The notes beneath the pieces were generated by a model. The model was given only the letters and a program-made list of their open reading frames with translations, searched no databases and had not been told where the DNA came from. DNA of 64,000 nt from Chloroflexota bacterium (lineage in GTDB: Bacteria > Chloroflexota > Anaerolineae > Promineifilales > Promineifilaceae), in assembly GCA_024277135.1 (NCBI GenBank), contig JAJRVV010000102.1, positions 22,885 to 86,884 on the forward strand, in the 5' to 3' direction. Positions within the stretch are counted from its first letter, which is position 1. Each line of letters begins with the position of its first letter. Position numbers and translations under genes: made by a program. This document shows, one piece after another, positions 1 to 64,000 of this stretch.

Positions 1-1141
1 GCGCGCCAAACAAGCCCACTTCCGCCGCCGCGTCTATTAAAACCATACGCGCCGGTTGGTAGTTGTAGATGAAATCTGGTTGATTTTGCCGCAGCGCCAC
101 CGCTAATCCGCCTAGACCCACGCCGGTGATGGCGTGGTTGATGAATAGTTGATTGGCCGCCTCATTCAACGCCTGCCGTTCCGCCTGCTGAAACTGCCGC
201 TGGGCCAACCGCGCCGCAATCACATCAAGCTGCTCGCCGCTGCTCAAAAACGCTCGGTTTTGCCACACAAACGGTAACGCAACTGCCATCATCACCAACG
301 CCAAGAGCAGCCAACGGCCGATCCCCCGCTCCCGATTCCCATACCGCCACAACGCCAACGCCGCCAGGCCGCCCAAAACCAACGCCAGCCACGCCGTCCG
401 CGAAAAGGTGAAGAACAACGCCGCGCCCGCCGCCACAAACAGGAACAGCCACGCCGCTTGCGCCCACGGCCGCGCCCGTAAATAACAGGCCAACAGCATC
501 AACAGGCTAAATGCCAGCCCCGCCGCCAGGATATTGGGATGATCGGACAGGCCAGCCGCCCTTAGCGCCATTCGTCCCCCCTGCGCCCAGACCGTCGGGC
601 TGCCCTGGGCCGCGTCCAGCGCCAACTCCCCCCATCCGGCCAGCCCCAAATCCGCCTGCCGCAGCCATTGGCCGATGGCGACGGCCGTCTGCACAGCCAC
701 TTGAACCGCTAATCCAGCCCCCACCAGAGGGAAAACCCTGGTTTCGTTGAGCAGGAAAAGGTAGAGGAGAAACAGCAAACTCATACGTATCGCCTGAGCG
801 CCGGCCGCCAACGGATCAACGGCCGTGACCACACTCAGCCAACCCGCCGCCGCCAGCCCGGCCAGGGGCAGCCAGAGCAAAACCGGGCCGGCCTGCAATC
901 GAAACGGCCGTGCCGCCAGTTTCACTCCCCAAAACAGCGCCAGCGCCAGTAAACAAACATCGCTGGCAAACAGCAGCACATCGGAAAAATCAGCATACAC
1001 CGGGGGTGACGGCCGGGCCAGCGTCCACAAGCGCAGCCGCCAGGGCAGCGTCGCCAACAAAGCGAACAGCGCCGCCCGCGCCAGTCTATCAAACGCCAGC
1101 GCCGGCCGTTCCCGCCACCGCGATTCAATTATCCCTGCCAC
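1..1141 (-). CDS. O-antigen ligase/polymerase-like membrane protein (partial, C-terminus off window)
   Basis: This frame is absent from the ORF track because it runs off the left edge. I translated it by hand as an open frame of about 380 codons. A GTG start at 1141 gives MAGIIESRWRERPALAF, overlapping the 3' end of the upstream glycosyltransferase by 13 nt. The protein is very hydrophobic, with many membrane spans. It carries the Wzy_C/WaaL-type signature: a FSRTAW-containing segment after a membrane helix, and later NHAITGVGLGG in an extramembrane loop. Family members polymerise or transfer surface polysaccharide on undecaprenyl diphosphate at the outer face of the cytoplasmic membrane. Overlap with the GT2 gene supports co-transcription in a surface-glycan operon. 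The exact start is uncertain; whether it is a ligase or a polymerase cannot be told. Confidence 0.8.
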   Translation of the reverse strand, partial: MAGIIESRWRERPALAFDRLARAALFALLATLPWRLRLWTLARPSPPVYADFSDVLLFASDVCLLALALFWGVKLAARPFRLQAGPVLLWLPLAGLAAAGWLSVVTAVDPLAAGAQAIRMSLLFLLYLFLLNETRVFPLVGAGLAVQVAVQTAVAIGQWLRQADLGLAGWGELALDAAQGSPTVWAQGGRMALRAAGLSDHPNILAAGLAFSLLMLLACYLRARPWAQAAWLFLFVAAGAALFFTFSRTAWLALVLGGLAALALWRYGNRERGIGRWLLLALVMMAVALPFVWQNRAFLSSGEQLDVIAARLAQRQFQQAERQALNEAANQLFINHAITGVGLGGLAVALRQNQPDFIYNYQPARMVLIDAAAEVGLFGA

Positions 1142-2286
1142 CGATCAACCCATCGTATCAGACGAAAAAGAAGCTCACGGCGGAGTGACGGCCGTCGTCC
1201 CCGGCCATAATAATCCGCCAATCGCGCCGCTGCTGCCAGCCGCGCCCGCCAATCAAAGCGCACATCGGCGCGGCGGCACAAAGCGATCCCCTGGCCCGGC
1301 ACATTTTCAGCCACATTCGCCGCCAACGGCCGCATCGCCATCCCCCAGGTCTGCTGCGGGTTCCGGCACAGTTTACTGGTCAGGGTGTACGGCCGTGTCA
1401 GTTTCGCCGCCGATTTTACACCCGCCAAATCCACATCAAAATCCATCCCTGTCAATGATGGAGCCAACCGCGCCAGCCGATCCGGCAGTAGTTCCTGGAA
1501 TGAGTCGTAGACGGCCGTCGCCTCAGCAAACCGCCGCCACTGCCACCGCCGCCGCTCATGTTGCAGCGGAACCTGGAAAAAGTGCGTCCGCTGCGCAAAA
1601 TGCGTCCCCATCTCGCCAAAATTCGTCGTCAGCGATTCGCGGGGAAAGACGTAGAACCGGCCGGTTTCCACCAAGAACTTAGTCTTAACGGGGAACCAAT
1701 CCGTCTCCGGGAATTGGGAAAATAGCTCGTGCATCGGATCGTGGGGCAAGACGCGCGGTTCCGCCGCCTTTAACCATGCCCGAAAAGAGGCCCACTGCGC
1801 CGCCGTGTATGCCTGCCCCTGATACCAGGCCACTTGCATGAAAAAGCCGTCGCCGCCATCATGAATGGGGATGAACGGCCGTTGCGTGAACCCATTAAAC
1901 CAGAGCGCATTCAGCGAAATTCCGGCCACACGGGCTTCATCCGCATAAAAATCTAGCGCGGCTTGTGCATACCGGTAAAATGCCCGCGACACCGCCAAAT
2001 CATCTTCCAGCAGGATGATACGGCCGTATTCCGCCGCCAAATCCCCGCTAAAAAACACATTGCCAATCAGCCCCAGGTTCCGCTCATGCCGGATGACCCG
2101 CTTTTCCCCGGCCGGCCAAACAAAATCAACCGCCGTCTGCGCCACCGCCTCATGCCGCGCCCCGCCGCCATCAATCGAAATGACCAACGGCGCGCCCGCC
2201 GCCACCTCAGCCCGGCCAATGGACGCCAACAGCCGCGCCAGCGATTCCGGCCGGTTATAGGCAACGACAACGATGGCTGGGTTCAT
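1129..2286 (-). CDS. GT2-like glycosyltransferase
   Basis: The protein has 385 residues from the ATG at 2286, which is preceded by GGAGGTAGAG. The ORF-track start at 2337 has no comparable ribosome binding site. The N-terminus PAIVVVAYNRPESLARLLASI is the first beta strand of a GT-A fold. ISIDGGG and LLEDDLAVS follow; the latter fits the DxD-type metal and nucleotide-sugar site. The later residues (FFMQVAWYQGQAY and the C-terminal half) resemble GNT-I/HlpA-like bacterial transferases rather than classic GT2 enzymes. It probably adds a sugar to a lipid- or protein-linked glycan in the cytoplasm. It is followed by the O-antigen-ligase-like gene (13-nt overlap) and preceded 54 nt upstream by a nucleoside phosphorylase. 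Donor and acceptor are unknown. Confidence 0.8.
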   Translation of the reverse strand: MNPAIVVVAYNRPESLARLLASIGRAEVAAGAPLVISIDGGGARHEAVAQTAVDFVWPAGEKRVIRHERNLGLIGNVFFSGDLAAEYGRIILLEDDLAVSRAFYRYAQAALDFYADEARVAGISLNALWFNGFTQRPFIPIHDGGDGFFMQVAWYQGQAYTAAQWASFRAWLKAAEPRVLPHDPMHELFSQFPETDWFPVKTKFLVETGRFYVFPRESLTTNFGEMGTHFAQRTHFFQVPLQHERRRWQWRRFAEATAVYDSFQELLPDRLARLAPSLTGMDFDVDLAGVKSAAKLTRPYTLTSKLCRNPQQTWGMAMRPLAANVAENVPGQGIALCRRADVRFDWRARLAAAARLADYYGRGRRPSLRRELLFRLIRWVDRWQG

Positions 2287-2340
2287 CTCTACCTCCGTTG
2301 ACAGGGTGACGAGGCGACTGTCGCTTTTTCGTTGCACAGT

Positions 2341-3102
2341 TCACATTCCCATGGCCACGGCCGTCTCCAACAACCTCTTCATCTTCTCCCTCACCCACTT
2401 TTGATCTGGCGTAGGCTGCCAACGGCCGCCCGCCAACGAATCGCTGACCACCACCCCGGCCGCCGCTGCTGCGCCTCGCGCCTGGGCTACGGCAAACAAT
2501 GCCGCCGCTTCCATCTCCACGGCCAACGCGCCCAGGGCCACCGCTTCGGCCGCGCCGCTCGCCGTTTCTCGGTATGGGGTGTTGGTTGTCCATATATTGC
2601 CTACACGAAAATCATGGCCTCGTCCCTGCAACGCCGACTGCCACGAAGTTAGTAAACGGCCGTCCGCCGCCGCCAACTCCCCCGGCGGCAGATAATGCGC
2701 CGACACCCCATCCTGCCGCACCGCCCCCGCCGCCAGCAGTATATCGCCCGCCGCCAAATCGGCCGTCAACCCGCCGCAGGTACCTACTCCGATGAACTGT
2801 TTGGCCCCCCACTCCGCCAACTCCTCCACCAACACCCCCCCCACCGGCCCGCCTATGCCAAACCGGGAAGCAAGAGCCACCCGGCCGTTCAGTCGCCGCA
2901 GCCGGTGTAAATCCCCAAAAAAGCCGCCAATTCGCCGGCCCCGCCACTTCTTCACCCCCCAATCAGCCAGCCAGGGCTGGTAGCAGAAAATCACCCGCTC
3001 CGGAGGATTTCCAACCGGCCCCTGCCCCACCTTTCGCCGGTAAGCTAACGACTGCGCGGCCGTCAAAATCCCATTTTCGCTTAAAAATTTTCCTATCATC
3101 AT
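2341..3102 (-). CDS. Nucleoside phosphorylase (PNP/UDP family)
   Basis: This 253-aa protein has the trimeric/hexameric PNP_UDP_1 fold signatures: FIGVGTCGGL near residue 105 (phosphate/ribose region) and VEMEAAALFAVA near residue 195, whose ME pair binds the ribose hydroxyls. Length is normal for the family. It catalyses reversible phosphorolysis of a purine or pyrimidine nucleoside in the cytoplasm. The divergent N-terminal third, with an RVIFCYQPWL segment, is closer to uridine-phosphorylase-like proteins than to DeoD, but base preference cannot be decided. No Shine-Dalgarno stands out before the MM start. It precedes the GT2 gene on the same strand. Confidence 0.85.
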   Translation of the reverse strand: MMIGKFLSENGILTAAQSLAYRRKVGQGPVGNPPERVIFCYQPWLADWGVKKWRGRRIGGFFGDLHRLRRLNGRVALASRFGIGGPVGGVLVEELAEWGAKQFIGVGTCGGLTADLAAGDILLAAGAVRQDGVSAHYLPPGELAAADGRLLTSWQSALQGRGHDFRVGNIWTTNTPYRETASGAAEAVALGALAVEMEAAALFAVAQARGAAAAAGVVVSDSLAGGRWQPTPDQKWVREKMKRLLETAVAMGM

Positions 3103-3138
3103 TATCGCTATCCGAAATAAAGTTTAATGCAGACGATC

Positions 3139-3166
3139 AAATCCAAAATCGCCAATCCAAAATCAC
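3139..3166. repeat. Heptamer short tandem repeat (CCAAAAT type)
   Basis: The spacer between the nucleoside phosphorylase and the MFS gene holds AATCCAAAATCGCCAATCCA followed by AAATCAC, a degenerate direct repeat based on ATCCAAA/CCAAAAT. The same unit recurs at about 9966-9992. It lies immediately beyond the MFS stop codon. Confidence 0.6.
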
Positions 3167-4476
3167 TTCTCTTTTTGCCGCCAATATCCGGCGACCGCCA
3201 ACATTTGCAGGAACAGGAGGGTACAAACGCCATAAACGGCCGTCACTCCCCAGCGGGGCAGCAAAAAAGCGAAGGCCAACGGCGGGCCGATGGCGCTGCC
3301 CAAATCCCCCGCCGTGAACATCACGCCCAGGATGCGGCCTCGTTCCGCTTCTGCGGAAAAATCGCCAGCCAAGGCGGTGGACAACCCCTGATTGCTGCTG
3401 CTGGCAACGGCCGTCAGCGGCAAAGCCAGCAAGAACAGCCACGGATTCCCCCACCACAACAAACCAAACCCAATCACCCCGGCCACCAGCCCCCACAAAA
3501 CAACCCGCCACCGGCTGCCTACCCGGTCAGAGGCAGCGCCCAGCATGGGGGTAAACATCACGCTGAAGAAGGTGTTGACCGCCAACGCCATGCCGGTGAG
3601 AGAGGAGACGCCGATGACCCGGCCGTGTACCATCACCGAATCTCCCCATAAACCGGCCATTAACACGCTAACAGTAGGGATGAACATGCCGGCGATGACA
3701 ATGCGATTGACGCCCAACAAACCGACGGCCGAGATCAACTGCGGTCTACGGCGGAAATTGATCAACAAATTTTGCGTATGCTTCCATTTTTCCGCCCACC
3801 AGGCCACATTGATGACGGGCAACTGCATCGCAGCAGCCGCGGCGTTACCTCCTGTTTCCGGCAGCAACGCCCAAGCGATCAGCGCCCCCAACAAGTTCAG
3901 GGCGGCGGCGACGGCCATGGCCGCGTGAAACCCCAGCCAATCCGTCAACACGCCGCCGGACAATGCCCCCGTCGCCGCGCCGGAGAAAAAGGAAATCTGG
4001 TAGAAACCAACCCAGCGCCCCCGATTGTTGCCATCTGAAATATCAAAAATGATGGCGTTGCCTGCCACCCAAATGCCAGACCAGGCAATGCCCCACAACA
4101 AGCGGCCCAGCAGCAGCGGCCAAAAGCCGACGGCGAGGGCGTAAAACGCGGTGGAAATAGCCCCCAAAAACAGCGCGGGGACGAACAGACGGCGGCGCGG
4201 CCAACGGTCACACAACCAACCCAGGGCGTTGTTGCTGAACAGGCGGATAAAGCGATTGGCGGAGAGCAGGATGCCGACGGCGGCCAGCAAAACGCCAGCT
4301 TGCTCGGTGTGGGTGGGCAGCACCGTGTACAAGGCGGTGTCGCCCAAAAGGGACAGCCCCGTGCCCAAGCTGACAGCCCAGATCACGCGCTGGGGCGAGA
4401 TGGCGGCGTCCAGGTTCGCAGTCCGGCTCTCTTTTGGGGGGACGTGAGACATGGTGGGGGATGGTAACACACTCAT
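3163..4476 (-). CDS. MFS transporter
   Basis: A 12-helix major facilitator superfamily protein of about 437 aa. The loop between helices 2 and 3 has the motif-A-like GWLCDRWPRRRLFVP near residue 85 (numbered from the chosen start); the equivalent second-half loop is GAASDRVGSRWRVVL. The ORF-track start at 4578 overlaps the upstream CBS gene and a clear rho-independent terminator (4486-4528). The ATG at 4476 (MSVLPSP), just beyond that terminator with CAGGGGA upstream, is therefore preferred; MSHVPP at 4452 is an alternative. It is likely an efflux pump because of its homology class, but the substrate is unknown. Confidence 0.82.
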   Translation of the reverse strand: MSVLPSPTMSHVPPKESRTANLDAAISPQRVIWAVSLGTGLSLLGDTALYTVLPTHTEQAGVLLAAVGILLSANRFIRLFSNNALGWLCDRWPRRRLFVPALFLGAISTAFYALAVGFWPLLLGRLLWGIAWSGIWVAGNAIIFDISDGNNRGRWVGFYQISFFSGAATGALSGGVLTDWLGFHAAMAVAAALNLLGALIAWALLPETGGNAAAAAMQLPVINVAWWAEKWKHTQNLLINFRRRPQLISAVGLLGVNRIVIAGMFIPTVSVLMAGLWGDSVMVHGRVIGVSSLTGMALAVNTFFSVMFTPMLGAASDRVGSRWRVVLWGLVAGVIGFGLLWWGNPWLFLLALPLTAVASSSNQGLSTALAGDFSAEAERGRILGVMFTAGDLGSAIGPPLAFAFLLPRWGVTAVYGVCTLLFLQMLAVAGYWRQKEK

Positions 4477-4485
4477 TCCCCTGGG

Positions 4486-4528
4486 CACAAAAAAACGGCC
4501 GTTCTCGCGGGAGAGACGGCCGTTTTCA
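4486..4528 (-). terminator. Rho-independent terminator built from two ACGGCCGT palindromes
   Basis: On the minus strand, downstream of the CBS gene, AAAACGGCCGT and ACGGCCGTTTT form the arms of a hairpin with a short TCTC/GAGA inner stem. Seven T residues follow. It separates the CBS gene from the MFS gene and fixes the MFS start downstream of it. Confidence 0.8.
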
Positions 4529-4552
4529 ATTGGCAGATTTTGAGCAGACAGA

Positions 4553-4993
4553 TCAGGCGCGGCTGCCCACCTCTTCATTAAACCAGGCGATCAAAATGCG
4601 AAAAATATCTGATTCGGTGATGATGCCCACCAGGTTATTGTCATCATCCACCACCGGCAGCGCGCCAATGCGGTTGTTATAGAGCAGCGTCGCCGCCGTT
4701 TTGATAGTGTCATTGGGGCCAATGGTGGTCACATCGGCCGTCATGATTTCTTTCACCGTCAACTTAGCCAGCAGGTAATTAATTTCCCACACATTCAGCG
4801 ACGTGGCATCCGAAGGTTCTGCCTGCCGCACATCGCTGCGGGTGATGATACCCACCACATTGCCGTTTTCACACACCGGCATCCGGCGAATCTTGTTGCT
4901 CCGCATCAATTTGTGGGCTTCCAGCATGGGCATATCGGGGCTGGCGGTCACCACATCAGCGACCATCCAATCTTTGACGAGTAAATTTTTCAT
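4553..4993 (-). CDS. Two-CBS-domain protein
   Basis: The 146 residues are almost entirely two CBS motifs: residues 8-60 (VKDWMVADVVTASPD ... VVGIITRSDV) and 78-135 (VKEIMTADVTTIGPND ... LVGIITESDI). Each ends in the GIIT-[RE]-SD nucleotide-contact motif. Such stand-alone Bateman modules sense adenine nucleotides and regulate a partner protein. The gene is 115 nt downstream of livF on the same strand, so it could be co-transcribed with the liv transporter. No effector domain is present, and the partner is unknown. GGAGAA lies upstream of the ATG. Confidence 0.9.
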   Translation of the reverse strand: MKNLLVKDWMVADVVTASPDMPMLEAHKLMRSNKIRRMPVCENGNVVGIITRSDVRQAEPSDATSLNVWEINYLLAKLTVKEIMTADVTTIGPNDTIKTAATLLYNNRIGALPVVDDDNNLVGIITESDIFRILIAWFNEEVGSRA

Positions 4994-5108
4994 AAGGAAA
5001 TTCTCCTTTTCCCTTTTAGTTTTAGTTGGTAATTCACGGGACTTACCAGATCATTGTAACATAAAATTCAGGGAAGCGAGTCATCATTTTTCGTGATATT
5101 TGTCACCA

Positions 5109-5819
5109 TCAAAGGCCGAGATAGGCGGCGCGTACATGCTCGTTGTTCATCAAATCGCGGCTTTTCCCTTCCAATTCCACCTTTCCCTGCGCCAGAACAA
5201 ACCCATAATCGCTGACGGCCAGCGCCATTTGCACATTTTGCTCCACCAGCAACATCGTGATCCCTTCTTTCTTGAGTCGTTTGAGCGATTGGAACAAGTC
5301 TAACACCAGCACTGGCGCTAAACCGAGGGAAAGTTCGTCAATCATCAACACTTTAGGTTCAGCCATGATGCCGCGTGCGACGGCCAGCATTTGCTGTTCG
5401 CCACCGCTCAACGTGCCCGCTTTCTGGTCTCGCCGCTCTTTGAGTCGGGGAAACATCTCGTAAACCCGCTCCAAGTTGCGGGCGGTGTGCGGCCGTGCCC
5501 GTTTGGGTGAAGCGCCCATCTCCAGGTTTTCTTCTACGCTCATGTCTGTGAACAACTGCCGCCCTTCCGGCACCAAAATCAAACCCATATCTGCTTTGGC
5601 ATGGGCCGAGACTTTACTCACATCCTCCCCTTCAAACCAAACCGACCCTTCCCAGGGAGACAGCAATCCCATCACGGTGCGCAGCATGGTCGTTTTACCG
5701 GCGCCGTTGGCGCCCACGAGCGAGGTCAGTTTTCCTTGCTCCAGTGTCATGGTGGCGCCCCAAAGAATCTGGACTTCGCCATAACCGGAAGCTACGTCTC
5801 GAATTTCTAGTATCGCCAT
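5109..5819 (-). CDS. livF: Branched-chain amino acid-type ABC transporter ATP-binding protein LivF
   Basis: A 236-aa ABC ATPase with Walker A GANGAGKT (about residue 36), Q-loop region, signature LSGGEQQ (about 138), Walker B KVLMIDE and switch histidine region LLVEQN. The LivF-specific PEGRQLF motif is present. It is the second ATPase of an HAAT/LivFGHMK importer and powers uptake of leucine/isoleucine/valine or amides/urea. The start codon overlaps the livG stop (TAATG), which indicates translational coupling. Substrate class cannot be fixed from the ATPase alone. Confidence 0.93.
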   Translation of the reverse strand: MAILEIRDVASGYGEVQILWGATMTLEQGKLTSLVGANGAGKTTMLRTVMGLLSPWEGSVWFEGEDVSKVSAHAKADMGLILVPEGRQLFTDMSVEENLEMGASPKRARPHTARNLERVYEMFPRLKERRDQKAGTLSGGEQQMLAVARGIMAEPKVLMIDELSLGLAPVLVLDLFQSLKRLKKEGITMLLVEQNVQMALAVSDYGFVLAQGKVELEGKSRDLMNNEHVRAAYLGL

Positions 5820-6586
5820 TATTCTGCCCTCACAAATTCGTCGTCGTCCTGCATCAGTCGCTCGGCCAGTTTTGGATCGCCCAGGTAAGCCTCGATCACC
5901 TTCTCATTATTGGCGACTTCTTCCGGGGTGCCTTCAGCAATTTGACAGCCGTAATCCAGCACAATGATCCGCTCCGACACGTTCATCACGGCGTGCATCA
6001 CATGCTCAATCATGATGATGGTGATGCCTCGGTTCCGAATTTTACGCACGATTTCGACCATCCCGGCGATTTCAGAGGGATTCAACCCGGCCAGCACTTC
6101 ATCCAACAGCATGAGATACGGTCGTGACGCCAATGCCCGCGCCATCTCCAGCCGCTTTTTCTGACCCACGTTCAAACTGCTGGCTAACTGGTCAGCCCGA
6201 TCCGCCAAACCAACAAACTCCATCACTTCCTCGGCGATGTCGCCCGCTTTGCCCAAGGAGTGATTTTCCCGGCCAAAGCAAGCGCCCACCATCACATTTT
6301 CGCGGACGGAGATTTCGTTTAACGGCCGTACAATTTGGTGCGTCCGGGCCAACCCGGCGCGGGCCATCTCATACGTCTTCATCCCGGCCGTTTGCTTGCC
6401 ATTAAACAACACCCGGCCCTCATTCGGCGTGTACACCCCATTAATCACGTTAAACAGCGTCGTCTTCCCCGCCCCATTCGGGCCAATCAATCCCAAAATC
6501 TGGCCTTGCGGCAAATCAAACGTCACATCCGTCAACGCTTGCAGGCCGCCAAACAGTTTACTTACGCCTTCAACCTGCAAAATCAT
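5819..6586 (-). CDS. livG: Branched-chain amino acid-type ABC transporter ATP-binding protein LivG
   Basis: A 255-aa ABC ATPase with Walker A GPNGAGKT, then the LivG-type insert containing GLARTHQIVRPL and ENVMVG. The signature region is unusual: NVGQKKRLEMARAL in place of the canonical LSGGQ, though QKKRLE is common in LivG proteins. Walker B is PYLMLLDEVLAGLN. It pairs with LivF in the same importer. The livG start overlaps the livM stop by 4 nt (ATGA) and the livG stop overlaps livF by 1 nt. Confidence 0.93.
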   Translation of the reverse strand: MILQVEGVSKLFGGLQALTDVTFDLPQGQILGLIGPNGAGKTTLFNVINGVYTPNEGRVLFNGKQTAGMKTYEMARAGLARTHQIVRPLNEISVRENVMVGACFGRENHSLGKAGDIAEEVMEFVGLADRADQLASSLNVGQKKRLEMARALASRPYLMLLDEVLAGLNPSEIAGMVEIVRKIRNRGITIIMIEHVMHAVMNVSERIIVLDYGCQIAEGTPEEVANNEKVIEAYLGDPKLAERLMQDDDEFVRAE

Positions 6587-7554
6587 TGTAATATCCTCCG
6601 CGATTTCGGGAACCGGTTTCGCACCCAGCCCACGACGCCGGCCGGCACAAACAACACAATCCCCAACAGCAACGCGCCGGCCACCGCCAATTGAATATCC
6701 TTGAAGAAACGACTCGTCAGCAGCAAACCGCGCATCCGCTGGTAGCCGGCGCCGCCTAGAATCGGCCCCAGCACCGTTCCCTGGCCGCCCAACATCACCA
6801 TCACGATCATCTCAATCGAAAGATGCAGCCGGAAAGCCGGGGCCGGTTCGATATTTCCGTTTTTGAAGAAGAAAAGCGCCCCCAAAATGCCGGGGAACAA
6901 CGCCGACAACACATACGCCCATGTTTTGGCGTTGGGCGCCGCTACCCCCATCACTTCGGCTGCGTCTTCATCTTCCCGAATCGCCAGCAAACCGAGGCCG
7001 AATTTAGAAGTGCGCACCAGATAGCTGACAATGATAACCGCCATCGTCAACGCCACCAGAACATAAAAGCTCATCCACAAAGCTTCCCGCGCGCCGCCAT
7101 ATGCCTTATAAACTGAGAAATTCAAGGTCATGCCCACCGGGCCGCCAAATAAGCCGAAATTATTGATGAAAGCCCGAATCGCCTCGTTGACGCCAATAGT
7201 CGCCAGAGCAAAATAGCCGCCGCGCAAGCGCAAAATCGCTTTACCCAACAAAAAAGCCACCAGAGCGCTGGCCAGACCGCCGGCCAACATCGACGGCCAC
7301 AACGACCACTCTTGCGCGCTCATCAGATAAAACCCGACGTAACCGCCCAGACCAAAATAAACCACATGACCAAAGCTGACGTAGCCGGTATATCCCAAAA
7401 AGATATTCAGGCTGGAAGCCAACGCCACCGACAGCAGCATGGTAAAGGCTTCTTCACGGGTGATGTCTTTACCAGTAATAACTGGCCAGAGGGCCAAAGC
7501 CAAAACGGCCGTGAGCGAAATGATTAAGCCAAGATAATTACGCCACCCTTTCAT
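6583..7554 (-). CDS. livM: Branched-chain amino acid-type ABC permease LivM
   Basis: A 323-aa BPD_transp_2 permease with 8-10 hydrophobic segments. The conserved LivM features are SLNIFLGYTGYVSFGHVVYFGLGGY near residue 50, LRLRGGYFALATIG-type sequence near 110, and AIREDEDAAEVMGV near 190, which contacts the ATPase. It forms the membrane channel with LivH. It overlaps livG by 4 nt and the livH stop by 4 nt, consistent with one tightly coupled operon. Confidence 0.93.
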   Translation of the reverse strand: MKGWRNYLGLIISLTAVLALALWPVITGKDITREEAFTMLLSVALASSLNIFLGYTGYVSFGHVVYFGLGGYVGFYLMSAQEWSLWPSMLAGGLASALVAFLLGKAILRLRGGYFALATIGVNEAIRAFINNFGLFGGPVGMTLNFSVYKAYGGAREALWMSFYVLVALTMAVIIVSYLVRTSKFGLGLLAIREDEDAAEVMGVAAPNAKTWAYVLSALFPGILGALFFFKNGNIEPAPAFRLHLSIEMIVMVMLGGQGTVLGPILGGAGYQRMRGLLLTSRFFKDIQLAVAGALLLGIVLFVPAGVVGWVRNRFPKSRRILQ

Positions 7555-8408
7555 TTTTTCGCTCCAAATATCCCAGAGGGGCGAACCAGCAGGATGAGAA
7601 CAAACAGGATGAACTCAAGAACTGGCACCCAGGTAGTGGGCATGAAGGTGGGGATAATGCCTTCCATCACGCCTAAAATCAAGCCGCCAAACAAAGCCCC
7701 AATCGGGTTTCCCAAACCGCCCAACACACCAATGACAAAACTTTTCAGCTCATAAACCCCGCCGGCCAAAATGGTGAAGGGAAAGAAGGTGGCAATCAAC
7801 GCCCCGGCAATGGCGGCCAACATCGTGCCCAACCCAAAGCTGAGGGCCAGGATGCGGGTGGAGGGAACGCCCATCAATTCGGCGGCGTCCCGGTTATTAG
7901 CCACCGCCCGCACATAACGGCCGGGGCGGGTTCGGTGCAGGAAGAAGTACAAAGCGCCTGTCACCAACAGCGCCACTAATGCAGCCACCAGGCGGGTTCC
8001 CAACATAGTAATTGGGCCTACGGTGACGCTGCCCATTGTAAAATCTACATTGCGGGGAGAAGCGCTGAAAACGGCCGTGCCCAGGCCGATGATAATCATG
8101 TTGACCGCAAACGTCGCCAGCAACGTAGACAAATGCGGGGCATTAATCACACGATGCACCGCTACGTAATAAATCACAACCCCCAGCAGCAATCCGATAC
8201 CAGCGACTAAAATCAACGCAATGTATGGATGCAAACCCAGGCCGGTCACAATAAGATAGACGCCAAACATACCAACGGCAATCACGGGGCCATGCGCCAG
8301 ATTAATCACATTCATGACGCCCCAGATTAAGGTTAGTCCCATGGCAGCCACGCCATAAACAAAGCCCAGGAGCAGGCCATCAATGATAGAAGCAAATAAA
8401 AAATCCAT
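7551..8408 (-). CDS. livH: Branched-chain amino acid-type ABC permease LivH
   Basis: A 285-aa BPD_transp_2 permease. It has the LivH hallmarks GVMNVINLAHG near residue 40, RAVANNRDAAELMGV near 175 (coupling loop) and GGLGNPIGALFGG near 230. I choose the ATG at 8408 (MDFLFAS) because AAGGAGGATCGA lies directly upstream; the ORF-track start at 8441 lies in the tail of an intergenic hairpin. It follows livK after a terminator-like stem-loop, probably giving less permease than binding protein. Confidence 0.92.
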   Translation of the reverse strand: MDFLFASIIDGLLLGFVYGVAAMGLTLIWGVMNVINLAHGPVIAVGMFGVYLIVTGLGLHPYIALILVAGIGLLLGVVIYYVAVHRVINAPHLSTLLATFAVNMIIIGLGTAVFSASPRNVDFTMGSVTVGPITMLGTRLVAALVALLVTGALYFFLHRTRPGRYVRAVANNRDAAELMGVPSTRILALSFGLGTMLAAIAGALIATFFPFTILAGGVYELKSFVIGVLGGLGNPIGALFGGLILGVMEGIIPTFMPTTWVPVLEFILFVLILLVRPSGIFGAKK

Positions 8409-8427
8409 TCGATCCTCCTTCATAAAA

Positions 8428-8460
8428 ATCCCCGTAGGCACAATAAGCGCCTACGGGGAT
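8428..8460 (-). terminator. Stem-loop between livK and livH (partial terminator/attenuator)
   Basis: On the minus strand ATCCCCGTAGGC and GCCTACGGGGAT form a perfect 12-bp stem with a 9-nt loop, followed by TTTTTAT. It lies 22 nt after the livK stop and just before the livH ribosome binding site. Hairpins at this place commonly reduce read-through or protect the upstream mRNA, so binding protein exceeds permease. Confidence 0.8.
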
Positions 8461-8481
8461 CAAGGCGGGTCAAGTCATACC

Positions 8482-9864
8482 TTACTCCATCGGGTAGATG
8501 GTGTCGGCAGTGGCCCCGGCCGCAGGCCAGACCACTTGTTTCATCAAATTACCATCTGCATCACGCTGCCATTGGATATAAATCATGGAGTGTCCAATCT
8601 GCAAGCCGTGCAGTTCAGCGCTGGTATCAAATTTGATGTTACCGTAGAAGGTAAGCAGATCCATATTTTCCAACGCTGCCCGTACCGCTTCCGGATCAGT
8701 GGAGTCGGCGTCCACAATCGCTTTTTGCAGGATCAGTCCAGCCGCATAACCGCCGGCCGAATGATAGGATGGTTCTTCGCCGTTGTAAGCGGACTCATAA
8801 CCGGCTACAAATTCATCGCCCGACGGGCCAAACCAATCCAGGCCAGCTTCGGCCGCAGATTCCGGGGTAAAGGCGGCCAGGGGTTCCCATTGGCTGGGGC
8901 CAATCACGCCATAAGCGGCATCGCCCAAATCGGCGAAATCGGGTTCCGGCGGAGCCACCAATAAGGTCAAGAAGTTGATGCCCACGCCTTTTTCACTAAT
9001 CTGGCGGGCAAACGTGCTGCCATCCTGGAAGTGGCCGCCGCCGAGAATCGCTTCCGGATCCGCATCCTGAATTTTGTTGATGAAAGGAGAGAAATCAGTC
9101 GTTTCCGGGTCGTACCCTTCGAACAAGACGATGTCATATCCCAATTCCTCAGCATATACTTTGGCCGCTTCCACCACAGTGGTGGAGAATTTGCTGTTTT
9201 CGTAAACAAACGCCAACTTGGAGACATTGGGGTCTATCTGGCGCAGCAGATCAATCGCGCCCGTCAGGTAACGACTGGCAGGGGTGTATGCCTGATAAAC
9301 CATGGTGTACCCCTGTTTGTACACCGAGTCAGACGCGGCGCCGGTGGTAATCATCACTTTGCCATACTGCTCGGCGATCACGGCCGACGCGGCCGTCAGG
9401 CCGCTGGAATAGGGGCTGATGAGGAAGTCTGCTTCATCTTCCGTCGCCAATCGGGTGTATAGTTCCTGCACCCGGTCAGAGTTGCTCTCATCGTCATAAG
9501 TAACGGAATCGAACATCACTTTGGTGCCGTCGCTCAATTCGATGCCGCCGGCGTTGTTGACGTCATCCATCCACTGCGTCAAACCATTCACCTGACGAGT
9601 AGAGGATACGTTCAGCTTGCCCGTTTGTGAAGCGGTGAAACCGATGGTCAGAGTCACTTCTTTCGCTTCCGGGGCTGCGGCCGTGTTGTCCGTTGTGTCT
9701 GCGGCCGTGTTGTCCGTTGTGTCTGCGGCCGTATTGTCCGTTGTGTCTGCGGCCGTATCGTCCGGGGTGTCCGTGGCGCTATCTTCTGTATCGCCGCCAC
9801 AAGCCGCTAACACCAAACTCAACATAAGTAAAACCAGTAAGAAAAGGGTAAATGTGCGTTTCAT
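8482..9864 (-). CDS. livK: Liv-type ABC substrate-binding lipoprotein
   Basis: A 460-aa Peripla_BP_6 (Leu/Ile/Val-binding) protein. The N-terminus is a lipoprotein signal with lipobox LVLAAC, cleaved before Cys22. A Thr/Asp-rich linker with a repeated DTTDNTAA unit (24-bp direct repeats) follows before the mature domain begins at VTLTIGFTASQTGKLN. The type I fold continues with SPYSSGLTAASAVIAEQYGK and related strands. It is anchored outside the membrane and delivers a ligand to LivHM. A ribosome binding site AAGGAGGACGAATC precedes the ATG. The binding pocket cannot be read for specificity; amino acid, amide or urea are all possible. Confidence 0.92.
   Translation of the reverse strand: MKRTFTLFLLVLLMLSLVLAACGGDTEDSATDTPDDTAADTTDNTAADTTDNTAADTTDNTAAAPEAKEVTLTIGFTASQTGKLNVSSTRQVNGLTQWMDDVNNAGGIELSDGTKVMFDSVTYDDESNSDRVQELYTRLATEDEADFLISPYSSGLTAASAVIAEQYGKVMITTGAASDSVYKQGYTMVYQAYTPASRYLTGAIDLLRQIDPNVSKLAFVYENSKFSTTVVEAAKVYAEELGYDIVLFEGYDPETTDFSPFINKIQDADPEAILGGGHFQDGSTFARQISEKGVGINFLTLLVAPPEPDFADLGDAAYGVIGPSQWEPLAAFTPESAAEAGLDWFGPSGDEFVAGYESAYNGEEPSYHSAGGYAAGLILQKAIVDADSTDPEAVRAALENMDLLTFYGNIKFDTSAELHGLQIGHSMIYIQWQRDADGNLMKQVVWPAAGATADTIYPME
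9665..9768 (-). repeat. 24-bp tandem repeats coding the LivK lipoprotein linker
   Basis: Units of the form GCGGCCGTGTTGTCCGTTGT followed by GTCT repeat three to four times in direct orientation with point changes (GTGTTG/GTATTG). They encode DTTDNTAA repeats. The unit contains GCGGCCGT, a one-base variant of the window's abundant ACGGCCGT octamer. Low-complexity linker expansion is the likely cause. Confidence 0.8.
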
Positions 9865-9965
9865 GATTCGTCCTCCTTAAAGACAAATGAAACTATAGTA
9901 GAAACATAAGCCATGGATGCTCAGAAAAGATTTTGGAATTAGGAGTAACTTGCCCAAGGGCAACT

Positions 9966-9992
9966 CAATCCAAAATCCAAAATCTAAAATCG
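9966..9992. repeat. Heptamer short tandem repeat (CCAAAAT)
   Basis: AATCCAAAATCCAAAATCTA continuing with AAATC is a direct heptad repeat of CCAAAAT. It matches the unit seen at 3139-3166. Confidence 0.65.
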
Positions 9993-10090
9993 CGCATCCT
10001 ATAGCCACTTTAGTTTAGCCATGAAGCGCAAAAAATGAATAAAGGGAGACGGTCCTATATAAAAAATGTATAAAATCAGGTGGGATTGGG

Positions 10091-10125
10091 AGACCTGCGC
10101 GGTTTTGCCAAAACCGCGCAGGTCT
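10091..10125. repeat. Perfect inverted repeat, GACCTG family
   Basis: AGACCTGCGCGGTTTTG / CAAAACCGCGCAGGTCT with a one-base centre follows the response-regulator stop by 3 nt. There is no T-run on the minus side. A related element with arms AGACCTGCCAGGTTT is at 34519-34552, so this is probably a dispersed REP-like element doubling as a transcript end. Confidence 0.7.
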
Positions 10126-10127
10126 AA

Positions 10128-10820
10128 TCAATTTGCGCTGGAAAAGCAGTAACCGACGCCGCGTTCGGTGCGTAAATAGCGGGGATTGGCCGGGTCGTCT
10201 TCGATTTTATGCCGCAGACGGCCGATATACACGCGCAGATATTCCGTTTCCTGACCATATTCTGGCCCCCACACTTTTTGCAAGATGGCGCGGTGCGGCA
10301 GCACCTTGCCCGCCTGTTCCATCAGGAAAACCAGCAGATCAAATTCGGTGGGGGTCAAGTCCAATTTCTGGCCGCGCAGGGTGATGGCGTGCGCCTCTAA
10401 ATCAACCGCCAGATCGCCGCGAACGATGCGCCCTTCCCGCCCCGATGGCAGCGGCTGCATCCGGCGCAAAACTGCCTGAATGCGGGCCAACAATTCCCCC
10501 ACCCCAAACGGCTTGGTCAGGTAATCATCCGCCCCCAAGTTGAGCGCCTGAATTTTGTCTTCCTCTTCGCCCAGAGCCGACAAGACGATGATCGGAATCT
10601 GAGAAAGCTGGCGAATGCGGCGAATGGTCTCCAGCCCGTTCATGTGCGGCATCATCAAGTCCAGAACCACCAGATTGATTTGCTCCGTTTGGAACAGCGC
10701 CAACGCTTCCAGACCATTGGCGGCAGTGTGTACCTGGAAATTCCGCACTTCCAGGTTGCGGCGCACAAAGTCGCGCAGGGATTTTTCGTCGTCAACCACG
10801 AGGACGGCCGTTCTTGTCAT
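10128..10820 (-). CDS. OmpR/KdpE-type DNA-binding response regulator
   Basis: A 230-aa protein with a receiver domain at 1-118: acidic pair DDE, phospho-acceptor Asp in VVLDLMMPHMNG, Thr/Ser of VLSA, Lys of LTKPF. A winged-helix Trans_reg_C domain at 130-228 includes LTPTEFDLLVFLMEQAGKVL and YLRVYIGRLRHKIE. It reads most like KdpE, but there is no kdp operon here, so the regulon is unknown. It is the downstream partner of the kinase, whose stop overlaps this gene's start by 4 nt. Confidence 0.92.
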   Translation of the reverse strand: MTRTAVLVVDDEKSLRDFVRRNLEVRNFQVHTAANGLEALALFQTEQINLVVLDLMMPHMNGLETIRRIRQLSQIPIIVLSALGEEEDKIQALNLGADDYLTKPFGVGELLARIQAVLRRMQPLPSGREGRIVRGDLAVDLEAHAITLRGQKLDLTPTEFDLLVFLMEQAGKVLPHRAILQKVWGPEYGQETEYLRVYIGRLRHKIEDDPANPRYLRTERGVGYCFSSAN

Positions 10821-13522
10821 ACGCTTGTCCCTTCTCCAGAAATCACTTCCTCAGAAACCAGGGGCAGAGAAAACGAAACACAAGTCCCCTTCTCCTGGGG
10901 TTCCAGCCAAATTTTGCCGCCATGCGCCCGAATAAAACCATGACAAATCGCCAACCCCAAACCGGCCCCATCCGAACCACGTGTCAAACCATTTTCCACC
11001 CGGTAAAAACTGGTAAAAATGCGCTGGCCGTGCTCTTCAGGAATCCCCGGCCCTTCATCCGCTACCGACACAATTATTTGGGTTTGGTCAGCCTGGGCGC
11101 GCACATAAATGGGGGAATCCTCGCCGCTGTATTTGGCGGCGTTTTCAATCAGGTTACGCAAAACAGATTCGATACGCTGCGGATCGGCGTACAGCGGCGG
11201 CAGGTCAGGCGGGATTTCGATGTGGAGACGGCCGTCCGCCTGGAGATGGGTACGCAAAGCCGCCTGCATCACCAACTCACCCAGGTCACACGCCATCCAC
11301 TTCACTTCCAAACTGCCCGCTTCAATGCGGGACATATCCAGCAAATCCGTCACCAGATCGCTGAGACGATCCGTTTCCAGCGAAATGATGTCCAGAAATT
11401 CCCGCTGGCTGGCTGCGTCCCACTCCACATCATCGGCCAACAGCGTCGTGGCATATCCTTTGATGGCTGCCAGCGGCGTGCGCAGTTCATGGGATACAGT
11501 GGAGATGAGGCTGGATTTCATCCGGTCAATTTCATGCCGCTGGGTGATGTCGCGCAGAATGCGCCCCCGGCCAATTAACGTGCCTTCAGGGTCGGTCACA
11601 TCAAACACCCGCATCCGAAAATAGCGGGGGCGGTCTGAAAACTCCAGAGCAAATTCGGCGTGGCGCGTCCCGGTGTCGGAGACGGCCGTCTTCACTGCTT
11701 GTGCCGCCCCTTCCCTATCCAACGCCCGCGCCAACATAGCATCCATGAGCGATTCGACGGGAAGACGGCCGTTTTCCGGCAAAGAAACCCCGGCCAACTC
11801 CAATACGCTGCGATTTGCGTACACCACTTGCCCCGTCAAATTCTCCAAAATCAAACCATCCGTCATGGACTGGATCAGCGATTCCAGGCGGCGGGTTTGC
11901 TCCTGCAACTGCATATCACTACGCGCAAACAATGCCGCATTCTCAATCGCCATCGCCGCATGATTGGCAAAATTCGTCAACAAATTAATTTCCCGCCGCG
12001 TAAATTCATGCGGTTCTGGCCGGAAAACCAGTAGCGCCGCCGGGGACGTATGCCGCGCCTTGAGCGGCACGGCCAACACGGAACGATAGCCCGCCACTCT
12101 GGCCCGCCCCCGATGCTTGCGGAACGAAGGGTTGGTTTCCGTGTCACTAATCTGAATCGGCTGGCCGCTGTTAATCGCCCGCATCGTCACCGACCCCGGC
12201 TCATAAGGGGCGATGATGGCATGTTCCGTGTACCATTGCGACAACCCCCGGCTGGCATAGGCGCGGAAAATGTCTTGCTGCTCATCCAAAGCAAAAACGG
12301 CGCTCATTTCCAACCCCATCAACCGCTCCACCTGCTCTAAAATCCGGTCAAGAACGGTGCGGGAATCGAGACTGGAAACAACGGCGGCGCTAGTTTGCAG
12401 CAGGGTGGATAATTCGTTCAGCCGGTCGTCAATCGTTTGCCGCATCCAGGTGAGACTGCGAGTGAGATGGCCGATCTGATCCGGCCGGGCGCGAATGCGG
12501 GAAATGTCAAACTGATCTTCGGCGACGACGGGCGCTTCCTCGCCAATGGCCTGGCTGTAGGCAGCCAATTTCTCCAATGGGATGATGATACGGCGGGACA
12601 GCGCCAACCAATAGAAGAAGCCGCCAGCCAGGAAGATAGCAATGGCGATGAGAACGCCGCGTTGTAAAGCAATGGGGGTGGCAAAGGCAACGGCCGTCGG
12701 CCGGCTGACGATCACCCCCCAACCCACGCTGTACACCGGAGTAAACGTGTACAATCGCTCCACCCCGGCCGTGTCGGTGCGGATGAGGCTCTCTTCCTGA
12801 CGGGACAAGACAGCCTGCGTCACCTCTGGAATGCTCTCGGTGGCATTTTCTAACAGATGCTTGGGGTCAGAATGGGCGATCACCTGCCCGGCCGAATCAA
12901 TGATGAGGATTTCAAACCCTTCCTCAGGCGGATATTCGCGGACGATGCCGCTGAGAGTGTGGCTGAGAGATTGCAGTTTGATGTTGGTGGCGACCAGTCC
13001 TAAAAACTCATCTTCTGCCGACCAGAGCGGCATAACGGCCGTCGCCACCGCCTGATTCGTCGTCGGCGAAGTCCGCCCTTTGGACACCAGCGGGCCATCA
13101 GATGTCAGGGCGCGTTGAAAGTAATCCCGAAATGAGAAATCAACCCCCAGCGTGCTGTCCAATCCTTCGGGGTAATGGTAAAGCATGATGCCGTCGCTGC
13201 TCAGCCGGTAGACCAGATTCACATCGGAGCGCACGCTCATCAACGTGCTGAAAATGTCACGCATCCCGGCATCATCGGCCTGGATGACGGCCGTAAACCC
13301 GGATAATTGGCGGACGGCTTCCTGAGCGCTGGTCATGGCGGCATTAGATTCCTGGGCCACCGCCCGCGCCAGCGCCAGGTCGGCCGCCTTCACATCCGCC
13401 TGTACCCGGTCGCCGGCCAAGCGGGAAAAGAAGAGGGCAGCCGCCACCACCAGCCCCACGAACAAAATGTAGAGCGCCAGCAGTTGCAAACCCAGATCAA
13501 CTTGCAAAGAGAATCTACGCAT
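10817..13522 (-). CDS. Membrane sensor histidine kinase (Cache-HAMP-GAF-PAS-HisKA-HATPase)
   Basis: A 901-aa kinase. TM1 spans about 10-32. An extracytoplasmic dCache-like sensor (about 40-275, with FSFRDYFQRALTSDGPLVSKG) follows, then TM2 at about 285-305, HAMP to about 365, GAF about 375-535 and PAS about 545-650. HisKA has SHELRTPLAAIKGYATTLL at about 675. HATPase_c has N-box NLIENAAKYS, G1 DEGPGIP and G2 GAGLGLAI. Cache domains bind small ligands such as organic or amino acids; the neighbouring liv transporter makes an amino acid a reasonable but unproven guess. It phosphorylates the adjacent response regulator. No Shine-Dalgarno is evident at the ATG. Confidence 0.92.
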   Translation of the reverse strand: MRRFSLQVDLGLQLLALYILFVGLVVAAALFFSRLAGDRVQADVKAADLALARAVAQESNAAMTSAQEAVRQLSGFTAVIQADDAGMRDIFSTLMSVRSDVNLVYRLSSDGIMLYHYPEGLDSTLGVDFSFRDYFQRALTSDGPLVSKGRTSPTTNQAVATAVMPLWSAEDEFLGLVATNIKLQSLSHTLSGIVREYPPEEGFEILIIDSAGQVIAHSDPKHLLENATESIPEVTQAVLSRQEESLIRTDTAGVERLYTFTPVYSVGWGVIVSRPTAVAFATPIALQRGVLIAIAIFLAGGFFYWLALSRRIIIPLEKLAAYSQAIGEEAPVVAEDQFDISRIRARPDQIGHLTRSLTWMRQTIDDRLNELSTLLQTSAAVVSSLDSRTVLDRILEQVERLMGLEMSAVFALDEQQDIFRAYASRGLSQWYTEHAIIAPYEPGSVTMRAINSGQPIQISDTETNPSFRKHRGRARVAGYRSVLAVPLKARHTSPAALLVFRPEPHEFTRREINLLTNFANHAAMAIENAALFARSDMQLQEQTRRLESLIQSMTDGLILENLTGQVVYANRSVLELAGVSLPENGRLPVESLMDAMLARALDREGAAQAVKTAVSDTGTRHAEFALEFSDRPRYFRMRVFDVTDPEGTLIGRGRILRDITQRHEIDRMKSSLISTVSHELRTPLAAIKGYATTLLADDVEWDAASQREFLDIISLETDRLSDLVTDLLDMSRIEAGSLEVKWMACDLGELVMQAALRTHLQADGRLHIEIPPDLPPLYADPQRIESVLRNLIENAAKYSGEDSPIYVRAQADQTQIIVSVADEGPGIPEEHGQRIFTSFYRVENGLTRGSDGAGLGLAICHGFIRAHGGKIWLEPQEKGTCVSFSLPLVSEEVISGEGTSV

Positions 13523-13628
13523 CAGTGCAAAATGAGGTAATGAAAAAGGCCGTTACCATCCCCTCGGCCAGGTTATGGAACAGTAACGGCCGTCTAAAAA
13601 CAAATTTTATGCTTGATAGCTCATGTAG

Positions 13629-13781
13629 CTACCAAAGAGCATAAACTCCTTCATCAACGGGAAGCAACCACGCTTGTCCACGAGCGCGACCAGCTAATTC
13701 ATTCTCTTGGGAGTGAGATAGAACCAAAAACAAGCTGACTGCAAAAAGGAAAACTCCTAAAAGCAAGAGTATCTGTTTCAT
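13629..13781 (-). CDS. Small 50-aa membrane or secreted peptide (not in ORF track)
   Basis: I read this gene in the 476-bp gap. The ATG at 13781 is preceded by GCAGGAGGTTTTTT, one of the best ribosome binding sites in the window. The product has 50 residues. It starts MKQILLLLGVFLFAVSLFLVLS, a single hydrophobic helix or signal segment, followed by a soluble tail ending in DEGVYALW and a TAG stop. I recognise no family. It lies between the kinase and the cyclase on the same strand. The ribosome binding site and hydrophobic start make it likely to be translated, but no homology supports it. Confidence 0.55.
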   Translation of the reverse strand: MKQILLLLGVFLFAVSLFLVLSHSQENELAGRARGQAWLLPVDEGVYALW

Positions 13782-13998
13782 AAAAAACCTCCTGCAAATA
13801 GACGACAGTAAAAACCTAGCCCATGGCTGTGATTATAGACAAAAGCGAAGGGTTTTCAAACAAAATTCAGGACGATTTCAAATACATCGTCAACTAAAAA
13901 CCGCAACATCGTAAAGGTGGGGAATGGGCGCCAAGGCAAGATAGTACGGAGGAGAGCGCTTTACTTCCAACCAGACCTCCCCGCCCCTATTTTACGTT

Positions 13999-16900
13999 TC
14001 ACGTCCCTCGCTCTTCTGTCTTGATCTCCTCAATCAAAGCATCTACCTGGGGCAGCAGCGTCTCTAACTTGACGCTATGGAGGCGAATGATGTCGGGCAA
14101 AGGCGGCAGCTCGGGCGGGTCTGGCAATGGGTCGCCGGTAATATTTTCGTACCGGTGTTTGTATTCCAGGTTGGGGGTTTTCCGATACAATTGCCGGTAC
14201 AAGTCGGCGGCGGCGGTTCTGGCGTTTTTGTCTCGCTTTCCCGACAGCCGCCACATGTCGTAATAAATGGCAGCCCGGTTCGCCAGAGCCGGATATTCCG
14301 CTAAAAGCCGCCCCAATTCCGCCAAAACCTGCTCGGTGTCTCCTGCTGCTGCCTGACGCACCCGCGCCGCCAACAATTTTACCTTTAGCGACTGTTCTGG
14401 GTCCGCAACCAACTGTTCCGCTTCAGTCACGGCGGCTTGCGCCTGCTCCAATCGTCCTAATTTTAGGTAGACTTCGACACCGCAGCACAAAGAGTCACAT
14501 AATTCGTAGTTTAAGTCTAGTGCCCGGCCCAGGAAAATCGCGCGGGAGACTAGAGTATCAGCTTCCAGCAAATTGCCATACGCATTGCGAATTTCTGCCA
14601 GCACCCAGAGGGCAAGACTGACGCCCAGCCGGTCACCCAGATCCAAGGCGGTGTGCAGGTTTTGGGTAAAAATGTGCTCCGCCTCGGATAATCGCTTCAG
14701 ATTCTCAAAGTAGATGATGCCGATATTGCCGATGGCGATGTTGACGCCCTGGCGATAGCCAAGCTCGATAGCCAGGTTAAGGTTTTGGGTGAACCAATGG
14801 AGCGCAGCAATATAATCGCCTTCTCCCTGGTAAATGGCGCCTATGTTGCCCATGATAAGGCTGATGGTCAATTTGTCCCCTTGGTCAACGGCAAAGTCGT
14901 AATACTTGAGGTAGTTATCCAGGGCTTCGTCGGTTTTGCCCTGGGACCAATTCACCAAACCGATGTTGGCAATAGCCCGATAGCGGCTTTTCTGGTCGCT
15001 AGTTTCCTGCGCGATTTCCATTGATTTTGTAAGGAAGATGAGTGAGGCATCGTAACGGCCGTGACTCCAATACACCATGCCGATCTCCCGGTTAATATCA
15101 CTCAAATCTCCGGCATCCCCATATCGCTCACACTGCGCCTTAGCCCGACCCAGCCACTCAAGCGAATCCTCAAATTTCCCCTGGTTTCGCAACAAGACCC
15201 CGATTAGTTTATAACAATCTGCCAGCAAATCGGGTATATCTATTTCTTCGCTGATGGCAAAAGCCTGCTGGTACACTACTTCGGCATCGGCCCACCGGCC
15301 CACCAACAAATACACTTGTCCCAACTCTAGCAAAATTTCAGCCCGCTCCCGATCCTCGATCAACGGCAAGAGCCGGTTGAAATAATCAATGGCGGCATCA
15401 TTGGCAAAAGCCTGGCGGGAAGCTTCGGCCGCCCGCCGGAAATAATGACGCTGCCTGGTCTGATTTTGGCTCAAGCCATAATGATAAGCCAGCAAGTCAA
15501 GATATTGATCCAGACTGTCAGGGAAATGGCGCTCAATGTACTTGCCGATTTGTTCATGCAGCATGGTGCGTGTTGTCAGCGCCAGACTCTCATAAGCGAC
15601 TTCGCGCGTTAGAATGTGCTTGAAGAGATATTCAACTTCTTCATCCACGCCCTGGTCGAGCGGAGTAATATCCAAACGATTTAACAATTCCAACTGGGCT
15701 AAAACCTGTTCCGGCTTGCCCAACTTCGGATATATGTGCCATAACCAGTTGGCCTTAAACAACCTGCCGATGACGCTGGCAACCTTGAGCGTTGTCTTCG
15801 GTTCTTCAGCCAGTTGATCCAGTCTGCTGATGATGAGACTCTGCAAACTATCGGGTAAATCAATTTCGTCTAACGCCTCGGTGTCATTGGGTTTGACGCC
15901 CCGATCTCGGAGCAGATTAACTAATTCGTCAATATAAAATGGGTTGCCGCCGGCGCGTTCTGTGATGCGCCCTATCATTTCCCCCGAAACTTTGGCCTTC
16001 TCCCCAAAGAATTTTTTCATCTTCAAAGAAATGAGCCGGTTTGCCTCTTGGGGGGTAAACTCTTGAAGGGAGATGAGGTTGAAGTGAGACATCTGGCTGA
16101 CTGGCAGTTGCACCTGGGAAGCATCCAACGGCCGATAAATCACCAGAATAAGCGCCGGTAAATCCCGAATGTTTCGACCAATAATGGTTAATAATTCGCT
16201 GGACAAGGGATCGATCCAATGACAATCTTCCAGTACCAGGAACAACGGCCGTTGCCCCGCTTCATATCGCACCACATCCACCAGCAAAGCCTCCAGTGAG
16301 GCCTTGCGCAGTTTGGCGTCCATCTGCGCCGTCAAATCATTGCCAGGAATCGCTATGTTTAAGGGCAGGGATAATAGGGGAAGCCGGGCTGCCAGACCTA
16401 GATCAATTGCTTTTAGTTTATTTTCGATATGTGCCGTCTGCACCAGCAAAGGCCATTCCGCTTCTACGCCCAACACTCCCCTGAGTAAATTCTGCCATAC
16501 CAGGTAACTGGTTTTGGTCCCGTGCGATAAACATTCTCCGCCATAGCCAACCAAGCCCTGCTTTGTTGCCAGTTTAATCACTTCAGCGGCAAATCTGGAC
16601 TTGCCCATACCGGCCTCAGCGGTAATGCCGATGATTTGCCCTTGTCCGCGCCAGACTTTTTGCAGACTCTGGGAAACAGTTGCCAATTCTTCTTGCCGCC
16701 CGACCATGGGCAAAGCATACTTTGGTTCCTGTAAACGGATGTTGCTTACCTGCTTCAGTCCGGCTAAAGCCGCTACATGAACCGGCTCTTGTTTGCCTTT
16801 AACCTGCAGAGGCGGCCGTTGCTCCCAAATAAATGACGCCGGTATCGCCGATTGTGTAACCACACTGACCAAAACCTCATCCAGACCGGCCGCCTGCATC

Positions 16901-18036
16901 AACCGGGCCGCCAAGTTCACCGCATCCCCCATTACCGTGTATTCCCGGCGCAAGTTAGAACCGACATGGCCACAATATACCGAACCGGTGTTGACGCCCA
17001 CGCGAACCGGCATCTCTTCCATTGCCCGCAGCGCCAGGGCGCAGCGCAACGCCCGATCCTCATCATCTTCATGGGAAATAGGCGTACCAAAAAGGATGAT
17101 GAATTTACTTCCCTTATCCCCCATATCAATCTTGTTGAGATACCCATCATACCGGCGAACAATCTCAATAACTTGAGCAAAATATAATTGCAGTTTTTGA
17201 GTGACGGCGTCATCTTTATCGTAATCAAAACCAACAAAACTGACAAAAAGAATAGTGACGCGGCGATGCTCATTGATGAAGCTGAGTTGATCCCGTCGCA
17301 GCCGCTTGGCGATGCTAGGGTGCATGAATACAGAGATGGTGTCAAGCGTTTCTGCCGGCAGGGAGCCCAAATCGGGTAACGGCGCAGTGGATACTTGTGT
17401 TTGCCACCGGTTGACTTTGAAAAATGCGCCGCGTTCTTCAAGTTGAGCGCAGTTGGCGACGGCCGTCGCCACATCCGCACAAACGAGAATCTCATCTCGT
17501 TCAGCATGATGCTCCGCATCGGCGCATTTATCCAAGGCGCTGCCTGCCAACACATACTCCAGACGCACCTCCCGGTCCCCCACCACCGTCGCCAAAATCG
17601 GCCCGGCGGCAATCCCCACCTTCATCGCCAAGCTAAACATCCCTGCTCGCGTCTCAATGGCCGCATAATCCGCCATCTTGGCTTGCATTTCCCAGGCGCA
17701 TTGCACAGAGCGACGCGCCACATCCACAAAACTCGTCGGGCTGCTAGGGAAAACCACCGTCATCGCATCCCCGCCAAATTTACCCACAATGCCGCCATAA
17801 GAGTGAAGCAGCTCAATCATCGGCTCAAAATATTGGTTCAAAATGACGGTTAATTCTTCGGAACCGGTACGCCCAGCCGCCCCCAGTTTTTCGCTGATAG
17901 CGGTGAAACCAGACACATCGGCAAACAAAGCGATGGCCTGAAATCGCTTTTCTTGACCAATAAAACGTTTATCAGGCTGGGTTATCAGGTCTTGGGTAAC
18001 GTGATAGGGAATGTATGACTGCCAGATTGATTGCAT
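13999..18036 (-). CDS. Tandem class III adenylate cyclase-AAA-TPR protein (soluble-AC-like)
   Basis: A 1345-aa soluble protein. Cyclase domain 1 (about 30-210) has both metal aspartates: D40 in LFADVSGF and D90 in GKFGGDA. It lacks the Asn/Arg pair (GSALDKCADA instead). Cyclase domain 2 (about 258-425) lacks the first metal Asp (LFVSFVGF) but keeps K302, T367 (EYTVMGDAV), N374 and R378. A STAND/AAA_16 NTPase follows (Walker A AEAGMGKS at about 474-480, Walker B LFLVLEDCHW), then about ten TPR units from about 850. This order equals mammalian ADCY10. It probably makes cAMP from one composite active site and integrates protein partners through the TPRs. The Thr at the Asp position is typical of bicarbonate-responsive class IIIb enzymes. 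Confidence 0.88.
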   Translation of the reverse strand: MQSIWQSYIPYHVTQDLITQPDKRFIGQEKRFQAIALFADVSGFTAISEKLGAAGRTGSEELTVILNQYFEPMIELLHSYGGIVGKFGGDAMTVVFPSSPTSFVDVARRSVQCAWEMQAKMADYAAIETRAGMFSLAMKVGIAAGPILATVVGDREVRLEYVLAGSALDKCADAEHHAERDEILVCADVATAVANCAQLEERGAFFKVNRWQTQVSTAPLPDLGSLPAETLDTISVFMHPSIAKRLRRDQLSFINEHRRVTILFVSFVGFDYDKDDAVTQKLQLYFAQVIEIVRRYDGYLNKIDMGDKGSKFIILFGTPISHEDDEDRALRCALALRAMEEMPVRVGVNTGSVYCGHVGSNLRREYTVMGDAVNLAARLMQAAGLDEVLVSVVTQSAIPASFIWEQRPPLQVKGKQEPVHVAALAGLKQVSNIRLQEPKYALPMVGRQEELATVSQSLQKVWRGQGQIIGITAEAGMGKSRFAAEVIKLATKQGLVGYGGECLSHGTKTSYLVWQNLLRGVLGVEAEWPLLVQTAHIENKLKAIDLGLAARLPLLSLPLNIAIPGNDLTAQMDAKLRKASLEALLVDVVRYEAGQRPLFLVLEDCHWIDPLSSELLTIIGRNIRDLPALILVIYRPLDASQVQLPVSQMSHFNLISLQEFTPQEANRLISLKMKKFFGEKAKVSGEMIGRITERAGGNPFYIDELVNLLRDRGVKPNDTEALDEIDLPDSLQSLIISRLDQLAEEPKTTLKVASVIGRLFKANWLWHIYPKLGKPEQVLAQLELLNRLDITPLDQGVDEEVEYLFKHILTREVAYESLALTTRTMLHEQIGKYIERHFPDSLDQYLDLLAYHYGLSQNQTRQRHYFRRAAEASRQAFANDAAIDYFNRLLPLIEDRERAEILLELGQVYLLVGRWADAEVVYQQAFAISEEIDIPDLLADCYKLIGVLLRNQGKFEDSLEWLGRAKAQCERYGDAGDLSDINREIGMVYWSHGRYDASLIFLTKSMEIAQETSDQKSRYRAIANIGLVNWSQGKTDEALDNYLKYYDFAVDQGDKLTISLIMGNIGAIYQGEGDYIAALHWFTQNLNLAIELGYRQGVNIAIGNIGIIYFENLKRLSEAEHIFTQNLHTALDLGDRLGVSLALWVLAEIRNAYGNLLEADTLVSRAIFLGRALDLNYELCDSLCCGVEVYLKLGRLEQAQAAVTEAEQLVADPEQSLKVKLLAARVRQAAAGDTEQVLAELGRLLAEYPALANRAAIYYDMWRLSGKRDKNARTAAADLYRQLYRKTPNLEYKHRYENITGDPLPDPPELPPLPDIIRLHSVKLETLLPQVDALIEEIKTEERGT

Positions 18037-18151
18037 AAAGTCGAGTTACATTAAGGTTTTTGGGAATTGAAGCCATTTTAACACGAAATGCTTTGGGAAC
18101 CATTACCGCTTTCCTGTTTTGACGAGGATTTCACCGATGACCAACCGGCAA

Positions 18152-18180
18152 ATAAAAAGAGGACGCTGTGCGTCCTCTCT
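18152..18180 (-). terminator. Rho-independent terminator after the DUF11 giant gene
   Basis: The minus strand reads AGAGGACGC, a 3-nt loop, GCGTCCTCT, then TTTTATTT. It lies about 40 nt beyond the stop of the 2292-aa gene. The + side also has a short T-containing tail, but no + strand gene ends here. Confidence 0.9.
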
Positions 18181-18219
18181 TAATTCATCCTTTCGGAACC
18201 AGTCAACTGCGGATCACGG

Positions 18220-21200
18220 CTACTGTCTCAGAACAACCGGCAGGTAAACCGTGTAGGCGCCAGGCTCCGCACTGGGCAAGCCCACATCGTCTGTCGGGTC
18301 TTCGCCAGGAACCAGCATCGGTTGGCCCCGCGCCCGGCCGCTGGGGCGAGCAATGAGCAAGGGCGTCGTCGTCGAGACGGTGGGGATTACTTCTAATGTG
18401 TAGAGGGAAAGGGTGGCAAAGCCCTCGACTTCAATCTGGTAGACGCCGTCCATCGCCGCCGTAAACGACACTTCATCCACTGTGCTGGCCAAAGAATCGT
18501 TGTAGCTACTGCCCGCCGACGTGCTGTCCGGGTTCCACACATACAGATCGGCGTCGCCGGCAAGGGAGGTCAGACGCACCCGCAACCCGTCGCCCGCATT
18601 CAAGCGAACGCGATAGATATATACCTGCCCCTCAACGATCTCCGCCTGATCCGGCATGTAGTTTATCAGCTGACTGCCGGGCGTCGGCGACACATTGCCG
18701 GCGCCGTCCGCCACCCACGCTTTGATATAATGTGCGCCGGGCGACGGCCGTAACTGCCACAGATAATCCACACTCGCCTGAGCATACGGCAGCCAATCAC
18801 TCACCTGCACCGGAACCCAATCCTTGATACTCTGCACAAACTCAAATTCCACATAGATGACGCCAATCACATCACTGGCGGGCTGCAAACTGCGCAAAGC
18901 CGAGTCAACCGCGCTGATATTCAACGCCACCTGCCGATCATTGGTTGTTTGAGCGCCGCCATTCACCGTAAAACTGATCACCGAAGGCGGCGTCGTGTCC
19001 GGCAGCGATGGCAACACCGTCACCGTGCGCGTCACCACATTATTCATCTCATTGGTTTCAACCACAGAATCGCCTGAATCAATGACAGCATAAAGCGTGT
19101 AAACGCCGGGCGCGGCCGGCTGCCACGGAACCGGCAGCGTCGAACCTTTATCGCCTGGATCAATCAAGGGAACACTCCCCAGACCAATAAACGCGCCCCC
19201 TGCCTGCGGATCGCCATCCCAGAAAGCCACCTTGACATTGGCCAGGGGCGTTTGGCCGCTGGCCCGGTGAACCCGCAGCCCAATCAACGGCGTCACCGCC
19301 GCGCCGGCGCGAATCGTGGGCGGCTGCGCCCAAAAGTCCAGCGTCTGGGCATACAGATCGTCTAACGACGCCGCATCTACCGATTCATAAGCCATCGGCA
19401 GTTGCGCCGAAGTCTGGTTTGGGTTGACAACTGTGAGCGTGTAAACTCCTGGCGGCGTGTTAATGGGCACAATCGCCCGCAGATGATAGGGAGATAACAA
19501 GGCAATCCCTTGCAATGGAATCACCGTCGGAGCCGCCGCGCCAAACGACCGACCCAAAAACCCGCCAGTTTCCAGCGTGACCGAAATACCCGGCGCAAAG
19601 TTCACGCCATAGATGTCCAGCGTCACCGGCACGTCATTCGGCCCTAACGGCGGCCAACTGTCGAACAGCACTGGCGGCGTCGGTTCTACCACGACAAAGG
19701 CATTGAGCAGCATGTCAGATGCGCCGTCAGGGTTCACCACTTCCAGATCATATATACCCGATGTCATCCCCGAAGGCACAATGGCTTGCAGTTGTTTAGG
19801 GCTGATGAAAGTGATGGATTGCAAGAGTGTGCCGCCCAGACTAAGCACAGCCCCATTTTGGAAGTTAGCGCCTAAAACGGTCACAGACGTTGACTGATCG
19901 TTTGTTCCTGAATCCGGCAGAATCGCAACCAGGAAGACTTGAGCCTGGTCTGTCACCGTCGTTTGCACGCCGCTTATATCGTTCTGTGGGTTTATATCTA
20001 TCTCATTGGCGTCTACCACAGCGTAATTCACAATATCCCGGACGACAGTGGGCGTCACCCACAGAGTGATGGTGATACTCTCACCGGCGATCATGCCGCC
20101 CAAATTGCATATCAAATCTCCGGCATTGGTCAGGTTGCAGTTTTGAGCGCCAAAGAGCGCGTTAGGCAGTACACTGAACGGCAAGGCATCGTACAAGATC
20201 ACCCCCGTCGCCGCATCCGGGCCGTTATTGGTGACGGTCAACGTGTAAACGAGCATCTGGCCGACCTGCACCGGATCGGGGGCGGCGATTTTTTGTACGC
20301 TCATGTCGGCCACACCAGAGGGGTACTGCACCTGGAATTCGCTAAAGGCGGCGTTGTCCTGCCGGAATGGGTCGGCGTCGGAGATGGGGTTGGTACTGGT
20401 GATGACCACCTGGTTCACCAGAATTGAGCCGCTGCGAGCAGTGTCGCTCACCAACGCCGTGATCAGGATTTCATCAAACGCCCCGGCGCCAATCGGCACC
20501 AGGCGGAAGCCCAATTGATTCCCTTGAACCGTGTCCGGTACGATGGGGCAGTTTCCGCACGAAGGCCAGATCGCGGACACAAATTCTAGATCGTCCGGCA
20601 AGGTGTCGGTGATCCAGACATCGCCCATTGTGCCCCACCACCATTCGTTGCCGCCTTCACGATTACTCCAATGGACATTAAAGGTGATGAGTTCGCCGGG
20701 CAGCGGGATACCGGCCACAAATTCTTTACTCACGGCCAAATCCGGGCCGGTTCCTAGAATGAAACTATCCAGATTGTCAAGAGGGGTGGGGTCGCCAGAC
20801 GGCCGCATCACACGCACATAATTATCAAACACCAAACCAGCGGCCAATGGGCCAGAACCGGGCACTTCGGCAGTGAAGTCGAACCGGGCCGCTTCGCCGG
20901 GATACAAGGCATCAAACGTAACCGTCAATTGATTGCTGGCCGCGAGATCGGCCCATGACCAGAAGAAAGGCCAATCGCTGTTCACGCCGCCCAGCAACAC
21001 CATCGAGGCCGGATACGTATCCGTCACCACCACGTTGTTGACGGGCGCATCGCCCACATTCTCGACGAAAACGTTATACCAGACGGCCCGCGTTCCTGGG
21101 CCGTTATCCACCCAACCGCCTTCTTTGCGGACACGCAAGTTCGGCCCCGGCGGGTAAACCTGCTCCACCCACACAGCCACATTGTCATCATAAGTTACTT

Positions 21201-24200
21201 CGCCGGTCAGCGGCACAACTTCAGCGGTGTTGGTCAGCGCCGTCCCCGGCGCGGTCGAATTATTGATCCCTAACTGCACATCCAACGCAGCGCCGGCGCC
21301 GGCGTCCAATGCGCCCACATCCCACACCACAAAACCCGTCCCGGAAATGACGGGCACAGCTTGCACCGGCCCGGTATCCGTTTGCAGCCAGGCGTCCTGG
21401 AATGTGGTACCCATGGGCAGGGTGTCCGTCACCCAAACCGGGGCCGCCACCGGGATGTTGCCGCTGTTGGCCACACTGATGTTGTAATTGATCACGCCGC
21501 CTGGAACCAGATCGCCGCCATTCCATTGCTTTTTCACGTCGAGGTTGAGACGAGGAACGCCTGCATTCAACACCAGGGTCGTTTGGTTATCGCCGGCGTC
21601 CAGATCGTTGCTGGATGTGATGACGGCCGTATTCGTGATCGGCGTTCCCGGAGTGATGACCGGAGACAGCGTCACCTGCACAAAAATCGTCCAACACGTA
21701 CCCGCATCCACCGTGGGTCGGGTCACGACCAATTGGTTCGGCCCGCTGGACAGTTCCGACCAGCCAGGGATATTGGCCCACCAAGCAACCAGCGTTGTTT
21801 CGGCGGGCAGCGTATCGGTCAACGTCACCGGCGCGCTGCCTGTGGCTCCGTAGTTGCAGGCATCCACCGTGTACACAAAATCGTACCCAGGCGCCGGGTC
21901 TGGCGTCCACGACCCTTTGGTCACGTAAACATGGGTGTCGTTGGCGATGGTCATGGTCGTCCAATCTACTGTATTGTCCCCAGGATTGGGGTCTACTTCA
22001 TTGGAACTGATGACGGCCGTATTCGTCAACACCGTCCCCGGCGCTACCCCGGCCGACACATCCACAAACACGTCAAAGAACCCATTCTCGCCCGGTGAAA
22101 GCGAACCCATATCCCAAGAAACCACATTGCCAGCCACCGTTGATGGTACGCCGGTTGTGTCAGTGATATATGTCATATCGGCCGGTAAAACATCGGTGAT
22201 GAGGACATTATTGGCAATAGCGCCACCGTTATTTGCATACGTCACATTGTAGCTGTAACCGCCGCCAGCCGTGGGCTGACCCGCGCTGGTTTTACCCACC
22301 ACCAAATCAGGGGCCGCTTCCACAAAGACATTGTAAACGATGTCCCCATCCGGCTCGAAGTAAGCGACGCCTACCTCCTGGCCGGGCTTTATGTCCCACT
22401 CTGTGAATGGATCCCAACTGCAATTGTAGGCAGCGACGCCATCCGGCAAAACCGTACCCGTCCGGGACGGAGCGCCGCCAGGCGACCCCCATGCCTGACA
22501 TTCGATATTCAACAGCGATGGCATCCACCAGGGGGCAGAGATAGCGCCGCTGATGCTGTCTGTGGCTGAATCCACCGCGCCGCTGATTGCGCCGATTTGA
22601 ACGGCAGCCGTCTGGCCGGTATCCAGCCGGGCAAACACCCAATCACCAGACTGAATATCGGGTCGAATGCCGAAATCCCAACCCGGCCAATCGGTGCTAA
22701 AGCCAGTATCGCCGCCCCACCAGGGCACAGGTCCGGTGGTGAGTACGGCCGTCGCCTTAATCGTCACCGAACTGCTATCCGTCACCGTAATCCAGACCGT
22801 ATGCCCCGGCTCGTACCGCCCCTCAACCCAATCATGTCCGTAATTCACGCCCAACAAAAAGTCGAGCGCCCGGTATGGTTTATGGAATGTCACGGCGGCC
22901 GCGTTAATCACAGTCTGGTAGCGCACCTCGCCATCGCCGCCCGGCGGAATGTCGGTGAAATTAGCCAGAAAATTACCGGCGCTATCTGTGGTGGTGTTGA
23001 CAATCTCGCCGCTGTTCGCTAATTCAACCGCCACCGGCTCCGCATTTAAATTATCAATCCGGCCCCAAACCTGGTCAGTCGTGGAACTGGCCGTCGCCGT
23101 AAAGGGCGTGGGAATGGTAATAATCACCGGCTGAATCCCGGCCCCGGCCGTCACCGTCACCACATCCCCCGGCAGGAAGGGCTGCGGGAATGTCCAATCA
23201 AAATAGCCGGAGAACGGGAATACCGTTTGTGTGTATGCGGTGGTGATGGACACCGGATCAATCGTTGTATCGCCATAAATATGACCGCTGTCCACATCAA
23301 TATCCACCCAATTTATCTCCAACCCAGAAGTGGCTACATCTACAAACACATTATCCGACAGATCGATATCCGCCCCGCCGGTAATTTCCACGGTGTTGGT
23401 AAAGGTCTGGAAAGGCAAGCCGATCAGACCGGGATCTAAATCCACATCAAAACGCGCGTAAGCGAAATCCCCCGGCGCCAAATTGGGGAAATTCCAACTG
23501 ACGATATTGCCTGAAGAGAAGAATCCAGGCGGCGTGATACTGCCCCAAACCGGCTCAAATTCTTGAAAACCGGTGGCGGTAGTCGAGATCGGCAGCGTAT
23601 CCGTCACCAGTACGTTTGTGCTTGAAACAGTTCCTATGTTTTTGACGGCGATCTCATACCGCAGTTGGCTGTTGCCCATCCACTGACCTTGCTTGGTAAC
23701 TTTCAAATTAGGGCCGGGTGGATTGAGCCACAGGGAAACACAGGCCGTATTGTCAACAGGGGTCACATCCGTCGCCAGATTGGCAATGTCTATGCAATTG
23801 GTAACTGGCACGGTCAAGCTGGCAGTGTTGGTGATGTTCATGTCTATATGGAACCAGGCGGCTTCGCCCGGCTGCAGCACGCCCAAATTCCAAACCAACT
23901 GGTTGCCCAGGACGGCTGGCGGCGGGAATGGGTCGTTTTGCTGCGGCTGGCCGCCGCCCCAAAACGCGCCGGCATAACTCAGTTCGGGCGGGAGGGTGTC
24001 GGTAATGATGACGGGCACGGCCGTATTGCCATTGTTGGCGTAATTGACAAAGTAGTTGATCCAACCGCCGGGGACAGGCACGGCCGTATGCGCCGATTTA
24101 TTGATCCACACGTCTTCACGCGGTGGCGAGACGACGGCCGTGCTATCCTCAAATAAATTATTGCTGAGATCAACGTCCCCCGGCGCGTCAATTTCCACTC

Positions 24201-25098
24201 GATTCACCAGCGCCGTCCCCACCGCCGCCGCCGGGTCCGCCAGCAGCCGCAAACGAAGCTGACCATTCATTTGCCCCGGCAGCCCGGCCGGCGCATAAAA
24301 CACAACTTCATTCGTCGTCGTCATCACCATCGTCCACAGCCCCGGCCAATCCATCGCCTGCCAGCTAACCAGCGTGGTGGAGAGCGGCAAGGTATCGGTC
24401 AACACTGCCGGGCCAGAAGCGGCGCCGCCCATATTGCTGTAGTTGATGTCGTACACAACCGTTTGACTTGGCGTCGGATCTGCCGGCATCGGCCCCTTAT
24501 TTACCTGCAAATCAACCACGTCAAAATTAACCGGCGCATTGCCCGTACAAACCGAATTGTTCAGGAGATCAGTATCGCCCGGCGTGGTGGAACTGATTCC
24601 TGCGCAATTTATGTCTAGTTGTGACGAGGGGAAACCGGGATCAATGTTAAGCGCCACATAAAAGGTTTCATTCGTGTTCGTCAGCAAAACGCCCAACGTC
24701 CAGGTCACAATGTTGCCCGGCCCTACTACAGGCGATATCCCTAACGAATCATAGGCATAGGTGGTAGACAAGGGCAGGGTATCCGTGAGAATGACGTTGT
24801 CGGCCTGCGCTCCGCCCTGGTTCCCATAATTTATTTGGTAGATGTACACACCGCCGGGAACGGCCGCGCCTGACGTCCCCATCTTTTGCACGTAGATGTC
24901 GTGGGCGGCAGCCACGCGGGCGGCCACGCTCCCGGCGCCTGCTTCGGCCAGAGGTAGAGAGACGGGTTCCGGCTGCCACGTTTCCAATGCTGACAGGGAA
25001 ACAGCTTCGGCAGACGGTACGGAGAAGGCTGTCACCAGGAACAATAAACCAGACAGCGCACCAATGATAACCAAGATTAACAACAATGAACGACGCAT
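18220..25098 (-). CDS. Giant secreted DUF11-repeat protein with IPT/TIG, CARDB and PPC domains
   Basis: A 2292-aa surface protein. Signal peptide about 1-32 (LLLILVIIGALSGLLFLVTAFSVPSAEA). About nine DUF11 (PF01345) repeats of 110-150 aa, each with a VTDTLP/ITDTLP core and a D-x-DxxN-type end, fill about 45-600 and 930-1690. A cysteine-poor region at about 600-930 (HIYGDTTIDP ... YNCSWDPFTEWDIKPGQ) matches nothing I know. IPT/TIG pairs (about 1695-1870), CARDB (about 1880-2010), an Ig-like unit (about 2010-2120) and a PPC domain (about 2130-2230) follow. It ends YTVYLPVVLRQ. It is likely an adhesin or sheath component. GGAGGG precedes the ATG. No catalytic site is visible. Confidence 0.85.
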   Translation of the reverse strand: MRRSLLLILVIIGALSGLLFLVTAFSVPSAEAVSLSALETWQPEPVSLPLAEAGAGSVAARVAAAHDIYVQKMGTSGAAVPGGVYIYQINYGNQGGAQADNVILTDTLPLSTTYAYDSLGISPVVGPGNIVTWTLGVLLTNTNETFYVALNIDPGFPSSQLDINCAGISSTTPGDTDLLNNSVCTGNAPVNFDVVDLQVNKGPMPADPTPSQTVVYDINYSNMGGAASGPAVLTDTLPLSTTLVSWQAMDWPGLWTMVMTTTNEVVFYAPAGLPGQMNGQLRLRLLADPAAAVGTALVNRVEIDAPGDVDLSNNLFEDSTAVVSPPREDVWINKSAHTAVPVPGGWINYFVNYANNGNTAVPVIITDTLPPELSYAGAFWGGGQPQQNDPFPPPAVLGNQLVWNLGVLQPGEAAWFHIDMNITNTASLTVPVTNCIDIANLATDVTPVDNTACVSLWLNPPGPNLKVTKQGQWMGNSQLRYEIAVKNIGTVSSTNVLVTDTLPISTTATGFQEFEPVWGSITPPGFFSSGNIVSWNFPNLAPGDFAYARFDVDLDPGLIGLPFQTFTNTVEITGGADIDLSDNVFVDVATSGLEINWVDIDVDSGHIYGDTTIDPVSITTAYTQTVFPFSGYFDWTFPQPFLPGDVVTVTAGAGIQPVIITIPTPFTATASSTTDQVWGRIDNLNAEPVAVELANSGEIVNTTTDSAGNFLANFTDIPPGGDGEVRYQTVINAAAVTFHKPYRALDFLLGVNYGHDWVEGRYEPGHTVWITVTDSSSVTIKATAVLTTGPVPWWGGDTGFSTDWPGWDFGIRPDIQSGDWVFARLDTGQTAAVQIGAISGAVDSATDSISGAISAPWWMPSLLNIECQAWGSPGGAPSRTGTVLPDGVAAYNCSWDPFTEWDIKPGQEVGVAYFEPDGDIVYNVFVEAAPDLVVGKTSAGQPTAGGGYSYNVTYANNGGAIANNVLITDVLPADMTYITDTTGVPSTVAGNVVSWDMGSLSPGENGFFDVFVDVSAGVAPGTVLTNTAVISSNEVDPNPGDNTVDWTTMTIANDTHVYVTKGSWTPDPAPGYDFVYTVDACNYGATGSAPVTLTDTLPAETTLVAWWANIPGWSELSSGPNQLVVTRPTVDAGTCWTIFVQVTLSPVITPGTPITNTAVITSSNDLDAGDNQTTLVLNAGVPRLNLDVKKQWNGGDLVPGGVINYNISVANSGNIPVAAPVWVTDTLPMGTTFQDAWLQTDTGPVQAVPVISGTGFVVWDVGALDAGAGAALDVQLGINNSTAPGTALTNTAEVVPLTGEVTYDDNVAVWVEQVYPPGPNLRVRKEGGWVDNGPGTRAVWYNVFVENVGDAPVNNVVVTDTYPASMVLLGGVNSDWPFFWSWADLAASNQLTVTFDALYPGEAARFDFTAEVPGSGPLAAGLVFDNYVRVMRPSGDPTPLDNLDSFILGTGPDLAVSKEFVAGIPLPGELITFNVHWSNREGGNEWWWGTMGDVWITDTLPDDLEFVSAIWPSCGNCPIVPDTVQGNQLGFRLVPIGAGAFDEILITALVSDTARSGSILVNQVVITSTNPISDADPFRQDNAAFSEFQVQYPSGVADMSVQKIAAPDPVQVGQMLVYTLTVTNNGPDAATGVILYDALPFSVLPNALFGAQNCNLTNAGDLICNLGGMIAGESITITLWVTPTVVRDIVNYAVVDANEIDINPQNDISGVQTTVTDQAQVFLVAILPDSGTNDQSTSVTVLGANFQNGAVLSLGGTLLQSITFISPKQLQAIVPSGMTSGIYDLEVVNPDGASDMLLNAFVVVEPTPPVLFDSWPPLGPNDVPVTLDIYGVNFAPGISVTLETGGFLGRSFGAAAPTVIPLQGIALLSPYHLRAIVPINTPPGVYTLTVVNPNQTSAQLPMAYESVDAASLDDLYAQTLDFWAQPPTIRAGAAVTPLIGLRVHRASGQTPLANVKVAFWDGDPQAGGAFIGLGSVPLIDPGDKGSTLPVPWQPAAPGVYTLYAVIDSGDSVVETNEMNNVVTRTVTVLPSLPDTTPPSVISFTVNGGAQTTNDRQVALNISAVDSALRSLQPASDVIGVIYVEFEFVQSIKDWVPVQVSDWLPYAQASVDYLWQLRPSPGAHYIKAWVADGAGNVSPTPGSQLINYMPDQAEIVEGQVYIYRVRLNAGDGLRVRLTSLAGDADLYVWNPDSTSAGSSYNDSLASTVDEVSFTAAMDGVYQIEVEGFATLSLYTLEVIPTVSTTTPLLIARPSGRARGQPMLVPGEDPTDDVGLPSAEPGAYTVYLPVVLRQ

Positions 25099-25240
25099 GA
25101 TGACCCTCCAACTATAGACAGAACAGGATGACCACTACCGGCCATGCTACCTCTTTTGCTGACAAATTATTCCGACATCTATAAAGGTAGCATAGTTACA
25201 ACCCAAAAATCAACCGCTAAGAACGTGAAGTTTTTTGGCT

Positions 25241-28030
25241 CTAATGACTTTTAGCCTCTGCTTTTCGATGGGTTCGTCTCCTGTGCTCCCAGCCGATAAA
25301 CATCGCCAAAATCGCCCACGCGATCACGCTGATCGCACGGCCGTACCCAAAACCAGGTGACACAAACGAGAAGGTTATCTCATGCTCACCTGATTCAAGA
25401 ATGATAGCACGAAACAACCCATCTGCTTGATAAACAGGCGACAACTTGCCATCAATGGCGGCCTGCCAACCGGGATAAAAAGCATCGGTGAGCAGCAGCA
25501 CGGCCGTTCCCTCCGTCTCCGCTCGTATCACCACTTTTTCCGGGGAATAGGCCATGATTTGCGCACTGCCAGCCACCGGCTCGCCGGACGGTTCGATGCC
25601 CTGGCCCTGCAAGACGGCCGTGCGCCGGGGGTCGAAGTTGGGCCGCCGCATCTCCGCCAGAACCCGGTCGCCGTCCGGCTGCCACGACCAATCCGACAGC
25701 AAAAAAACGCGGGGCAACACATCCAGGTTTTCGTAAATTTTGACATCGCCGGAATGGATGAGCCGGTACTGTCCCAGCACCAACGGCTGAAACGTATCAT
25801 CTTCCGTATTCACCAACGTAACGCCCTGCACCATGACCGCCTGCCCCTCAGCCGGATGCAGCGCCATTTGTTGGATTTTAACGGGGCGGGGATCAATGAA
25901 AACGCGGATCAAACCATTTTCCATCAGCGTCGGTTCGGCCAACAGCCGCCGCCCATCTTCAAGCAAAATTTCCACATACCCCGGCGCGCCATCCGCCACC
26001 AGCCAGACGCGATTGGCGGCGAACGGGGGCATATACCCCACGCTTACCGGCCGCGTCAGCGTCACCGGATGCTGCAAATCGAAGAACACCCCATCCTGCC
26101 ACACATCTCCTACCTTGTCAGTGATAAGATAGCGAGCGTTAAACAAGTCCAACCACTTCGCCGCCGGAACCCTCTCCAGATTTTCCCGCAAACGGCCGTC
26201 CGTCGTCTCCTTCCCCTCCCCCAACAACAACGACATGAGGCGGCTGTAATCTCGCAGCGGCAAAATGCCGCCGTCAAATCCATCCACCGCCGTCAGGCCA
26301 AACGCCATTGACAAATTGGGAGCGATGATTTCCTTTTGCTTGATGGCGATGGTGTAATCATACTGCGCCGCTGCGTCCAACACGTCGGCGTAAATGGTAT
26401 CAATTTCTGCCTGGTCGCCGGGGTCAAAAAAGATGTCGGACAGGCTCAAAAAGCGATCTGGCGGCGTATTTGTTTGGGCTTGTAGCCGGGCGATAGACGG
26501 CCGTACATCAAAATACGCTTCCGGGGTGGCGAGTTGGTTGTAAGGCAGCGGTCGGGAAGCCAGGAAAAGCGAAATCAGGGAGAGGAGGATGAGCGGGGAG
26601 CGGGGAGCGGAGAGCGGAGAGCGGAGAATCGCCAGGGCCAGGATGAGTTCAACAATCCAAGCGACGGCCGTTGCCGCCGAGGGATAAGCCGCCGGAGATT
26701 CGGGGGCAACCGGCAAAAAACGAGACAGCGGCACGCTGACCACGCTCCACCCCATCAAAAACAGCAGAAATAACGCGCTTCCCCAAAACCACCCCGGCGA
26801 ATAAATTCGCGGCAACCGCTGCCAAACCAACCTGCGTCGGCTGCGGTCAGTCGGCGCAGGCCGACTTGGCAAATGTAGCCGCAGTTTCAACTGCCGCTGC
26901 CGCACCCCATCCAGCCCCACCCCGGCCAGCAGCGCCATGCCCAACGCATACCACACCAGCCAGCGCGCCGGAACCCGAAACAGGTCAAAGCCGGGCAAAT
27001 GGGCCAGCAGCCAATAAACCGGAGTGAACCGGCCCAGAGCCAGGAGCAGGCCGACGGCCGTCACGCCCAGCAACGGCCGTACCATCCGATTCCGCCGCCA
27101 CTGCCCCGCGCCGATAAACGCCAACAGCACGGCCGTCAGCGGCACAAACGCCACATACTCCGAAAACAAAGATTGACCCACACCCGGCAGCAGCGCCCGC
27201 CCTAGTAGCAGCGGATGCAGCGAAAAGGAGACCACCTCATTCAGCGCCAACCCACCCTGGCGGCTGGAAACCTGCGTCAACTCCCATGTCGGCAGCAGTT
27301 GCACGGCCGTCAACCCCAACGCCAGCGCCCCGCCAGCCAACAACGCCCACACACACCGCCCCAATTTACAATTCACAATTGACAATTCACAATTCACAAT
27401 TAAAAATACGCCCACCCCCACCCCGGTAATAAACGCCGTCTGCGTATGCCCCGCCAAAAGCTGCAAAGCAAACAACACTCCCACCCCCGCCATCCGCTTC
27501 CCGCGCCCCGTGTTCCACTCCCTAGCCCCCAAAACCAGCAAGAACCAGGGCAGCCACGCCATCCCTTGCAGTTGGTTGACATGCTCCACCTGCGCCGTCA
27601 CGTAACCGCCCAGGGCAAACAGCGCCGCCGCCAGCCACGCCGCCTCCCGGCTTAGCCCCAGGACGCGCCGCCCGGCCAGATACGTCCCGGTGGCGGCAAT
27701 CGCCAGATGCAGTAAGATGCTGGCGCTGACGGCATACGGCGGGGGCAGCAGCCGCCAGAGCGGCCAATTGAGCGGGTAAAAAAAACCAACCTGGCTGTTG
27801 GCTAAAAAGGGCGCGCCCATGAACAGATTGGGGTTCCACAAGGGGATACGGCCGCTCCGCAACGCATCCGCCGCCGCCTGCCAGTAGGGGTAAAAATAGA
27901 GAAAGGTGTCTCCCCGCGCCAAAATCAGATTGGTGAAGGCCATTTTGTGGAAGAAGAGCAGGATGGTTCCAACCAAGGCCAGAATGGGCAAAAAACGAAA
28001 AACGAAAAACGAAAAACGTGAAGATTTCAT
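25241..28030 (-). CDS. YfhO-family multi-pass membrane glycosylation protein
   Basis: A 929-aa protein with about 12-13 membrane helices in the first 550 residues and a large extracytoplasmic beta-rich C-terminal half ending in one more helix. Family signatures are RGDTFLYFYPYW and GRIPLWNPNLFMGAPFLANSQVGFFYPLN (residues 38-85). YfhO proteins are GT-C-type enzymes implicated in glycosylating lipoteichoic acid or surface polymers from undecaprenyl-phosphate sugars. It overlaps the GT39-like gene by 4 nt. Its first residues (RFSFFVFRF) and two internal stretches are encoded by heptamer repeats (27991-28019, 27362-27402, 26592-26629), an oddity discussed in the findings. Confidence 0.85.
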   Translation of the reverse strand: MKSSRFSFFVFRFLPILALVGTILLFFHKMAFTNLILARGDTFLYFYPYWQAAADALRSGRIPLWNPNLFMGAPFLANSQVGFFYPLNWPLWRLLPPPYAVSASILLHLAIAATGTYLAGRRVLGLSREAAWLAAALFALGGYVTAQVEHVNQLQGMAWLPWFLLVLGAREWNTGRGKRMAGVGVLFALQLLAGHTQTAFITGVGVGVFLIVNCELSIVNCKLGRCVWALLAGGALALGLTAVQLLPTWELTQVSSRQGGLALNEVVSFSLHPLLLGRALLPGVGQSLFSEYVAFVPLTAVLLAFIGAGQWRRNRMVRPLLGVTAVGLLLALGRFTPVYWLLAHLPGFDLFRVPARWLVWYALGMALLAGVGLDGVRQRQLKLRLHLPSRPAPTDRSRRRLVWQRLPRIYSPGWFWGSALFLLFLMGWSVVSVPLSRFLPVAPESPAAYPSAATAVAWIVELILALAILRSPLSAPRSPLILLSLISLFLASRPLPYNQLATPEAYFDVRPSIARLQAQTNTPPDRFLSLSDIFFDPGDQAEIDTIYADVLDAAAQYDYTIAIKQKEIIAPNLSMAFGLTAVDGFDGGILPLRDYSRLMSLLLGEGKETTDGRLRENLERVPAAKWLDLFNARYLITDKVGDVWQDGVFFDLQHPVTLTRPVSVGYMPPFAANRVWLVADGAPGYVEILLEDGRRLLAEPTLMENGLIRVFIDPRPVKIQQMALHPAEGQAVMVQGVTLVNTEDDTFQPLVLGQYRLIHSGDVKIYENLDVLPRVFLLSDWSWQPDGDRVLAEMRRPNFDPRRTAVLQGQGIEPSGEPVAGSAQIMAYSPEKVVIRAETEGTAVLLLTDAFYPGWQAAIDGKLSPVYQADGLFRAIILESGEHEITFSFVSPGFGYGRAISVIAWAILAMFIGWEHRRRTHRKAEAKSH
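26592..26629. repeat. Heptamer repeat (GGAGAGC type) inside the YfhO gene
   Basis: GCGGGGAGCGGGGAGCGGAG continues as AGCGGAGAGCGGAGAATC, a heptad repeat in frame with the YfhO-family gene. On the coding strand it yields LRSPLSAPRSPL within a membrane segment. Confidence 0.7.
27362..27402. repeat. Heptamer repeat (AATTCAC type) inside the YfhO gene
   Basis: CAATTTACAATTCACAATTG is followed by ACAATTCACAATTCACAATT. This is a heptad repeat of AATTCAC/CAATTCA with an AT content far above the flanks. It is translated in frame as the segment around VNCELSIVNCKLG. Confidence 0.8.
27991..28019. repeat. Heptamer repeat (ACGAAAA) at the 5' end of the YfhO gene
   Basis: AAAAAACGAAAAACGAAAAA continues as CGAAAAACG, four units of the heptad ACGAAAA. 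On the coding strand, right after ATGAAATCTTCA, it encodes RFSFFVFRF in the N-terminal signal anchor. Confidence 0.85.
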
Positions 28031-29445
28031 CGGGAAATTCGGTACAGAGACATGCCGGGCGTTTGTTGGGTCTGAAAAACTATGTTTAATTGGAAACCAG
28101 CCGCCTGCACTTCTGGCAGAATGGACTGGCCCTCCGGCTCGTTGGGCAAAACCAGGTAGCGGTCGCCTCCTTTACCGGCAAAGACGGTCAAATCCGTCAC
28201 CAAGCTATCGGCGTCGGGGAACCAGTTGACGAACACCTTTTTATCAAACAGATGATACCGCCATTGCCAGCTAAACCAATGATCATACAACACTGTGCCA
28301 TAGGGCGCATCGGCCAAAAATCGGGCCACTTCCGCCGCGCCGCCATCTGCGCCGGGGTAACTGCCGAACGAGTAACGGCCGTCCCGCGCCGCCGCCGCCA
28401 TCGGTAACTGCGCCGCGATCACGCCTGCCAAAACCAGCCATCCCCAAAACTGGTTCAAGGGCAATCCATCACGCGCCACTTTCAACGCGCGACCGGCCAC
28501 AATCGCCGCCAGCGGCAGCGGCAGCAGCAGATACCGACCCCACACCGGCACAGCCAGCAACCAATGGAGCAAGAAATAGCCGCCTACAAATCCGATCAGC
28601 AACCGCTCTTTTTGGCCCATGCGCTTGATCAGAACCAATCCAAACGCCGCCAGCCCGCCGATGACCAGCGCCCCTTGCCGCCACAAGGCCAGCCAATCCG
28701 CCAGCCGGGGGCGCAATTCCCACACCCCAACCAAGCGGATGCCGCCGTAGTTGCTGACCTGAGTCTGCCACAGCGTAAACGCGCCGGTTCGCGCCATTTC
28801 CCAGAGGAATACGGCCGTCGCCACCGGCGCTACGCCCGCCAGCCACCGCCCCCATTCCCGCCGCCAACCCTGCCCCGCGCCCAACGACAGCAGCAGGGGC
28901 AAAAACAAGACCGCCTGGTATTTCGTCGCCAACGCCAGCCCAAACAACAACCCGCTGGTAAACGGCCGTCTCCCCATCACCGCCGCCAGCGCCGCCACTA
29001 ACAACGTCGTCAACAGAGGATCGGTGAATGCGGTGGGACTGAATTGGATGGCTAATGGGGAAAATGCCAGGAGGACGGCCGTGAGCACGGCCGTCACCCC
29101 ATCGCCAAACAAGCGCCACGCCAGCAGCGCCGCCAACGGTATGAGCAAAATCGAGGCGATAAAGTCAGGCAGTCGCGCCGCCCATTCCACCGGGCCAAAC
29201 AACGGGTAAAAAACAGCTTGCGCGTAAAACAAGAGCGGCGGTTTATCCACCGGCTGCAATCTCAACAACGGGTCTTGCCAGACGGCAATCGTGCGGGCGA
29301 AACTGGCGAACAACGCCTCATCCGCCTGAAACCCATTGGCAAACAACCCCGGAAACCGCCAAAACGCCGCCGCCGCCGTCACTGACAAAATAGCTGCCCG
29401 CTGCCCGCTGCCCGCCGCCTGCTGTTTTTGCAAATTAGTCCACAA
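28027..29445 (-). CDS. GT39/ArnT-like lipid-linked-sugar glycosyltransferase
   Basis: A 472-aa polytopic protein of the dolichyl-phosphate-mannose mannosyltransferase (PMT_2) type. The first extracytoplasmic loop has the GT-C acidic motif FQADEALFASFARTI (D/E near residue 41), then VDKPPLLFYAQA, which is diagnostic. Ten or more helices follow, then a short periplasmic tail. It transfers a sugar from polyprenyl phosphate to a lipid, protein or glycan outside the membrane. The start is TTG at 29445, overlapping the upstream GT2 stop by 11 nt. Residues 7-18 (KQQAAGSGQRAA) are encoded by a CCCGCTG heptamer repeat. It is coupled to YfhO by a 4-nt overlap. Confidence 0.85.
   Translation of the reverse strand: MWTNLQKQQAAGSGQRAAILSVTAAAAFWRFPGLFANGFQADEALFASFARTIAVWQDPLLRLQPVDKPPLLFYAQAVFYPLFGPVEWAARLPDFIASILLIPLAALLAWRLFGDGVTAVLTAVLLAFSPLAIQFSPTAFTDPLLTTLLVAALAAVMGRRPFTSGLLFGLALATKYQAVLFLPLLLSLGAGQGWRREWGRWLAGVAPVATAVFLWEMARTGAFTLWQTQVSNYGGIRLVGVWELRPRLADWLALWRQGALVIGGLAAFGLVLIKRMGQKERLLIGFVGGYFLLHWLLAVPVWGRYLLLPLPLAAIVAGRALKVARDGLPLNQFWGWLVLAGVIAAQLPMAAAARDGRYSFGSYPGADGGAAEVARFLADAPYGTVLYDHWFSWQWRYHLFDKKVFVNWFPDADSLVTDLTVFAGKGGDRYLVLPNEPEGQSILPEVQAAGFQLNIVFQTQQTPGMSLYRISR
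29391..29424. repeat. Heptamer repeat (CCCGCTG) in the GT39-like 5' end
   Basis: TAGCTGCCCGCTGCCCGCTG continues as CCCGCCGCCTGCTG, repeated heptads that encode the N-terminal QQAAGSGQRAA stretch of the GT39-like protein. Confidence 0.7.
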
Positions 29446-30124
29446 AACGATACTTCAGCAAGTAATACAGCGCCTTCGGCCCTTCTACCCAGGGGTTAAG
29501 TTTTTTGCCTTCGTCGAACTCACGGCCGTTGTATGAAATCGGCACCTCATAAATCCGGTGTCCCCGTTTCAACACCTTCGACGTAATCTCCGGCTCAAAC
29601 TCGAACCCTTTGGCGCGGATGGGGATGTCCCGCACCACATCCGCCCGGAACACCTTGTAGCAGGTTTCCATATCCGACAAAATCGTGTTGTAAACGATAT
29701 TGGTGACCAACGTCAGCAGCTTGTTGCCCACCATGTGCCAGAAAAACATCGTTTTTGTTGGGCCGCCCCGGAACCGGGAACCATACACAACGGCCGCTAT
29801 CCCTTCTTCAATCGGGCGAATCAGCGCCGGGTAATCACGCGGGTCATATTCCAAATCCGCGTCCTGAATCAGAAAAATATCGCCGGTGGCTTTGCTGAAC
29901 CCGGTGACGAGGGCCGCCCCCTTGCCCTGGTTTGTCTCCTGCAAATGCACTTGGATGATGTCCGACAGCGCCGCCATCTCATCATACAAATCCCGCGTGC
30001 CATCCGTCGAGCCATCATCAACGATGATGATCTCATGCGCCAGCTCAACGGCCAACACGCTCCGCACACATTCAAGCAGGGTTTCTCGCTCGTTATAAAC
30101 TGGAATAATGACTGAAAGTTTCAA
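29435..30124 (-). CDS. GT2 polyprenyl-phosphate glycosyltransferase (DPM1-like)
   Basis: A 229-aa GT-A enzyme. LSVIIPVYNERETL opens the fold, IIIVDDGSTDGT binds UDP/GDP, LIQDADLEYDP holds the DxD-like metal site, and SDMETCYKVFR plus GFEFEPEITSKVLKRG are typical of dolichol/undecaprenyl-phosphate mannosyl- or glucosyltransferases. No C-terminal membrane helices follow, as in DPM1. It probably makes the lipid-linked sugar used by the two GT-C genes downstream. The start is TTG at 30124 with AAGGAAGGCACAG upstream. A good promoter lies at 30157-30185. Confidence 0.9.
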   Translation of the reverse strand: MKLSVIIPVYNERETLLECVRSVLAVELAHEIIIVDDGSTDGTRDLYDEMAALSDIIQVHLQETNQGKGAALVTGFSKATGDIFLIQDADLEYDPRDYPALIRPIEEGIAAVVYGSRFRGGPTKTMFFWHMVGNKLLTLVTNIVYNTILSDMETCYKVFRADVVRDIPIRAKGFEFEPEITSKVLKRGHRIYEVPISYNGREFDEGKKLNPWVEGPKALYYLLKYRFVD

Positions 30125-30156
30125 CTGTGCCTTCCTTTTACCAAGTTTCTCCCAGG

Positions 30157-30185
30157 ATTATACAACCGGCGGGAGACGGTTCCAA
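30157..30185 (-). promoter_or_regulatory. Sigma-70-like promoter of the GT2-GT39-YfhO operon
   Basis: On the minus strand TTGGAA (30180-30185), 17 bp, TATAAT (30157-30162). The predicted start is about 25-30 nt before the TTG start codon, leaving room for the GGAAGG ribosome binding site. Confidence 0.75.
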
Positions 30186-30229
30186 TGTTAACCATGCCTG
30201 AATGACCTACCCCTGGCGGACGGTTACGT

Positions 30230-30235
30230 TATAAT
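30230..30235 (+). promoter_or_regulatory. -10 box for a probable leaderless HAD mRNA
   Basis: TATAAT ends exactly 6 nt before the ATG of the HAD gene, so transcription would begin at or next to the A of ATG. No Shine-Dalgarno is present. Equivalent spacing occurs at the sortase and esterase genes. Confidence 0.6.
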
Positions 30236-30241
30236 CCGCCT

Positions 30242-31039
30242 ATGCTGCAACAAATCAAAAATCTCATTCTGGATATGGATGGCGTACTGTGGCGCGGCGA
30301 AACGCCGATGCCGGGGCTGAATCATTTTTTTGACACCCTGCGCCGGCGCGACATCAACTTTGTGCTGGCGACCAATAACGCCACCCAAACGGCCGTGCAA
30401 TACACCGGAAAACTGGCCCGATTCGGCGTCACCGTCCCGCCATCCCAAATCGTCACCTCGGCCGAAGCGACAGCCGATTATCTGCGAGATGAGTATGCGC
30501 CCGGCACGGCCGTCTACGTCGTCGGCGAACCAGGGTTGCACCAGGCCCTCCAGGCCCGTGAATTCGTAATTTGCGGCGCGCAAGAAGTGCGGGATGGGTT
30601 GGTTCCGGCGCTGGTTGTTGTTGGCTTTAACCGTCATGCCGATTACCCGCTGTTGGCTATGGCCGCTCTGGCCATCCACAAAGGCGCTCGTTTCGTCGGC
30701 ACCAACCCCGATGTCACCTTCCCTTCCGAAATCGGGCTGATGCCCGGGGCCGGTTCGCTGCTCGCCTTTTTGCAAACCGCTACTGATGTCCAGCCCACCA
30801 TCGTCGGCAAGCCGGGGCCAATCATGTTCCGGCAAGCCCTCAAACGGCTCGGCGGCACAACAGCCAACACCGCCATGGTCGGCGACCGGCTCAACACCGA
30901 CATCGCTGGCGCCAAAGCCGCCGGATTACGCGCCATTCTGGTGCTGTCCGGCATCACCCAACCGGAAGACATCCCGGCCAACGGCGCGGGGCCGGATTGG
31001 ATTTTCGCCGACATTTCGGCGTTGGCGCAGGTACTTTAA
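30242..31039 (+). CDS. HAD-IIA family phosphatase (NagD/AraL-like)
   Basis: A 265-aa HAD phosphatase of subclass IIA. Motif I LDMDGVLWRG (nucleophile Asp11, acid Asp13), motif II VLATNNAT (Asn/Thr), C2 cap around 70-180, motif III Lys in GKPGPIMFRQAL and motif IV MVGDRLNTDIAGAKAAGL. Length matches NagD/4-nitrophenylphosphatase proteins. They dephosphorylate small phosphorylated metabolites such as 2-phosphoglycolate or nucleoside monophosphates; substrate cannot be told here. The gene appears leaderless and is divergent from the GT operon. A short hairpin ATCCGC...GCGGAT with a T-run follows its stop. Confidence 0.9.
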   Translation: MLQQIKNLILDMDGVLWRGETPMPGLNHFFDTLRRRDINFVLATNNATQTAVQYTGKLARFGVTVPPSQIVTSAEATADYLRDEYAPGTAVYVVGEPGLHQALQAREFVICGAQEVRDGLVPALVVVGFNRHADYPLLAMAALAIHKGARFVGTNPDVTFPSEIGLMPGAGSLLAFLQTATDVQPTIVGKPGPIMFRQALKRLGGTTANTAMVGDRLNTDIAGAKAAGLRAILVLSGITQPEDIPANGAGPDWIFADISALAQVL

Positions 31040-31041
31040 TG

Positions 31042-31080
31042 AATATCCGCCGATTTCGCGGATGGCGCAGATTTTTTTAA
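31042..31080 (+). terminator. Possible terminator after the HAD gene
   Basis: ATCCGCCGATTTCGCGGAT forms a short stem (ATCCGC/GCGGAT). It is followed 10 nt later by ATTTTTTT. It sits directly after the HAD stop and before rlmN. Confidence 0.5.
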
Positions 31081-31125
31081 TCGGTGAAATCAGCGTAATC
31101 AGCGGATTGTTTTTGTAGGAGTTGG

Positions 31126-32181
31126 ATGAACAGCGTTTACGATCTCGATTTTGCCGCATTGACCGGCTTGCTAACCGGCCTGGGCCAGCCCAAATTCCGC
31201 GCCCGGCAGGTGTGGGAATGGTTGTACCAGCAAGCTGCCCCCGATTTTGCCCACATGAGTAATTTGCCCAAGGATTTGCGCGAAACGCTGGCGGCCAAGC
31301 TCCCGTTTCCGCAAATGACGACGGCCGCGGATCAGCTTTCCCGCGATGGGCAGACGAAGAAGGTGTTGTGGCGGTTGGGAGACGGCCGTTTCATCGAAAC
31401 CGTCCTCATGCGCTACCACAAACGGCGCACCCTGTGCATCAGCTCCCAGGCGGGATGCGCCATGGGCTGCGTTTTCTGCGCCACCGGGCAGATGGGCTTT
31501 TTGCGCCATCTCACCGTCGGCGAAATCGTGGCCCAAGTCCTGCATTTTGCCCGCGAACTGGCGGCCGAGGGAGAACGAGTGACCAACGTCGTCCTCATGG
31601 GCATGGGGGAGCCGCTGCACAATTATGAGAACACATTGACGGCCGTTGATCGCCTGATTGATGGCGATGGCTTCAACATCGGCGCCCGCAAAATCACCCT
31701 CTCCACCGTCGGCCTGGTTCCCGCCATCCGCCGCTACGCCGACGAAAAACGGCAAACGCCGCTGGCCGTCTCCCTCCACGCCGCCACCGACGCCGAGCGG
31801 AACCGGCTCATCCCCACCGCCCGCAAGTGGCCCCTGGCCGAGTTAATGGCCGCCTGCCGTTATTACATCGCCCAAACCGGGCGGCGGCTGACTTTCGAAT
31901 GGGCGTTGATCAACGGCGAAAATGACACCACCGAACAGGCGCAGGCGTTGGGACGGCTGATACAGGGGATGATGTGCCACGTCAACCTCATCCCCCTCAA
32001 CCCCACCCAAGGGTACGGCGGCGTCCCCTCCTCCCGCGAGCGCGCGGCCCAATTCCAGGAAACGCTGGCCCAATACGGCGTCACCAGCACCATCCGCCTG
32101 CGCCGGGGTATAGACATTCAAGCGGGCTGCGGCCAGCTCCGCCAACGTTTTGAAGATGAGGGATTGGGAACTGGGACATAG
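31126..32181 (+). CDS. rlmN: Dual-specificity 23S rRNA/tRNA adenine C2 methyltransferase RlmN
   Basis: A 351-aa radical-SAM enzyme with the N-terminal RlmN domain (PKFRARQVWEWLYQ). The iron-sulfur motif CAMGCVFC is at about residues 110-117, followed by VLMGMGEPLHNYEN and SLHAATDAERNRLIP. The C-terminal region carries the substrate-linked cysteine in IDIQAGCGQLRQ. It methylates C2 of A2503 in 23S rRNA and A37 of some tRNAs. TAGGAGTTGG precedes the ATG. Length is normal. Confidence 0.96.
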   Translation: MNSVYDLDFAALTGLLTGLGQPKFRARQVWEWLYQQAAPDFAHMSNLPKDLRETLAAKLPFPQMTTAADQLSRDGQTKKVLWRLGDGRFIETVLMRYHKRRTLCISSQAGCAMGCVFCATGQMGFLRHLTVGEIVAQVLHFARELAAEGERVTNVVLMGMGEPLHNYENTLTAVDRLIDGDGFNIGARKITLSTVGLVPAIRRYADEKRQTPLAVSLHAATDAERNRLIPTARKWPLAELMAACRYYIAQTGRRLTFEWALINGENDTTEQAQALGRLIQGMMCHVNLIPLNPTQGYGGVPSSRERAAQFQETLAQYGVTSTIRLRRGIDIQAGCGQLRQRFEDEGLGTGT

Positions 32182-32182
32182 T

Positions 32183-33226
32183 CTAACAACCAATATACCA
32201 ACACGGGTTCAACCGGTCGTTCTGCCGCCGGATCTCAAAGTGGATGTGCGGCCCGGAGGAGTTGCCGGTGCTGCCCGTGCCCGCAATAACATCCCCCTGG
32301 TAAACAATCTGCCCCGGCCGCACATAAATCTGGCTCAGATGGGCGTAGAAGGTCTCGTCCCCATTGCCGTGATTGACGACAACTAAATAGCCGTAACCAT
32401 AGGTGTTCCAACCGGCAAAGGTCACAGTGCCGGTATCGGAAGCGTAAACTGCGGATCCCAGCGGCAAAGCCACATCAATTGCCGGATGACCGTACCAATA
32501 GTATTGGGTGAAAATGCGGGACACCACCGGGAAGATGTACGTTCCCGTGCCCACAACCACCGGCGATACGCCGCCGCCGATGCCGGAGGTTCCCCGATTC
32601 ACCGAGGTCAAATCCGGCGGCGTCCACACGAACAATTGACGCACGCCGCCGGGCACGATGATTTGGGTGTCGGGGTAGAGCCGGTACGGGAATTCCAAAT
32701 TGTTCGGCTCATAAGCGATGATGTCATCCACAGACGCGCCATACAAGGCAGCTACGCTCTCCACCGTATCGCCGGGGCGTACGTCGTGCAGCACGCCATC
32801 AACCGGCAGGATGACTATTTCGGTGTCCGTCTGCAGCAAGCTGGATTCTTCGCTCAAGCGCGGGTTGCCGCCCAGGATGGTTTCGGGGGCGATGCCAAAG
32901 GCTTCGGCAATGCCGGTGGGCGTATCGCCTCGCTGAACCAGGTATGTCTGGTATGAAATGTTGGGCTGTTCCCCCTGGAATGTGTGGGGGATGGGGGCCG
33001 GGGCCAGGCTGTTGTCGCTCAAAATGGAGATTTCGACGGGTTGGGGGATGGATTCGTCTGTGGCATTGGGGAGAGCGGGGGGTACGGCCGTCTCCACACG
33101 CACCACATCCTCATCCCCACCCCTGGCCTGACTGACGCGCCAACCGAATAGGAGGACGGCCGTGACCAGCAAAAACAACAGATGCCCCCCATAGCGATAG
33201 AAAAAACCCTTGTTACCATTTAACAT
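32183..33226 (-). CDS. LysM-M23 cell-wall metallopeptidase (copy 1)
   Basis: A 347-aa exported protein with a signal anchor at about 8-28. Two LysM modules follow: about 92-140 (YLVQRGDTPTGIAEAFGIAPETIL) and about 145-195 (HDVRPGDTVESVAALYG). A C-terminal M23 peptidase domain (about 225-340) has Zn ligands in GHPAIDVA and HIHFEIR and the FYAHLS catalytic His. These enzymes cut peptide cross-links in peptidoglycan; LysM binds the glycan. The closing residues NPCWYIGC are unusual for two cysteines. It is a tandem paralogue of the next gene upstream. The 3' end abuts the convergent rlmN stop with one base between. Confidence 0.9.
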   Translation of the reverse strand: MLNGNKGFFYRYGGHLLFLLVTAVLLFGWRVSQARGGDEDVVRVETAVPPALPNATDESIPQPVEISILSDNSLAPAPIPHTFQGEQPNISYQTYLVQRGDTPTGIAEAFGIAPETILGGNPRLSEESSLLQTDTEIVILPVDGVLHDVRPGDTVESVAALYGASVDDIIAYEPNNLEFPYRLYPDTQIIVPGGVRQLFVWTPPDLTSVNRGTSGIGGGVSPVVVGTGTYIFPVVSRIFTQYYWYGHPAIDVALPLGSAVYASDTGTVTFAGWNTYGYGYLVVVNHGNGDETFYAHLSQIYVRPGQIVYQGDVIAGTGSTGNSSGPHIHFEIRRQNDRLNPCWYIGC

Positions 33227-33247
33227 GACAAATGCTCATATCTTCCT

Positions 33248-33268
33248 GGAAACTGCCGCGCAGTTTCC
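33248..33268 (-). terminator. Stem-loop between the two M23 genes
   Basis: GGAAACTGC-CGC-GCAGTTTCC is a perfect 9-bp stem with a 3-nt loop, extended by flanking TCTTCC/GGAAAGA. It lies about 38 nt after the copy-2 stop on the minus strand. No long T-run follows, so it may be a processing or attenuation hairpin. Confidence 0.5.
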
Positions 33269-33305
33269 GGAAAGATGAAATCGCTGACTTATTTTTAGAT
33301 GATTC

Positions 33306-34421
33306 TTAATTGGCTGTGTAGGTGCAATCTTGCGTTGGCCCAGAGAGATAAAGCAGCGGATCGTAGCGAATATCGTTCAAACGGACTTCCAGGTGGAGAT
33401 GCGGGCCGCTGGATCGGCCGCTGTTGCCGCTGGCAGCGATCACCGCCCCCTTCTCCACCACCTGTCCCGGAAACACGTCAATCCGGCCCAAATGAGCATA
33501 CAACGTTTCAAACCCATTGCCATGATTGACGACAACCAGATAACCATAATCAAAATACGTGCCGGCCGCCCAACTGGCGTAGGTCACAGTGCCCCGGTCA
33601 GCGGCAACGACAGGCGTTCCCTCCGGCACGGCCATATCCAGCGCCGGGTGTCCATACCAGGCATACTGCGTAATGCACCGGCTCGTCATCGGCCAGATAA
33701 AAGAGCCAGTCCCCTGCACCGTAAATGTTGATGGGCCAGAACCGCCGCCGTTGCTGCCGCTCCCCGCCACTGTCTTGGGCGCCGTCCAATAAAACAGGCC
33801 GATTTCCGCGCCCGGCACCATCAACTGGGTGTCAGGTTGCAGCCGGTAGGGAAATTCCAGATTGTTGGAGGCAAAGGCGATGATCGCCTCAGCCGGCACT
33901 TCATAATCAGCCGCGATACTTTCCACCGTTTCCCCGGGTTTGACAGTATGCAACGCTCCATCTGAGGGCAAGATGGTGATTTCAGTGCCGGATTGGAGTT
34001 GATTCGATTCCTGGCTCATCCAGGGATTGCCGCCCAGCAGCGTCGCCGCCGAAATGCCAAATTGGTCGGCGATCTTGTTGGGAGTATCCCCCCTTTCAAC
34101 GATGTAGGTCTCAAATTGGTGGGATGGAGGCTGCGCCTGAAACGTGTGGGGGTTGGGCAAGGGGGACAGGCTGTTGTCGCTGACAACGGGTAAGGCGGAA
34201 ATGGGTTGGGGTTGTGCGGCAGAACCGCTGACAACGGGGGGCGGCAAGGTGGTAGCGGGGCTGAGGATAGGAGAAACGGCCGTCTCTCCCCCCACCCCGA
34301 TGTCCACCGCAGCCGCCTCTTCTGTCAGGCTCACGCGCCCAATCAAGATTAAAACCAGAGCCACGACTGCCAACATCAAATGCGCGCCAAACCGTTGCCC
34401 AAAACTCGAAATCATCTCCAT
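33306..34421 (-). CDS. LysM-M23 cell-wall metallopeptidase (copy 2)
   Basis: About 371 aa from the ATG at 34421 (MEMISSFGQRFG), with AAGAGGATT upstream. The ORF-track start at 34508 would place a terminator hairpin inside the coding region and is rejected. Signal anchor about 12-32, two LysM modules (FETYIVERGDTPNKIADQFG and HTVKPGETVESIAADYE), then an M23 domain with GHPALDMA, LYAHLGRI and HLHLEVR. It is clearly paralogous to copy 1 over its whole length and likely arose by tandem duplication. It remodels peptidoglycan outside the membrane. Confidence 0.88.
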   Translation of the reverse strand: MEMISSFGQRFGAHLMLAVVALVLILIGRVSLTEEAAAVDIGVGGETAVSPILSPATTLPPPVVSGSAAQPQPISALPVVSDNSLSPLPNPHTFQAQPPSHQFETYIVERGDTPNKIADQFGISAATLLGGNPWMSQESNQLQSGTEITILPSDGALHTVKPGETVESIAADYEVPAEAIIAFASNNLEFPYRLQPDTQLMVPGAEIGLFYWTAPKTVAGSGSNGGGSGPSTFTVQGTGSFIWPMTSRCITQYAWYGHPALDMAVPEGTPVVAADRGTVTYASWAAGTYFDYGYLVVVNHGNGFETLYAHLGRIDVFPGQVVEKGAVIAASGNSGRSSGPHLHLEVRLNDIRYDPLLYLSGPTQDCTYTAN

Positions 34422-34469
34422 AATCCTCTTGCCAATGCCGCGAAATGCTACCACAAACCCCTTGAATAA

Positions 34470-34500
34470 CAAAAGCGGATCAGCCGTGCTGACCCGCCTC
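34470..34500 (-). terminator. Rho-independent terminator downstream of rho
   Basis: On the minus strand GCGGGTCAGC-acg-GCTGATCCGC is followed by TTTTGTT. It lies about 60 nt after the rho stop, beyond the GACCTG palindrome, and before the M23 copy-2 start. Confidence 0.85.
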
Positions 34501-34518
34501 TTTAACAACTACTTGGCG

Positions 34519-34552
34519 AGACCTGCCAGGTTTCTGTAAACCTGGCAGGTCT
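34519..34552. repeat. Perfect inverted repeat, GACCTG family
   Basis: AGACCTGCCAGGTTT-ctgt-AAACCTGGCAGGTCT: 15-bp arms with a 4-nt loop, 7 nt after the rho stop. It shares the AGACCTG...CAGGTCT ends with the element at 10091-10125. Confidence 0.75.
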
Positions 34553-34558
34553 GGATAG

Positions 34559-35839
34559 CTACATCATATCTTTGGTAAGCATCTCCAAGAATTCGTAATT
34601 AGTCTTCGTGTTGCGCATCCGCTGCATGACGGCCGCCGTGGCGCTGCCGATGTCGTAGCCGGGGGTATCCATCAGGTGGGCCAACATGCGGCGCATGGTA
34701 TACACGCGGGCTAATTCATCGCCAGACAACAGCAAATCTTCGCGGCGGGTGCTTGATTTTTCGATGTCGTAAGCCGGGAAAATACGCCGCTCTTGCAGGC
34801 GGCGGCTCAGCACCAGTTCCATGTTGCCGGTACCCTTAAACTCTTCGTAAATCACGTCATCCATACGGCTGCCAGTATCCACCAGACAAGTGCCGATGAT
34901 GGTAAGGCTGCCCCCTTCTTCCAAGTTGCGAGCCGCGCCAAAGAAACGTTTAGGCGGGTACAGCGCCGTTGGGTCAAGACCGCCAGACAAGGTACGGCCG
35001 CTCGGCTGCACCACCAGGTTATAAGCGCGGGCCAACCGGGTGATAGAATCCAGCAGCACCACCACATCCTGGCCGCTTTCCACCAGACGCTTGGCGCGAT
35101 TGAGCGCCATTTCCGCTACCCGGCAGTGCTGGCGCACCGGCTCGTCAAACGTCGAGGCGACTACCTCGGCCGGGGTGGAGCGTTCTATATCGGTCACTTC
35201 CTCCGGTCGTTCCCCAATCAAGACAAACATCAAGTGGATTTCGGGATAATTGGTAGCCACGCCATTGGCGATATCTTTGAGTACGGTGGTTTTACCCGCT
35301 TTGGGGGGCGACACGATTAAACCACGCTGCCCTCGACCAATGGGCGCTACCAAATCCAGCATTCGGGTGGAAATGATGTTAGGCAATGTTTCCAGCTTTA
35401 GTTTTCTATCAGGGAAAATGGGGGTGAGGTCTTCGTGACGCGGTCGTTTTTTGGCTAATTCCGGGGGGCCGCCGTTCACCGCTTCTACGCGCAGGAGGCT
35501 GAAATATTTTTCATTTTCCTTAGGACGCCGCACCTGCCCCATTACCACGTCGCCGGTGCGGAGGCCCATGCGCCGGATTTGGGAATTGGATACATAAATA
35601 TCGTCATTGCCCGGCAAGAAATTTTTAGAACGTAAGAAGCCCATCGGCTGCTTGTCATCATCCACCACCTCAAGAAAACCGCCGCTGAAATCATGGCCGC
35701 GGGCTTGGGCATCGGCTTTCATAATGTGGAACACAAGGTCGTGTTTTTTCATCGCGCTGAACCCGGTTATTTCTTTCTCGCGGGCCAAATCACGCAATTC
35801 GCCTATTTTTTTTGATTCAAGTTCTACTATGTCCATCAT
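34559..35839 (-). CDS. rho: Transcription termination factor Rho
   Basis: About 426 aa from the ATG at 35839 ([19 protein letters not shown]), preceded by CGGAGTATT; the ORF-track start at 35875 is less likely. It has an N-terminal Rho_N helix bundle, an OSD-fold RNA-binding region with GFLRS and YVSNSQIRR, Walker A PPKAGKTT, Walker [17 protein letters not shown], the Q/R-loops and the C-terminal hexamer segment. Rho is an RNA-dependent hexameric helicase that ends transcription. The long upstream leader with two hairpins suggests autoregulation. Confidence 0.97.
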
Positions 35840-36478
35840 AATACTCCGAAAGTTTGTTTTTTTTGTGATGGTCAAGAATTACTTGTAGCCGCGAAATCCC
35901 TTTCGCGTCAGACAGCGCGGTATGGGAAACCGCGACTAACCTTTGACCAGTACAAAAGATTGTTCTGTTTGCCTGCAGTTGAATTTTGCTCTTAATCATG
36001 CAGGAATTTGTTGTGGACTGGGATGGAGACGGCCGTCGCCATGTGGGCGTCCCTATTGTTTTTCAATCCGGAAAATTCAGGCTGGGTAAGCACACTGGTA
36101 AATTTGAATACGGTGCGCCAAAAGCAAGATGCAAACACACCGTTGCGGAATTTCAAATATGGATAACTTCGGTTTCAATTAAAGGATTTATGATCGTTAA
36201 ACGACTTTGCTCGTCCGACTCTGCTCGTCCACCCGCTGCCAACGAATCGTTTGATTGTCAGTTTTTCATGGGGAGTTTTCCGAATTATTGATAACTTACT
36301 ATTTTAATCGTTATTAAAACCATTTGGAGAGAATTTAATTTGGGATTTGAATGGTGGGCAGGAAAAGTATAACACGCTGCCAGAGGCAAGTCAATTTCTA
36401 TGAAGGCAGGATTAAAGTGAAGGTCTTGCCAGATGATTCTCCTCCTGACAAGACCCAACTGCTTTGCCTACGGCCGTT
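35840..36478. promoter_or_regulatory. Long rho leader/intergenic region with two adjacent hairpins
   Basis: This 640-bp region holds no convincing gene; the + strand 101-aa ORF at 35986-36291 has no ribosome binding site or recognisable sequence. Close to rho, the minus strand carries CGCGGTTTCCCATACCGCG and CGCGAAAGGGATTTCGCG, two adjacent stem-loops about 50-90 nt before the rho start. Part of the rest is AT-rich, with TTAATCGTTATTAAAA-type sequence near 36305. A GGTCTTG...CAAGACC hairpin at 36422-36455 probably ends the fbp transcript. Confidence 0.5.
36422..36455 (-). terminator. Hairpin downstream of fbp
   Basis: GGTCTTGCCAG and CTGACAAGACC pair with one mismatch and a 12-nt loop, about 24 nt after the fbp stop on the minus strand. 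Only a weak T-rich tail follows. Confidence 0.5.
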
Positions 36479-37483
36479 TCACGCCGCCACCATCTCTTCC
36501 TCTTGCAATAGCTGTTCAGCCCGTCGCACCAAATCCGTATTGCCAATGTACAAAGGCACTCGTTGATGCAGTTCAGTGGGGTCAATATCAAGAATGGGCG
36601 TACAGCCATCTGAGGCATACCCGCCCGCCCGATCAATCAAAAACGCTAACGGGCCGGCTTCATACAGCAACCGTAATTTGCCTCGCGGCTTATTCGCTTC
36701 CGTCGGATAGAAAAACACGCCGCCCCGCAGCAAATTCCGATGGAAATCTGCCACCAGAGAGCCGATATACCGCGCCGACAACGGGGGAGAATCTGGCTCA
36801 CCTCCTTGCAACCAGCGCATGTATCGTTGGTTGGCCGGCGACCATCGCTGGTAATAAGCGCTGTTCACGCTGAAATAAGTCGGTTTTTCAGGAAGTATCA
36901 TATGCGGGTGCGACAATAAAAATTCGCCCAACTCAATGTCCAGCGTAAAGCCGTGTACGCCATCCCCGGTGCTGTACACCAGCATCGTGCTGGCGCCAAA
37001 CAAGACATACCCGGCTGCCACCAGATCGCGGGCCGGTTGCAGCACGTCCTCCAAACGACCCCGATTCGCCTTATCTATACACCGATAAACGCCAAAAATT
37101 GTGCCAATACTGACGTTGACATCAATATTTGACGAGCCATCCAGCGGGTCATACACCAGGACATAGGAGCCTTTTTCAAACTGCTCTGGAATTTCGATAA
37201 TGTCTTCGCGCTCTTCAGAGGCCATGACACAAAGTCGGCCCGTGTGATCACAAACCCGGCGAATCAAATCATCGGCGAATACATCCAGCTTTTGCTGATG
37301 CTCACCTTGCACATTGACATTGCCGGCCCGGCCCAAAATATCGCTCAAACCGGCCCGGTTTGTTTTAGTAGCAATAATTTTGGCTGCCAGGGCGATGTCA
37401 TACAATAAATTGGTAAAGGTTCCGCGAGCGTGGGCAGGCTGGTTTTCTAAAATAAATCGTTCAATTGTAACGATCTTAGACAT
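36479..37483 (-). CDS. fbp: Class I fructose-1,6-bisphosphatase
   Basis: 334 aa from the ATG at 37483 ([15 protein letters not shown]), which has GGAGGCACAAGTC upstream; the ORF-track extension to 37585 runs into cdsA. Diagnostic class I residues are the metal site [29 protein letters not shown], the sugar-phosphate-binding NSAYYQRW region, and a C-terminal [19 protein letters not shown]. It hydrolyses fructose-1,6-bisphosphate in gluconeogenesis or a carbon-fixation cycle. It follows cdsA on the same strand by 88 nt and may have its own promoter. Confidence 0.95.
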
Positions 37484-37571
37484 GACTTGTGCCTCCGTAG
37501 AAAAATAGTGGGAACTGCTTTTAGGAACATAACTTTTGTGAGAGTCAACCGGTGGGAAACGGTTTGACGTC

Positions 37572-38387
37572 TCAACGATTAACAAACAAAACCAGATAAT
37601 AAGCCATTGTAACAGACCACATCAAGGAATCAATGCGATCCAACGCGCCGCCGTGACCCGGAAACAAAACGCCGGAGTCTTTGACACCCGCTTCCCTTTT
37701 GAGCAAGGAAACGGCCAAATCACCCAGCGGACCGATGATGGTGATCAATAAGCCCATAACAAGAGCCGGCCACAAAGGCAGACTTAACCAGGAAGCCAGG
37801 ATGACGCCGATGCTGACGCCAAAGGCGATGCCGCCAATATACCCTTCGACGGTTTTGTTGGGGCTTAACCGGGGCGCGAGATGGTGACGGCCGAACACCT
37901 TATTGGTCAGGAATTTGCCCACCACATACGCCGCCGAATCGGACATCCAGGTGGTGACCATGGCCAGCATCGTCCACTGCCAGGCCATGTCTGCCAGCCC
38001 GCGAATGCGGAAGAAATGGCTGGACAGCCACCCCAGCAGCACCACAGCTCCCATCATCGCCAGCCAATCGGCCGGAACGGTTTTGCTGAGCCGCCGCTCG
38101 TATAACCACAAGGCGTAAGCCATCACCGCCAACAAACTGCCCACCATAACCGGAGCCAGTAGATTATATTGGGGCCATTGTCCCTCAATCAGGAACAACA
38201 AGATAATAGGCAGCAACAGCCGGGCAGGCATTTGCCAACCGATTTTTTGGATCATGTGGGCATATTCGTGGACGCCAAGAAGGATGACGGCCGTAAGCGG
38301 CAAAAAATAAAACCAGCCCCCCAGGTAGATCAAATAGAGCGCCAGCGGTCCGACAGTGAATGTGATGAGAGCGCGTTGAACAAACAT
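37572..38387 (-). CDS. cdsA: Phosphatidate cytidylyltransferase
   Basis: A 271-aa integral membrane protein with 7-8 helices. The CDP-alcohol/CTP_transf_1 signature is [14 protein letters not shown] and the C-terminal [20 protein letters not shown], which coordinates Mg and CTP. It makes CDP-diacylglycerol for phospholipid synthesis. Position after uppS, frr, pyrH, tsf and rpsB is the conserved bacterial order, which supports the call. Confidence 0.95.
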
Positions 38388-38402
38388 GCAAATCGTTTAT
38401 AT

Positions 38403-39143
38403 CTATTGGGATTCTTCGGGAACCAGACCAAACCGGCGTTCCCGCTGATTGAAAGCGACAATCGCTTCAAACAATTCTTCCCGGCCAAAATCAGGCCACA
38501 AGGCTGGCGTGGGATAATATTCGGAATAAGCGGCCTGCCAGATGAGGAAATTGCTGATGCGCAGTTCGCCGCTGGTACGTATCACAATATCGGGGTCTGG
38601 CAAATCTCGGGTAAATAAATAGTAACTAAAAAGCGCTTCGGTCAAATCGTCTGGCGAGATATTGTCAGCCAACATTTGGCGAACAGCGTGCAAAATTTCT
38701 GCCCGCCCGCCATAATTGAAGGCCACATTCAATATGAGTTTTTTGTTATCTTTGGTAAGTTGCAGCGCGCGCCGCACCTTTTCTTGTAAATTGGGCGCTA
38801 TGCCGGTTAGGTCGCCCAGGTGATGCAGGCAAACGCCTTGTTGATGCAGATCGTCTAATTCCTGGTCAAGTACACGAGCGAAAATCCGCATAAGTCCCCG
38901 AATTTCAGCTTCGGGCCGGCCCCAGTTCTCGGTGGAGAAAGCGTAAATGGTGAGGATGTCCACGCCAAATTCGACACAGGCGTTGATGATACGGCGCAGG
39001 TTTTCAGCGCCGGCCCGATGTCCGGCAACTCGTGGCAAGCCTCTTTTTCGCGCCCAACGGCCGTTGCCATCCATGATGATAGCCACGTGCCGGGGGATAG
39101 TATAGGTAGATAGATCGAGAGACTTTTGCTGCCGCAGCGCCAT
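38403..39143 (-). CDS. uppS: Undecaprenyl diphosphate synthase
   Basis: A 246-aa cis-prenyltransferase. HVAIIMDGNGRWARKRGLPRVAGH (residues 18-41) holds the catalytic Asp and the IPP/FPP-binding arginines. LTIYAFSTENWGRP and the C-terminal RTSGELRISNFLIWQAAYSEYY complete the site. It makes the C55 lipid carrier used for peptidoglycan and the surface glycans encoded elsewhere in this window. Its ATG lies 1 nt after the frr stop. Confidence 0.96.
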   Translation of the reverse strand: MALRQQKSLDLSTYTIPRHVAIIMDGNGRWARKRGLPRVAGHRAGAENLRRIINACVEFGVDILTIYAFSTENWGRPEAEIRGLMRIFARVLDQELDDLHQQGVCLHHLGDLTGIAPNLQEKVRRALQLTKDNKKLILNVAFNYGGRAEILHAVRQMLADNISPDDLTEALFSYYLFTRDLPDPDIVIRTSGELRISNFLIWQAAYSEYYPTPALWPDFGREELFEAIVAFNQRERRFGLVPEESQ

Positions 39144-39144
39144 A

Positions 39145-39702
39145 TCAAACTTCCATGATTTCGGCAGCTTTCTTTTCGCCGATTTCGTCGATTTGTTTGA
39201 TAAATTTATCAGTCAATTCTTGCAGGTCTTCTTGCCCCCGGTAAAAATCATCCTCCGCGATCATCTTTTCCTTGTTGAAATCGCGCAAATCAGTGAGGGC
39301 GTCCCGGCGCACATTACGCACCGCCACTTTCCCCTCTTCGATCCGACGATTGACCAGCTTGTTGAGTTCACGGCGGCGCTCCTCGGTCAGGCGGGGGATG
39401 TTTAGGCGAATGATTTTACCGTCGTTGTTGGGGTTCAAGCTCAAATCTGATTTGAGGATGGCGCGTTCGATGGCGCTGATGGCGTTGGCGTCATACGGCC
39501 GTATCGCCAACTGCTGCGGCTCCGGCACACTGATCACCGCCATCTGGTTCAACGGCATCGCCACCCCATACATTTCCACTTCCAATTTTTCCACCAATTG
39601 GGGCGCGGCCCGCCCGGTGCGAAACGTAGCCAAATCAGACTCAAGCGATGAAATGGCCCCTTTCATCCGGCTATCTGCATCTTGCAAGACTTCACGTATC
39701 AT
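39145..39702 (-). CDS. frr: Ribosome recycling factor
   Basis: 185 aa from the ATG at 39702, preceded by GGAGGTTCCG. The full-length RRF fold is recognisable: SRMKGAISSLESDLATFRTGRAAPQLVEKLEVEMYG, then PLNQMAVISVPEPQQLAI, RLNIPRLTEERRRELNKLVN and a C-terminal helix ending KKAAEIMEV. With EF-G it splits post-termination ribosomes. Length is exactly that expected. Confidence 0.97.
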   Translation of the reverse strand: MIREVLQDADSRMKGAISSLESDLATFRTGRAAPQLVEKLEVEMYGVAMPLNQMAVISVPEPQQLAIRPYDANAISAIERAILKSDLSLNPNNDGKIIRLNIPRLTEERRRELNKLVNRRIEEGKVAVRNVRRDALTDLRDFNKEKMIAEDDFYRGQEDLQELTDKFIKQIDEIGEKKAAEIMEV

Positions 39703-39734
39703 CGGAACCTCCACAAAAACTGAAGTTGAGAGCT

Positions 39735-39826
39735 AGTACCAGTAATCAGTTTTCAGTTTTCAGTAAGTGTTTGCCAGAGATAAGCTCTACTGATAACTGC
39801 ATACTGAACACTGAACACTAACCTCA
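39735..39826. repeat. Heptamer repeats (CAGTTTT / ACTGAAC types) between pyrH and frr
   Basis: CAGTAATCAGTTTTCAGTTT plus TCAGTAAG, and further on CTGATAACTGCATACTGAAC plus ACTGAACACT, are degenerate heptads filling most of the pyrH-frr spacer. They closely resemble the STRR sequences of filamentous cyanobacteria. Confidence 0.75.
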
Positions 39827-39830
39827 CGAT

Positions 39831-40556
39831 CTACTCGTCAGGATGACAAATAATCGTCCCCACCGACTCGCCCAGCATCAGGCGCTTAACGCTGCCCTTT
39901 TGCCAGAAATTAAGCGTGACGATGGGCATGTCATTTTCCATGCAAAGCGAAACGGCCGTGCTATCCATCACCTTCAATCGCAAATTGAGAAAATCTATAT
40001 ATGAAATGCGGTCAAAACGGCGGGCATTGGGATTTTTCTTGGGATCGTCATCGTAAATCGCGTCCACCTTCGTCGCCTTAATCAGCACATCCGCCCCAAT
40101 CTCCATCGCCCGCAACGCGCCCGCCGAGTCCGTCGTGAAATAAGGGTTGCCCGTGCCGCCGCCGAAAATAACGACCCGCCCCTTGTCCAGGTGACGAATA
40201 GCGCGCAAGCGAATGTATGGCTCAGCCACCGTGCGCATCTCAATGGCGGTTTGGACGCGGGTGACAACGCCGGTTCGTTCCAGCGAATCCTGCAAAGCCA
40301 GCGCATTCATCACCGTGGCGATCATCCCCATGTGGTCGGCCGTGGAGCGTTCCATGCCTTGCTTTATCCCGGCCGAACCGCGCCACAGGTTGCCGGCGCC
40401 AATCACAATCGCCACCTGTATGCCCAAATCATAAACCCCCTTGACGATCTGGGCAACCTCTGCCGCTCGCGCGGGATCAATACCAAACCCCTGCGGCCCG
40501 GCCAAAGCCTCACCGGACATCTTCAACAAAATCCGTTTGTAGCGCGCGTCACTCAT
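39831..40556 (-). CDS. pyrH: UMP kinase
   Basis: About 241 aa from the ATG at 40556 ([18 protein letters not shown]); MGSIY at 40571 is an alternative. The amino-acid-kinase fold shows [41 protein letters not shown], and [19 protein letters not shown]. It phosphorylates UMP to UDP. It sits between tsf and frr as in most bacteria. A terminator-like hairpin lies between tsf and pyrH. Confidence 0.96.
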
Positions 40557-40630
40557 GTAAATTGACCCCATTCAGATGGCGCGCCAACCAGACCATTAAA
40601 AAATTATCTGATCAGCGATATGGTTTGAAA

Positions 40631-40662
40631 GAGTAAGGGCGTTCTGGTGAACGCCCTTTTAC
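40631..40662 (-). terminator. Terminator-like hairpin between tsf and pyrH
   Basis: AAGGGCGTTC-TGGT-GAACGCCCTT is a perfect 10-bp stem with a 4-nt loop, 13 nt after the tsf stop. On the minus strand ACTCTTT follows; on the plus strand TTTAC. It may attenuate read-through from rpsB-tsf into pyrH. Confidence 0.75.
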
Positions 40663-40671
40663 TGCCGATAT

Positions 40672-41274
40672 TTAGTCCAGCGCCTCGCCCAATTCATACC
40701 GGGCAAAGCGGCGAATCATGATGTTTTCGCCGGTCATGCGAATGGCATCCAAAATCAAATCCTTGATTTTGACGCCCTCATCTTTGATGAAGGGCTGTTC
40801 CAGCAGACAAAATTCTTCGTAGAATTTATTCATCCGGCCAGAAATGATTTTTTCGACGATAGCTTCCGGTTTTCCTTGGGCCAATGCCTGATTCCGCAAC
40901 ACGTCCAATTCGCGGTTGAGATGTTCTTGGGGCACATCTTCGGTGTTGAGGTATCGGGGGCTGGCAGCGGCGATGTGTAGGGCAATATCGTGCGCCAGGG
41001 TCTTGAATTGGTCGTTCCGCGCCACAAAATCAGTCTCGCAGTTCAACTCTAAAATCACGCCAACGCGGTTGCCGGGATGAGCGTACATCTCAATCAACCC
41101 TTCTTTGGCGGCCCGGTCGGCGCGTTTGGCGGCGCGCGCCGCTCCTTTTTCGCGCAGGATGTCCACGGCCGCTTCGTAATCGCCATTCGTTTGTTCCAGA
41201 GCTTTTTTCGCGTCCAAAACGCCAGCGCCGGTTGCCTGACGCAGTTCTTTTACCATTTGTGCTGTAATTTTCAT
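40672..41274 (-). CDS. tsf: Elongation factor Ts
   Basis: A 200-aa, short-form EF-Ts. N-terminal UBA-like domain with VKELRQATGAGVLDAKKALEQTNGD, then the core with LELNCETDFVARNDQF, which contacts EF-Tu, and a coiled-coil-like segment with SGRMNKFYEEFCLLEQPFI. It releases GDP from EF-Tu. It is 111 nt downstream of rpsB; a palindromic element occupies that spacer. Confidence 0.96.
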   Translation of the reverse strand: MKITAQMVKELRQATGAGVLDAKKALEQTNGDYEAAVDILREKGAARAAKRADRAAKEGLIEMYAHPGNRVGVILELNCETDFVARNDQFKTLAHDIALHIAAASPRYLNTEDVPQEHLNRELDVLRNQALAQGKPEAIVEKIISGRMNKFYEEFCLLEQPFIKDEGVKIKDLILDAIRMTGENIMIRRFARYELGEALD

Positions 41275-41318
41275 TTAGTATGACTCCTCAGGATTGGGTC
41301 TTTTCTTCCCCTTTCGCG

Positions 41319-41357
41319 CCAAGACATCCGGCCTCTTGGCAGAAGTCGGATGTCTTG
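41319..41357. repeat. AGACATCC-family palindromic element (rpsB-tsf spacer)
   Basis: CCAAGACATCCG and CGGATGTCTTGG are 12-bp perfect outer arms around a less regular centre. This is one of four copies found here (48649-48683, 61368-61415, 61587-61619). Confidence 0.75.
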
Positions 41358-41385
41358 GCACAACCCAGGGGCATTTGTATTGGTT

Positions 41386-42348
41386 TTATTCGCTTTCTTC
41401 TTCGTCGGCGCCGGGGGCGGCCGTTTCTTCAGTTGTCGTCTCTGCGGCCGTTTCCGTGGCAGGCTCTGCGGCTACTGTCTCTGCGGCCGTCTCTTCGGCT
41501 GTCGTCTCTACGGCCGCGGAAGCGGCTGCTTCATCTTCAGCTTCGCGCAGTTTGGCCAGGGTAGATTCGCCTAACAACACCTCGTCTTCAGCGTCTTCCA
41601 TGCCATCAAAGGATTCGCGGGCGTACCCATCGTAATCCGTAATTTCTTCTTCGAGGGTTTCTTTGTGCATGGCAATCCCTTCCAGAGCGGCGTCAGCCAT
41701 TTTGCTGACGAGAAGCTTGATGGCGCGGATGGCGTCATCGTTGGAGGGGATGATGTAATCAATCGGGTCAGGATCGCAGTTGGTATCCATCACGGCGATG
41801 ATGGGGATGTTCAGGATGTTGGCCTCGCGCACGGCCGTTTCTTCTTTGTTCACATCCACAACAAACAGCAGCGCCGGCAGACCGGACATTTCCCGGATAC
41901 CGCCCAAACGCAGATTCAACTTTTCGATTTCCCGCTCTTTCCGCAGACGTTCCTGCTTTTTGAGCAATTCCAATTCGCCGGCGTCACGGCGCGCTTCCAG
42001 CTTTTTCAGGTAATCAATCCGTTGGCGGATGGTTTGCCAGTTTGTCAATGTGCCGCCCAGCCAGCGAACGCTGACATACGGCTGTCCGGCGCGGGACGCT
42101 TCATTGGCGATGGTGTCTTGCGCCTGCCGCTTGGTGCCGACAAACAAAATCTCGCCGCCTTCGGCAACGGTATCCCGAACCAGATTATATGCTTCCTCCA
42201 ATAATATCAGGGTTTGTTGTAAATCGAGGATATGAATGCCGTTGCGCTCCGTAAAGATGTACGGTTTCATCTTAGGGTTCCAACGACGAGTACGATGTCC
42301 AAAATGCACGCCGGTTTCCAGCAGCGCTTTCATCGAAACGATGGCCAT
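41386..42348 (-). CDS. rpsB: 30S ribosomal protein S2 with acidic C-terminal tail
   Basis: A 320-aa S2. The core, about 1-245, is canonical: [73 protein letters not shown] and [19 protein letters not shown]. The last 75 residues are an Ala/Thr/Glu-rich tail ([22 protein letters not shown]), much longer than in typical S2. Repeated GCGGCCGT-containing units encode it. S2 joins the 30S body late in assembly. GGAGAATACCCCT precedes the start. Its own promoter lies at 42546-42573. Confidence 0.96.
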
Positions 42349-42540
42349 AGGGGTATTCTCCTTTAAGTTAGTTTTACGCTTCCACGCGCTTCAACCTGCC
42401 GCAGGACTCGCATGACCGACGCGCCAGTATGACTTTCGGGGGTATCTGATTAAGATTAAGAGAGCCGGGATGGCGCGATGCGAGCACACCCACGTTAGTC
42501 CGCGCGTGTGTAAGATGTTAATCACTCTTGAAAAAGAGCC
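42349..42540 (-). promoter_or_regulatory. rpsB 5' leader
   Basis: About 190 nt of untranslated leader lie between the predicted start point and the rpsB ATG. It contains several GC-rich segments able to pair, for example ACACGCGCGGACTAACGTGGGTGTGC. S2 leaders in other phyla bind S2 for feedback, but no known leader motif is recognisable here. Confidence 0.4.
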
Positions 42541-42545
42541 GGTAA

Positions 42546-42573
42546 ATTATAGCTTAAGTGAAAATCGGCGCAA
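42546..42573 (-). promoter_or_regulatory. Promoter of the rpsB operon
   Basis: On the minus strand TTGCGC (42568-42573), 16 bp, TATAAT (42546-42551). It lies just beyond the stop of the ABC-2 permease gene, and would start a leader of about 190 nt before rpsB. Confidence 0.65.
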
Positions 42574-42574
42574 A

Positions 42575-43369
42575 TCATTTCCAGCGAGTGAGGATGGTTT
42601 CCCGTTGGAACAGTTGAATCGCCAGATAAACGAGAACCACGTCCAACACGGCCGTCACCGCCGCCATCACCCAAATCATCGTCTGGTTCACCAGAATCAA
42701 GCCCATGGATTGGCCCACGATGAGCAAAATCAAGGGCATGATGACCAGCGCCGACAACTGTTCCGCCACGCGCGGATCGGAGACGCGGGATGAGACCATG
42801 ACAGCCACGCTGACGGCCGTGATCGTCAACAACGGCCCCACCACAAAAATGGCGATCAACCACTCCGGGGCGATCACCTGAGCGAACACCACATCATTCA
42901 CCATAAATCGGGCCGTTACCACGTATATCAGAAATGCCAGCCAGGTGGCCCCCACCGCCGGCACAAACGCGGCAATCGTCTTGCCCGCTAAAAGTTCCGT
43001 TGTGGTGATAGGCGTTGCCAACAGCGGCTCCAAGCTGCGGGACGTTTTCTCCCCGACAATGCTGTAAGCGGCGATGGTGGCCGGAATGGCCACCGGCAAA
43101 ATCATAAACATCAAGGTGTAGAGATTGAGCATATACGCTTGGACGCAATCAGCCTCTTCCATGTCTACACACAGATCGCCCACCAACTCCTCCGGCATCT
43201 CATCCGCAGTTGACATGGAGCTGCCATCATCAAACGAATTAATGGCGACCAACGTGGCAATGGGTAAAATGATGAAGATCAAAGGCAAAAAGGCGACGGT
43301 AAACAACACCAGCCGGTTCTTAAAAACTTCTGCCCATTCTTTGCTAACGATTGTTTTTACTTTGTCCAT
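42575..43369 (-). CDS. ABC-2 type exporter permease
   Basis: A 264-aa protein with six predicted helices and a cytoplasmic start (VKTIVSKEWAEVFKNRLVLF). The first extracytoplasmic loop (about 45-80) is acidic and contains two Cys (VGDLCVDMEEADCVQ). Conserved ABC-2 features are GEKTSRSLEPLLATPITTTELLAGK near residue 110 and RVSDPRVAEQLSALVIMP. It is the membrane half of a NatAB-like exporter with the ATPase 8 nt upstream. The cargo (ion, lipid, drug or peptide) is unknown. Confidence 0.88.
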   Translation of the reverse strand: MDKVKTIVSKEWAEVFKNRLVLFTVAFLPLIFIILPIATLVAINSFDDGSSMSTADEMPEELVGDLCVDMEEADCVQAYMLNLYTLMFMILPVAIPATIAAYSIVGEKTSRSLEPLLATPITTTELLAGKTIAAFVPAVGATWLAFLIYVVTARFMVNDVVFAQVIAPEWLIAIFVVGPLLTITAVSVAVMVSSRVSDPRVAEQLSALVIMPLILLIVGQSMGLILVNQTMIWVMAAVTAVLDVVLVYLAIQLFQRETILTRWK

Positions 43370-43377
43370 TTTTTCAC

Positions 43378-44298
43378 CTACGATTCATCACCTTCGTTGA
43401 CCAACTGCAAGTAGATGTCTTCTAATGAGTGGCGCAGTTCGCCCACAAATTGGATATTGGCGCCGGCATTGACCAGCCGGCGAATGAGTTCCGGATTGTG
43501 CGTTTCCGGATCGTCCAGCGCCAATATCAGCTTGTTGTCAACAGCCTGGATCTGGTTGATGAAGCCGCAGTCGGCAACGGCCGTCACAAAAGGTTCCGCG
43601 CTCGCTTCCGCCAGATGGATCACCACCTGACGGTCGTACATCTGCTGCCTCAACCCGGATGGGGTGTCTACCACCCGCAGGCGGCTGTTAAACACCGCAA
43701 TACGGCCGCACAACCGATCCGCTTCATCCAAGTTGTGGGTGCAGATGAACATCGTGCGCCCCTGCCCCCGCAGTTCGGTAATGAAATCCCGCACCAGTTT
43801 GGCCGCCTCCGGGTCCAGGCCGGCAGTTGGCTCATCCAAAAACAACACTTTCGGCTCGTGGAGCAAGGCGCGGGCAATCGCCAGCTTTTGTTTCATCCCC
43901 TTGCTGAACGTGCTGGCCGCATCCTTTCGCCGTTCCCACAGCCCCAGCATCCGCAGATATTTTTCCACCTGTCCCGGCACATCGGCCACTTCGTAGAGAC
44001 GGCCGTAAATCTCCAGATTCCGCTGCGCCGACAGCCGGTCATACAACCCTGGCGTCTCCGTCAGAATGCCCACATTTCGGCGAATCTCCTGGTCATCCCG
44101 CCCCGCCTGGTAGCCAAACACCGTCGCTTGTCCGGCCGTCGGCCCGATGAGACTGGTCAGCATCCGCACCGTCGTCGTTTTCCCGGCCCCATTCGGCCCC
44201 AAAAAGCCAAACACCTCTCCTTCATCAATTTCCAGCGTCAGCCGATCCACGGCCACATGCTCATCAAACTTCTTCGTCAACCCCACCGTCTTAATCAT
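43378..44298 (-). CDS. ABC exporter ATP-binding protein (CcmA/NatA type)
   Basis: A 306-aa ATPase. Walker A GPNGAGKTT near residue 37, signature TFSKGMKQKLAIARAL near 135, Walker B KVLFLDEPTAGLDP and H-loop CTHNLDEADRL. The C-terminal extension (about 215-306) is the DrrA/NatA-type accessory region. It pairs with the ABC-2 permease directly downstream and with the YhfC-type protein upstream (11-nt gap). Confidence 0.92.
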   Translation of the reverse strand: MIKTVGLTKKFDEHVAVDRLTLEIDEGEVFGFLGPNGAGKTTTVRMLTSLIGPTAGQATVFGYQAGRDDQEIRRNVGILTETPGLYDRLSAQRNLEIYGRLYEVADVPGQVEKYLRMLGLWERRKDAASTFSKGMKQKLAIARALLHEPKVLFLDEPTAGLDPEAAKLVRDFITELRGQGRTMFICTHNLDEADRLCGRIAVFNSRLRVVDTPSGLRQQMYDRQVVIHLAEASAEPFVTAVADCGFINQIQAVDNKLILALDDPETHNPELIRRLVNAGANIQFVGELRHSLEDIYLQLVNEGDES

Positions 44299-44309
44299 TT
44301 TTTCCGCCT

Positions 44310-45164
44310 TTACAAGTACCGGCTCCGATCCAACGCCTCAGCGTCTAATGCCACAGATAACGGCCGTACCAATTCCACATCCGGCAAAGGGGACAAATCC
44401 GCCGCCGCCGGTTCCGGCCGCCGCAGCCAGAAAATAAGACCGAGGCTGAACAAGGCGAACACGCCCAACAGCGCTTCGGTCACAAACACATTCCAGGTAA
44501 CGGCAGCGTAAACGGCCGTAAAGTTTAATACAGTATGCCACAGAATCGAGAACCCCAGCCAACGAATCTGGCCGCGAACGAACGCCTGCATCACCAGCAG
44601 CGAAGCCGACAAATGAAAAGTGATGGCAAAGACCCGCTCCAACGCCCCCATCAAAATCAAATACCAGGGCGCGGCAAAAACAGCCTCAATTTGCGCCTGA
44701 ACCACCGGCAGTTGTTCGGTGGAAATCTGGTTCAGCAGCGATCCGTCCCGCATCGTCGCCAGCGCCCCCACATTCAACAACGTCACAAAGCCGACCAAAA
44801 TCGCTTCCACGCCGCCATGCCCTGCGCCCAACATCAGCCCGGTTCCCCAGGATCGGGCCTCTTTGGCCCAAAAGCGGCAGGTCAGATAACGGCCGACTTC
44901 CTCAAACAGCCCGGCCGACAACCCCAGGAACAGCGCCAGGATGATGAGATTGCGCGGCACGGCCGTATCCGTCGGCAGCAGCGCCCATTTTTGCAGCGCC
45001 AGCCAATTAAACGGGATATGCCCCACTTGCGATAAAATAAAGGTGGCGCCGCCCACCATAAACAACTCCCAACTCGGCCGGCGGCGGCGATGGATCAACC
45101 GCGCCAACCACAGCGGGAAGCCAATCATTAGCAACACATCCAGGGCGTACCAGAAAAAAATCAT
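44310..45164 (-). CDS. YhfC-family intramembrane protease-like protein
   Basis: About 284 aa with 7-8 helices, from ATG 45164 (MIFFWYALDV). The ORF-track TTG start at 45194 lies in a repeat. The glutamic-type intramembrane protease motifs are present: GLSAGLFEEVGRYL (adjacent Glu residues), GAGHGGVEAILVG, and two further helices with His (ITFHLSASLLVMQAF and WHTVLNF). This fits YhfC (PF10086), related to PrsW/CPBP proteases. Position 11 nt before an ABC exporter suggests peptide or lipoprotein processing, or immunity, linked to export. Proteolytic activity is inferred. Confidence 0.78.
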   Translation of the reverse strand: MIFFWYALDVLLMIGFPLWLARLIHRRRRPSWELFMVGGATFILSQVGHIPFNWLALQKWALLPTDTAVPRNLIILALFLGLSAGLFEEVGRYLTCRFWAKEARSWGTGLMLGAGHGGVEAILVGFVTLLNVGALATMRDGSLLNQISTEQLPVVQAQIEAVFAAPWYLILMGALERVFAITFHLSASLLVMQAFVRGQIRWLGFSILWHTVLNFTAVYAAVTWNVFVTEALLGVFALFSLGLIFWLRRPEPAAADLSPLPDVELVRPLSVALDAEALDRSRYL

Positions 45165-45185
45165 TGTCTTGCCGCTGGTGCCAGT

Positions 45186-45276
45186 TTTCAGCAATCAGTA
45201 CGGTCTCCCCCTGGCAAACGTCACCAAAAACTGAAAACTGATCACTGAAAACTGATTACTGATTACTGATTACTGA
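45186..45276. repeat. Heptamer repeats (ACTGATT / ACTGAAA types) at the mscS 3' end
   Basis: CAGTTTTCAGCAATCAGTAC-type sequence is followed, after a short spacer, by AAAACTGAAAACTGATCACT and three consecutive ACTGATT heptads. The last codons and stop of the MscS gene (QSVISNQ) are encoded by this repeat. Confidence 0.85.
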
Positions 45277-46326
45277 TTGGGCTTCCACCGAATTCGGCGC
45301 CAAATGAACCTGCCGCTGCGGTAACGGAATGATGATACCGGCCTCATTCAACGCCAGGTAAAGCGTCGTGTTCAATTTGTCAATGATGCGCCGGGTTTCC
45401 ACATAATGCTCAATCCAACAGCGCACCCGAAACGTCAACGCCGACTCCCCAAATACTAAAAACAACGCCTCGATGCGCTCGTCCTGCATCACCCAATCCT
45501 GGGCGCGAACGGCGTCAATCATCACCTGACGCGCATACTCGATATCCGTGCCATAGGCGATACCGACATGGGTTTGCACCCGGTACACCGTGCTCGGCTC
45601 GGAGTAGTTCACCACCAACCCCTTGCCGATGACAGAATTAGGCACAGAAACAGTGCGGTTGTCCCTCGTCAAAATGCGGGTGCTGCGCAGCCCGATGTCA
45701 ATTACATCCCCCCAGGTATCAATGTCCTGGATTTCCACCCGGTCCCCCACCTGAAAGGGCTGGTCAATCATAATGGTGAAACCGGTGATCATGTCGCCCA
45801 ACGTTTCTTGCGCCGCCAAGGCAATCGCCAGCGAACCAATGCCCAATGTGGTCACCAATGCGCTGACTTCGATGCCAAAGCGGCCCATCACGGTCACAAT
45901 GACGACGGCCGTCAACACCCCCAACGCCAACCGCCGAAAAAGGTGCAAAAAGCGGTCATCCAATTCTGTTTCGGTCTTATCGGCCACCTCACGGCCGTAC
46001 CAGTAAACCACTCCCCCAATCAACCGGAACAAAAACAGGTAAATCACCAGAATATACAGCATAAAAAAGGCCTGATTGATGTCATCCCGCCAGACGTCCG
46101 GGATAGTGGAAACTTGCCGCAAAGCCAAATCCAGCCCCCCCGCCATGATAGCCAGTCGCAACGGCACGGCCGTTGCCCGCACAATCACATCATCCAACTG
46201 CGTCACCGTCCGCTTTGCCAGCCGCCGCTGCACAAATGCCAGAAAAACTCGGGACAACCGGCTCAACAACGCCGCCGCTAACAAAACAACCAGGCCAACC
46301 AGCAAATCTCGCCAAAATGGGGTCAT
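45256..46326 (-). CDS. MscS-family mechanosensitive channel
   Basis: A 356-aa MscS-type protein. Helices at about 5-25, 60-80, 90-110 and 125-145 precede the pore helix and beta domain: SALVTTLGIGSLAIALAAQETLGDMITGFTIMIDQPFQVGDRVEI is the textbook TM3/beta junction. LRSTRILTRDNRTVSVPNSVIG follows. It opens under membrane tension to release solutes, a turgor safety valve. The C-terminal seven residues come from a heptamer repeat and are unlikely to matter to function. Confidence 0.93.
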   Translation of the reverse strand: MTPFWRDLLVGLVVLLAAALLSRLSRVFLAFVQRRLAKRTVTQLDDVIVRATAVPLRLAIMAGGLDLALRQVSTIPDVWRDDINQAFFMLYILVIYLFLFRLIGGVVYWYGREVADKTETELDDRFLHLFRRLALGVLTAVVIVTVMGRFGIEVSALVTTLGIGSLAIALAAQETLGDMITGFTIMIDQPFQVGDRVEIQDIDTWGDVIDIGLRSTRILTRDNRTVSVPNSVIGKGLVVNYSEPSTVYRVQTHVGIAYGTDIEYARQVMIDAVRAQDWVMQDERIEALFLVFGESALTFRVRCWIEHYVETRRIIDKLNTTLYLALNEAGIIIPLPQRQVHLAPNSVEAQSVISNQ

Positions 46327-46537
46327 GGGTCAACGCCTCCTTCAAGTGTATGATCGCTGCAACTTCCGTTATAATATGCCACTGTTCCCGACCTTTCAAG
46401 CGGGGGCTTTCGCTACCCAGACCGATCCCCCCTCATACCCGTAATCTGAAATCGGTAAACGGTTATTAGGGAAACCTACCAGATAAAGCGTTTACAGTGT
46501 ACCGGTTATGGCCTACTGAATGCAAGGAAGGTACGTC
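46327..46537 (+). promoter_or_regulatory. mgtE promoter and possibly structured leader
   Basis: TATAAT at 46370-46375 is a -10 candidate; no good -35 is seen. The following leader of about 155 nt can form ACCGAT(46421)...ATCGGT(46456) and GTAAACG(46455)...CGTTTAC(46495) stems, with GGTT/AACC inside the second. mgtE genes in Firmicutes are often under an M-box, but the conserved M-box core is not recognisable here. AGGAAGGTACGTC is the ribosome binding site. Confidence 0.4.
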
Positions 46538-47893
46538 ATGGAAGAATCATTCGTCAACCTGCCCACAATCGAAGAACTGGAAGCCCTGATACAGAAACGA
46601 AAATTTGATGAGCTGCACCAACTGCTGGCGACCATCCATCCCGCCGACATTGCCGATTTACTGGATGAACTCCCTTCCGAAAGCGCCCTGGCCATATTTG
46701 AACTATTAGCGATTCCCACCGCCAGTGAAGTGCTGGATGAAACCGGCAGTCTGGTGCGGCAAGAGTTGGTGGAAAAAGTTGACGACGAACGGTTGGCCGA
46801 TCTGCTGGACGAGCTGCCCATGGATGACGCCGCCGAATTTCTGGAAGATTTGCCGGACGAAGTGGCCGACCGGCTCATCGGCCTCATGGAACCGGAGGAG
46901 GCGGAAGAAGTCCGGGAACTGCTGGCGTATGAGGAAGAGACGGCAGGGCGTTTGATGACGCGGGATGTGGCGGCGCTGCGCCGTCACTGGACGGCGGCCG
47001 AAACCTTCGACCATTTACGCGCTTTGGACGACGCCGAAACGCTCAACTACCTCTACGTGGTGGATCGGGAGGATAAACTGATCGGCGTCACTCCCCTGCG
47101 TAATTTGATTTTGGCCCAGCCCGATCAAACGATTGAATCCATCATGGCGCGCGACGTGGTCTCGGTTCCGGCCGCCGCCGACCAGGAAGAGATCGCCGAA
47201 ATTGTGGCCCGGTATGACTTTTTTGCCATCCCGGTGGTGGACGACGACGGCCGTCTCCTGGGCGTGGTCACAGTAGACGATGTACTCGACATTTTCCAGG
47301 AAGAAGTCACTGAAGACATCCAACGACTGGGCGGTTCCGAGCCGTTGGATCAACCCTATTTCGCCGCCTCCCTGGGCCAGGTGGTGCGCAAGCGGATTGG
47401 CTGGCTGCTGCTACTGTTTCTGGCCGCCACCCTGTCCGGCGCCGTCATCCGCCATTTCCAACCGTTGATTGACGCCGCGATCATCTTAACCATATTCACT
47501 CCCCTCATCAACGGAACCGGCGGCAACGCCGGTTCCCAAACCGTGGCCACCATCATTCGCGCCATCACCCTAAACGAAGTGCGATTAGGTAATTTATGGC
47601 GCGCATGGCGGCGAGAAATGGCCGCCAGCCTCATCCTGGGAGTCGTCATGGGAGTTGTCGGCTTCGCCCGCGCCCTATTGTGGAACACCGGGTATGACAT
47701 TGCGCTGGTGGTCGCCCTCACCCTGCCCTTTGTCGTCGTCTGGTCAACCACCATCGCCACCATCGTCCCCACCGTCGCCGACCACCTGGGCATTGACCCC
47801 ACCGTGATCAGCGGGCCTATGATTTCTACCCTCGTGGATGCCAGCGGCTTGTTCATCTACTTCTCGCTGGCCCAAGCCATGCTCAACTTGTAA
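46538..47893 (+). CDS. mgtE: Magnesium transporter MgtE
   Basis: About 451 aa from ATG 46538, chosen by the ribosome binding site; MQGRY at 46520 is the ORF-track start. MgtE_N superhelix (about 15-125, IHPADIADLLDELPSE and LPDEVADRLIGLMEPEE). Two CBS domains (about 130-250, with LMTRDVAAL and VSVPAAADQEEIAEIVARYDF) precede the plug helix and five membrane helices carrying NGTGGNAGSQTVATIIRAIT, the Mg-selectivity segment. The CBS/N domains close the pore at high cytosolic Mg. It is divergent from mscS. Confidence 0.96.
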   Translation: MEESFVNLPTIEELEALIQKRKFDELHQLLATIHPADIADLLDELPSESALAIFELLAIPTASEVLDETGSLVRQELVEKVDDERLADLLDELPMDDAAEFLEDLPDEVADRLIGLMEPEEAEEVRELLAYEEETAGRLMTRDVAALRRHWTAAETFDHLRALDDAETLNYLYVVDREDKLIGVTPLRNLILAQPDQTIESIMARDVVSVPAAADQEEIAEIVARYDFFAIPVVDDDGRLLGVVTVDDVLDIFQEEVTEDIQRLGGSEPLDQPYFAASLGQVVRKRIGWLLLLFLAATLSGAVIRHFQPLIDAAIILTIFTPLINGTGGNAGSQTVATIIRAITLNEVRLGNLWRAWRREMAASLILGVVMGVVGFARALLWNTGYDIALVVALTLPFVVVWSTTIATIVPTVADHLGIDPTVISGPMISTLVDASGLFIYFSLAQAMLNL

Positions 47894-47907
47894 CTTTGGA
47901 GGCAGCC

Positions 47908-48648
47908 ATGTCACATCCCTTTCCCCCAGTTTTGATCGAAAAGTTAAAAACAGCGCAGCGGGTGGCCGTCCTCACCGGGGCCGGTGTCTCGGCCGAAAGC
48001 GGCGTGCCCACCTTCCGTGAAGCCCAAACCGGCCTGTGGGCGCAGTATGACCCGCAGGAGTTGGCGACGCCGCGCGCCTTCCGCCAAAACCCGAAGCTGG
48101 TGTGGGAATGGTATGCGTGGCGGCGGCAGTTGGCGGCAAAAGCGGAACCCAATCCCGGCCATTTGGCTCTGGCGGAGATGGGAAAGCGCGTCCCTCACTT
48201 CACGCTGATCACGCAAAATGTGGATGGCCTGCATCCTCGTGCCGGCAGCCGACATGTGGTGGCGCTGCACGGCGACATCACCCGCACCAAATGTTTTGCC
48301 GACGGCCGTCCCGTCGCCGTCTGGCCCGAAACCGACCAAATCCCGCCCCGCTGTCCCCGGTGTGATGGCCTGCTCCGCCCCGACGTGGTTTGGTTTGGCG
48401 AGGGGTTGCCGCCGGATGCGCTGGGTACGGCCGTGTCCGCCGCCCGCAGTTGCGACCTATTTTTCTCCATCGGCACCTCCGCCCTCGTCCAGCCCGCCGC
48501 CTCCCTGCCCATCGAAGCCTTAAACAGCGGCGCCTTCGTCGTCGAAATCAACCTCAACGAAACCCCGCTGACGCCGCACATCCATCTGCTGCTCAAAGGC
48601 GCTTCAGGCGTGATACTGCCCAAGCTCATCCAGGCGGTTTGGGCGTAA
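47908..48648 (+). CDS. SIR2-family NAD-dependent protein deacylase
   Basis: 246 aa from ATG 47908 (GGAGGCAGCC upstream). Rossmann motifs LTGAGVSAESGVPTFRE, TQNVDGLHPRAGS and the catalytic His in LHGD are intact; GTSALVQPAASLP follows. WEWYAWRRQL places a Tyr and Arg as in class III (SIRT5/CobB-type) desuccinylases. The zinc ribbon is incomplete: TKCFADG supplies one Cys and RCPRC two, so one of the usual four is missing. It removes acyl groups from lysines using NAD. It follows mgtE by 14 nt and may be co-transcribed. Confidence 0.9.
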   Translation: MSHPFPPVLIEKLKTAQRVAVLTGAGVSAESGVPTFREAQTGLWAQYDPQELATPRAFRQNPKLVWEWYAWRRQLAAKAEPNPGHLALAEMGKRVPHFTLITQNVDGLHPRAGSRHVVALHGDITRTKCFADGRPVAVWPETDQIPPRCPRCDGLLRPDVVWFGEGLPPDALGTAVSAARSCDLFFSIGTSALVQPAASLPIEALNSGAFVVEINLNETPLTPHIHLLLKGASGVILPKLIQAVWA

Positions 48649-48683
48649 AAGACATCGATTTCTTAGAGAAATCGGATGTCTTA
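48649..48683. repeat. AGACATCC-family palindromic element (sirtuin-sortase spacer)
   Basis: AAGACATC-GATTTCT...AGAAATCGGATGTCTT is the family consensus with a one-base deletion in the left arm. It directly follows the sirtuin stop codon and precedes the -10 box of the sortase gene. Confidence 0.8.
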
Positions 48684-48686
48684 GTT

Positions 48687-48692
48687 TATACT
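48687..48692 (+). promoter_or_regulatory. -10 box for a probable leaderless sortase mRNA
   Basis: TATACT ends 6 nt before the sortase ATG, with no Shine-Dalgarno. The palindromic element occupies the -35 region. Confidence 0.5.
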
Positions 48693-48698
48693 ACCCGC

Positions 48699-49487
48699 AT
48701 GGCTGAACAAGACCCCTCTGAACCCCGCGTGCCGTTGAGCGTGGTATTGATGTCGGTAGGCGGCATTATTTTGGCGGCGGTGTTGCTGATTTGGGCATTG
48801 GTTCCGGCCGCCATGCCCAGAGGCGTGTTTCGGGTGGTGACGGCCGTATTCCCCAACAACAGCCCCCCCCTGCCCACCCCCGTCCCCGCCGCCAGCCTGC
48901 CCGATTTAGCCCCCCAGCCCGGCGGCATAGTCGCCTTGCTGCCCGAAACCCCCATCGAACCGGAATCGCTGCCAGAATACTTCGTCAACGCGGCCGACGC
49001 CATCGTCGCCGACCCGCTGGCCGGCCAGCCCATTCGCATCGTCATCCCCCAGATTGATTTAGATGCGCCGGTCGTCGAGAGCCAACTCACGCCCATTGAG
49101 AGCGACGGCCAAACCTATTACCAATGGCAGGTTCCCAACGGCTTCATGGCCGGGTGGCACAATAGTTCCGCGCTTTTGGGCCAAAAGGGGAACACCGTCC
49201 TCAACGGACATCACAACATCTTTGGCGAACTGTTTCGGGATTTGATTGACCTGGAACAAGGGGCGGAAATCGTCATTTACGACGACAAACGCGCCTTCAC
49301 CTATCGGGTCACGGAGAAATGGATTTTGCCAGAGCGGGGCCAACCGCTGGAAGTACGTTTAGCCAACGCCCGCTGGATGGCCGCCGCCAATGATGAGCGC
49401 ATCACCCTGGTCACCTGCTGGCCTTACACTGACAACTCCCACCGGCTCATCATCGTCGCCAAACCAGTGGGCGCGGCCGGGTCCTAA
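48699..49487 (+). CDS. Sortase (class D/E-like transpeptidase)
   Basis: 262 aa from ATG 48699. The ORF-track start at 48390 lies inside the sirtuin gene and is rejected. It has a short cytoplasmic start, one helix (about 15-37), a Pro-rich stretch to about 90, then the sortase beta barrel: PQIDLDAPVVES, catalytic His in TVLNGHHNIFGELF, Cys in TLVTCWPYTDNSHR and the Arg seven residues later. Sortases attach surface proteins to the wall or pili by cleaving an LPxTG-like signal. No LPxTG-type protein is in this window. It appears leaderless. Confidence 0.9.
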   Translation: MAEQDPSEPRVPLSVVLMSVGGIILAAVLLIWALVPAAMPRGVFRVVTAVFPNNSPPLPTPVPAASLPDLAPQPGGIVALLPETPIEPESLPEYFVNAADAIVADPLAGQPIRIVIPQIDLDAPVVESQLTPIESDGQTYYQWQVPNGFMAGWHNSSALLGQKGNTVLNGHHNIFGELFRDLIDLEQGAEIVIYDDKRAFTYRVTEKWILPERGQPLEVRLANARWMAAANDERITLVTCWPYTDNSHRLIIVAKPVGAAGS

Positions 49488-49534
49488 AACGAAAAACGTA
49501 TGCCGTTCCCGTACAGCATTCCGTTTTTCGTTTT
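49486..49534. terminator. Bidirectional inverted repeat between convergent genes
   Basis: AAAACGAAAAACG and CGTTTTTCGTTTT are 13-bp perfect arms separated by 23 nt. It begins inside the sortase stop codon and ends just before the oxidoreductase stop. The arms are made of the ACGAAAA heptad seen elsewhere, so a heptamer repeat appears to serve as a terminator for both genes. Confidence 0.65.
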
Positions 49535-49545
49535 ACGCCTTTATC

Positions 49546-50559
49546 TCAGGGAATCAGCAGCACCTTGCCGATATTCTTCCGCTCCTGAATGTAATCGTGG
49601 GCGGCGGCCGCTTCCGTGAAGGGAAACGCGCGGTCAATGTGGGGCCGGAACAACGCCTCGTCATACCAACTCATGATTTGTCCCATCCAGCGGCGGACTT
49701 CGTCGGTATATTCCCATAAATGAGCCAGATTGACGCCGAGGACGCCTTTGTTGTCGCTCATCAGCCGGACAGGGGTGTAGAAGCGCAGGTTGACGGCCGC
49801 TTTGAACAAATGCCATAACGAACGCTTTTTGCCGGCCACGCCGCTGCTGATGCCGTAACAAATCAAGCGGCCGGCGGGGGCCAGCAGGCGGTAATTTTTG
49901 TGCCACAACTGGCCGCCGACCGGGTCAAGGATAATTTGGGGGCCACGGCCGTTTGTCAAATCCAGCGCCACCCGCCCAAAATCCTGCCGGTGATCAATGA
50001 CCACATCCAGCCCCCGCTCCTTGAGAAACTCATGCTTGTGCGCCGACGCTGTCCCAATCGGTTCCGCGCCGATAATACGGCAAATATCCAACGCCGCCAG
50101 CCCCACGCCGCCGCCAACGCCATGAATCAGCGCCTTATCCCCCGGCTTGGCCGACCCCATCACCACCAGCATTTGGTAGGCGGTGAGATAGTTGACCAGC
50201 AACGCCGCCCCATCCTGGGCGTTCATCCAATCAAACCGCTTGAACGCCTGCTTGTGCGGCACACACACCACGTCGCTGTAGCCGCCAAACCGGGTCAGCG
50301 CCAATACCTTGTCCCCCTCCTGAAAACCGGTCACGCCGGGCATGACTTGATCCACCGTGCCGGCGACTTCATAACCGGGGACGAAAGGGATGGCGGGCGC
50401 GTCGGGGTAGACGCCCATCCGCCCCATGATGTCGGCAAAGTTAACGCCCACCGCTTCCACCCGGATGCGGATTTCGCCGTTTTTGGGCATGGGATCAGGC
50501 GATTGGTCGAGGCGCAGCACCTCAGGGCCGCCCGCTTTGGGAATCCAGATTTGTTTCAT
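49546..50559 (-). CDS. Quinone oxidoreductase-like MDR protein
   Basis: A 337-aa zinc-free medium-chain dehydrogenase/reductase. GroES-like domain with GVNFADIMGRMGVYPDAPAIPFVPGYEVAGTV, then a Rossmann domain with IHGVGGGVGLAALDICR and a C-terminal PFTEAAAAHDYIQERKNIGKVLL. It resembles VAT-1/Qor-type NADPH:quinone reductases. The catalytic Zn ligands of alcohol dehydrogenases are absent. It probably reduces a quinone or enone with NADPH in the cytoplasm. It is convergent with the sortase gene. Confidence 0.88.
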   Translation of the reverse strand: MKQIWIPKAGGPEVLRLDQSPDPMPKNGEIRIRVEAVGVNFADIMGRMGVYPDAPAIPFVPGYEVAGTVDQVMPGVTGFQEGDKVLALTRFGGYSDVVCVPHKQAFKRFDWMNAQDGAALLVNYLTAYQMLVVMGSAKPGDKALIHGVGGGVGLAALDICRIIGAEPIGTASAHKHEFLKERGLDVVIDHRQDFGRVALDLTNGRGPQIILDPVGGQLWHKNYRLLAPAGRLICYGISSGVAGKKRSLWHLFKAAVNLRFYTPVRLMSDNKGVLGVNLAHLWEYTDEVRRWMGQIMSWYDEALFRPHIDRAFPFTEAAAAHDYIQERKNIGKVLLIP

Positions 50560-50575
50560 GGCAGGTAGAGTATAA

Positions 50576-50620
50576 AACTTAAAACGAAAAACGGAAAACG
50601 AAATACCTTTCCGTTTCCCG
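50576..50620. repeat. Heptamer repeat (ACGAAAA type) between divergent genes
   Basis: AACTTAAAACGAAAAACGGA plus AAACGAAATACC, then TTCCGTTTCCCGTTTTGCC, gives heptads facing each other. It fills the 82-bp spacer between the oxidoreductase and esterase genes. Confidence 0.65.
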
Positions 50621-50629
50621 TTTTGCCGC

Positions 50630-50635
50630 TACAAT
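50630..50635 (+). promoter_or_regulatory. -10 box for a probable leaderless esterase mRNA
   Basis: TACAAT ends 6 nt before the ATG at 50642 (TACAATCGCCACATG). No Shine-Dalgarno is present. It is the third example of this arrangement in the window. Confidence 0.55.
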
Positions 50636-50641
50636 CGCCAC

Positions 50642-51298
50642 ATGAGTATACATCACATCATTTACCTGCATGGCTTCGCTTCCTCCGGCGGTGGAACCAA
50701 AGGGGTATTTTTCCAACAGCAATTCGCCGCGCTGCCGCCAACGGCCGTCGCCTACCACGCCCTCGATTTCAACCCTACCCCCCGCGATTTCGAGTTCATG
50801 ACCATCACCGGCATGATCAACCGGCTGCGGCAGTTCATCCTGGCTCTGCCTGATGGCCCGGTCAGCCTCATCGGTAGTTCGATGGGCGGGCTGGTGGCCG
50901 TAAATTATGCCCACCGATTCGGCGGCGTCGCCAAACTACTGCTGCTATCGCCGGCGCTGCGCTATTTGGAACGGCTGCGCACCGAATCGGAAACGGCCGT
51001 CTGGCAGGAGAAGGGAGCAGTTGATGTATTTCACTTTGCTTTTGAGCGGATGCTGCCCCTGCGATATGCGTTTGAGCGGGACGGCCGTGCTTACCGCCAC
51101 CCGCCGCCGCCATCCGCGCCCACCCGCATCCTGCACGGCCGCGCCGACGAAATCGTCCCCATCGAAAGCAGCCGCGCCTACGCCCAACAATATCCCAGCC
51201 TCGTCACCCTGACCGAACTGGACGCCGGACATGACGTTAACGCGCATCTGGATGTGATTTGGACGGCCGTGACGGGGTTTTTGTTGGGGGAGAGATAG
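50642..51298 (+). CDS. YqiA/UPF0227-type alpha/beta-hydrolase esterase
   Basis: A 218-aa small alpha/beta hydrolase. IIYLHGFASSGGGTKG forms the oxyanion region. The nucleophile elbow is LIGSSMGGLVA (Ser near 79), the acid Asp is in LHGRADEIVPIE and the His in LDAGHDVN. Size and layout match YqiA/YcfP esterases that cleave short acyl or thioester substrates. It has no signal peptide, so it is cytoplasmic. The physiological substrate is unknown. Confidence 0.85.
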   Translation: MSIHHIIYLHGFASSGGGTKGVFFQQQFAALPPTAVAYHALDFNPTPRDFEFMTITGMINRLRQFILALPDGPVSLIGSSMGGLVAVNYAHRFGGVAKLLLLSPALRYLERLRTESETAVWQEKGAVDVFHFAFERMLPLRYAFERDGRAYRHPPPPSAPTRILHGRADEIVPIESSRAYAQQYPSLVTLTELDAGHDVNAHLDVIWTAVTGFLLGER

Positions 51299-51321
51299 AG
51301 TGTAGAGATAGAGATAGAGGA
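51291..51321. repeat. Short tandem repeat (ATAGAG type)
   Basis: AGAGATAGAGTGTAGAGATA followed by GAGATAGAGGA is a direct hexa/heptamer repeat. It covers the end of the esterase gene and the spacer before the methyltransferase ribosome binding site. Confidence 0.6.
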
Positions 51322-51329
51322 AAGACGAC

Positions 51330-52085
51330 ATGGATCCGACCAAACGATTTTCCAGCCGGGTAGACAACTATGTGAAATACCGTCCCGGCTATCCTAACGA
51401 GATTTTGGACTTGCTGGTTGATGAATGCGGGCTGACGCCGACGGCCGTCATCGCCGACATCGGTTCCGGCACGGGTAAATTGGCCGAACTATTCCTGCAA
51501 AATGGCAACCCGGTGTGGGGCGTGGAACCCAACCACGAGATGCGCGCCGCTGGAGAGCGATATCTGGCCGGGTATGAGAAATTTATCAGCGTGAACGGCC
51601 GTGCCGAAGCCGCCACCCTCCCCCGCCAACACGCCGACTTCATCACTGCCGGGCAAGCGTTCCACTGGTTTAGTCGATCCCAAACCGCCCCTGAATTTCG
51701 GCGCATCCTCAAACCTGACGGCTGGATCGTGCTGGTGTGGAATGATCGCCCGGCCAACGCCACCCCTTTCATGCAGGGATACGAGCGCATCCTGGATGAA
51801 CACGCCATTCGATACCGGGAAGTTCATCACCAGCGCGTGAGCATGGAAGAGATAGCGGCGGGATTGGGGCTGGCGTCGTGGCAGACGGCCGTCTTCAGCT
51901 ACCGGCAGCAGTTCGACTGGGACGGGCTAAAAGGGCGGCTGCTCTCCTCCTCCTACGCCCCAGAAGCGGGACACCCCAACCACCAGCCGATGCTGGCCGC
52001 GCTGCGCCAACTGTTTGACCAACAGCAACGTGACGGGCAGATTCAATTTGACTACACGACACGGGTTTACTACGGTTCGTTCTAA
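51330..52085 (+). CDS. Class I SAM-dependent methyltransferase
   Basis: A 251-aa Methyltransf_11/25-type enzyme. Motif I VIADIGSGTGKLAELFL near residue 40, the SAM-ribose acidic residue in VWGVEPNHEM, motif II region HADFITAGQAFHWF (the FHWF signature is typical of this family), and motif III LKPDGWIVLVWNDR. The start FSSRVDNYVKYRPGYP is characteristic of a widely found group of unknown substrate. GAGGAAAGACGAC precedes the ATG. Small-molecule methylation is likely. Confidence 0.88.
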   Translation: MDPTKRFSSRVDNYVKYRPGYPNEILDLLVDECGLTPTAVIADIGSGTGKLAELFLQNGNPVWGVEPNHEMRAAGERYLAGYEKFISVNGRAEAATLPRQHADFITAGQAFHWFSRSQTAPEFRRILKPDGWIVLVWNDRPANATPFMQGYERILDEHAIRYREVHHQRVSMEEIAAGLGLASWQTAVFSYRQQFDWDGLKGRLLSSSYAPEAGHPNHQPMLAALRQLFDQQQRDGQIQFDYTTRVYYGSF

Positions 52086-52115
52086 TGAATAATGAAGTGT
52101 GAAGTGTGAAGTTGG
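52083..52115. repeat. Heptamer repeat (AGTGTGA type)
   Basis: TAATGAATAATGAAGTGTGA plus AGTGTGAAGTTGG is a heptad repeat starting inside the methyltransferase stop codon. Confidence 0.7.
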
Positions 52116-52231
52116 TCTGTCATACTGATCGCTTGTTAAGTCAATTATCGCTCAAATTTACCAGGTTGTGGTAGACGCGGGAGAAGCCGAGCGCCCGGCG
52201 GCGCAGGTGAATGATCACCAAGAAAAGAACC

Positions 52232-52264
52232 ACTCCCCAACCTGTCGGCAGACGGCCGGGGAGT
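52232..52264 (-). terminator. Terminator of the giant SBP-containing gene
   Basis: On the minus strand ACTCCCC...GGGGAGT (7 bp, GC-rich 19-nt loop) is followed by GGTTCTTTTCTT. It lies about 30 nt beyond the stop of the 2468-codon frame. Confidence 0.7.
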
Positions 52265-52293
52265 AGCTCTTCATGGCGGTTAACCCGCGTCGG

Positions 52294-55200
52294 TTACGGT
52301 TTCATGACGACGGGCAAGTAGATGTATTGCCGGTTGACGGTAGTGGTTAAGGTAACGGCCGTCTTGACAGTGGGCGCCGTCAACGAAGCGGCGGTGAAGG
52401 TAATCACCTCCACCGACGCTGCGCCGGCGGCCGGCACCGTGACGGTGACGAATATCCCCGCCGCCGCTCCCGGAGCCAGCGTCACGTCAGCGGGGACGAT
52501 CACTATCCACTCAGCATTGGACACGGCCGTAAACGTGAACGTGTCGGTGAAATTGCCGGTGTTGGTGATGGTGTGACTGTACACCGCCTCCTGCCCCGGA
52601 TCGGCCGTTTGCGCTCCATCTGGCGTCAAACTTACCCCCACCACATTCAAGATAGTAGTTCTGGCCGTCAGGTCGGGGATGGAGAAGGTGTCGGCGATAT
52701 TGCCGGAGACGGCCGTTTGGTTCACCACATCAAATGGATTGCCCGGCGTACCCGCCACCTGAACCTGATAGTTAATATGCGCCTCATCTCCCCCGGCCAG
52801 GCTGCCGGTCCAAATGATGCTGTTTGTGTTAGTGTCATACACAACCCCGCCGACGCCATCCAGCCCAACAGAACCGTTTACATACGCCGTGTTTGCCGGA
52901 ATCGCATCCACTAAAGTAATGGTCGAGCCGGTTCCATCATCGCCGCTGTTCGTCAGCCAGATGTCATAGGTCAATGTATCCCCCACCCAGGCGGTGGACT
53001 GATCAACCCCTTTGAACGAGGCGGCTAGACTAAGCGGCGACTGCGTCCGGCCCGCGCCGCCAACCACCGGCTCCAAGCCAATATCCAGGTGAACCGGTGT
53101 TGTGATCACCGTTAATACCTGGCTCTGGAACGGTTGATAACCGGGGGCTGATGCTTCAATTCGATATTGACCGGATGGAGTGAGGAAGCTGTAATATCCG
53201 GCCGTCGGCACTTCATCCGCCACCGATGGATCCGTGGCTTGCGGATTCACCTGCCCATACAGATAGGCGGGCCATTCCTGCCAGGTATCGTTCAGCTTGA
53301 CAAAAGCAGTCACGGTGGCGTTTAGAACGAGTGCGTCAGTAATGGGCGATCCGGCGTCCACCAGCGACTGATCATACACAAAGCCGTCCGGATCAATCAA
53401 GATGAAGATGAGCAGTTCCGAATAATCCACACCATCGCACTCCCACTTCACCCAGATTTCATAACTACTATGCGGCTCAGCCAACCAGACTCGGTATTGC
53501 GTCAACCAATCCGATGGTCCGGCCACTGTTGTCGTGATCGCTGGGATGTTGTAGGTGAACAGGCCGTTTTCCGTCACCTCCAGATAAGCGGTCGGCGTCA
53601 CCGAACAAGGCAGCGCTACCTCAACATCCAGAGTGCGGTGGGCCAGCGTCCGAATTTCGGCGCGGACGCTGCCGCTGGCGATGCCGGCGCCGTTGGCTGA
53701 AATGTCTACAAGGTCGGTGTCCAGCGGCAGGTTGTCGGCGACGACGATGGTGACGGCGTTGGAGTAATTGCTGGTCAGCCCCGCTTTGCTGGCCTGGGCG
53801 ACGATGGCGTAAGTGCCGGTGACCGACAAAGTCGGTTCGATGCTGAATGTGCCGCTCACTGTAGCGGTGGTACTCATCACCCAGGTAGCTGAGCCGCCGG
53901 ATAGGTCGTAGAAATCTACGACTGAGCCGGAGGGAGCCGACCCGCTGAAGGTGGGCGTGTTATCGGTGGTTCCCTGGGTAGGCCGCAAGATGACGGGAGC
54001 CAGGATGTCGGCGACGGTTTCAACGTGGCTGTCGCTGTTGTTGCTAAAACTGGTTTCGGGGCCGCCGTAGTTGATGACGGCCGTGTTCGTCACCGTCCCC
54101 ACATTTGTGATTTCGGCCGTCACCTGAATCTGGCCCGACCATTGATTGCCGGGCAGCGTGGGCAGCGTCCAGGTAACGACAGAACCGTCCATGCCATCCG
54201 GCGGCGGGCTGGCGCTCCAGTAGCGCACTTCCGGCGGCAGGGTGTCGGTGATGACGGCCCCCGAAGCCGGCGCGCCGCCCCAGTTGGCGTAGCCGATGTA
54301 ATAATCAAACATCTCGCCTACGGCCGGTTGGCCGACGCCATTTTTCGTCACCGCCAAATCCACATCTTCGCGTACCGTGATTTGGTGGATAAAGCCATTG
54401 TTGCCCGGCTGCGTGTCCGCCTGGTCGCCGCCAATCTGGACGCTGTTGCTGATGATTGCGCCATGCGTGGCCGTCGCCGGAATTTGCACGGCGATGGCGA
54501 TAGTTTGCTGCGGGCTGCCGCCGGGCAAATCGCCCAGGTTCCAGAGCAGGTTGGTTCCGGTGATGGCGTCTGGCGGCGGGTCGGCGCTGACGTAGGCAAC
54601 GTTGCCGGACAGCGTGTCCAGCAGCGCAGCGTTGGTCACAGTGAACGCGCCCGCGTTGCGGTAGCTGACGACATAGGTGATGGCGCTGCCCGGCTGCGGC
54701 GCGGGGCTGTCCGGGCTGAGCTGCTTGCGCACTGTCAAGTCATACGGGTTGGCTGGCATCTCCCATTCGGCGATGTTCCAGGTGTAGGGCGTGTTTTGCG
54801 CCGATGGCGGGCTGAAGTTGAGCAGGATGGGGGTTGAGGCCACGCGAGCGGCCCAGAAATGGCTCACCCAAATGGGCATGTCTTGAGAAAACTCGGCCAT
54901 TTGATCATCGTAGTCGGCTTGCAGCGCGGCCGCGTCCAATTCGGTGCGGGCGGCCTCAAGGAAAGCGTCGTTGGCGCTGTTGCGCCAGCCGGTATTGTAG
55001 AGGTTCCAGGAGTAATTGTTGTAAGCGGAGGCGATTTGACTGCTGTGGAAGAGTACATCGCCCATGGGGTCATACCGGTTGTCGAATCCCCAACCTAACG
55101 TGTAGGAATCGAGACGGCCGTACCGGATATCCTCCAGCATATTCCCCCAATCCGCATCAACCACCTGCACATCCACCCCAACGAGAGCCATATCCGCCTG

Positions 55201-58200
55201 GAATTGGAAGGCCAACGCCTGTCGAGAGATAGAGCCGGTGGGGTAGACGAGATCAAATTGCAGTTCCACCCCTCCTTTGTCGCGGATGCCGTTCCCATTG
55301 GTGTCTGCCCACCCAGCGGCGGTTAGCTGAGCGGCAGCGGCGGCCAGATCGGGGAAGTAGCTGGTGAAGGGAGCGGCCAGCGGGTGGCCGGGCGGCAGCC
55401 AGGAAGCGTCTCCCGGCGCGAGCGTAACGCCGGGCAGCGCCGCCGCAATCTGATTGACGGCGGCGGGACGGTCAAAGGCGCGGTAGATCGCCTGGCGCAC
55501 GGCCGTCTCCTGGAAGATGGGGTTGCGCAGATTAGGCATAATGGCGTCGAACCGGTTATACATAGACGTGAAAACGCGGATGTCGAACGGAGCCAGATCG
55601 TCGGGCCAGCCATCGCCGACCAGCGTCACTTCGGCGCTGCCCTCCGCCAGCGGCCAGAAGTTGTCGCCGGTGAAGAGGAAGCGGATTTCGGGGATGCGGG
55701 GATAGCCCAACCCCCGTTTGTGGTAGTTGGGGTTGGCGCGCAGGTCGAGATGCGCGCCGGGAATCCATTCCTCAACCACGTAGGGGCCGTTGCCCACCGG
55801 ATTGTGGGCGAACAGGCTGCCGTAACGGACGTCGAAGGGATGCGTACCGCTGAGGACGTGTTCCGGCAGGGGGTAGAGGATGGCGCCCAGGTAGGCGGGC
55901 GGGAATTGGCGCGGTTTGTAGGTGAGGACGGCCGTCAACGCATCCGGCGTATCCACCCGTTCAATCTTGCGGGCGGTTGAGATGAATGCCAGATAGCCGT
56001 CCGACTGCGGGTGCGGCCGGATCATCTGCTCCCAGGCAAAACGGATGTCGGCGGAAGTGAGCGGCGCGCCGTCTGACCAGAGCAGCCCCGGTTTGAGGGT
56101 GTAGGTGACGACGAGTTGATCGCCATGAACGACCGCGCCGCCATTGGCCGGGGTGGGAACCTGAACCAGCAATTCGCTGTACCAGTTGCCGCCGTCGTCC
56201 AACTGCGCCAGCGGCTCGAACAGGGCGGGTAAAATCTGATCCACAGTCCGCAGGTAAGCGCCCTGGCCGGAGGTGTAGGGGGTGAAGTCGGAGGCAGGAT
56301 TGGCGCGGACGGTGAACGGCCGAGGCGGAGGCGTCCCCTGCGTCATCGTCAGGTTCAGGGTGTAGCTGCCGCCGGAAACGGCCGTCAACGTTTGGGTCAC
56401 GCTTTGGTAATCGTATGCGCCGCAGTCGCCGACGGCCGTGATGATCACATCCCCCGGCCAGAGGCGGTCAATGGCGTAACTGCCGTTTTCATCGGTGCAG
56501 CCGTTCCACTCTGCGGCCGTCTCCCGGTTGTTCACGGCGTCTACCGTCAACGCCGATATCTGAATGCCGCCCAAAGGCTGTCCTGTCCCCGCATCTGTCA
56601 CCTGGCCGCTAACCGAGGCGGGGCGTTCCAGCGTCATGGTGATGAAGGTGGAAGCGGGCAGGGGGTTGATGGAGAGCGGGGCGCCGTTGGCAGCGGTACG
56701 GCCGTTGGGATACACGCCCAACACCGTCTCCCAGAACTCATCAGAGATAAAGGTCACGATATGATCGCCCACCGGCAGATCAATGGTGAAGTAGCCGTTG
56801 GTTTGCGAGTAACCGTACCAGACGCCGGAATCATTAAACGCGCTGACCCGCACCCCTTCAATCGGGGTGGAGCCGTCCAGTTCATACACATATCCTTCCA
56901 ACTGCCCGGCCAGCGGCGCTTCAAAGTCCAGGCCGGTGATGGTCTGGCCGCTTTCCAGGCGGATGCGCTCCGCCCAATCCGAATCATGACCGCCATAGAG
57001 AGTATGGGCGCGGTCGCCGCCCCACCATCCCGTCTCGATAGTATAGTCGCCCGGCGGCAAATTTGTGACGGTGTAATAGCCGCTGGCGTCCGTTTGCGCG
57101 CCGCTGCCCATCTCATCGGCATGGACATCGAGATTGAGGTTGGCGACGGGAACGCCGCCATCGGTGACACGGCCGGCGATGGTCGCGCCCGGCCCTAAGT
57201 CAAAGTCCCAATGGGCGTTTTCGGCCAAGTCGAAATCATGCGCCTGTTTCTGAGCCAGATCAGTGCCCCACGGCCGCGCCGCCACCGCCCAACGACTATC
57301 ATAAATTGGGGGAACCGGAATCTGGTAATAGCCGCTGGCGTCCGTCGGCCGTTCTGTGCCATAACCATACTCAATCGTTTGCCAGACACCAATCTGTATC
57401 CCCGCCGCCGAGTAGCCGGGGGGGACGGTGACTGTGCCGGTGATCAGCGCGCCGGAATTCAAGCCAAAATCAACGCCGGTGACGGTAATGCCGGACGTGA
57501 CCGTGATCAACGCCGCATCCTGGATGTGATAAACATCACTGTAATACTCATTCACCAGGAATTGTCCATTACAGTCAGCGCAGGCGTAGACGACGTATGC
57601 TCCCGGCGGCAGCGGGCCGAGCAGGTACTTTCCGTTAACATCGGTGTCAGCGTCTTGAACCCAGTTGCTGCACCAGGGGCAGTTGAGATCGGGAATCAAC
57701 GCGCCCATGCGCAGATTGGATACCGGCGCGCCGCTGGTTTCGTCCAGCGCGGTTCCGGCGATGTAACTGCCGCCGCCCAACGCGAAATTAATGTTGCCCA
57801 CATTGGGCGAGCCGCTGTTGACCGGGATCATGTCTGCCTGGTCATAGAAAAACTTGCCATCGTAAAACTCGCCGACGTAGCTGTTAGGTTGATCCAAACA
57901 CCAGTTCCAGCCATCGGCGGCGGAGACGACGTAATCGCCATAGGGCAGGCCGTTGATCACGTACACGCCGTTGGCGTCGGTGCAGACGCCCATGCCGCCC
58001 TGACCGGGCAGATCGGCGTTGATGTTAATATTTTCCAGGGGCAGACCGCTGTTTTCATCGGTGACGATGCCGGTGATGACGCCGCCCGGTTGGAGGGGGA
58101 AATCAATGTCAGTGACGGTGCCGCCGCCGGAGATGTTGACCGGTGTGGCCGCGTCATAGTTGACGGCTTGATCATAGTATTGGCGGGCGTATCCGGCCGG

Positions 58201-59880
58201 AATACTGTTGCTGTCATCCACCCGAACCCGGTAATCCTCATCCGGCAGGCCGCCGATGACGTAGTAGCCGTTGGCGTCGCTGCTGGCGTTTCCCCAATAC
58301 CATTCGTTGTTGCTGTCGTAGGCGCTGGCGGAGACGTTAACATCGGCCAGGGGAGCGCCGCTGCCGGCGTCGGTGACGCGGCCGGTGATGACGCCGCCCA
58401 GGTCAAGGGTGAAGTTGACGCCGGTGTACAGGTCGCTCCCGGCGGTGAGGGTGAAGGGAACGGCCTGATCCAGAAGCAGGGTCTCGGAGTAGTATTCGCG
58501 GACGTAGAGGGATTGTTGATCCAGACACCAGTTCCAGTCGCCGCCGGCGCGGATTCTGTAGGTATCGTAGGGGAGACGGCCGAGGGTGTACATGCCGTTA
58601 GCGTCGGTGCAGGTTCCCATGCCGCCGCGCTCGATGTCTACGTTGATGTTCGCCAGCGGAGTGAAGCCGTCGCTGGCGTACACTATGCCGGTGATGTCGC
58701 CGCCGGGTTCCAGAGCAAAGTCGATATTGCCCACTGCGCCGCCGCCGATGATGGCGACGCGGTCAGCCTGCCAATGGTAAAGATGAGCGTTGTAGTATTG
58801 GCGGGCGTAGCCGGGGGGCATGTTGTTGGGGTCGTCAATGCGGACGCGATAATCGGCGTCTATCAGGCTGGTGATGGTGTAGTAGCCGCTGCTGTCGCTC
58901 CACCCGCCACGGCCGTTGCCGCCATTATCATACTCATCGGCATAAACCCAGGTGGCGCTGATGGGCAGGCTGGCAGCGGCGTCTGTAACCTGGCCGGTGA
59001 TGACGCCGCCCATGCTCATGGTGAAGTCAATGCCGGTGACGGTATCTTGGGTGATGGTGATGAGGAGCGGGGCCGCCAGATTGATGTCCGTCGTCTCTGA
59101 ATAGTATTCAATCAGATAAACAGAGTCCTGGTTGATGCACCAGTTCCAATCCCGGCTGGCGACGACTTTGTGATTGCCGTAGGGGATGCCCTGGATGGCG
59201 TAACGGCCGTTGGCGTCGGTACAAGTTCCATACCAGCCTTGTTCCAGGTCTACGTTGATATTTTCCAATGGGGTAATACCATCATCAGCGTAAACTGTGC
59301 CGCTGATGACGCCGCCGGGCTGGGCGACGAAGTTGACGCCGGTGATGACGGCGGCTCCGGTGATGGCGACGGCGTCGGCTGATTGGCCGTCTACTTGCCC
59401 GTTGTACCATTGGTTGGCCCACGGATAGCCGGCATTGAGCCTGAGCGCGTAATCCTCATCCGGCAGACCGCCTAGATAGTAGCTGGCGTCGGAGAGGCTG
59501 TAGATGTTACCGGCGTAGTTGAAGTCGGGCAGGATAAAAATCTCAACATTGCCGTTGCTCAACGGCGTTGAACCATCGCTTTCAAACAAACTGCCGCTGA
59601 TGACGCCGTAGTCGGGGGTGGCGATACGGCCGTTGACGGATTGGCTGCCGATGATGTCCACCCGGCCCACGAAGGGTTCGCCAAAGGGGGCGTTGTTCAT
59701 ATCGTAGGTGTAAGATGCGCCAGAGTTGAGGTTGATGGGGCCGTCGCTGGCCAGGTAATCGCCATTGGGCCAGTAGAAGTCGAATGTATAGCCGGCGCTG
59801 ATGGTTCCGGTGTTGGTGATGACGAAGGCGGATGAGAAACCGTTGCCGCTGTCGTTGCGATGAAGCGTGGACAGGGTGAT
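52294..59880 (-). CDS. Giant secreted protein: carboxypeptidase-regulatory repeats + SBP_bac_5 + DUF11 (main part of a split gene)
   Basis: The listed ATG is 59700 (2468 aa), but the frame stays open to 59880 and reads as good beta-sandwich protein (LHRNDSGNGFSSAFVITNTG). Residues 30-1120 (numbered from 59700) hold about ten CarboxypepD_reg-like repeats, several with paired CTDANG and WNWC cysteines. Residues about 1125-1645 form a complete SBP_bac_5 peptide-binding domain (LKPGLLWSDGAPLTSADIRFAWEQ; NPVGNGPYVVEEW). Then come two DUF11 units, an Ig-like domain, another regulatory repeat, DUF11 and a NEW3-type domain. The tail is YIYLPVVMKP. It lacks its own signal peptide; the segment with one lies directly upstream in the same frame, behind a TAA. 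It is probably a surface protein inactivated, or expressed in pieces. Confidence 0.8.
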   Translation of the reverse strand: MTLSTLHRNDSGNGFSSAFVITNTGTISAGYTFDFYWPNGDYLASDGPINLNSGASYTYDMNNAPFGEPFVGRVDIIGSQSVNGRIATPDYGVISGSLFESDGSTPLSNGNVEIFILPDFNYAGNIYSLSDASYYLGGLPDEDYALRLNAGYPWANQWYNGQVDGQSADAVAITGAAVITGVNFVAQPGGVISGTVYADDGITPLENINVDLEQGWYGTCTDANGRYAIQGIPYGNHKVVASRDWNWCINQDSVYLIEYYSETTDINLAAPLLITITQDTVTGIDFTMSMGGVITGQVTDAAASLPISATWVYADEYDNGGNGRGGWSDSSGYYTITSLIDADYRVRIDDPNNMPPGYARQYYNAHLYHWQADRVAIIGGGAVGNIDFALEPGGDITGIVYASDGFTPLANINVDIERGGMGTCTDANGMYTLGRLPYDTYRIRAGGDWNWCLDQQSLYVREYYSETLLLDQAVPFTLTAGSDLYTGVNFTLDLGGVITGRVTDAGSGAPLADVNVSASAYDSNNEWYWGNASSDANGYYVIGGLPDEDYRVRVDDSNSIPAGYARQYYDQAVNYDAATPVNISGGGTVTDIDFPLQPGGVITGIVTDENSGLPLENININADLPGQGGMGVCTDANGVYVINGLPYGDYVVSAADGWNWCLDQPNSYVGEFYDGKFFYDQADMIPVNSGSPNVGNINFALGGGSYIAGTALDETSGAPVSNLRMGALIPDLNCPWCSNWVQDADTDVNGKYLLGPLPPGAYVVYACADCNGQFLVNEYYSDVYHIQDAALITVTSGITVTGVDFGLNSGALITGTVTVPPGYSAAGIQIGVWQTIEYGYGTERPTDASGYYQIPVPPIYDSRWAVAARPWGTDLAQKQAHDFDLAENAHWDFDLGPGATIAGRVTDGGVPVANLNLDVHADEMGSGAQTDASGYYTVTNLPPGDYTIETGWWGGDRAHTLYGGHDSDWAERIRLESGQTITGLDFEAPLAGQLEGYVYELDGSTPIEGVRVSAFNDSGVWYGYSQTNGYFTIDLPVGDHIVTFISDEFWETVLGVYPNGRTAANGAPLSINPLPASTFITMTLERPASVSGQVTDAGTGQPLGGIQISALTVDAVNNRETAAEWNGCTDENGSYAIDRLWPGDVIITAVGDCGAYDYQSVTQTLTAVSGGSYTLNLTMTQGTPPPRPFTVRANPASDFTPYTSGQGAYLRTVDQILPALFEPLAQLDDGGNWYSELLVQVPTPANGGAVVHGDQLVVTYTLKPGLLWSDGAPLTSADIRFAWEQMIRPHPQSDGYLAFISTARKIERVDTPDALTAVLTYKPRQFPPAYLGAILYPLPEHVLSGTHPFDVRYGSLFAHNPVGNGPYVVEEWIPGAHLDLRANPNYHKRGLGYPRIPEIRFLFTGDNFWPLAEGSAEVTLVGDGWPDDLAPFDIRVFTSMYNRFDAIMPNLRNPIFQETAVRQAIYRAFDRPAAVNQIAAALPGVTLAPGDASWLPPGHPLAAPFTSYFPDLAAAAAQLTAAGWADTNGNGIRDKGGVELQFDLVYPTGSISRQALAFQFQADMALVGVDVQVVDADWGNMLEDIRYGRLDSYTLGWGFDNRYDPMGDVLFHSSQIASAYNNYSWNLYNTGWRNSANDAFLEAARTELDAAALQADYDDQMAEFSQDMPIWVSHFWAARVASTPILLNFSPPSAQNTPYTWNIAEWEMPANPYDLTVRKQLSPDSPAPQPGSAITYVVSYRNAGAFTVTNAALLDTLSGNVAYVSADPPPDAITGTNLLWNLGDLPGGSPQQTIAIAVQIPATATHGAIISNSVQIGGDQADTQPGNNGFIHQITVREDVDLAVTKNGVGQPAVGEMFDYYIGYANWGGAPASGAVITDTLPPEVRYWSASPPPDGMDGSVVTWTLPTLPGNQWSGQIQVTAEITNVGTVTNTAVINYGGPETSFSNNSDSHVETVADILAPVILRPTQGTTDNTPTFSGSAPSGSVVDFYDLSGGSATWVMSTTATVSGTFSIEPTLSVTGTYAIVAQASKAGLTSNYSNAVTIVVADNLPLDTDLVDISANGAGIASGSVRAEIRTLAHRTLDVEVALPCSVTPTAYLEVTENGLFTYNIPAITTTVAGPSDWLTQYRVWLAEPHSSYEIWVKWECDGVDYSELLIFILIDPDGFVYDQSLVDAGSPITDALVLNATVTAFVKLNDTWQEWPAYLYGQVNPQATDPSVADEVPTAGYYSFLTPSGQYRIEASAPGYQPFQSQVLTVITTPVHLDIGLEPVVGGAGRTQSPLSLAASFKGVDQSTAWVGDTLTYDIWLTNSGDDGTGSTITLVDAIPANTAYVNGSVGLDGVGGVVYDTNTNSIIWTGSLAGGDEAHINYQVQVAGTPGNPFDVVNQTAVSGNIADTFSIPDLTARTTILNVVGVSLTPDGAQTADPGQEAVYSHTITNTGNFTDTFTFTAVSNAEWIVIVPADVTLAPGAAAGIFVTVTVPAAGAASVEVITFTAASLTAPTVKTAVTLTTTVNRQYIYLPVVMKP

Positions 59881-60363
59881 TTAATATCCGGCCGCGCGCC
59901 GGGGGACAACGGCGGGGGCTGGGGAGCGGTATGGTTGGCGAGTGACGGATTGGAGAGATCGGGGAGCGGGGGAGCGAGGGGGCAGGGACATGACGACCCG
60001 CGGCGGCGGAGAGAAGGTGTCTGGCGATGATGAGGGGCGAGGCGGCCGATTGGTGAGCCAGGCCGGAGGAGGTTGATCCTGGGAATGGTTGGCCGGTCGT
60101 TCTATAACAGGCTGATCAAAAATGTTTTCGATAGACTGCTCTGGGGAACGGCCGTCAGCCGCTTGAGTTGGTGGATCAGCGGCGCTTTCCGAGGCGCGGT
60201 CTGGCGCTGACGCGGGGGTGAAATGGGTCACGGCCGTTTCCGGCGACAAACTCTCCGGATCAAAAACAGACGCCTGGGCGGGCGTCTGTCCAAATGAAAA
60301 GATAAAGCCAAGAATACAAACTGCAAACAGAACAGGAACGAAAAGGACCGCAAAACGCCGCAT
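59881..60363 (-). CDS. Signal-peptide N-terminal fragment of the giant secreted protein
   Basis: 160 aa from ATG 60363, preceded by GGAGGTGTGTG. Residues 1-30 are a signal peptide (MRRFAVLFVPVLFAVCILGFIFSFG ... AQAS). The rest is a Pro/Ser/Arg-rich linker ending PRRAAGY, then TAA at 59881-59883. The frame is identical to that of the 2468-aa ORF: 681 nt separate the two ORF-track starts, which is 227 codons. Removing the TAA would give one protein of about 2690 aa with a normal export signal. Alone, the fragment has no recognisable folded domain. Confidence 0.75.
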   Translation of the reverse strand: MRRFAVLFVPVLFAVCILGFIFSFGQTPAQASVFDPESLSPETAVTHFTPASAPDRASESAADPPTQAADGRSPEQSIENIFDQPVIERPANHSQDQPPPAWLTNRPPRPSSSPDTFSPPPRVVMSLPPRSPAPRSLQSVTRQPYRSPAPAVVPRRAAGY

Positions 60364-60381
60364 CACACACCTCCGGTTCAC

Positions 60382-60601
60382 AATGAAGTCAAATATTCAG
60401 TTGGTTTGACGAACGTCGAGAAAGATTGGCAATGTTGTAAAGAAGACAGTGACAAGATTTAGCAATGATAATCCAACATCCGGCGTCCCCTCGGATCAAA
60501 CCCCGATTACAAAAGCACTTTACATTCTAGCAGAAGAAGCGGCAAATGTCACCTCTGGTTTACCGGTTCCGGTCTGGAATATCTGCCAAATTTCATGACT
60601 T
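60382..60601. other. Intergenic region between divergent surface-protein and glucosidase genes
   Basis: This is about 220 bp without a recognisable gene or RNA. It must hold the minus-strand promoter of the giant secreted gene, but I could not assign its boxes with confidence. Confidence 0.4.
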
Positions 60602-60630
60602 TTGGTGAGATGATAAAATAGCTTTATGAT
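60602..60630 (+). promoter_or_regulatory. Sigma-70-like promoter of the glucosidase gene
   Basis: TTGGTG (60602-60607), 17 bp, TATGAT (60625-60630). The predicted start is about 45 nt before the GTG at 60681. Confidence 0.55.
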
Positions 60631-60680
60631 ACTGTCTTCCCCGTGATGGGAATGGCATCGCTTAGAATCCAGGAGTCGGC

Positions 60681-63434
60681 GTGTGGCGCAGCCTGCCTCC
60701 CTTTGGAGAAATTGATCTGATGGATAGAAAAGAAACGGCCGAACAGCAACGCTTAAAAGACAAACGGTGGCAAAAATGGGGGCCCTATCTCAGCGAACGC
60801 GCCTGGGGCACGGTGCGCGAGGATTACAGCGCCAGCGGCGAAGCGTGGGAGTACTTCCCCCACGACCACGCCCGCAGCCGCGCCTACCGCTGGAACGAAG
60901 ACGGCATCGGCGGCGTTTGCGACGACCAACAGACGATTTGTATGGCGCTGGCTTTCTGGAACGGCCGTGATCCCATCCTCAAGGAGCGTTTCTTCGGCCT
61001 GACCGGCAACGAGGGCAACCACGGCGAGGACGTGAAGGAGATCTACTTCTACCTGGACAACACCCCCACCCATTCCTACATGAAGATGCTGTACAAATAT
61101 CCGCAGGCAGAGTTTCCCTATGCCGACCTGGTGGCGGAGAACGGCCGTCGCCCGCGCCAGGCGTTTGAGTACGAGTTGCTAGATTCGCTACACGAAGCGT
61201 TTGAGCAAGGACGCTACTTTGACATCACCATCGAGTACGCCAAAGCGGACGCGGAAGATATTTTGTGCCGGGTGACGGCCGTCAATCGCGGCCCTGACCC
61301 GGCTCCACTGCATATCCTGCCCCACCTCTGGTATCGCAACACTTGGTCGTGGGGGGATGGGGGCATAAGACATCCGATTTCTCAAGCGACCTCCGGTCGC
61401 CGAAATCGGATGTCTGAGACGCCGACTGCCTACACCAACCACCCTGTTTTAGGCGAAAGGTGGTGGAGTGTGGACAGCGGCGCATTGATGTTCACCGAAA
61501 ACGAATCGAACAAGGAGCGGCTGTGGGGCGCGGCCAACGATTCCACCTACGTCAAGGATGGCATTCACGAGGCGGTGGTGAACGGCAGACATCCGATTTT
61601 TCAAAGAAATCGGATGTCTACGACTAACCCCGACCAGGGGAGTAAGGTGGCGGCGCATTGTACGGCCGTCATCCCCCCTGGCGGCAGTTTCACCATCCGC
61701 GCGCGGTTTAACAATCAACAGCCAATAGTTAACAGCCAACAATCAACGGGGCCGTTTGTGGGTTTTGATGCGATTTTTGAGCAGCGGATTGCCGAGGCGG
61801 ATGAATTTTATGCGGCCGTGCAGCCCCCCGCCCTGAGCGGCGATGAGCGCAACGTGCAGCGGCAAGCGTTCGCCGGGCTGCTGTGGAGCAAGCAGTTTTA
61901 CCATTACCACGTGCAAAAATGGCTGGATGGGGACCCGGCTGGGCCGCCGCCGCCCGATTCACGCAAATACGGCCGTAACCGCGACTGGTTTCACCTGGAC
62001 AACGCCGACGTCATCTCCATGCCCGACAAGTGGGAGTATCCCTGGTACGCCACCTGGGACACGGCCTTCCACATGATCCCGATGGCGCTGATTGACCCCG
62101 ATTTCGCCAAAGCGCAGCTCATCCTCTTCCTGCGCGAATGGTACATGCACCCCAACGGCCAATTGCCCGCCTACGAATGGGCCTTGGGAGACGCCAACCC
62201 GCCCGTCCACGCCTGGGCTTGCTGGCGCGTCTACAAAATTGACCGCAATATAAAAGGAAGAGCCGACGCCGAATTTTTGGAGCGCGTCTTCCACAAACTG
62301 CTGCTCAACTTCACCTGGTGGGTCAATCGCAAGGACGCCGACGGCAACAACGTCTTCCAGGGCGGCTTTTTGGGGCTGGACAACATCGGCGTCTTCGACC
62401 GCTCCGCCCCGCTGCCCACCGGCGGCCACATGGAGCAGGCGGATGGTACCGCCTGGATGGGGATGTACTGCCTCAACATGATGGCCATCGCCCTGGAACT
62501 GTCCCGCACCAAACCTGCCTACGAAGATGTGGCGACCAAATTCTTTGAGCATTTCATTTACATTGCCAACGCCATCAACAAATCGTGTGGCGAACAGGGG
62601 TTATGGGACGAAAAAGATGGCTTTTACTACGACATGGTACACACGCCGGACGGCCGTTTCTTCCCCCTCAAAATCCGCTCCCTGATCGGCCTCATCCCCC
62701 TCTTTGCCGTGGAGACGCTGGAGCCGGAGGCGCTGGACGCGCTGCCTAATTTTCGCGGCCGCATGGAATGGTTCATCGAAAACCGGCCCGATTTAGCGCG
62801 TAACATCCATTCGCTGATCGAACCGGGGGTTGACGGCCGCCGCCTCCTCTCCCTCGTCAACCAGGAGCAGCTGACGCTGGTGCTTAAGCGGATGCTCGAC
62901 CCCGGCCAATTCCTTTCCGACTACGGCCTGCGCTCTCTCTCCAAACGGCATGAAGCGGAACCGTTCGCGCTGCATCTGGACGGCCGTACCTACACCGTCC
63001 GCTACGAACCGGCCGAATCGCAGACGGGCATGTTTGGCGGCAACTCCAACTGGCGCGGTCCCATCTGGTTCCCGGTCAACTATTTGATGATCGAATCGCT
63101 GCAAAAGTACGCCCACTACTGCGGCGACGCCTTCAAAGTGCAGCTGCCCCGCCGCTCCGGCAACTGGATGACGCTGGATGAGGCGGCGGCTGATTTGTCC
63201 GGCCGTCTCGTCCGGTTGTTTTTAAGGGGTGGGGACGGCCGTCGCCCCATCTACGGCGGTCTGGACATCTTCCAAAACGATCCCCACTGGCGCGACCACA
63301 TCCTCTTTTACGAATACTTCCACGGCGACAATGGCGCCGGGCTAGGGGCCAGTCACCAAACCGGTTGGACGGCGCTGGTGGCAAAGCTGATCCAATACAG
63401 CGGCAAACCCCCTGTCCAGGCAGGAAGCGGGTGA
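60681..63434 (+). CDS. GH63-like glucosidase (MGH/glucosylglycerate-hydrolase-like clade)
   Basis: A 917-aa (alpha/alpha)6 glycoside hydrolase. GTG 60681 has CAGGAG 5 nt upstream; ATG 60720 ([12 protein letters not shown]) is also plausible from family starts. N-terminal beta domain with [23 protein letters not shown]-like opening, [17 protein letters not shown] and [24 protein letters not shown]. The catalytic barrel (about 430-900) includes [28 protein letters not shown] and [20 protein letters not shown] with the general-acid Asp region, and a late [15 protein letters not shown]. It probably cleaves alpha-glucosidic bonds of small compatible-solute-type glucosides or oligosaccharides, in the cytoplasm since no signal peptide is seen. 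Two palindromic elements and one heptamer repeat are inserted in frame. Confidence 0.88.
61368..61415. repeat. AGACATCC-family palindromic element inside the glucosidase gene (copy 1)
   Basis: AGACATCCGATTTC (61368-61381) and GAAATCGGATGTCT (61402-61415) are 14-bp perfect arms around a nested GCGACC/GGTCGC stem. The 48 bp read through in frame as 16 codons ([18 protein letters not shown]), in a loop of the N-terminal domain. Confidence 0.9.
61587..61619. repeat. AGACATCC-family palindromic element inside the glucosidase gene (copy 2)
   Basis: AGACATCCGATTT (61587-61599) and AAATCGGATGTCT (61607-61619), 13-bp perfect arms and a 7-nt centre. The 33 bp are in frame and read [11 protein letters not shown], similar to the peptide of copy 1. 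Confidence 0.9.
61711..61750. repeat. Heptamer repeat inside the glucosidase gene
   Basis: AACAATCAACAGCCAATAGT plus TAACAGCCAACAATCAAC is a degenerate heptad repeat (CAACAGC/CAATAGT/TAACAGC). It encodes [12 protein letters not shown] in a low-complexity loop. Confidence 0.7.
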
Positions 63435-63440
63435 AAATGT

Positions 63441-63446
63441 TATACT
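63441..63446 (+). promoter_or_regulatory. -10 box candidate for the 85-aa gene
   Basis: TATACT lies 24 nt before the ATG at 63471, with AGGGG in between as ribosome binding site. No clear -35 is visible. Confidence 0.4.
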
Positions 63447-63470
63447 CATCGTGTATGATTCAGGGGATAA

Positions 63471-63728
63471 ATGGGCAAAACAACAATGGCTATTTCTGAC
63501 ACCGATCCGGCAGCAGAGCGCGTTTTGATCCAGCCTTTGCAACAGGTTCCCGTTTGGCGCAAAATGCAGATGTTGGGCGACCTGAATCAAACCGCGCGCC
63601 GGCTAGCGTTGGCGGGACTGCGCGCGCGTTTCCCGGAAGCGTCTGAATTGGAACTGCAACGACGCCTGGTCGACCTACTCCTCGGCCCGGAGCTGGCAAA
63701 GCGGGCTTACGGCCCGTACGAGTTTTAA
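63471..63728 (+). CDS. Conserved 85-aa protein of unknown function
   Basis: An 85-aa, mostly helical protein. It has the pattern ...LIQPLQQVPVWRKMQMLGDLNQTARRLALAGLRARFPEASELELQRRLVDLLLGPELAKRAYGP. I recognise this as a small conserved family of Chloroflexota and cyanobacteria, often next to a predicted nucleotidyltransferase of similarly unknown role. No catalytic motif is visible; a partner or antitoxin-like role is speculation. AGGGGATAA precedes the ATG; MAISDTD at 63486 is an alternative start. A rho-independent terminator follows directly. Confidence 0.7.
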   Translation: MGKTTMAISDTDPAAERVLIQPLQQVPVWRKMQMLGDLNQTARRLALAGLRARFPEASELELQRRLVDLLLGPELAKRAYGPYEF

Positions 63729-63733
63729 CCTCC

Positions 63734-63768
63734 TCCACCTGAGAACGATGTTCAAGGTGGATATTTTT
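63734..63768 (+). terminator. Rho-independent terminator of the 85-aa gene
   Basis: TCCACCT...AGGTGGA with an inner GAAC/GTTC stem is followed by TATTTTT. It lies 6 nt after the stop. Confidence 0.9.
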
Positions 63769-63947
63769 CTGCCTCAGCAACGGCCGTTTGACCAGCAGCA
63801 GTTCGCCCGCCGAACATTTAGTAGACATAAGTATTGGATATTCGTGTTATTATGGTGCAATGTTTTGGGCTCAATGGATCGATCTTAACTCCTGCGGATT
63901 TTAATCATCTACCGTAAAATTATGGGGTAAAAACCGAGGAGTATCCC

Positions 63948-64000
63948 ATGTTTATCCCTGTTGTCGAACTTCCTGATAGTTTAGCCGAGCATTTGAATCG
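63948..64000 (+). CDS. Start of an unidentified gene (partial, off right edge)
   Basis: ATG 63948 with CGAGGAGTATCCC upstream opens a frame reading MFIPVVELPDSLAEHLNR to the window end. Eighteen codons are too few to name it. The preceding 110 bp are AT-richer than the surroundings, which would fit the edge of an insertion sequence, and the opening residues would suit an ISAs1-like transposase; both are guesses. Confidence 0.45.
   Translation, partial: MFIPVVELPDSLAEHLN

Follow-up and report, generated by a model that had tools for sequence, protein, structure and literature searches.

A complete SBP_bac_5 (PF00496) domain was found in the middle of a giant protein built of surface-type repeats, and the same fusion was observed in four genera of one family. 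The gene lies on the reverse strand at positions 52294-60363 of the window (the whole stretch of DNA analysed here, 64,000 nucleotides in length), with its extent, from signal peptide to C-terminal tail, set by orthologues of 2766-2800 aa. We tentatively favour the reading that this giant protein is secreted and forms a long stalk, on the cell surface or on a sheath, which carries an SBP_bac_5 domain that still binds a ligand but would be uncoupled from any ABC importer.

Architecture of the giant gene

The 2468-aa open reading frame (52294-59700, reverse strand) is present in the window. An ATG at 60363, with a GGAGG upstream of it, lies in the same frame and begins a signal peptide (MRRFAVLFVPVLFAVCILGFIFSFGQTPAQA; 60271-60363, reverse strand) that was read by eye and that lines up with the N-terminal ends of the three orthologues. 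The first-pass annotation had given a span up to 60363; in the present copy this is not a single open frame, as an in-frame TAA (59881-59883, reverse strand), absent from the three orthologues, interrupts it between the signal peptide and the 2468-aa frame and leaves two open parts. Since the 2,528 codons downstream of the TAA are otherwise open, the stop is either an error in the sequence or a nonsense mutation so recent that this copy is a fresh pseudogene. The question of the SBP-fusion architecture is untouched by it. A promoter and terminator scan returned matches near chance level.

The SBP_bac_5 domain occupies approximately residues 1125-1648 of the 2468-aa frame (54757-56328, reverse strand; Pfam core 55066-56130). 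The Pfam match (168.5 bits against a cut-off of 32.4, E 3e-49) covers residues 1191-1545 and 342 of the 368 model positions (12-353). In the alignment, the first strand of the domain resembles the opening strand of mature SBPs, and its last residues are TWNIAEW, with which its unfused (lipoprotein) relatives typically end. The nearest solved relative by sequence is AppA (1xoc, E 1e-29). An AlphaFold model based on a 28-sequence alignment has a pLDDT of 86.8 and a pTM of 0.85; the construct is not resolved in it up to about residue 36, the first strand included. Foldseek matched this model to AppA (E 2.9e-33) as well as to NikZ and NikA; the TM-scores to 4oer and 1uqw are 0.80 by target length, and several of the best TM-scores belong to unliganded or open structures. 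The N- and C-terminal parts of the two-lobed fold of the AppA/NikA/GsiB type are complete in the model, the first strand apart. The first-pass annotation had placed a complete SBP_bac_5 domain at about residues 1125-1645 and had proposed profile searches and structure prediction as checks; both bear it out, as Pfam, the PDB sequence search and the fold search support the family, so that the profile failure that would count against it was not seen, and the predicted two-lobed domain is kept in all the orthologues.

The domains around the SBP are all encoded on the reverse strand. A beta-rich N-terminal domain without a Pfam name (LHRNDSGNGFSSAFVITNTG...; 59611-59868), with a mean pairwise identity of 48% among the four orthologues, is followed by carboxypeptidase-regulatory-like repeats, some eleven in number and each ~100 aa long (56329-59607; PF13620 and PF13715, limits by repeat spacing), close to the ten or so counted at first reading. 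In the 2468-aa frame CarboxypepD_reg (PF13620) matched in nine stretches (E 7e-80) and PF13715 in four. Downstream of the SBP lie two DUF11 domains (54022-54753; PF01345, TIGR01451), and three DUF11 stretches were matched in the whole frame (E 2e-32). The best-conserved part of the protein is the next one (53068-54021), where an Ig-like domain, a region particular to this protein family and a module of carboxypeptidase-regulatory-like type (LIDPDGYVYD...) share 55-60% identity with the orthologues and residues 2111-2211 reach a mean pairwise identity of 72%. A relative of this module (53068-53370; LIDPDGYVYD...WPA..YGQ.NPQ.T...GYYSFLTPPG) was observed in another protein of the source genome with the same kind of tail (G000:C11, L116). 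A third DUF11-type domain (52660-53067; best TIGR01451 stretch at residues 2230-2282, DUF7927) and a NEW3-like domain (52336-52659) complete the scaffold. The DUF11, Ig-like and NEW3-like domains expected after the SBP were recovered with differing clarity: PF01345 is clear, Big_13 (E 6e-4, in the Ig-like region) falls below its cut-off, and PF10633 is weak in this copy and was seen in orthologues (E 2e-6 and 1e-7).

The chain ends in the tail IYLPVVMKP (52297-52323, reverse strand), identified by DNA-pattern search and orthologue alignment and common to other secreted proteins. Two DNA patterns for YLP[VM][VI]x[RK] located it at the end of at least seven proteins of the source genome, where reversed control patterns gave no match. 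These proteins are encoded on contigs C11, C51, C58, C88, C181 and C205 of G000 (L116-L122), and their readable ends mostly consist of Ig-like and other domains of secreted proteins. One of the seven, another giant secreted protein of the window (18220-25098, reverse strand; 2292 aa) with eight DUF11 stretches, CARDB and PPC, ends in VYLPVVLRQ, and the orthologue tails read VYLPFVIRP, VYLPMMLR and VFLPAIMRAP. A sortase anchor consists of an LPXTG-like motif, a transmembrane helix and a basic tail, whereas this chain ends at IYLPVVMKP; as no transmembrane helix follows, the tail is not a sortase signal. Its recurrence suggests a sorting or anchoring tail, possibly a sorting signal as yet unnamed.

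Orthologues, origin and a second fusion

Three uninterrupted orthologues (2793, 2800 and 2766 aa) were found, each in another genus of the same family, so that the proposal to look for the same fusion in other Chloroflexota was answered in three further genera, with unrelated gene neighbours. The fusion is present in four of the 52 genomes of the family, the source genome included. The domain order from signal peptide to tail is identical in the three orthologues, identity is ~50% throughout, and their SBP_bac_5 scores are 173-200 bits. A scan of GTDB r220 contigs with degenerate forms of two peptide patterns, by which rarer or more diverged fusions may be missed, returned JACSRF010000217.1, JAGOMA010000021.1 and JAHEEY010000126.1 with the same lengths and matches as the orthologues, and no further relative above 31% identity; the other matches whose frames were checked were all below 700 aa. 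A full scaffold lacking the SBP, which was sought to date the insertion, was not found in the 52 family genomes at the thresholds used, where only partial matches occurred.

In five of the six orthologue pairs, the SBP (45-51% identity) and the rest of the protein (48-54%) are nearly equally conserved. The closest pair (G032-G001) differs, with 53.5% identity in the SBP against 69.5% in the remainder and flanks. The lobe III segment shows 41-46% identity in every pair and the SBP is richer in gaps. Because fold and frame are kept at ~50% identity, purifying selection on the SBP is implied; without constraint, a domain would have lost both at such divergence. The faster change of the SBP in the closest pair fits relaxed constraint or a looser role as well as it fits a shifting specificity.

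A tree built from 30 SBPs groups the four embedded domains in a single long-stemmed clade (100/100), which is nested together with unfused SBPs of Chloroflexota in a larger one (96/97). These near relatives are ordinary proteins of ~600 aa, at least one of which is encoded in an Opp operon: downstream of L037, the nearest unfused relative, come genes for two permeases and two oligo_HPY ATPases, which make up a full Opp/Dpp operon. Given a single clade and unfused relatives of importer type, the simplest history would be that an SBP of importer type was captured a single time, ahead of the divergence of the four genera. In the clade nearest the fusion, a Roseiflexaceae SBP_bac_5 gene (L055, 2405-4219) is an orphan, followed by dprA-like and ftsW-like genes and by no permease.

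A second fusion was found in another genome of the family. This 1788-aa frame (G011:C106) contains a complete SBP_bac_5 domain (E 5e-42) in the order signal peptide, seven FG-GAP-like repeats, Ig-like domain, SBP_bac_5, Ig-like domain and the tail RIYLPVVLRQGP. Its SBP is sister to an unfused SBP (G017:C55; 100/99), apart from the other four, and the fusion is therefore independent. It shares with the giant protein a signal peptide, repeats, a complete SBP_bac_5, an Ig-like domain and a tail of the form YLPVVx[KR], but its repeats are FG-GAP-like instead of carboxypeptidase-like and its SBP comes from another branch. This fusion was seen in one genome only; among the listed relatives of its SBP in 298 genomes of the class, no frame exceeded 1,000 aa.

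Elsewhere in the family, SBP_bac_5 occurs in various contexts. The giant frame is one of eleven SBP_bac_5 matches listed for the source genome, the other frames being 570-882 aa long. An 870-aa frame of this genome has two different binding domains, SBP_bac_3 followed by SBP_bac_5 (L097, 1458-4067, contig C43), and SBP_bac_5 frames of ~800-870 aa were also observed in other family genomes. Among the matches listed for twelve family genomes, every SBP_bac_5 frame above 1,000 aa other than G011:C106 and the orthologues has the layout kinase-AAA-SBP, BTAD-AAA-SBP or cyclase-AAA-SBP, and no signal peptide was readable by eye in these frames. Four such regulators with a C-terminal SBP_bac_5 were located at L111 1914-5318, L112 2162-6211, L113 924-5396 and L114 4203-8009 (G030, G059 and G032). 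These Ser/Thr kinase-AAA, BTAD-AAA and cyclase-AAA fusions are apparently cytoplasmic regulators. SBP_bac_5 is a promiscuous module in this family, which makes one more fusion less surprising and yet supports a role outside transport.

Neighbouring genes and known systems

The absence of an adjacent ABC permease, noted at first reading, is upheld: no BPD_transp_1 domain was detected by Pfam among the window genes scanned around the giant gene, and neither an importer permease nor an ATPase was found among the scanned neighbours of the four copies. The permease and ATPase genes that adjoin an importer subunit were thus seen beside none of the four copies and are present at the unfused L037. The ABC genes at 42575-44298 of the window are of exporter type. 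Neighbouring genes differ among all four copies, and conserved neighbours were rejected as a functional clue, the genes concerned (glycoside hydrolase, phosphoglycerate mutase, PAS kinase/S51 peptidase and PBP_like_2) being unrelated. In the window, an MGH1-like/GH63-type glycoside hydrolase gene (60681-63434, forward strand) adjoins the giant gene and is divergently transcribed; none was seen beside the orthologues. About 3 kb beyond the 3' end of the giant gene is a gene for a sortase-family protein (48390-49487, forward strand; PF04203, E 5e-25).

The giant protein resembles AppA/OppA, GsiB, DppA and NikA in the sequence and fold of its whole two-lobed domain. Those proteins are single-domain and encoded beside permease genes, whereas here the domain is placed mid-chain in ~2,700 residues without lipobox or permease. 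With Gram-positive-type repeat adhesins (SdrD_B/CarboxypepD_reg/DUF11) it has in common a signal peptide, tandem Ig-like repeats and DUF11, but it lacks the LPXTG-transmembrane-basic tail and carries an SBP set among the repeats. Other SBP_bac_5 domains with non-transport partners are known, as in FrnA, where the domain is joined to LytR-CpsA-Psr (PMC2632651). FrnA and the kinase, BTAD and cyclase fusions of the family are similar to the giant protein in this respect, although their partners are different and the family fusions look like cytoplasmic regulators instead of secreted stalks. SBPs have been described as proteins of 20-65 kDa whose role is to offer substrates to transporters or to stimulate receptors (PMC9602780). 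No description of an SBP within a repeat stalk was found in the open literature searched, which is weak evidence as many journals lie outside its coverage.

Possible roles of the embedded domain

The display reading assigns a part to each region of the protein. The signal peptide would export the chain, the C-terminal YLPVVxK tail, judging from its recurrence on secreted proteins, would sort or anchor it, and the repeat domains would keep the SBP away from the membrane. The two lobes may then close on an external ligand, either capturing peptide-like matter or attaching to ligand-bearing surfaces. The ligand is probably of the oligopeptide type, in view of the SBP family and the Opp/Dpp operon of L037. 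A solute or peptide trap working away from the membrane, as first proposed, fits this arrangement as predicted from sequence. The retention of the fusion in four genera, together with a second separate fusion, makes it probable that the domain is a genuine binding device no longer tied to transport, and the idea of display is strengthened by the second SBP fusion, which arose independently and bears the same C-terminal tail. Counting against a binding head are the rarity of the fusion (four of 52 genomes) and the stop in this copy.

A somewhat less probable, though serious, possibility is that the SBP fold no longer binds a small ligand and that the protein is a giant adhesin in which this domain acts as another globular spacer or adheres to other proteins. 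The repeat and Ig-like domains around it are typical of surface proteins, and in the closest orthologue pair the SBP is less conserved than its scaffold, with lobe III and the gaps as described above. An SBP acting as an adhesin also has a precedent: Mycoplasma hominis OppA is reported to be an oligopeptide-permease SBP that has ATPase activity and is also active in attachment (PMC3179953, PMC2323007). As described there, that SBP is not embedded in repeats. However, all four orthologues retain both lobes in full, and SBP_bac_5 has been captured on two occasions, which is more than a spacer needs.

It is unlikely that the giant protein works as a normal importer subunit, only with a long tether, and hands its ligand to a permease encoded elsewhere. 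Its relatives are importer SBPs, L037 among them, and the family genomes hold many SBP_bac_5 systems. On the other hand, no permease gene lies near any of the four copies, and an importer subunit is a single-domain lipoprotein or periplasmic protein, whereas this SBP sits mid-chain, flanked on both sides by ~800-1300 residues, and the N terminus shows no readable lipobox; such a domain could dock only awkwardly on a permease in the membrane. Rather less likely still is a receptor in which ligand binding to the SBP is relayed to the cell as a signal. The regulator fusions of the family indicate that SBP_bac_5 has been reused in apparent regulators, but they are without a readable signal peptide, and the giant protein ends in YLPVVMKP with no transmembrane helix or signalling domain recognised, so that the anchored sensor suggested in the first-pass annotation finds no footing. 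A non-working gene, whether a chimeric assembly or a pseudogene, is very improbable: the in-frame TAA and the draft state of the source genome (251 contigs, 5% contamination) would allow it, but a chimera is excluded because three independent assemblies carry the same uninterrupted fusion, an assembly or gene-calling artefact was rejected for the architecture on these intact orthologues, and the TAA bears on this copy alone.

Returning to display on a secreted stalk, a complete SBP among surface repeats, present in four genera and arrived at a second time independently, suggests that such modules can bind outside the cell as heads that take no part in uptake. More broadly, and with somewhat greater reserve, these proteins may represent transport-independent extracellular binders, in which, within one Chloroflexota family, giant secreted stalks that share a tail acquired peptide-type SBPs on at least two occasions; these would serve as heads for capture or attachment whose specificity diversifies faster than the stalk. 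The YLPVVx[KR] tail offers a handle on the sorting of secreted proteins in these bacteria. Chloroflexota are thought to help structure the flocs of sludge and wastewater. The isolate names of two of the orthologue assemblies suggest sludge or wastewater, and a binding head in sludge Chloroflexota could bear on attachment.
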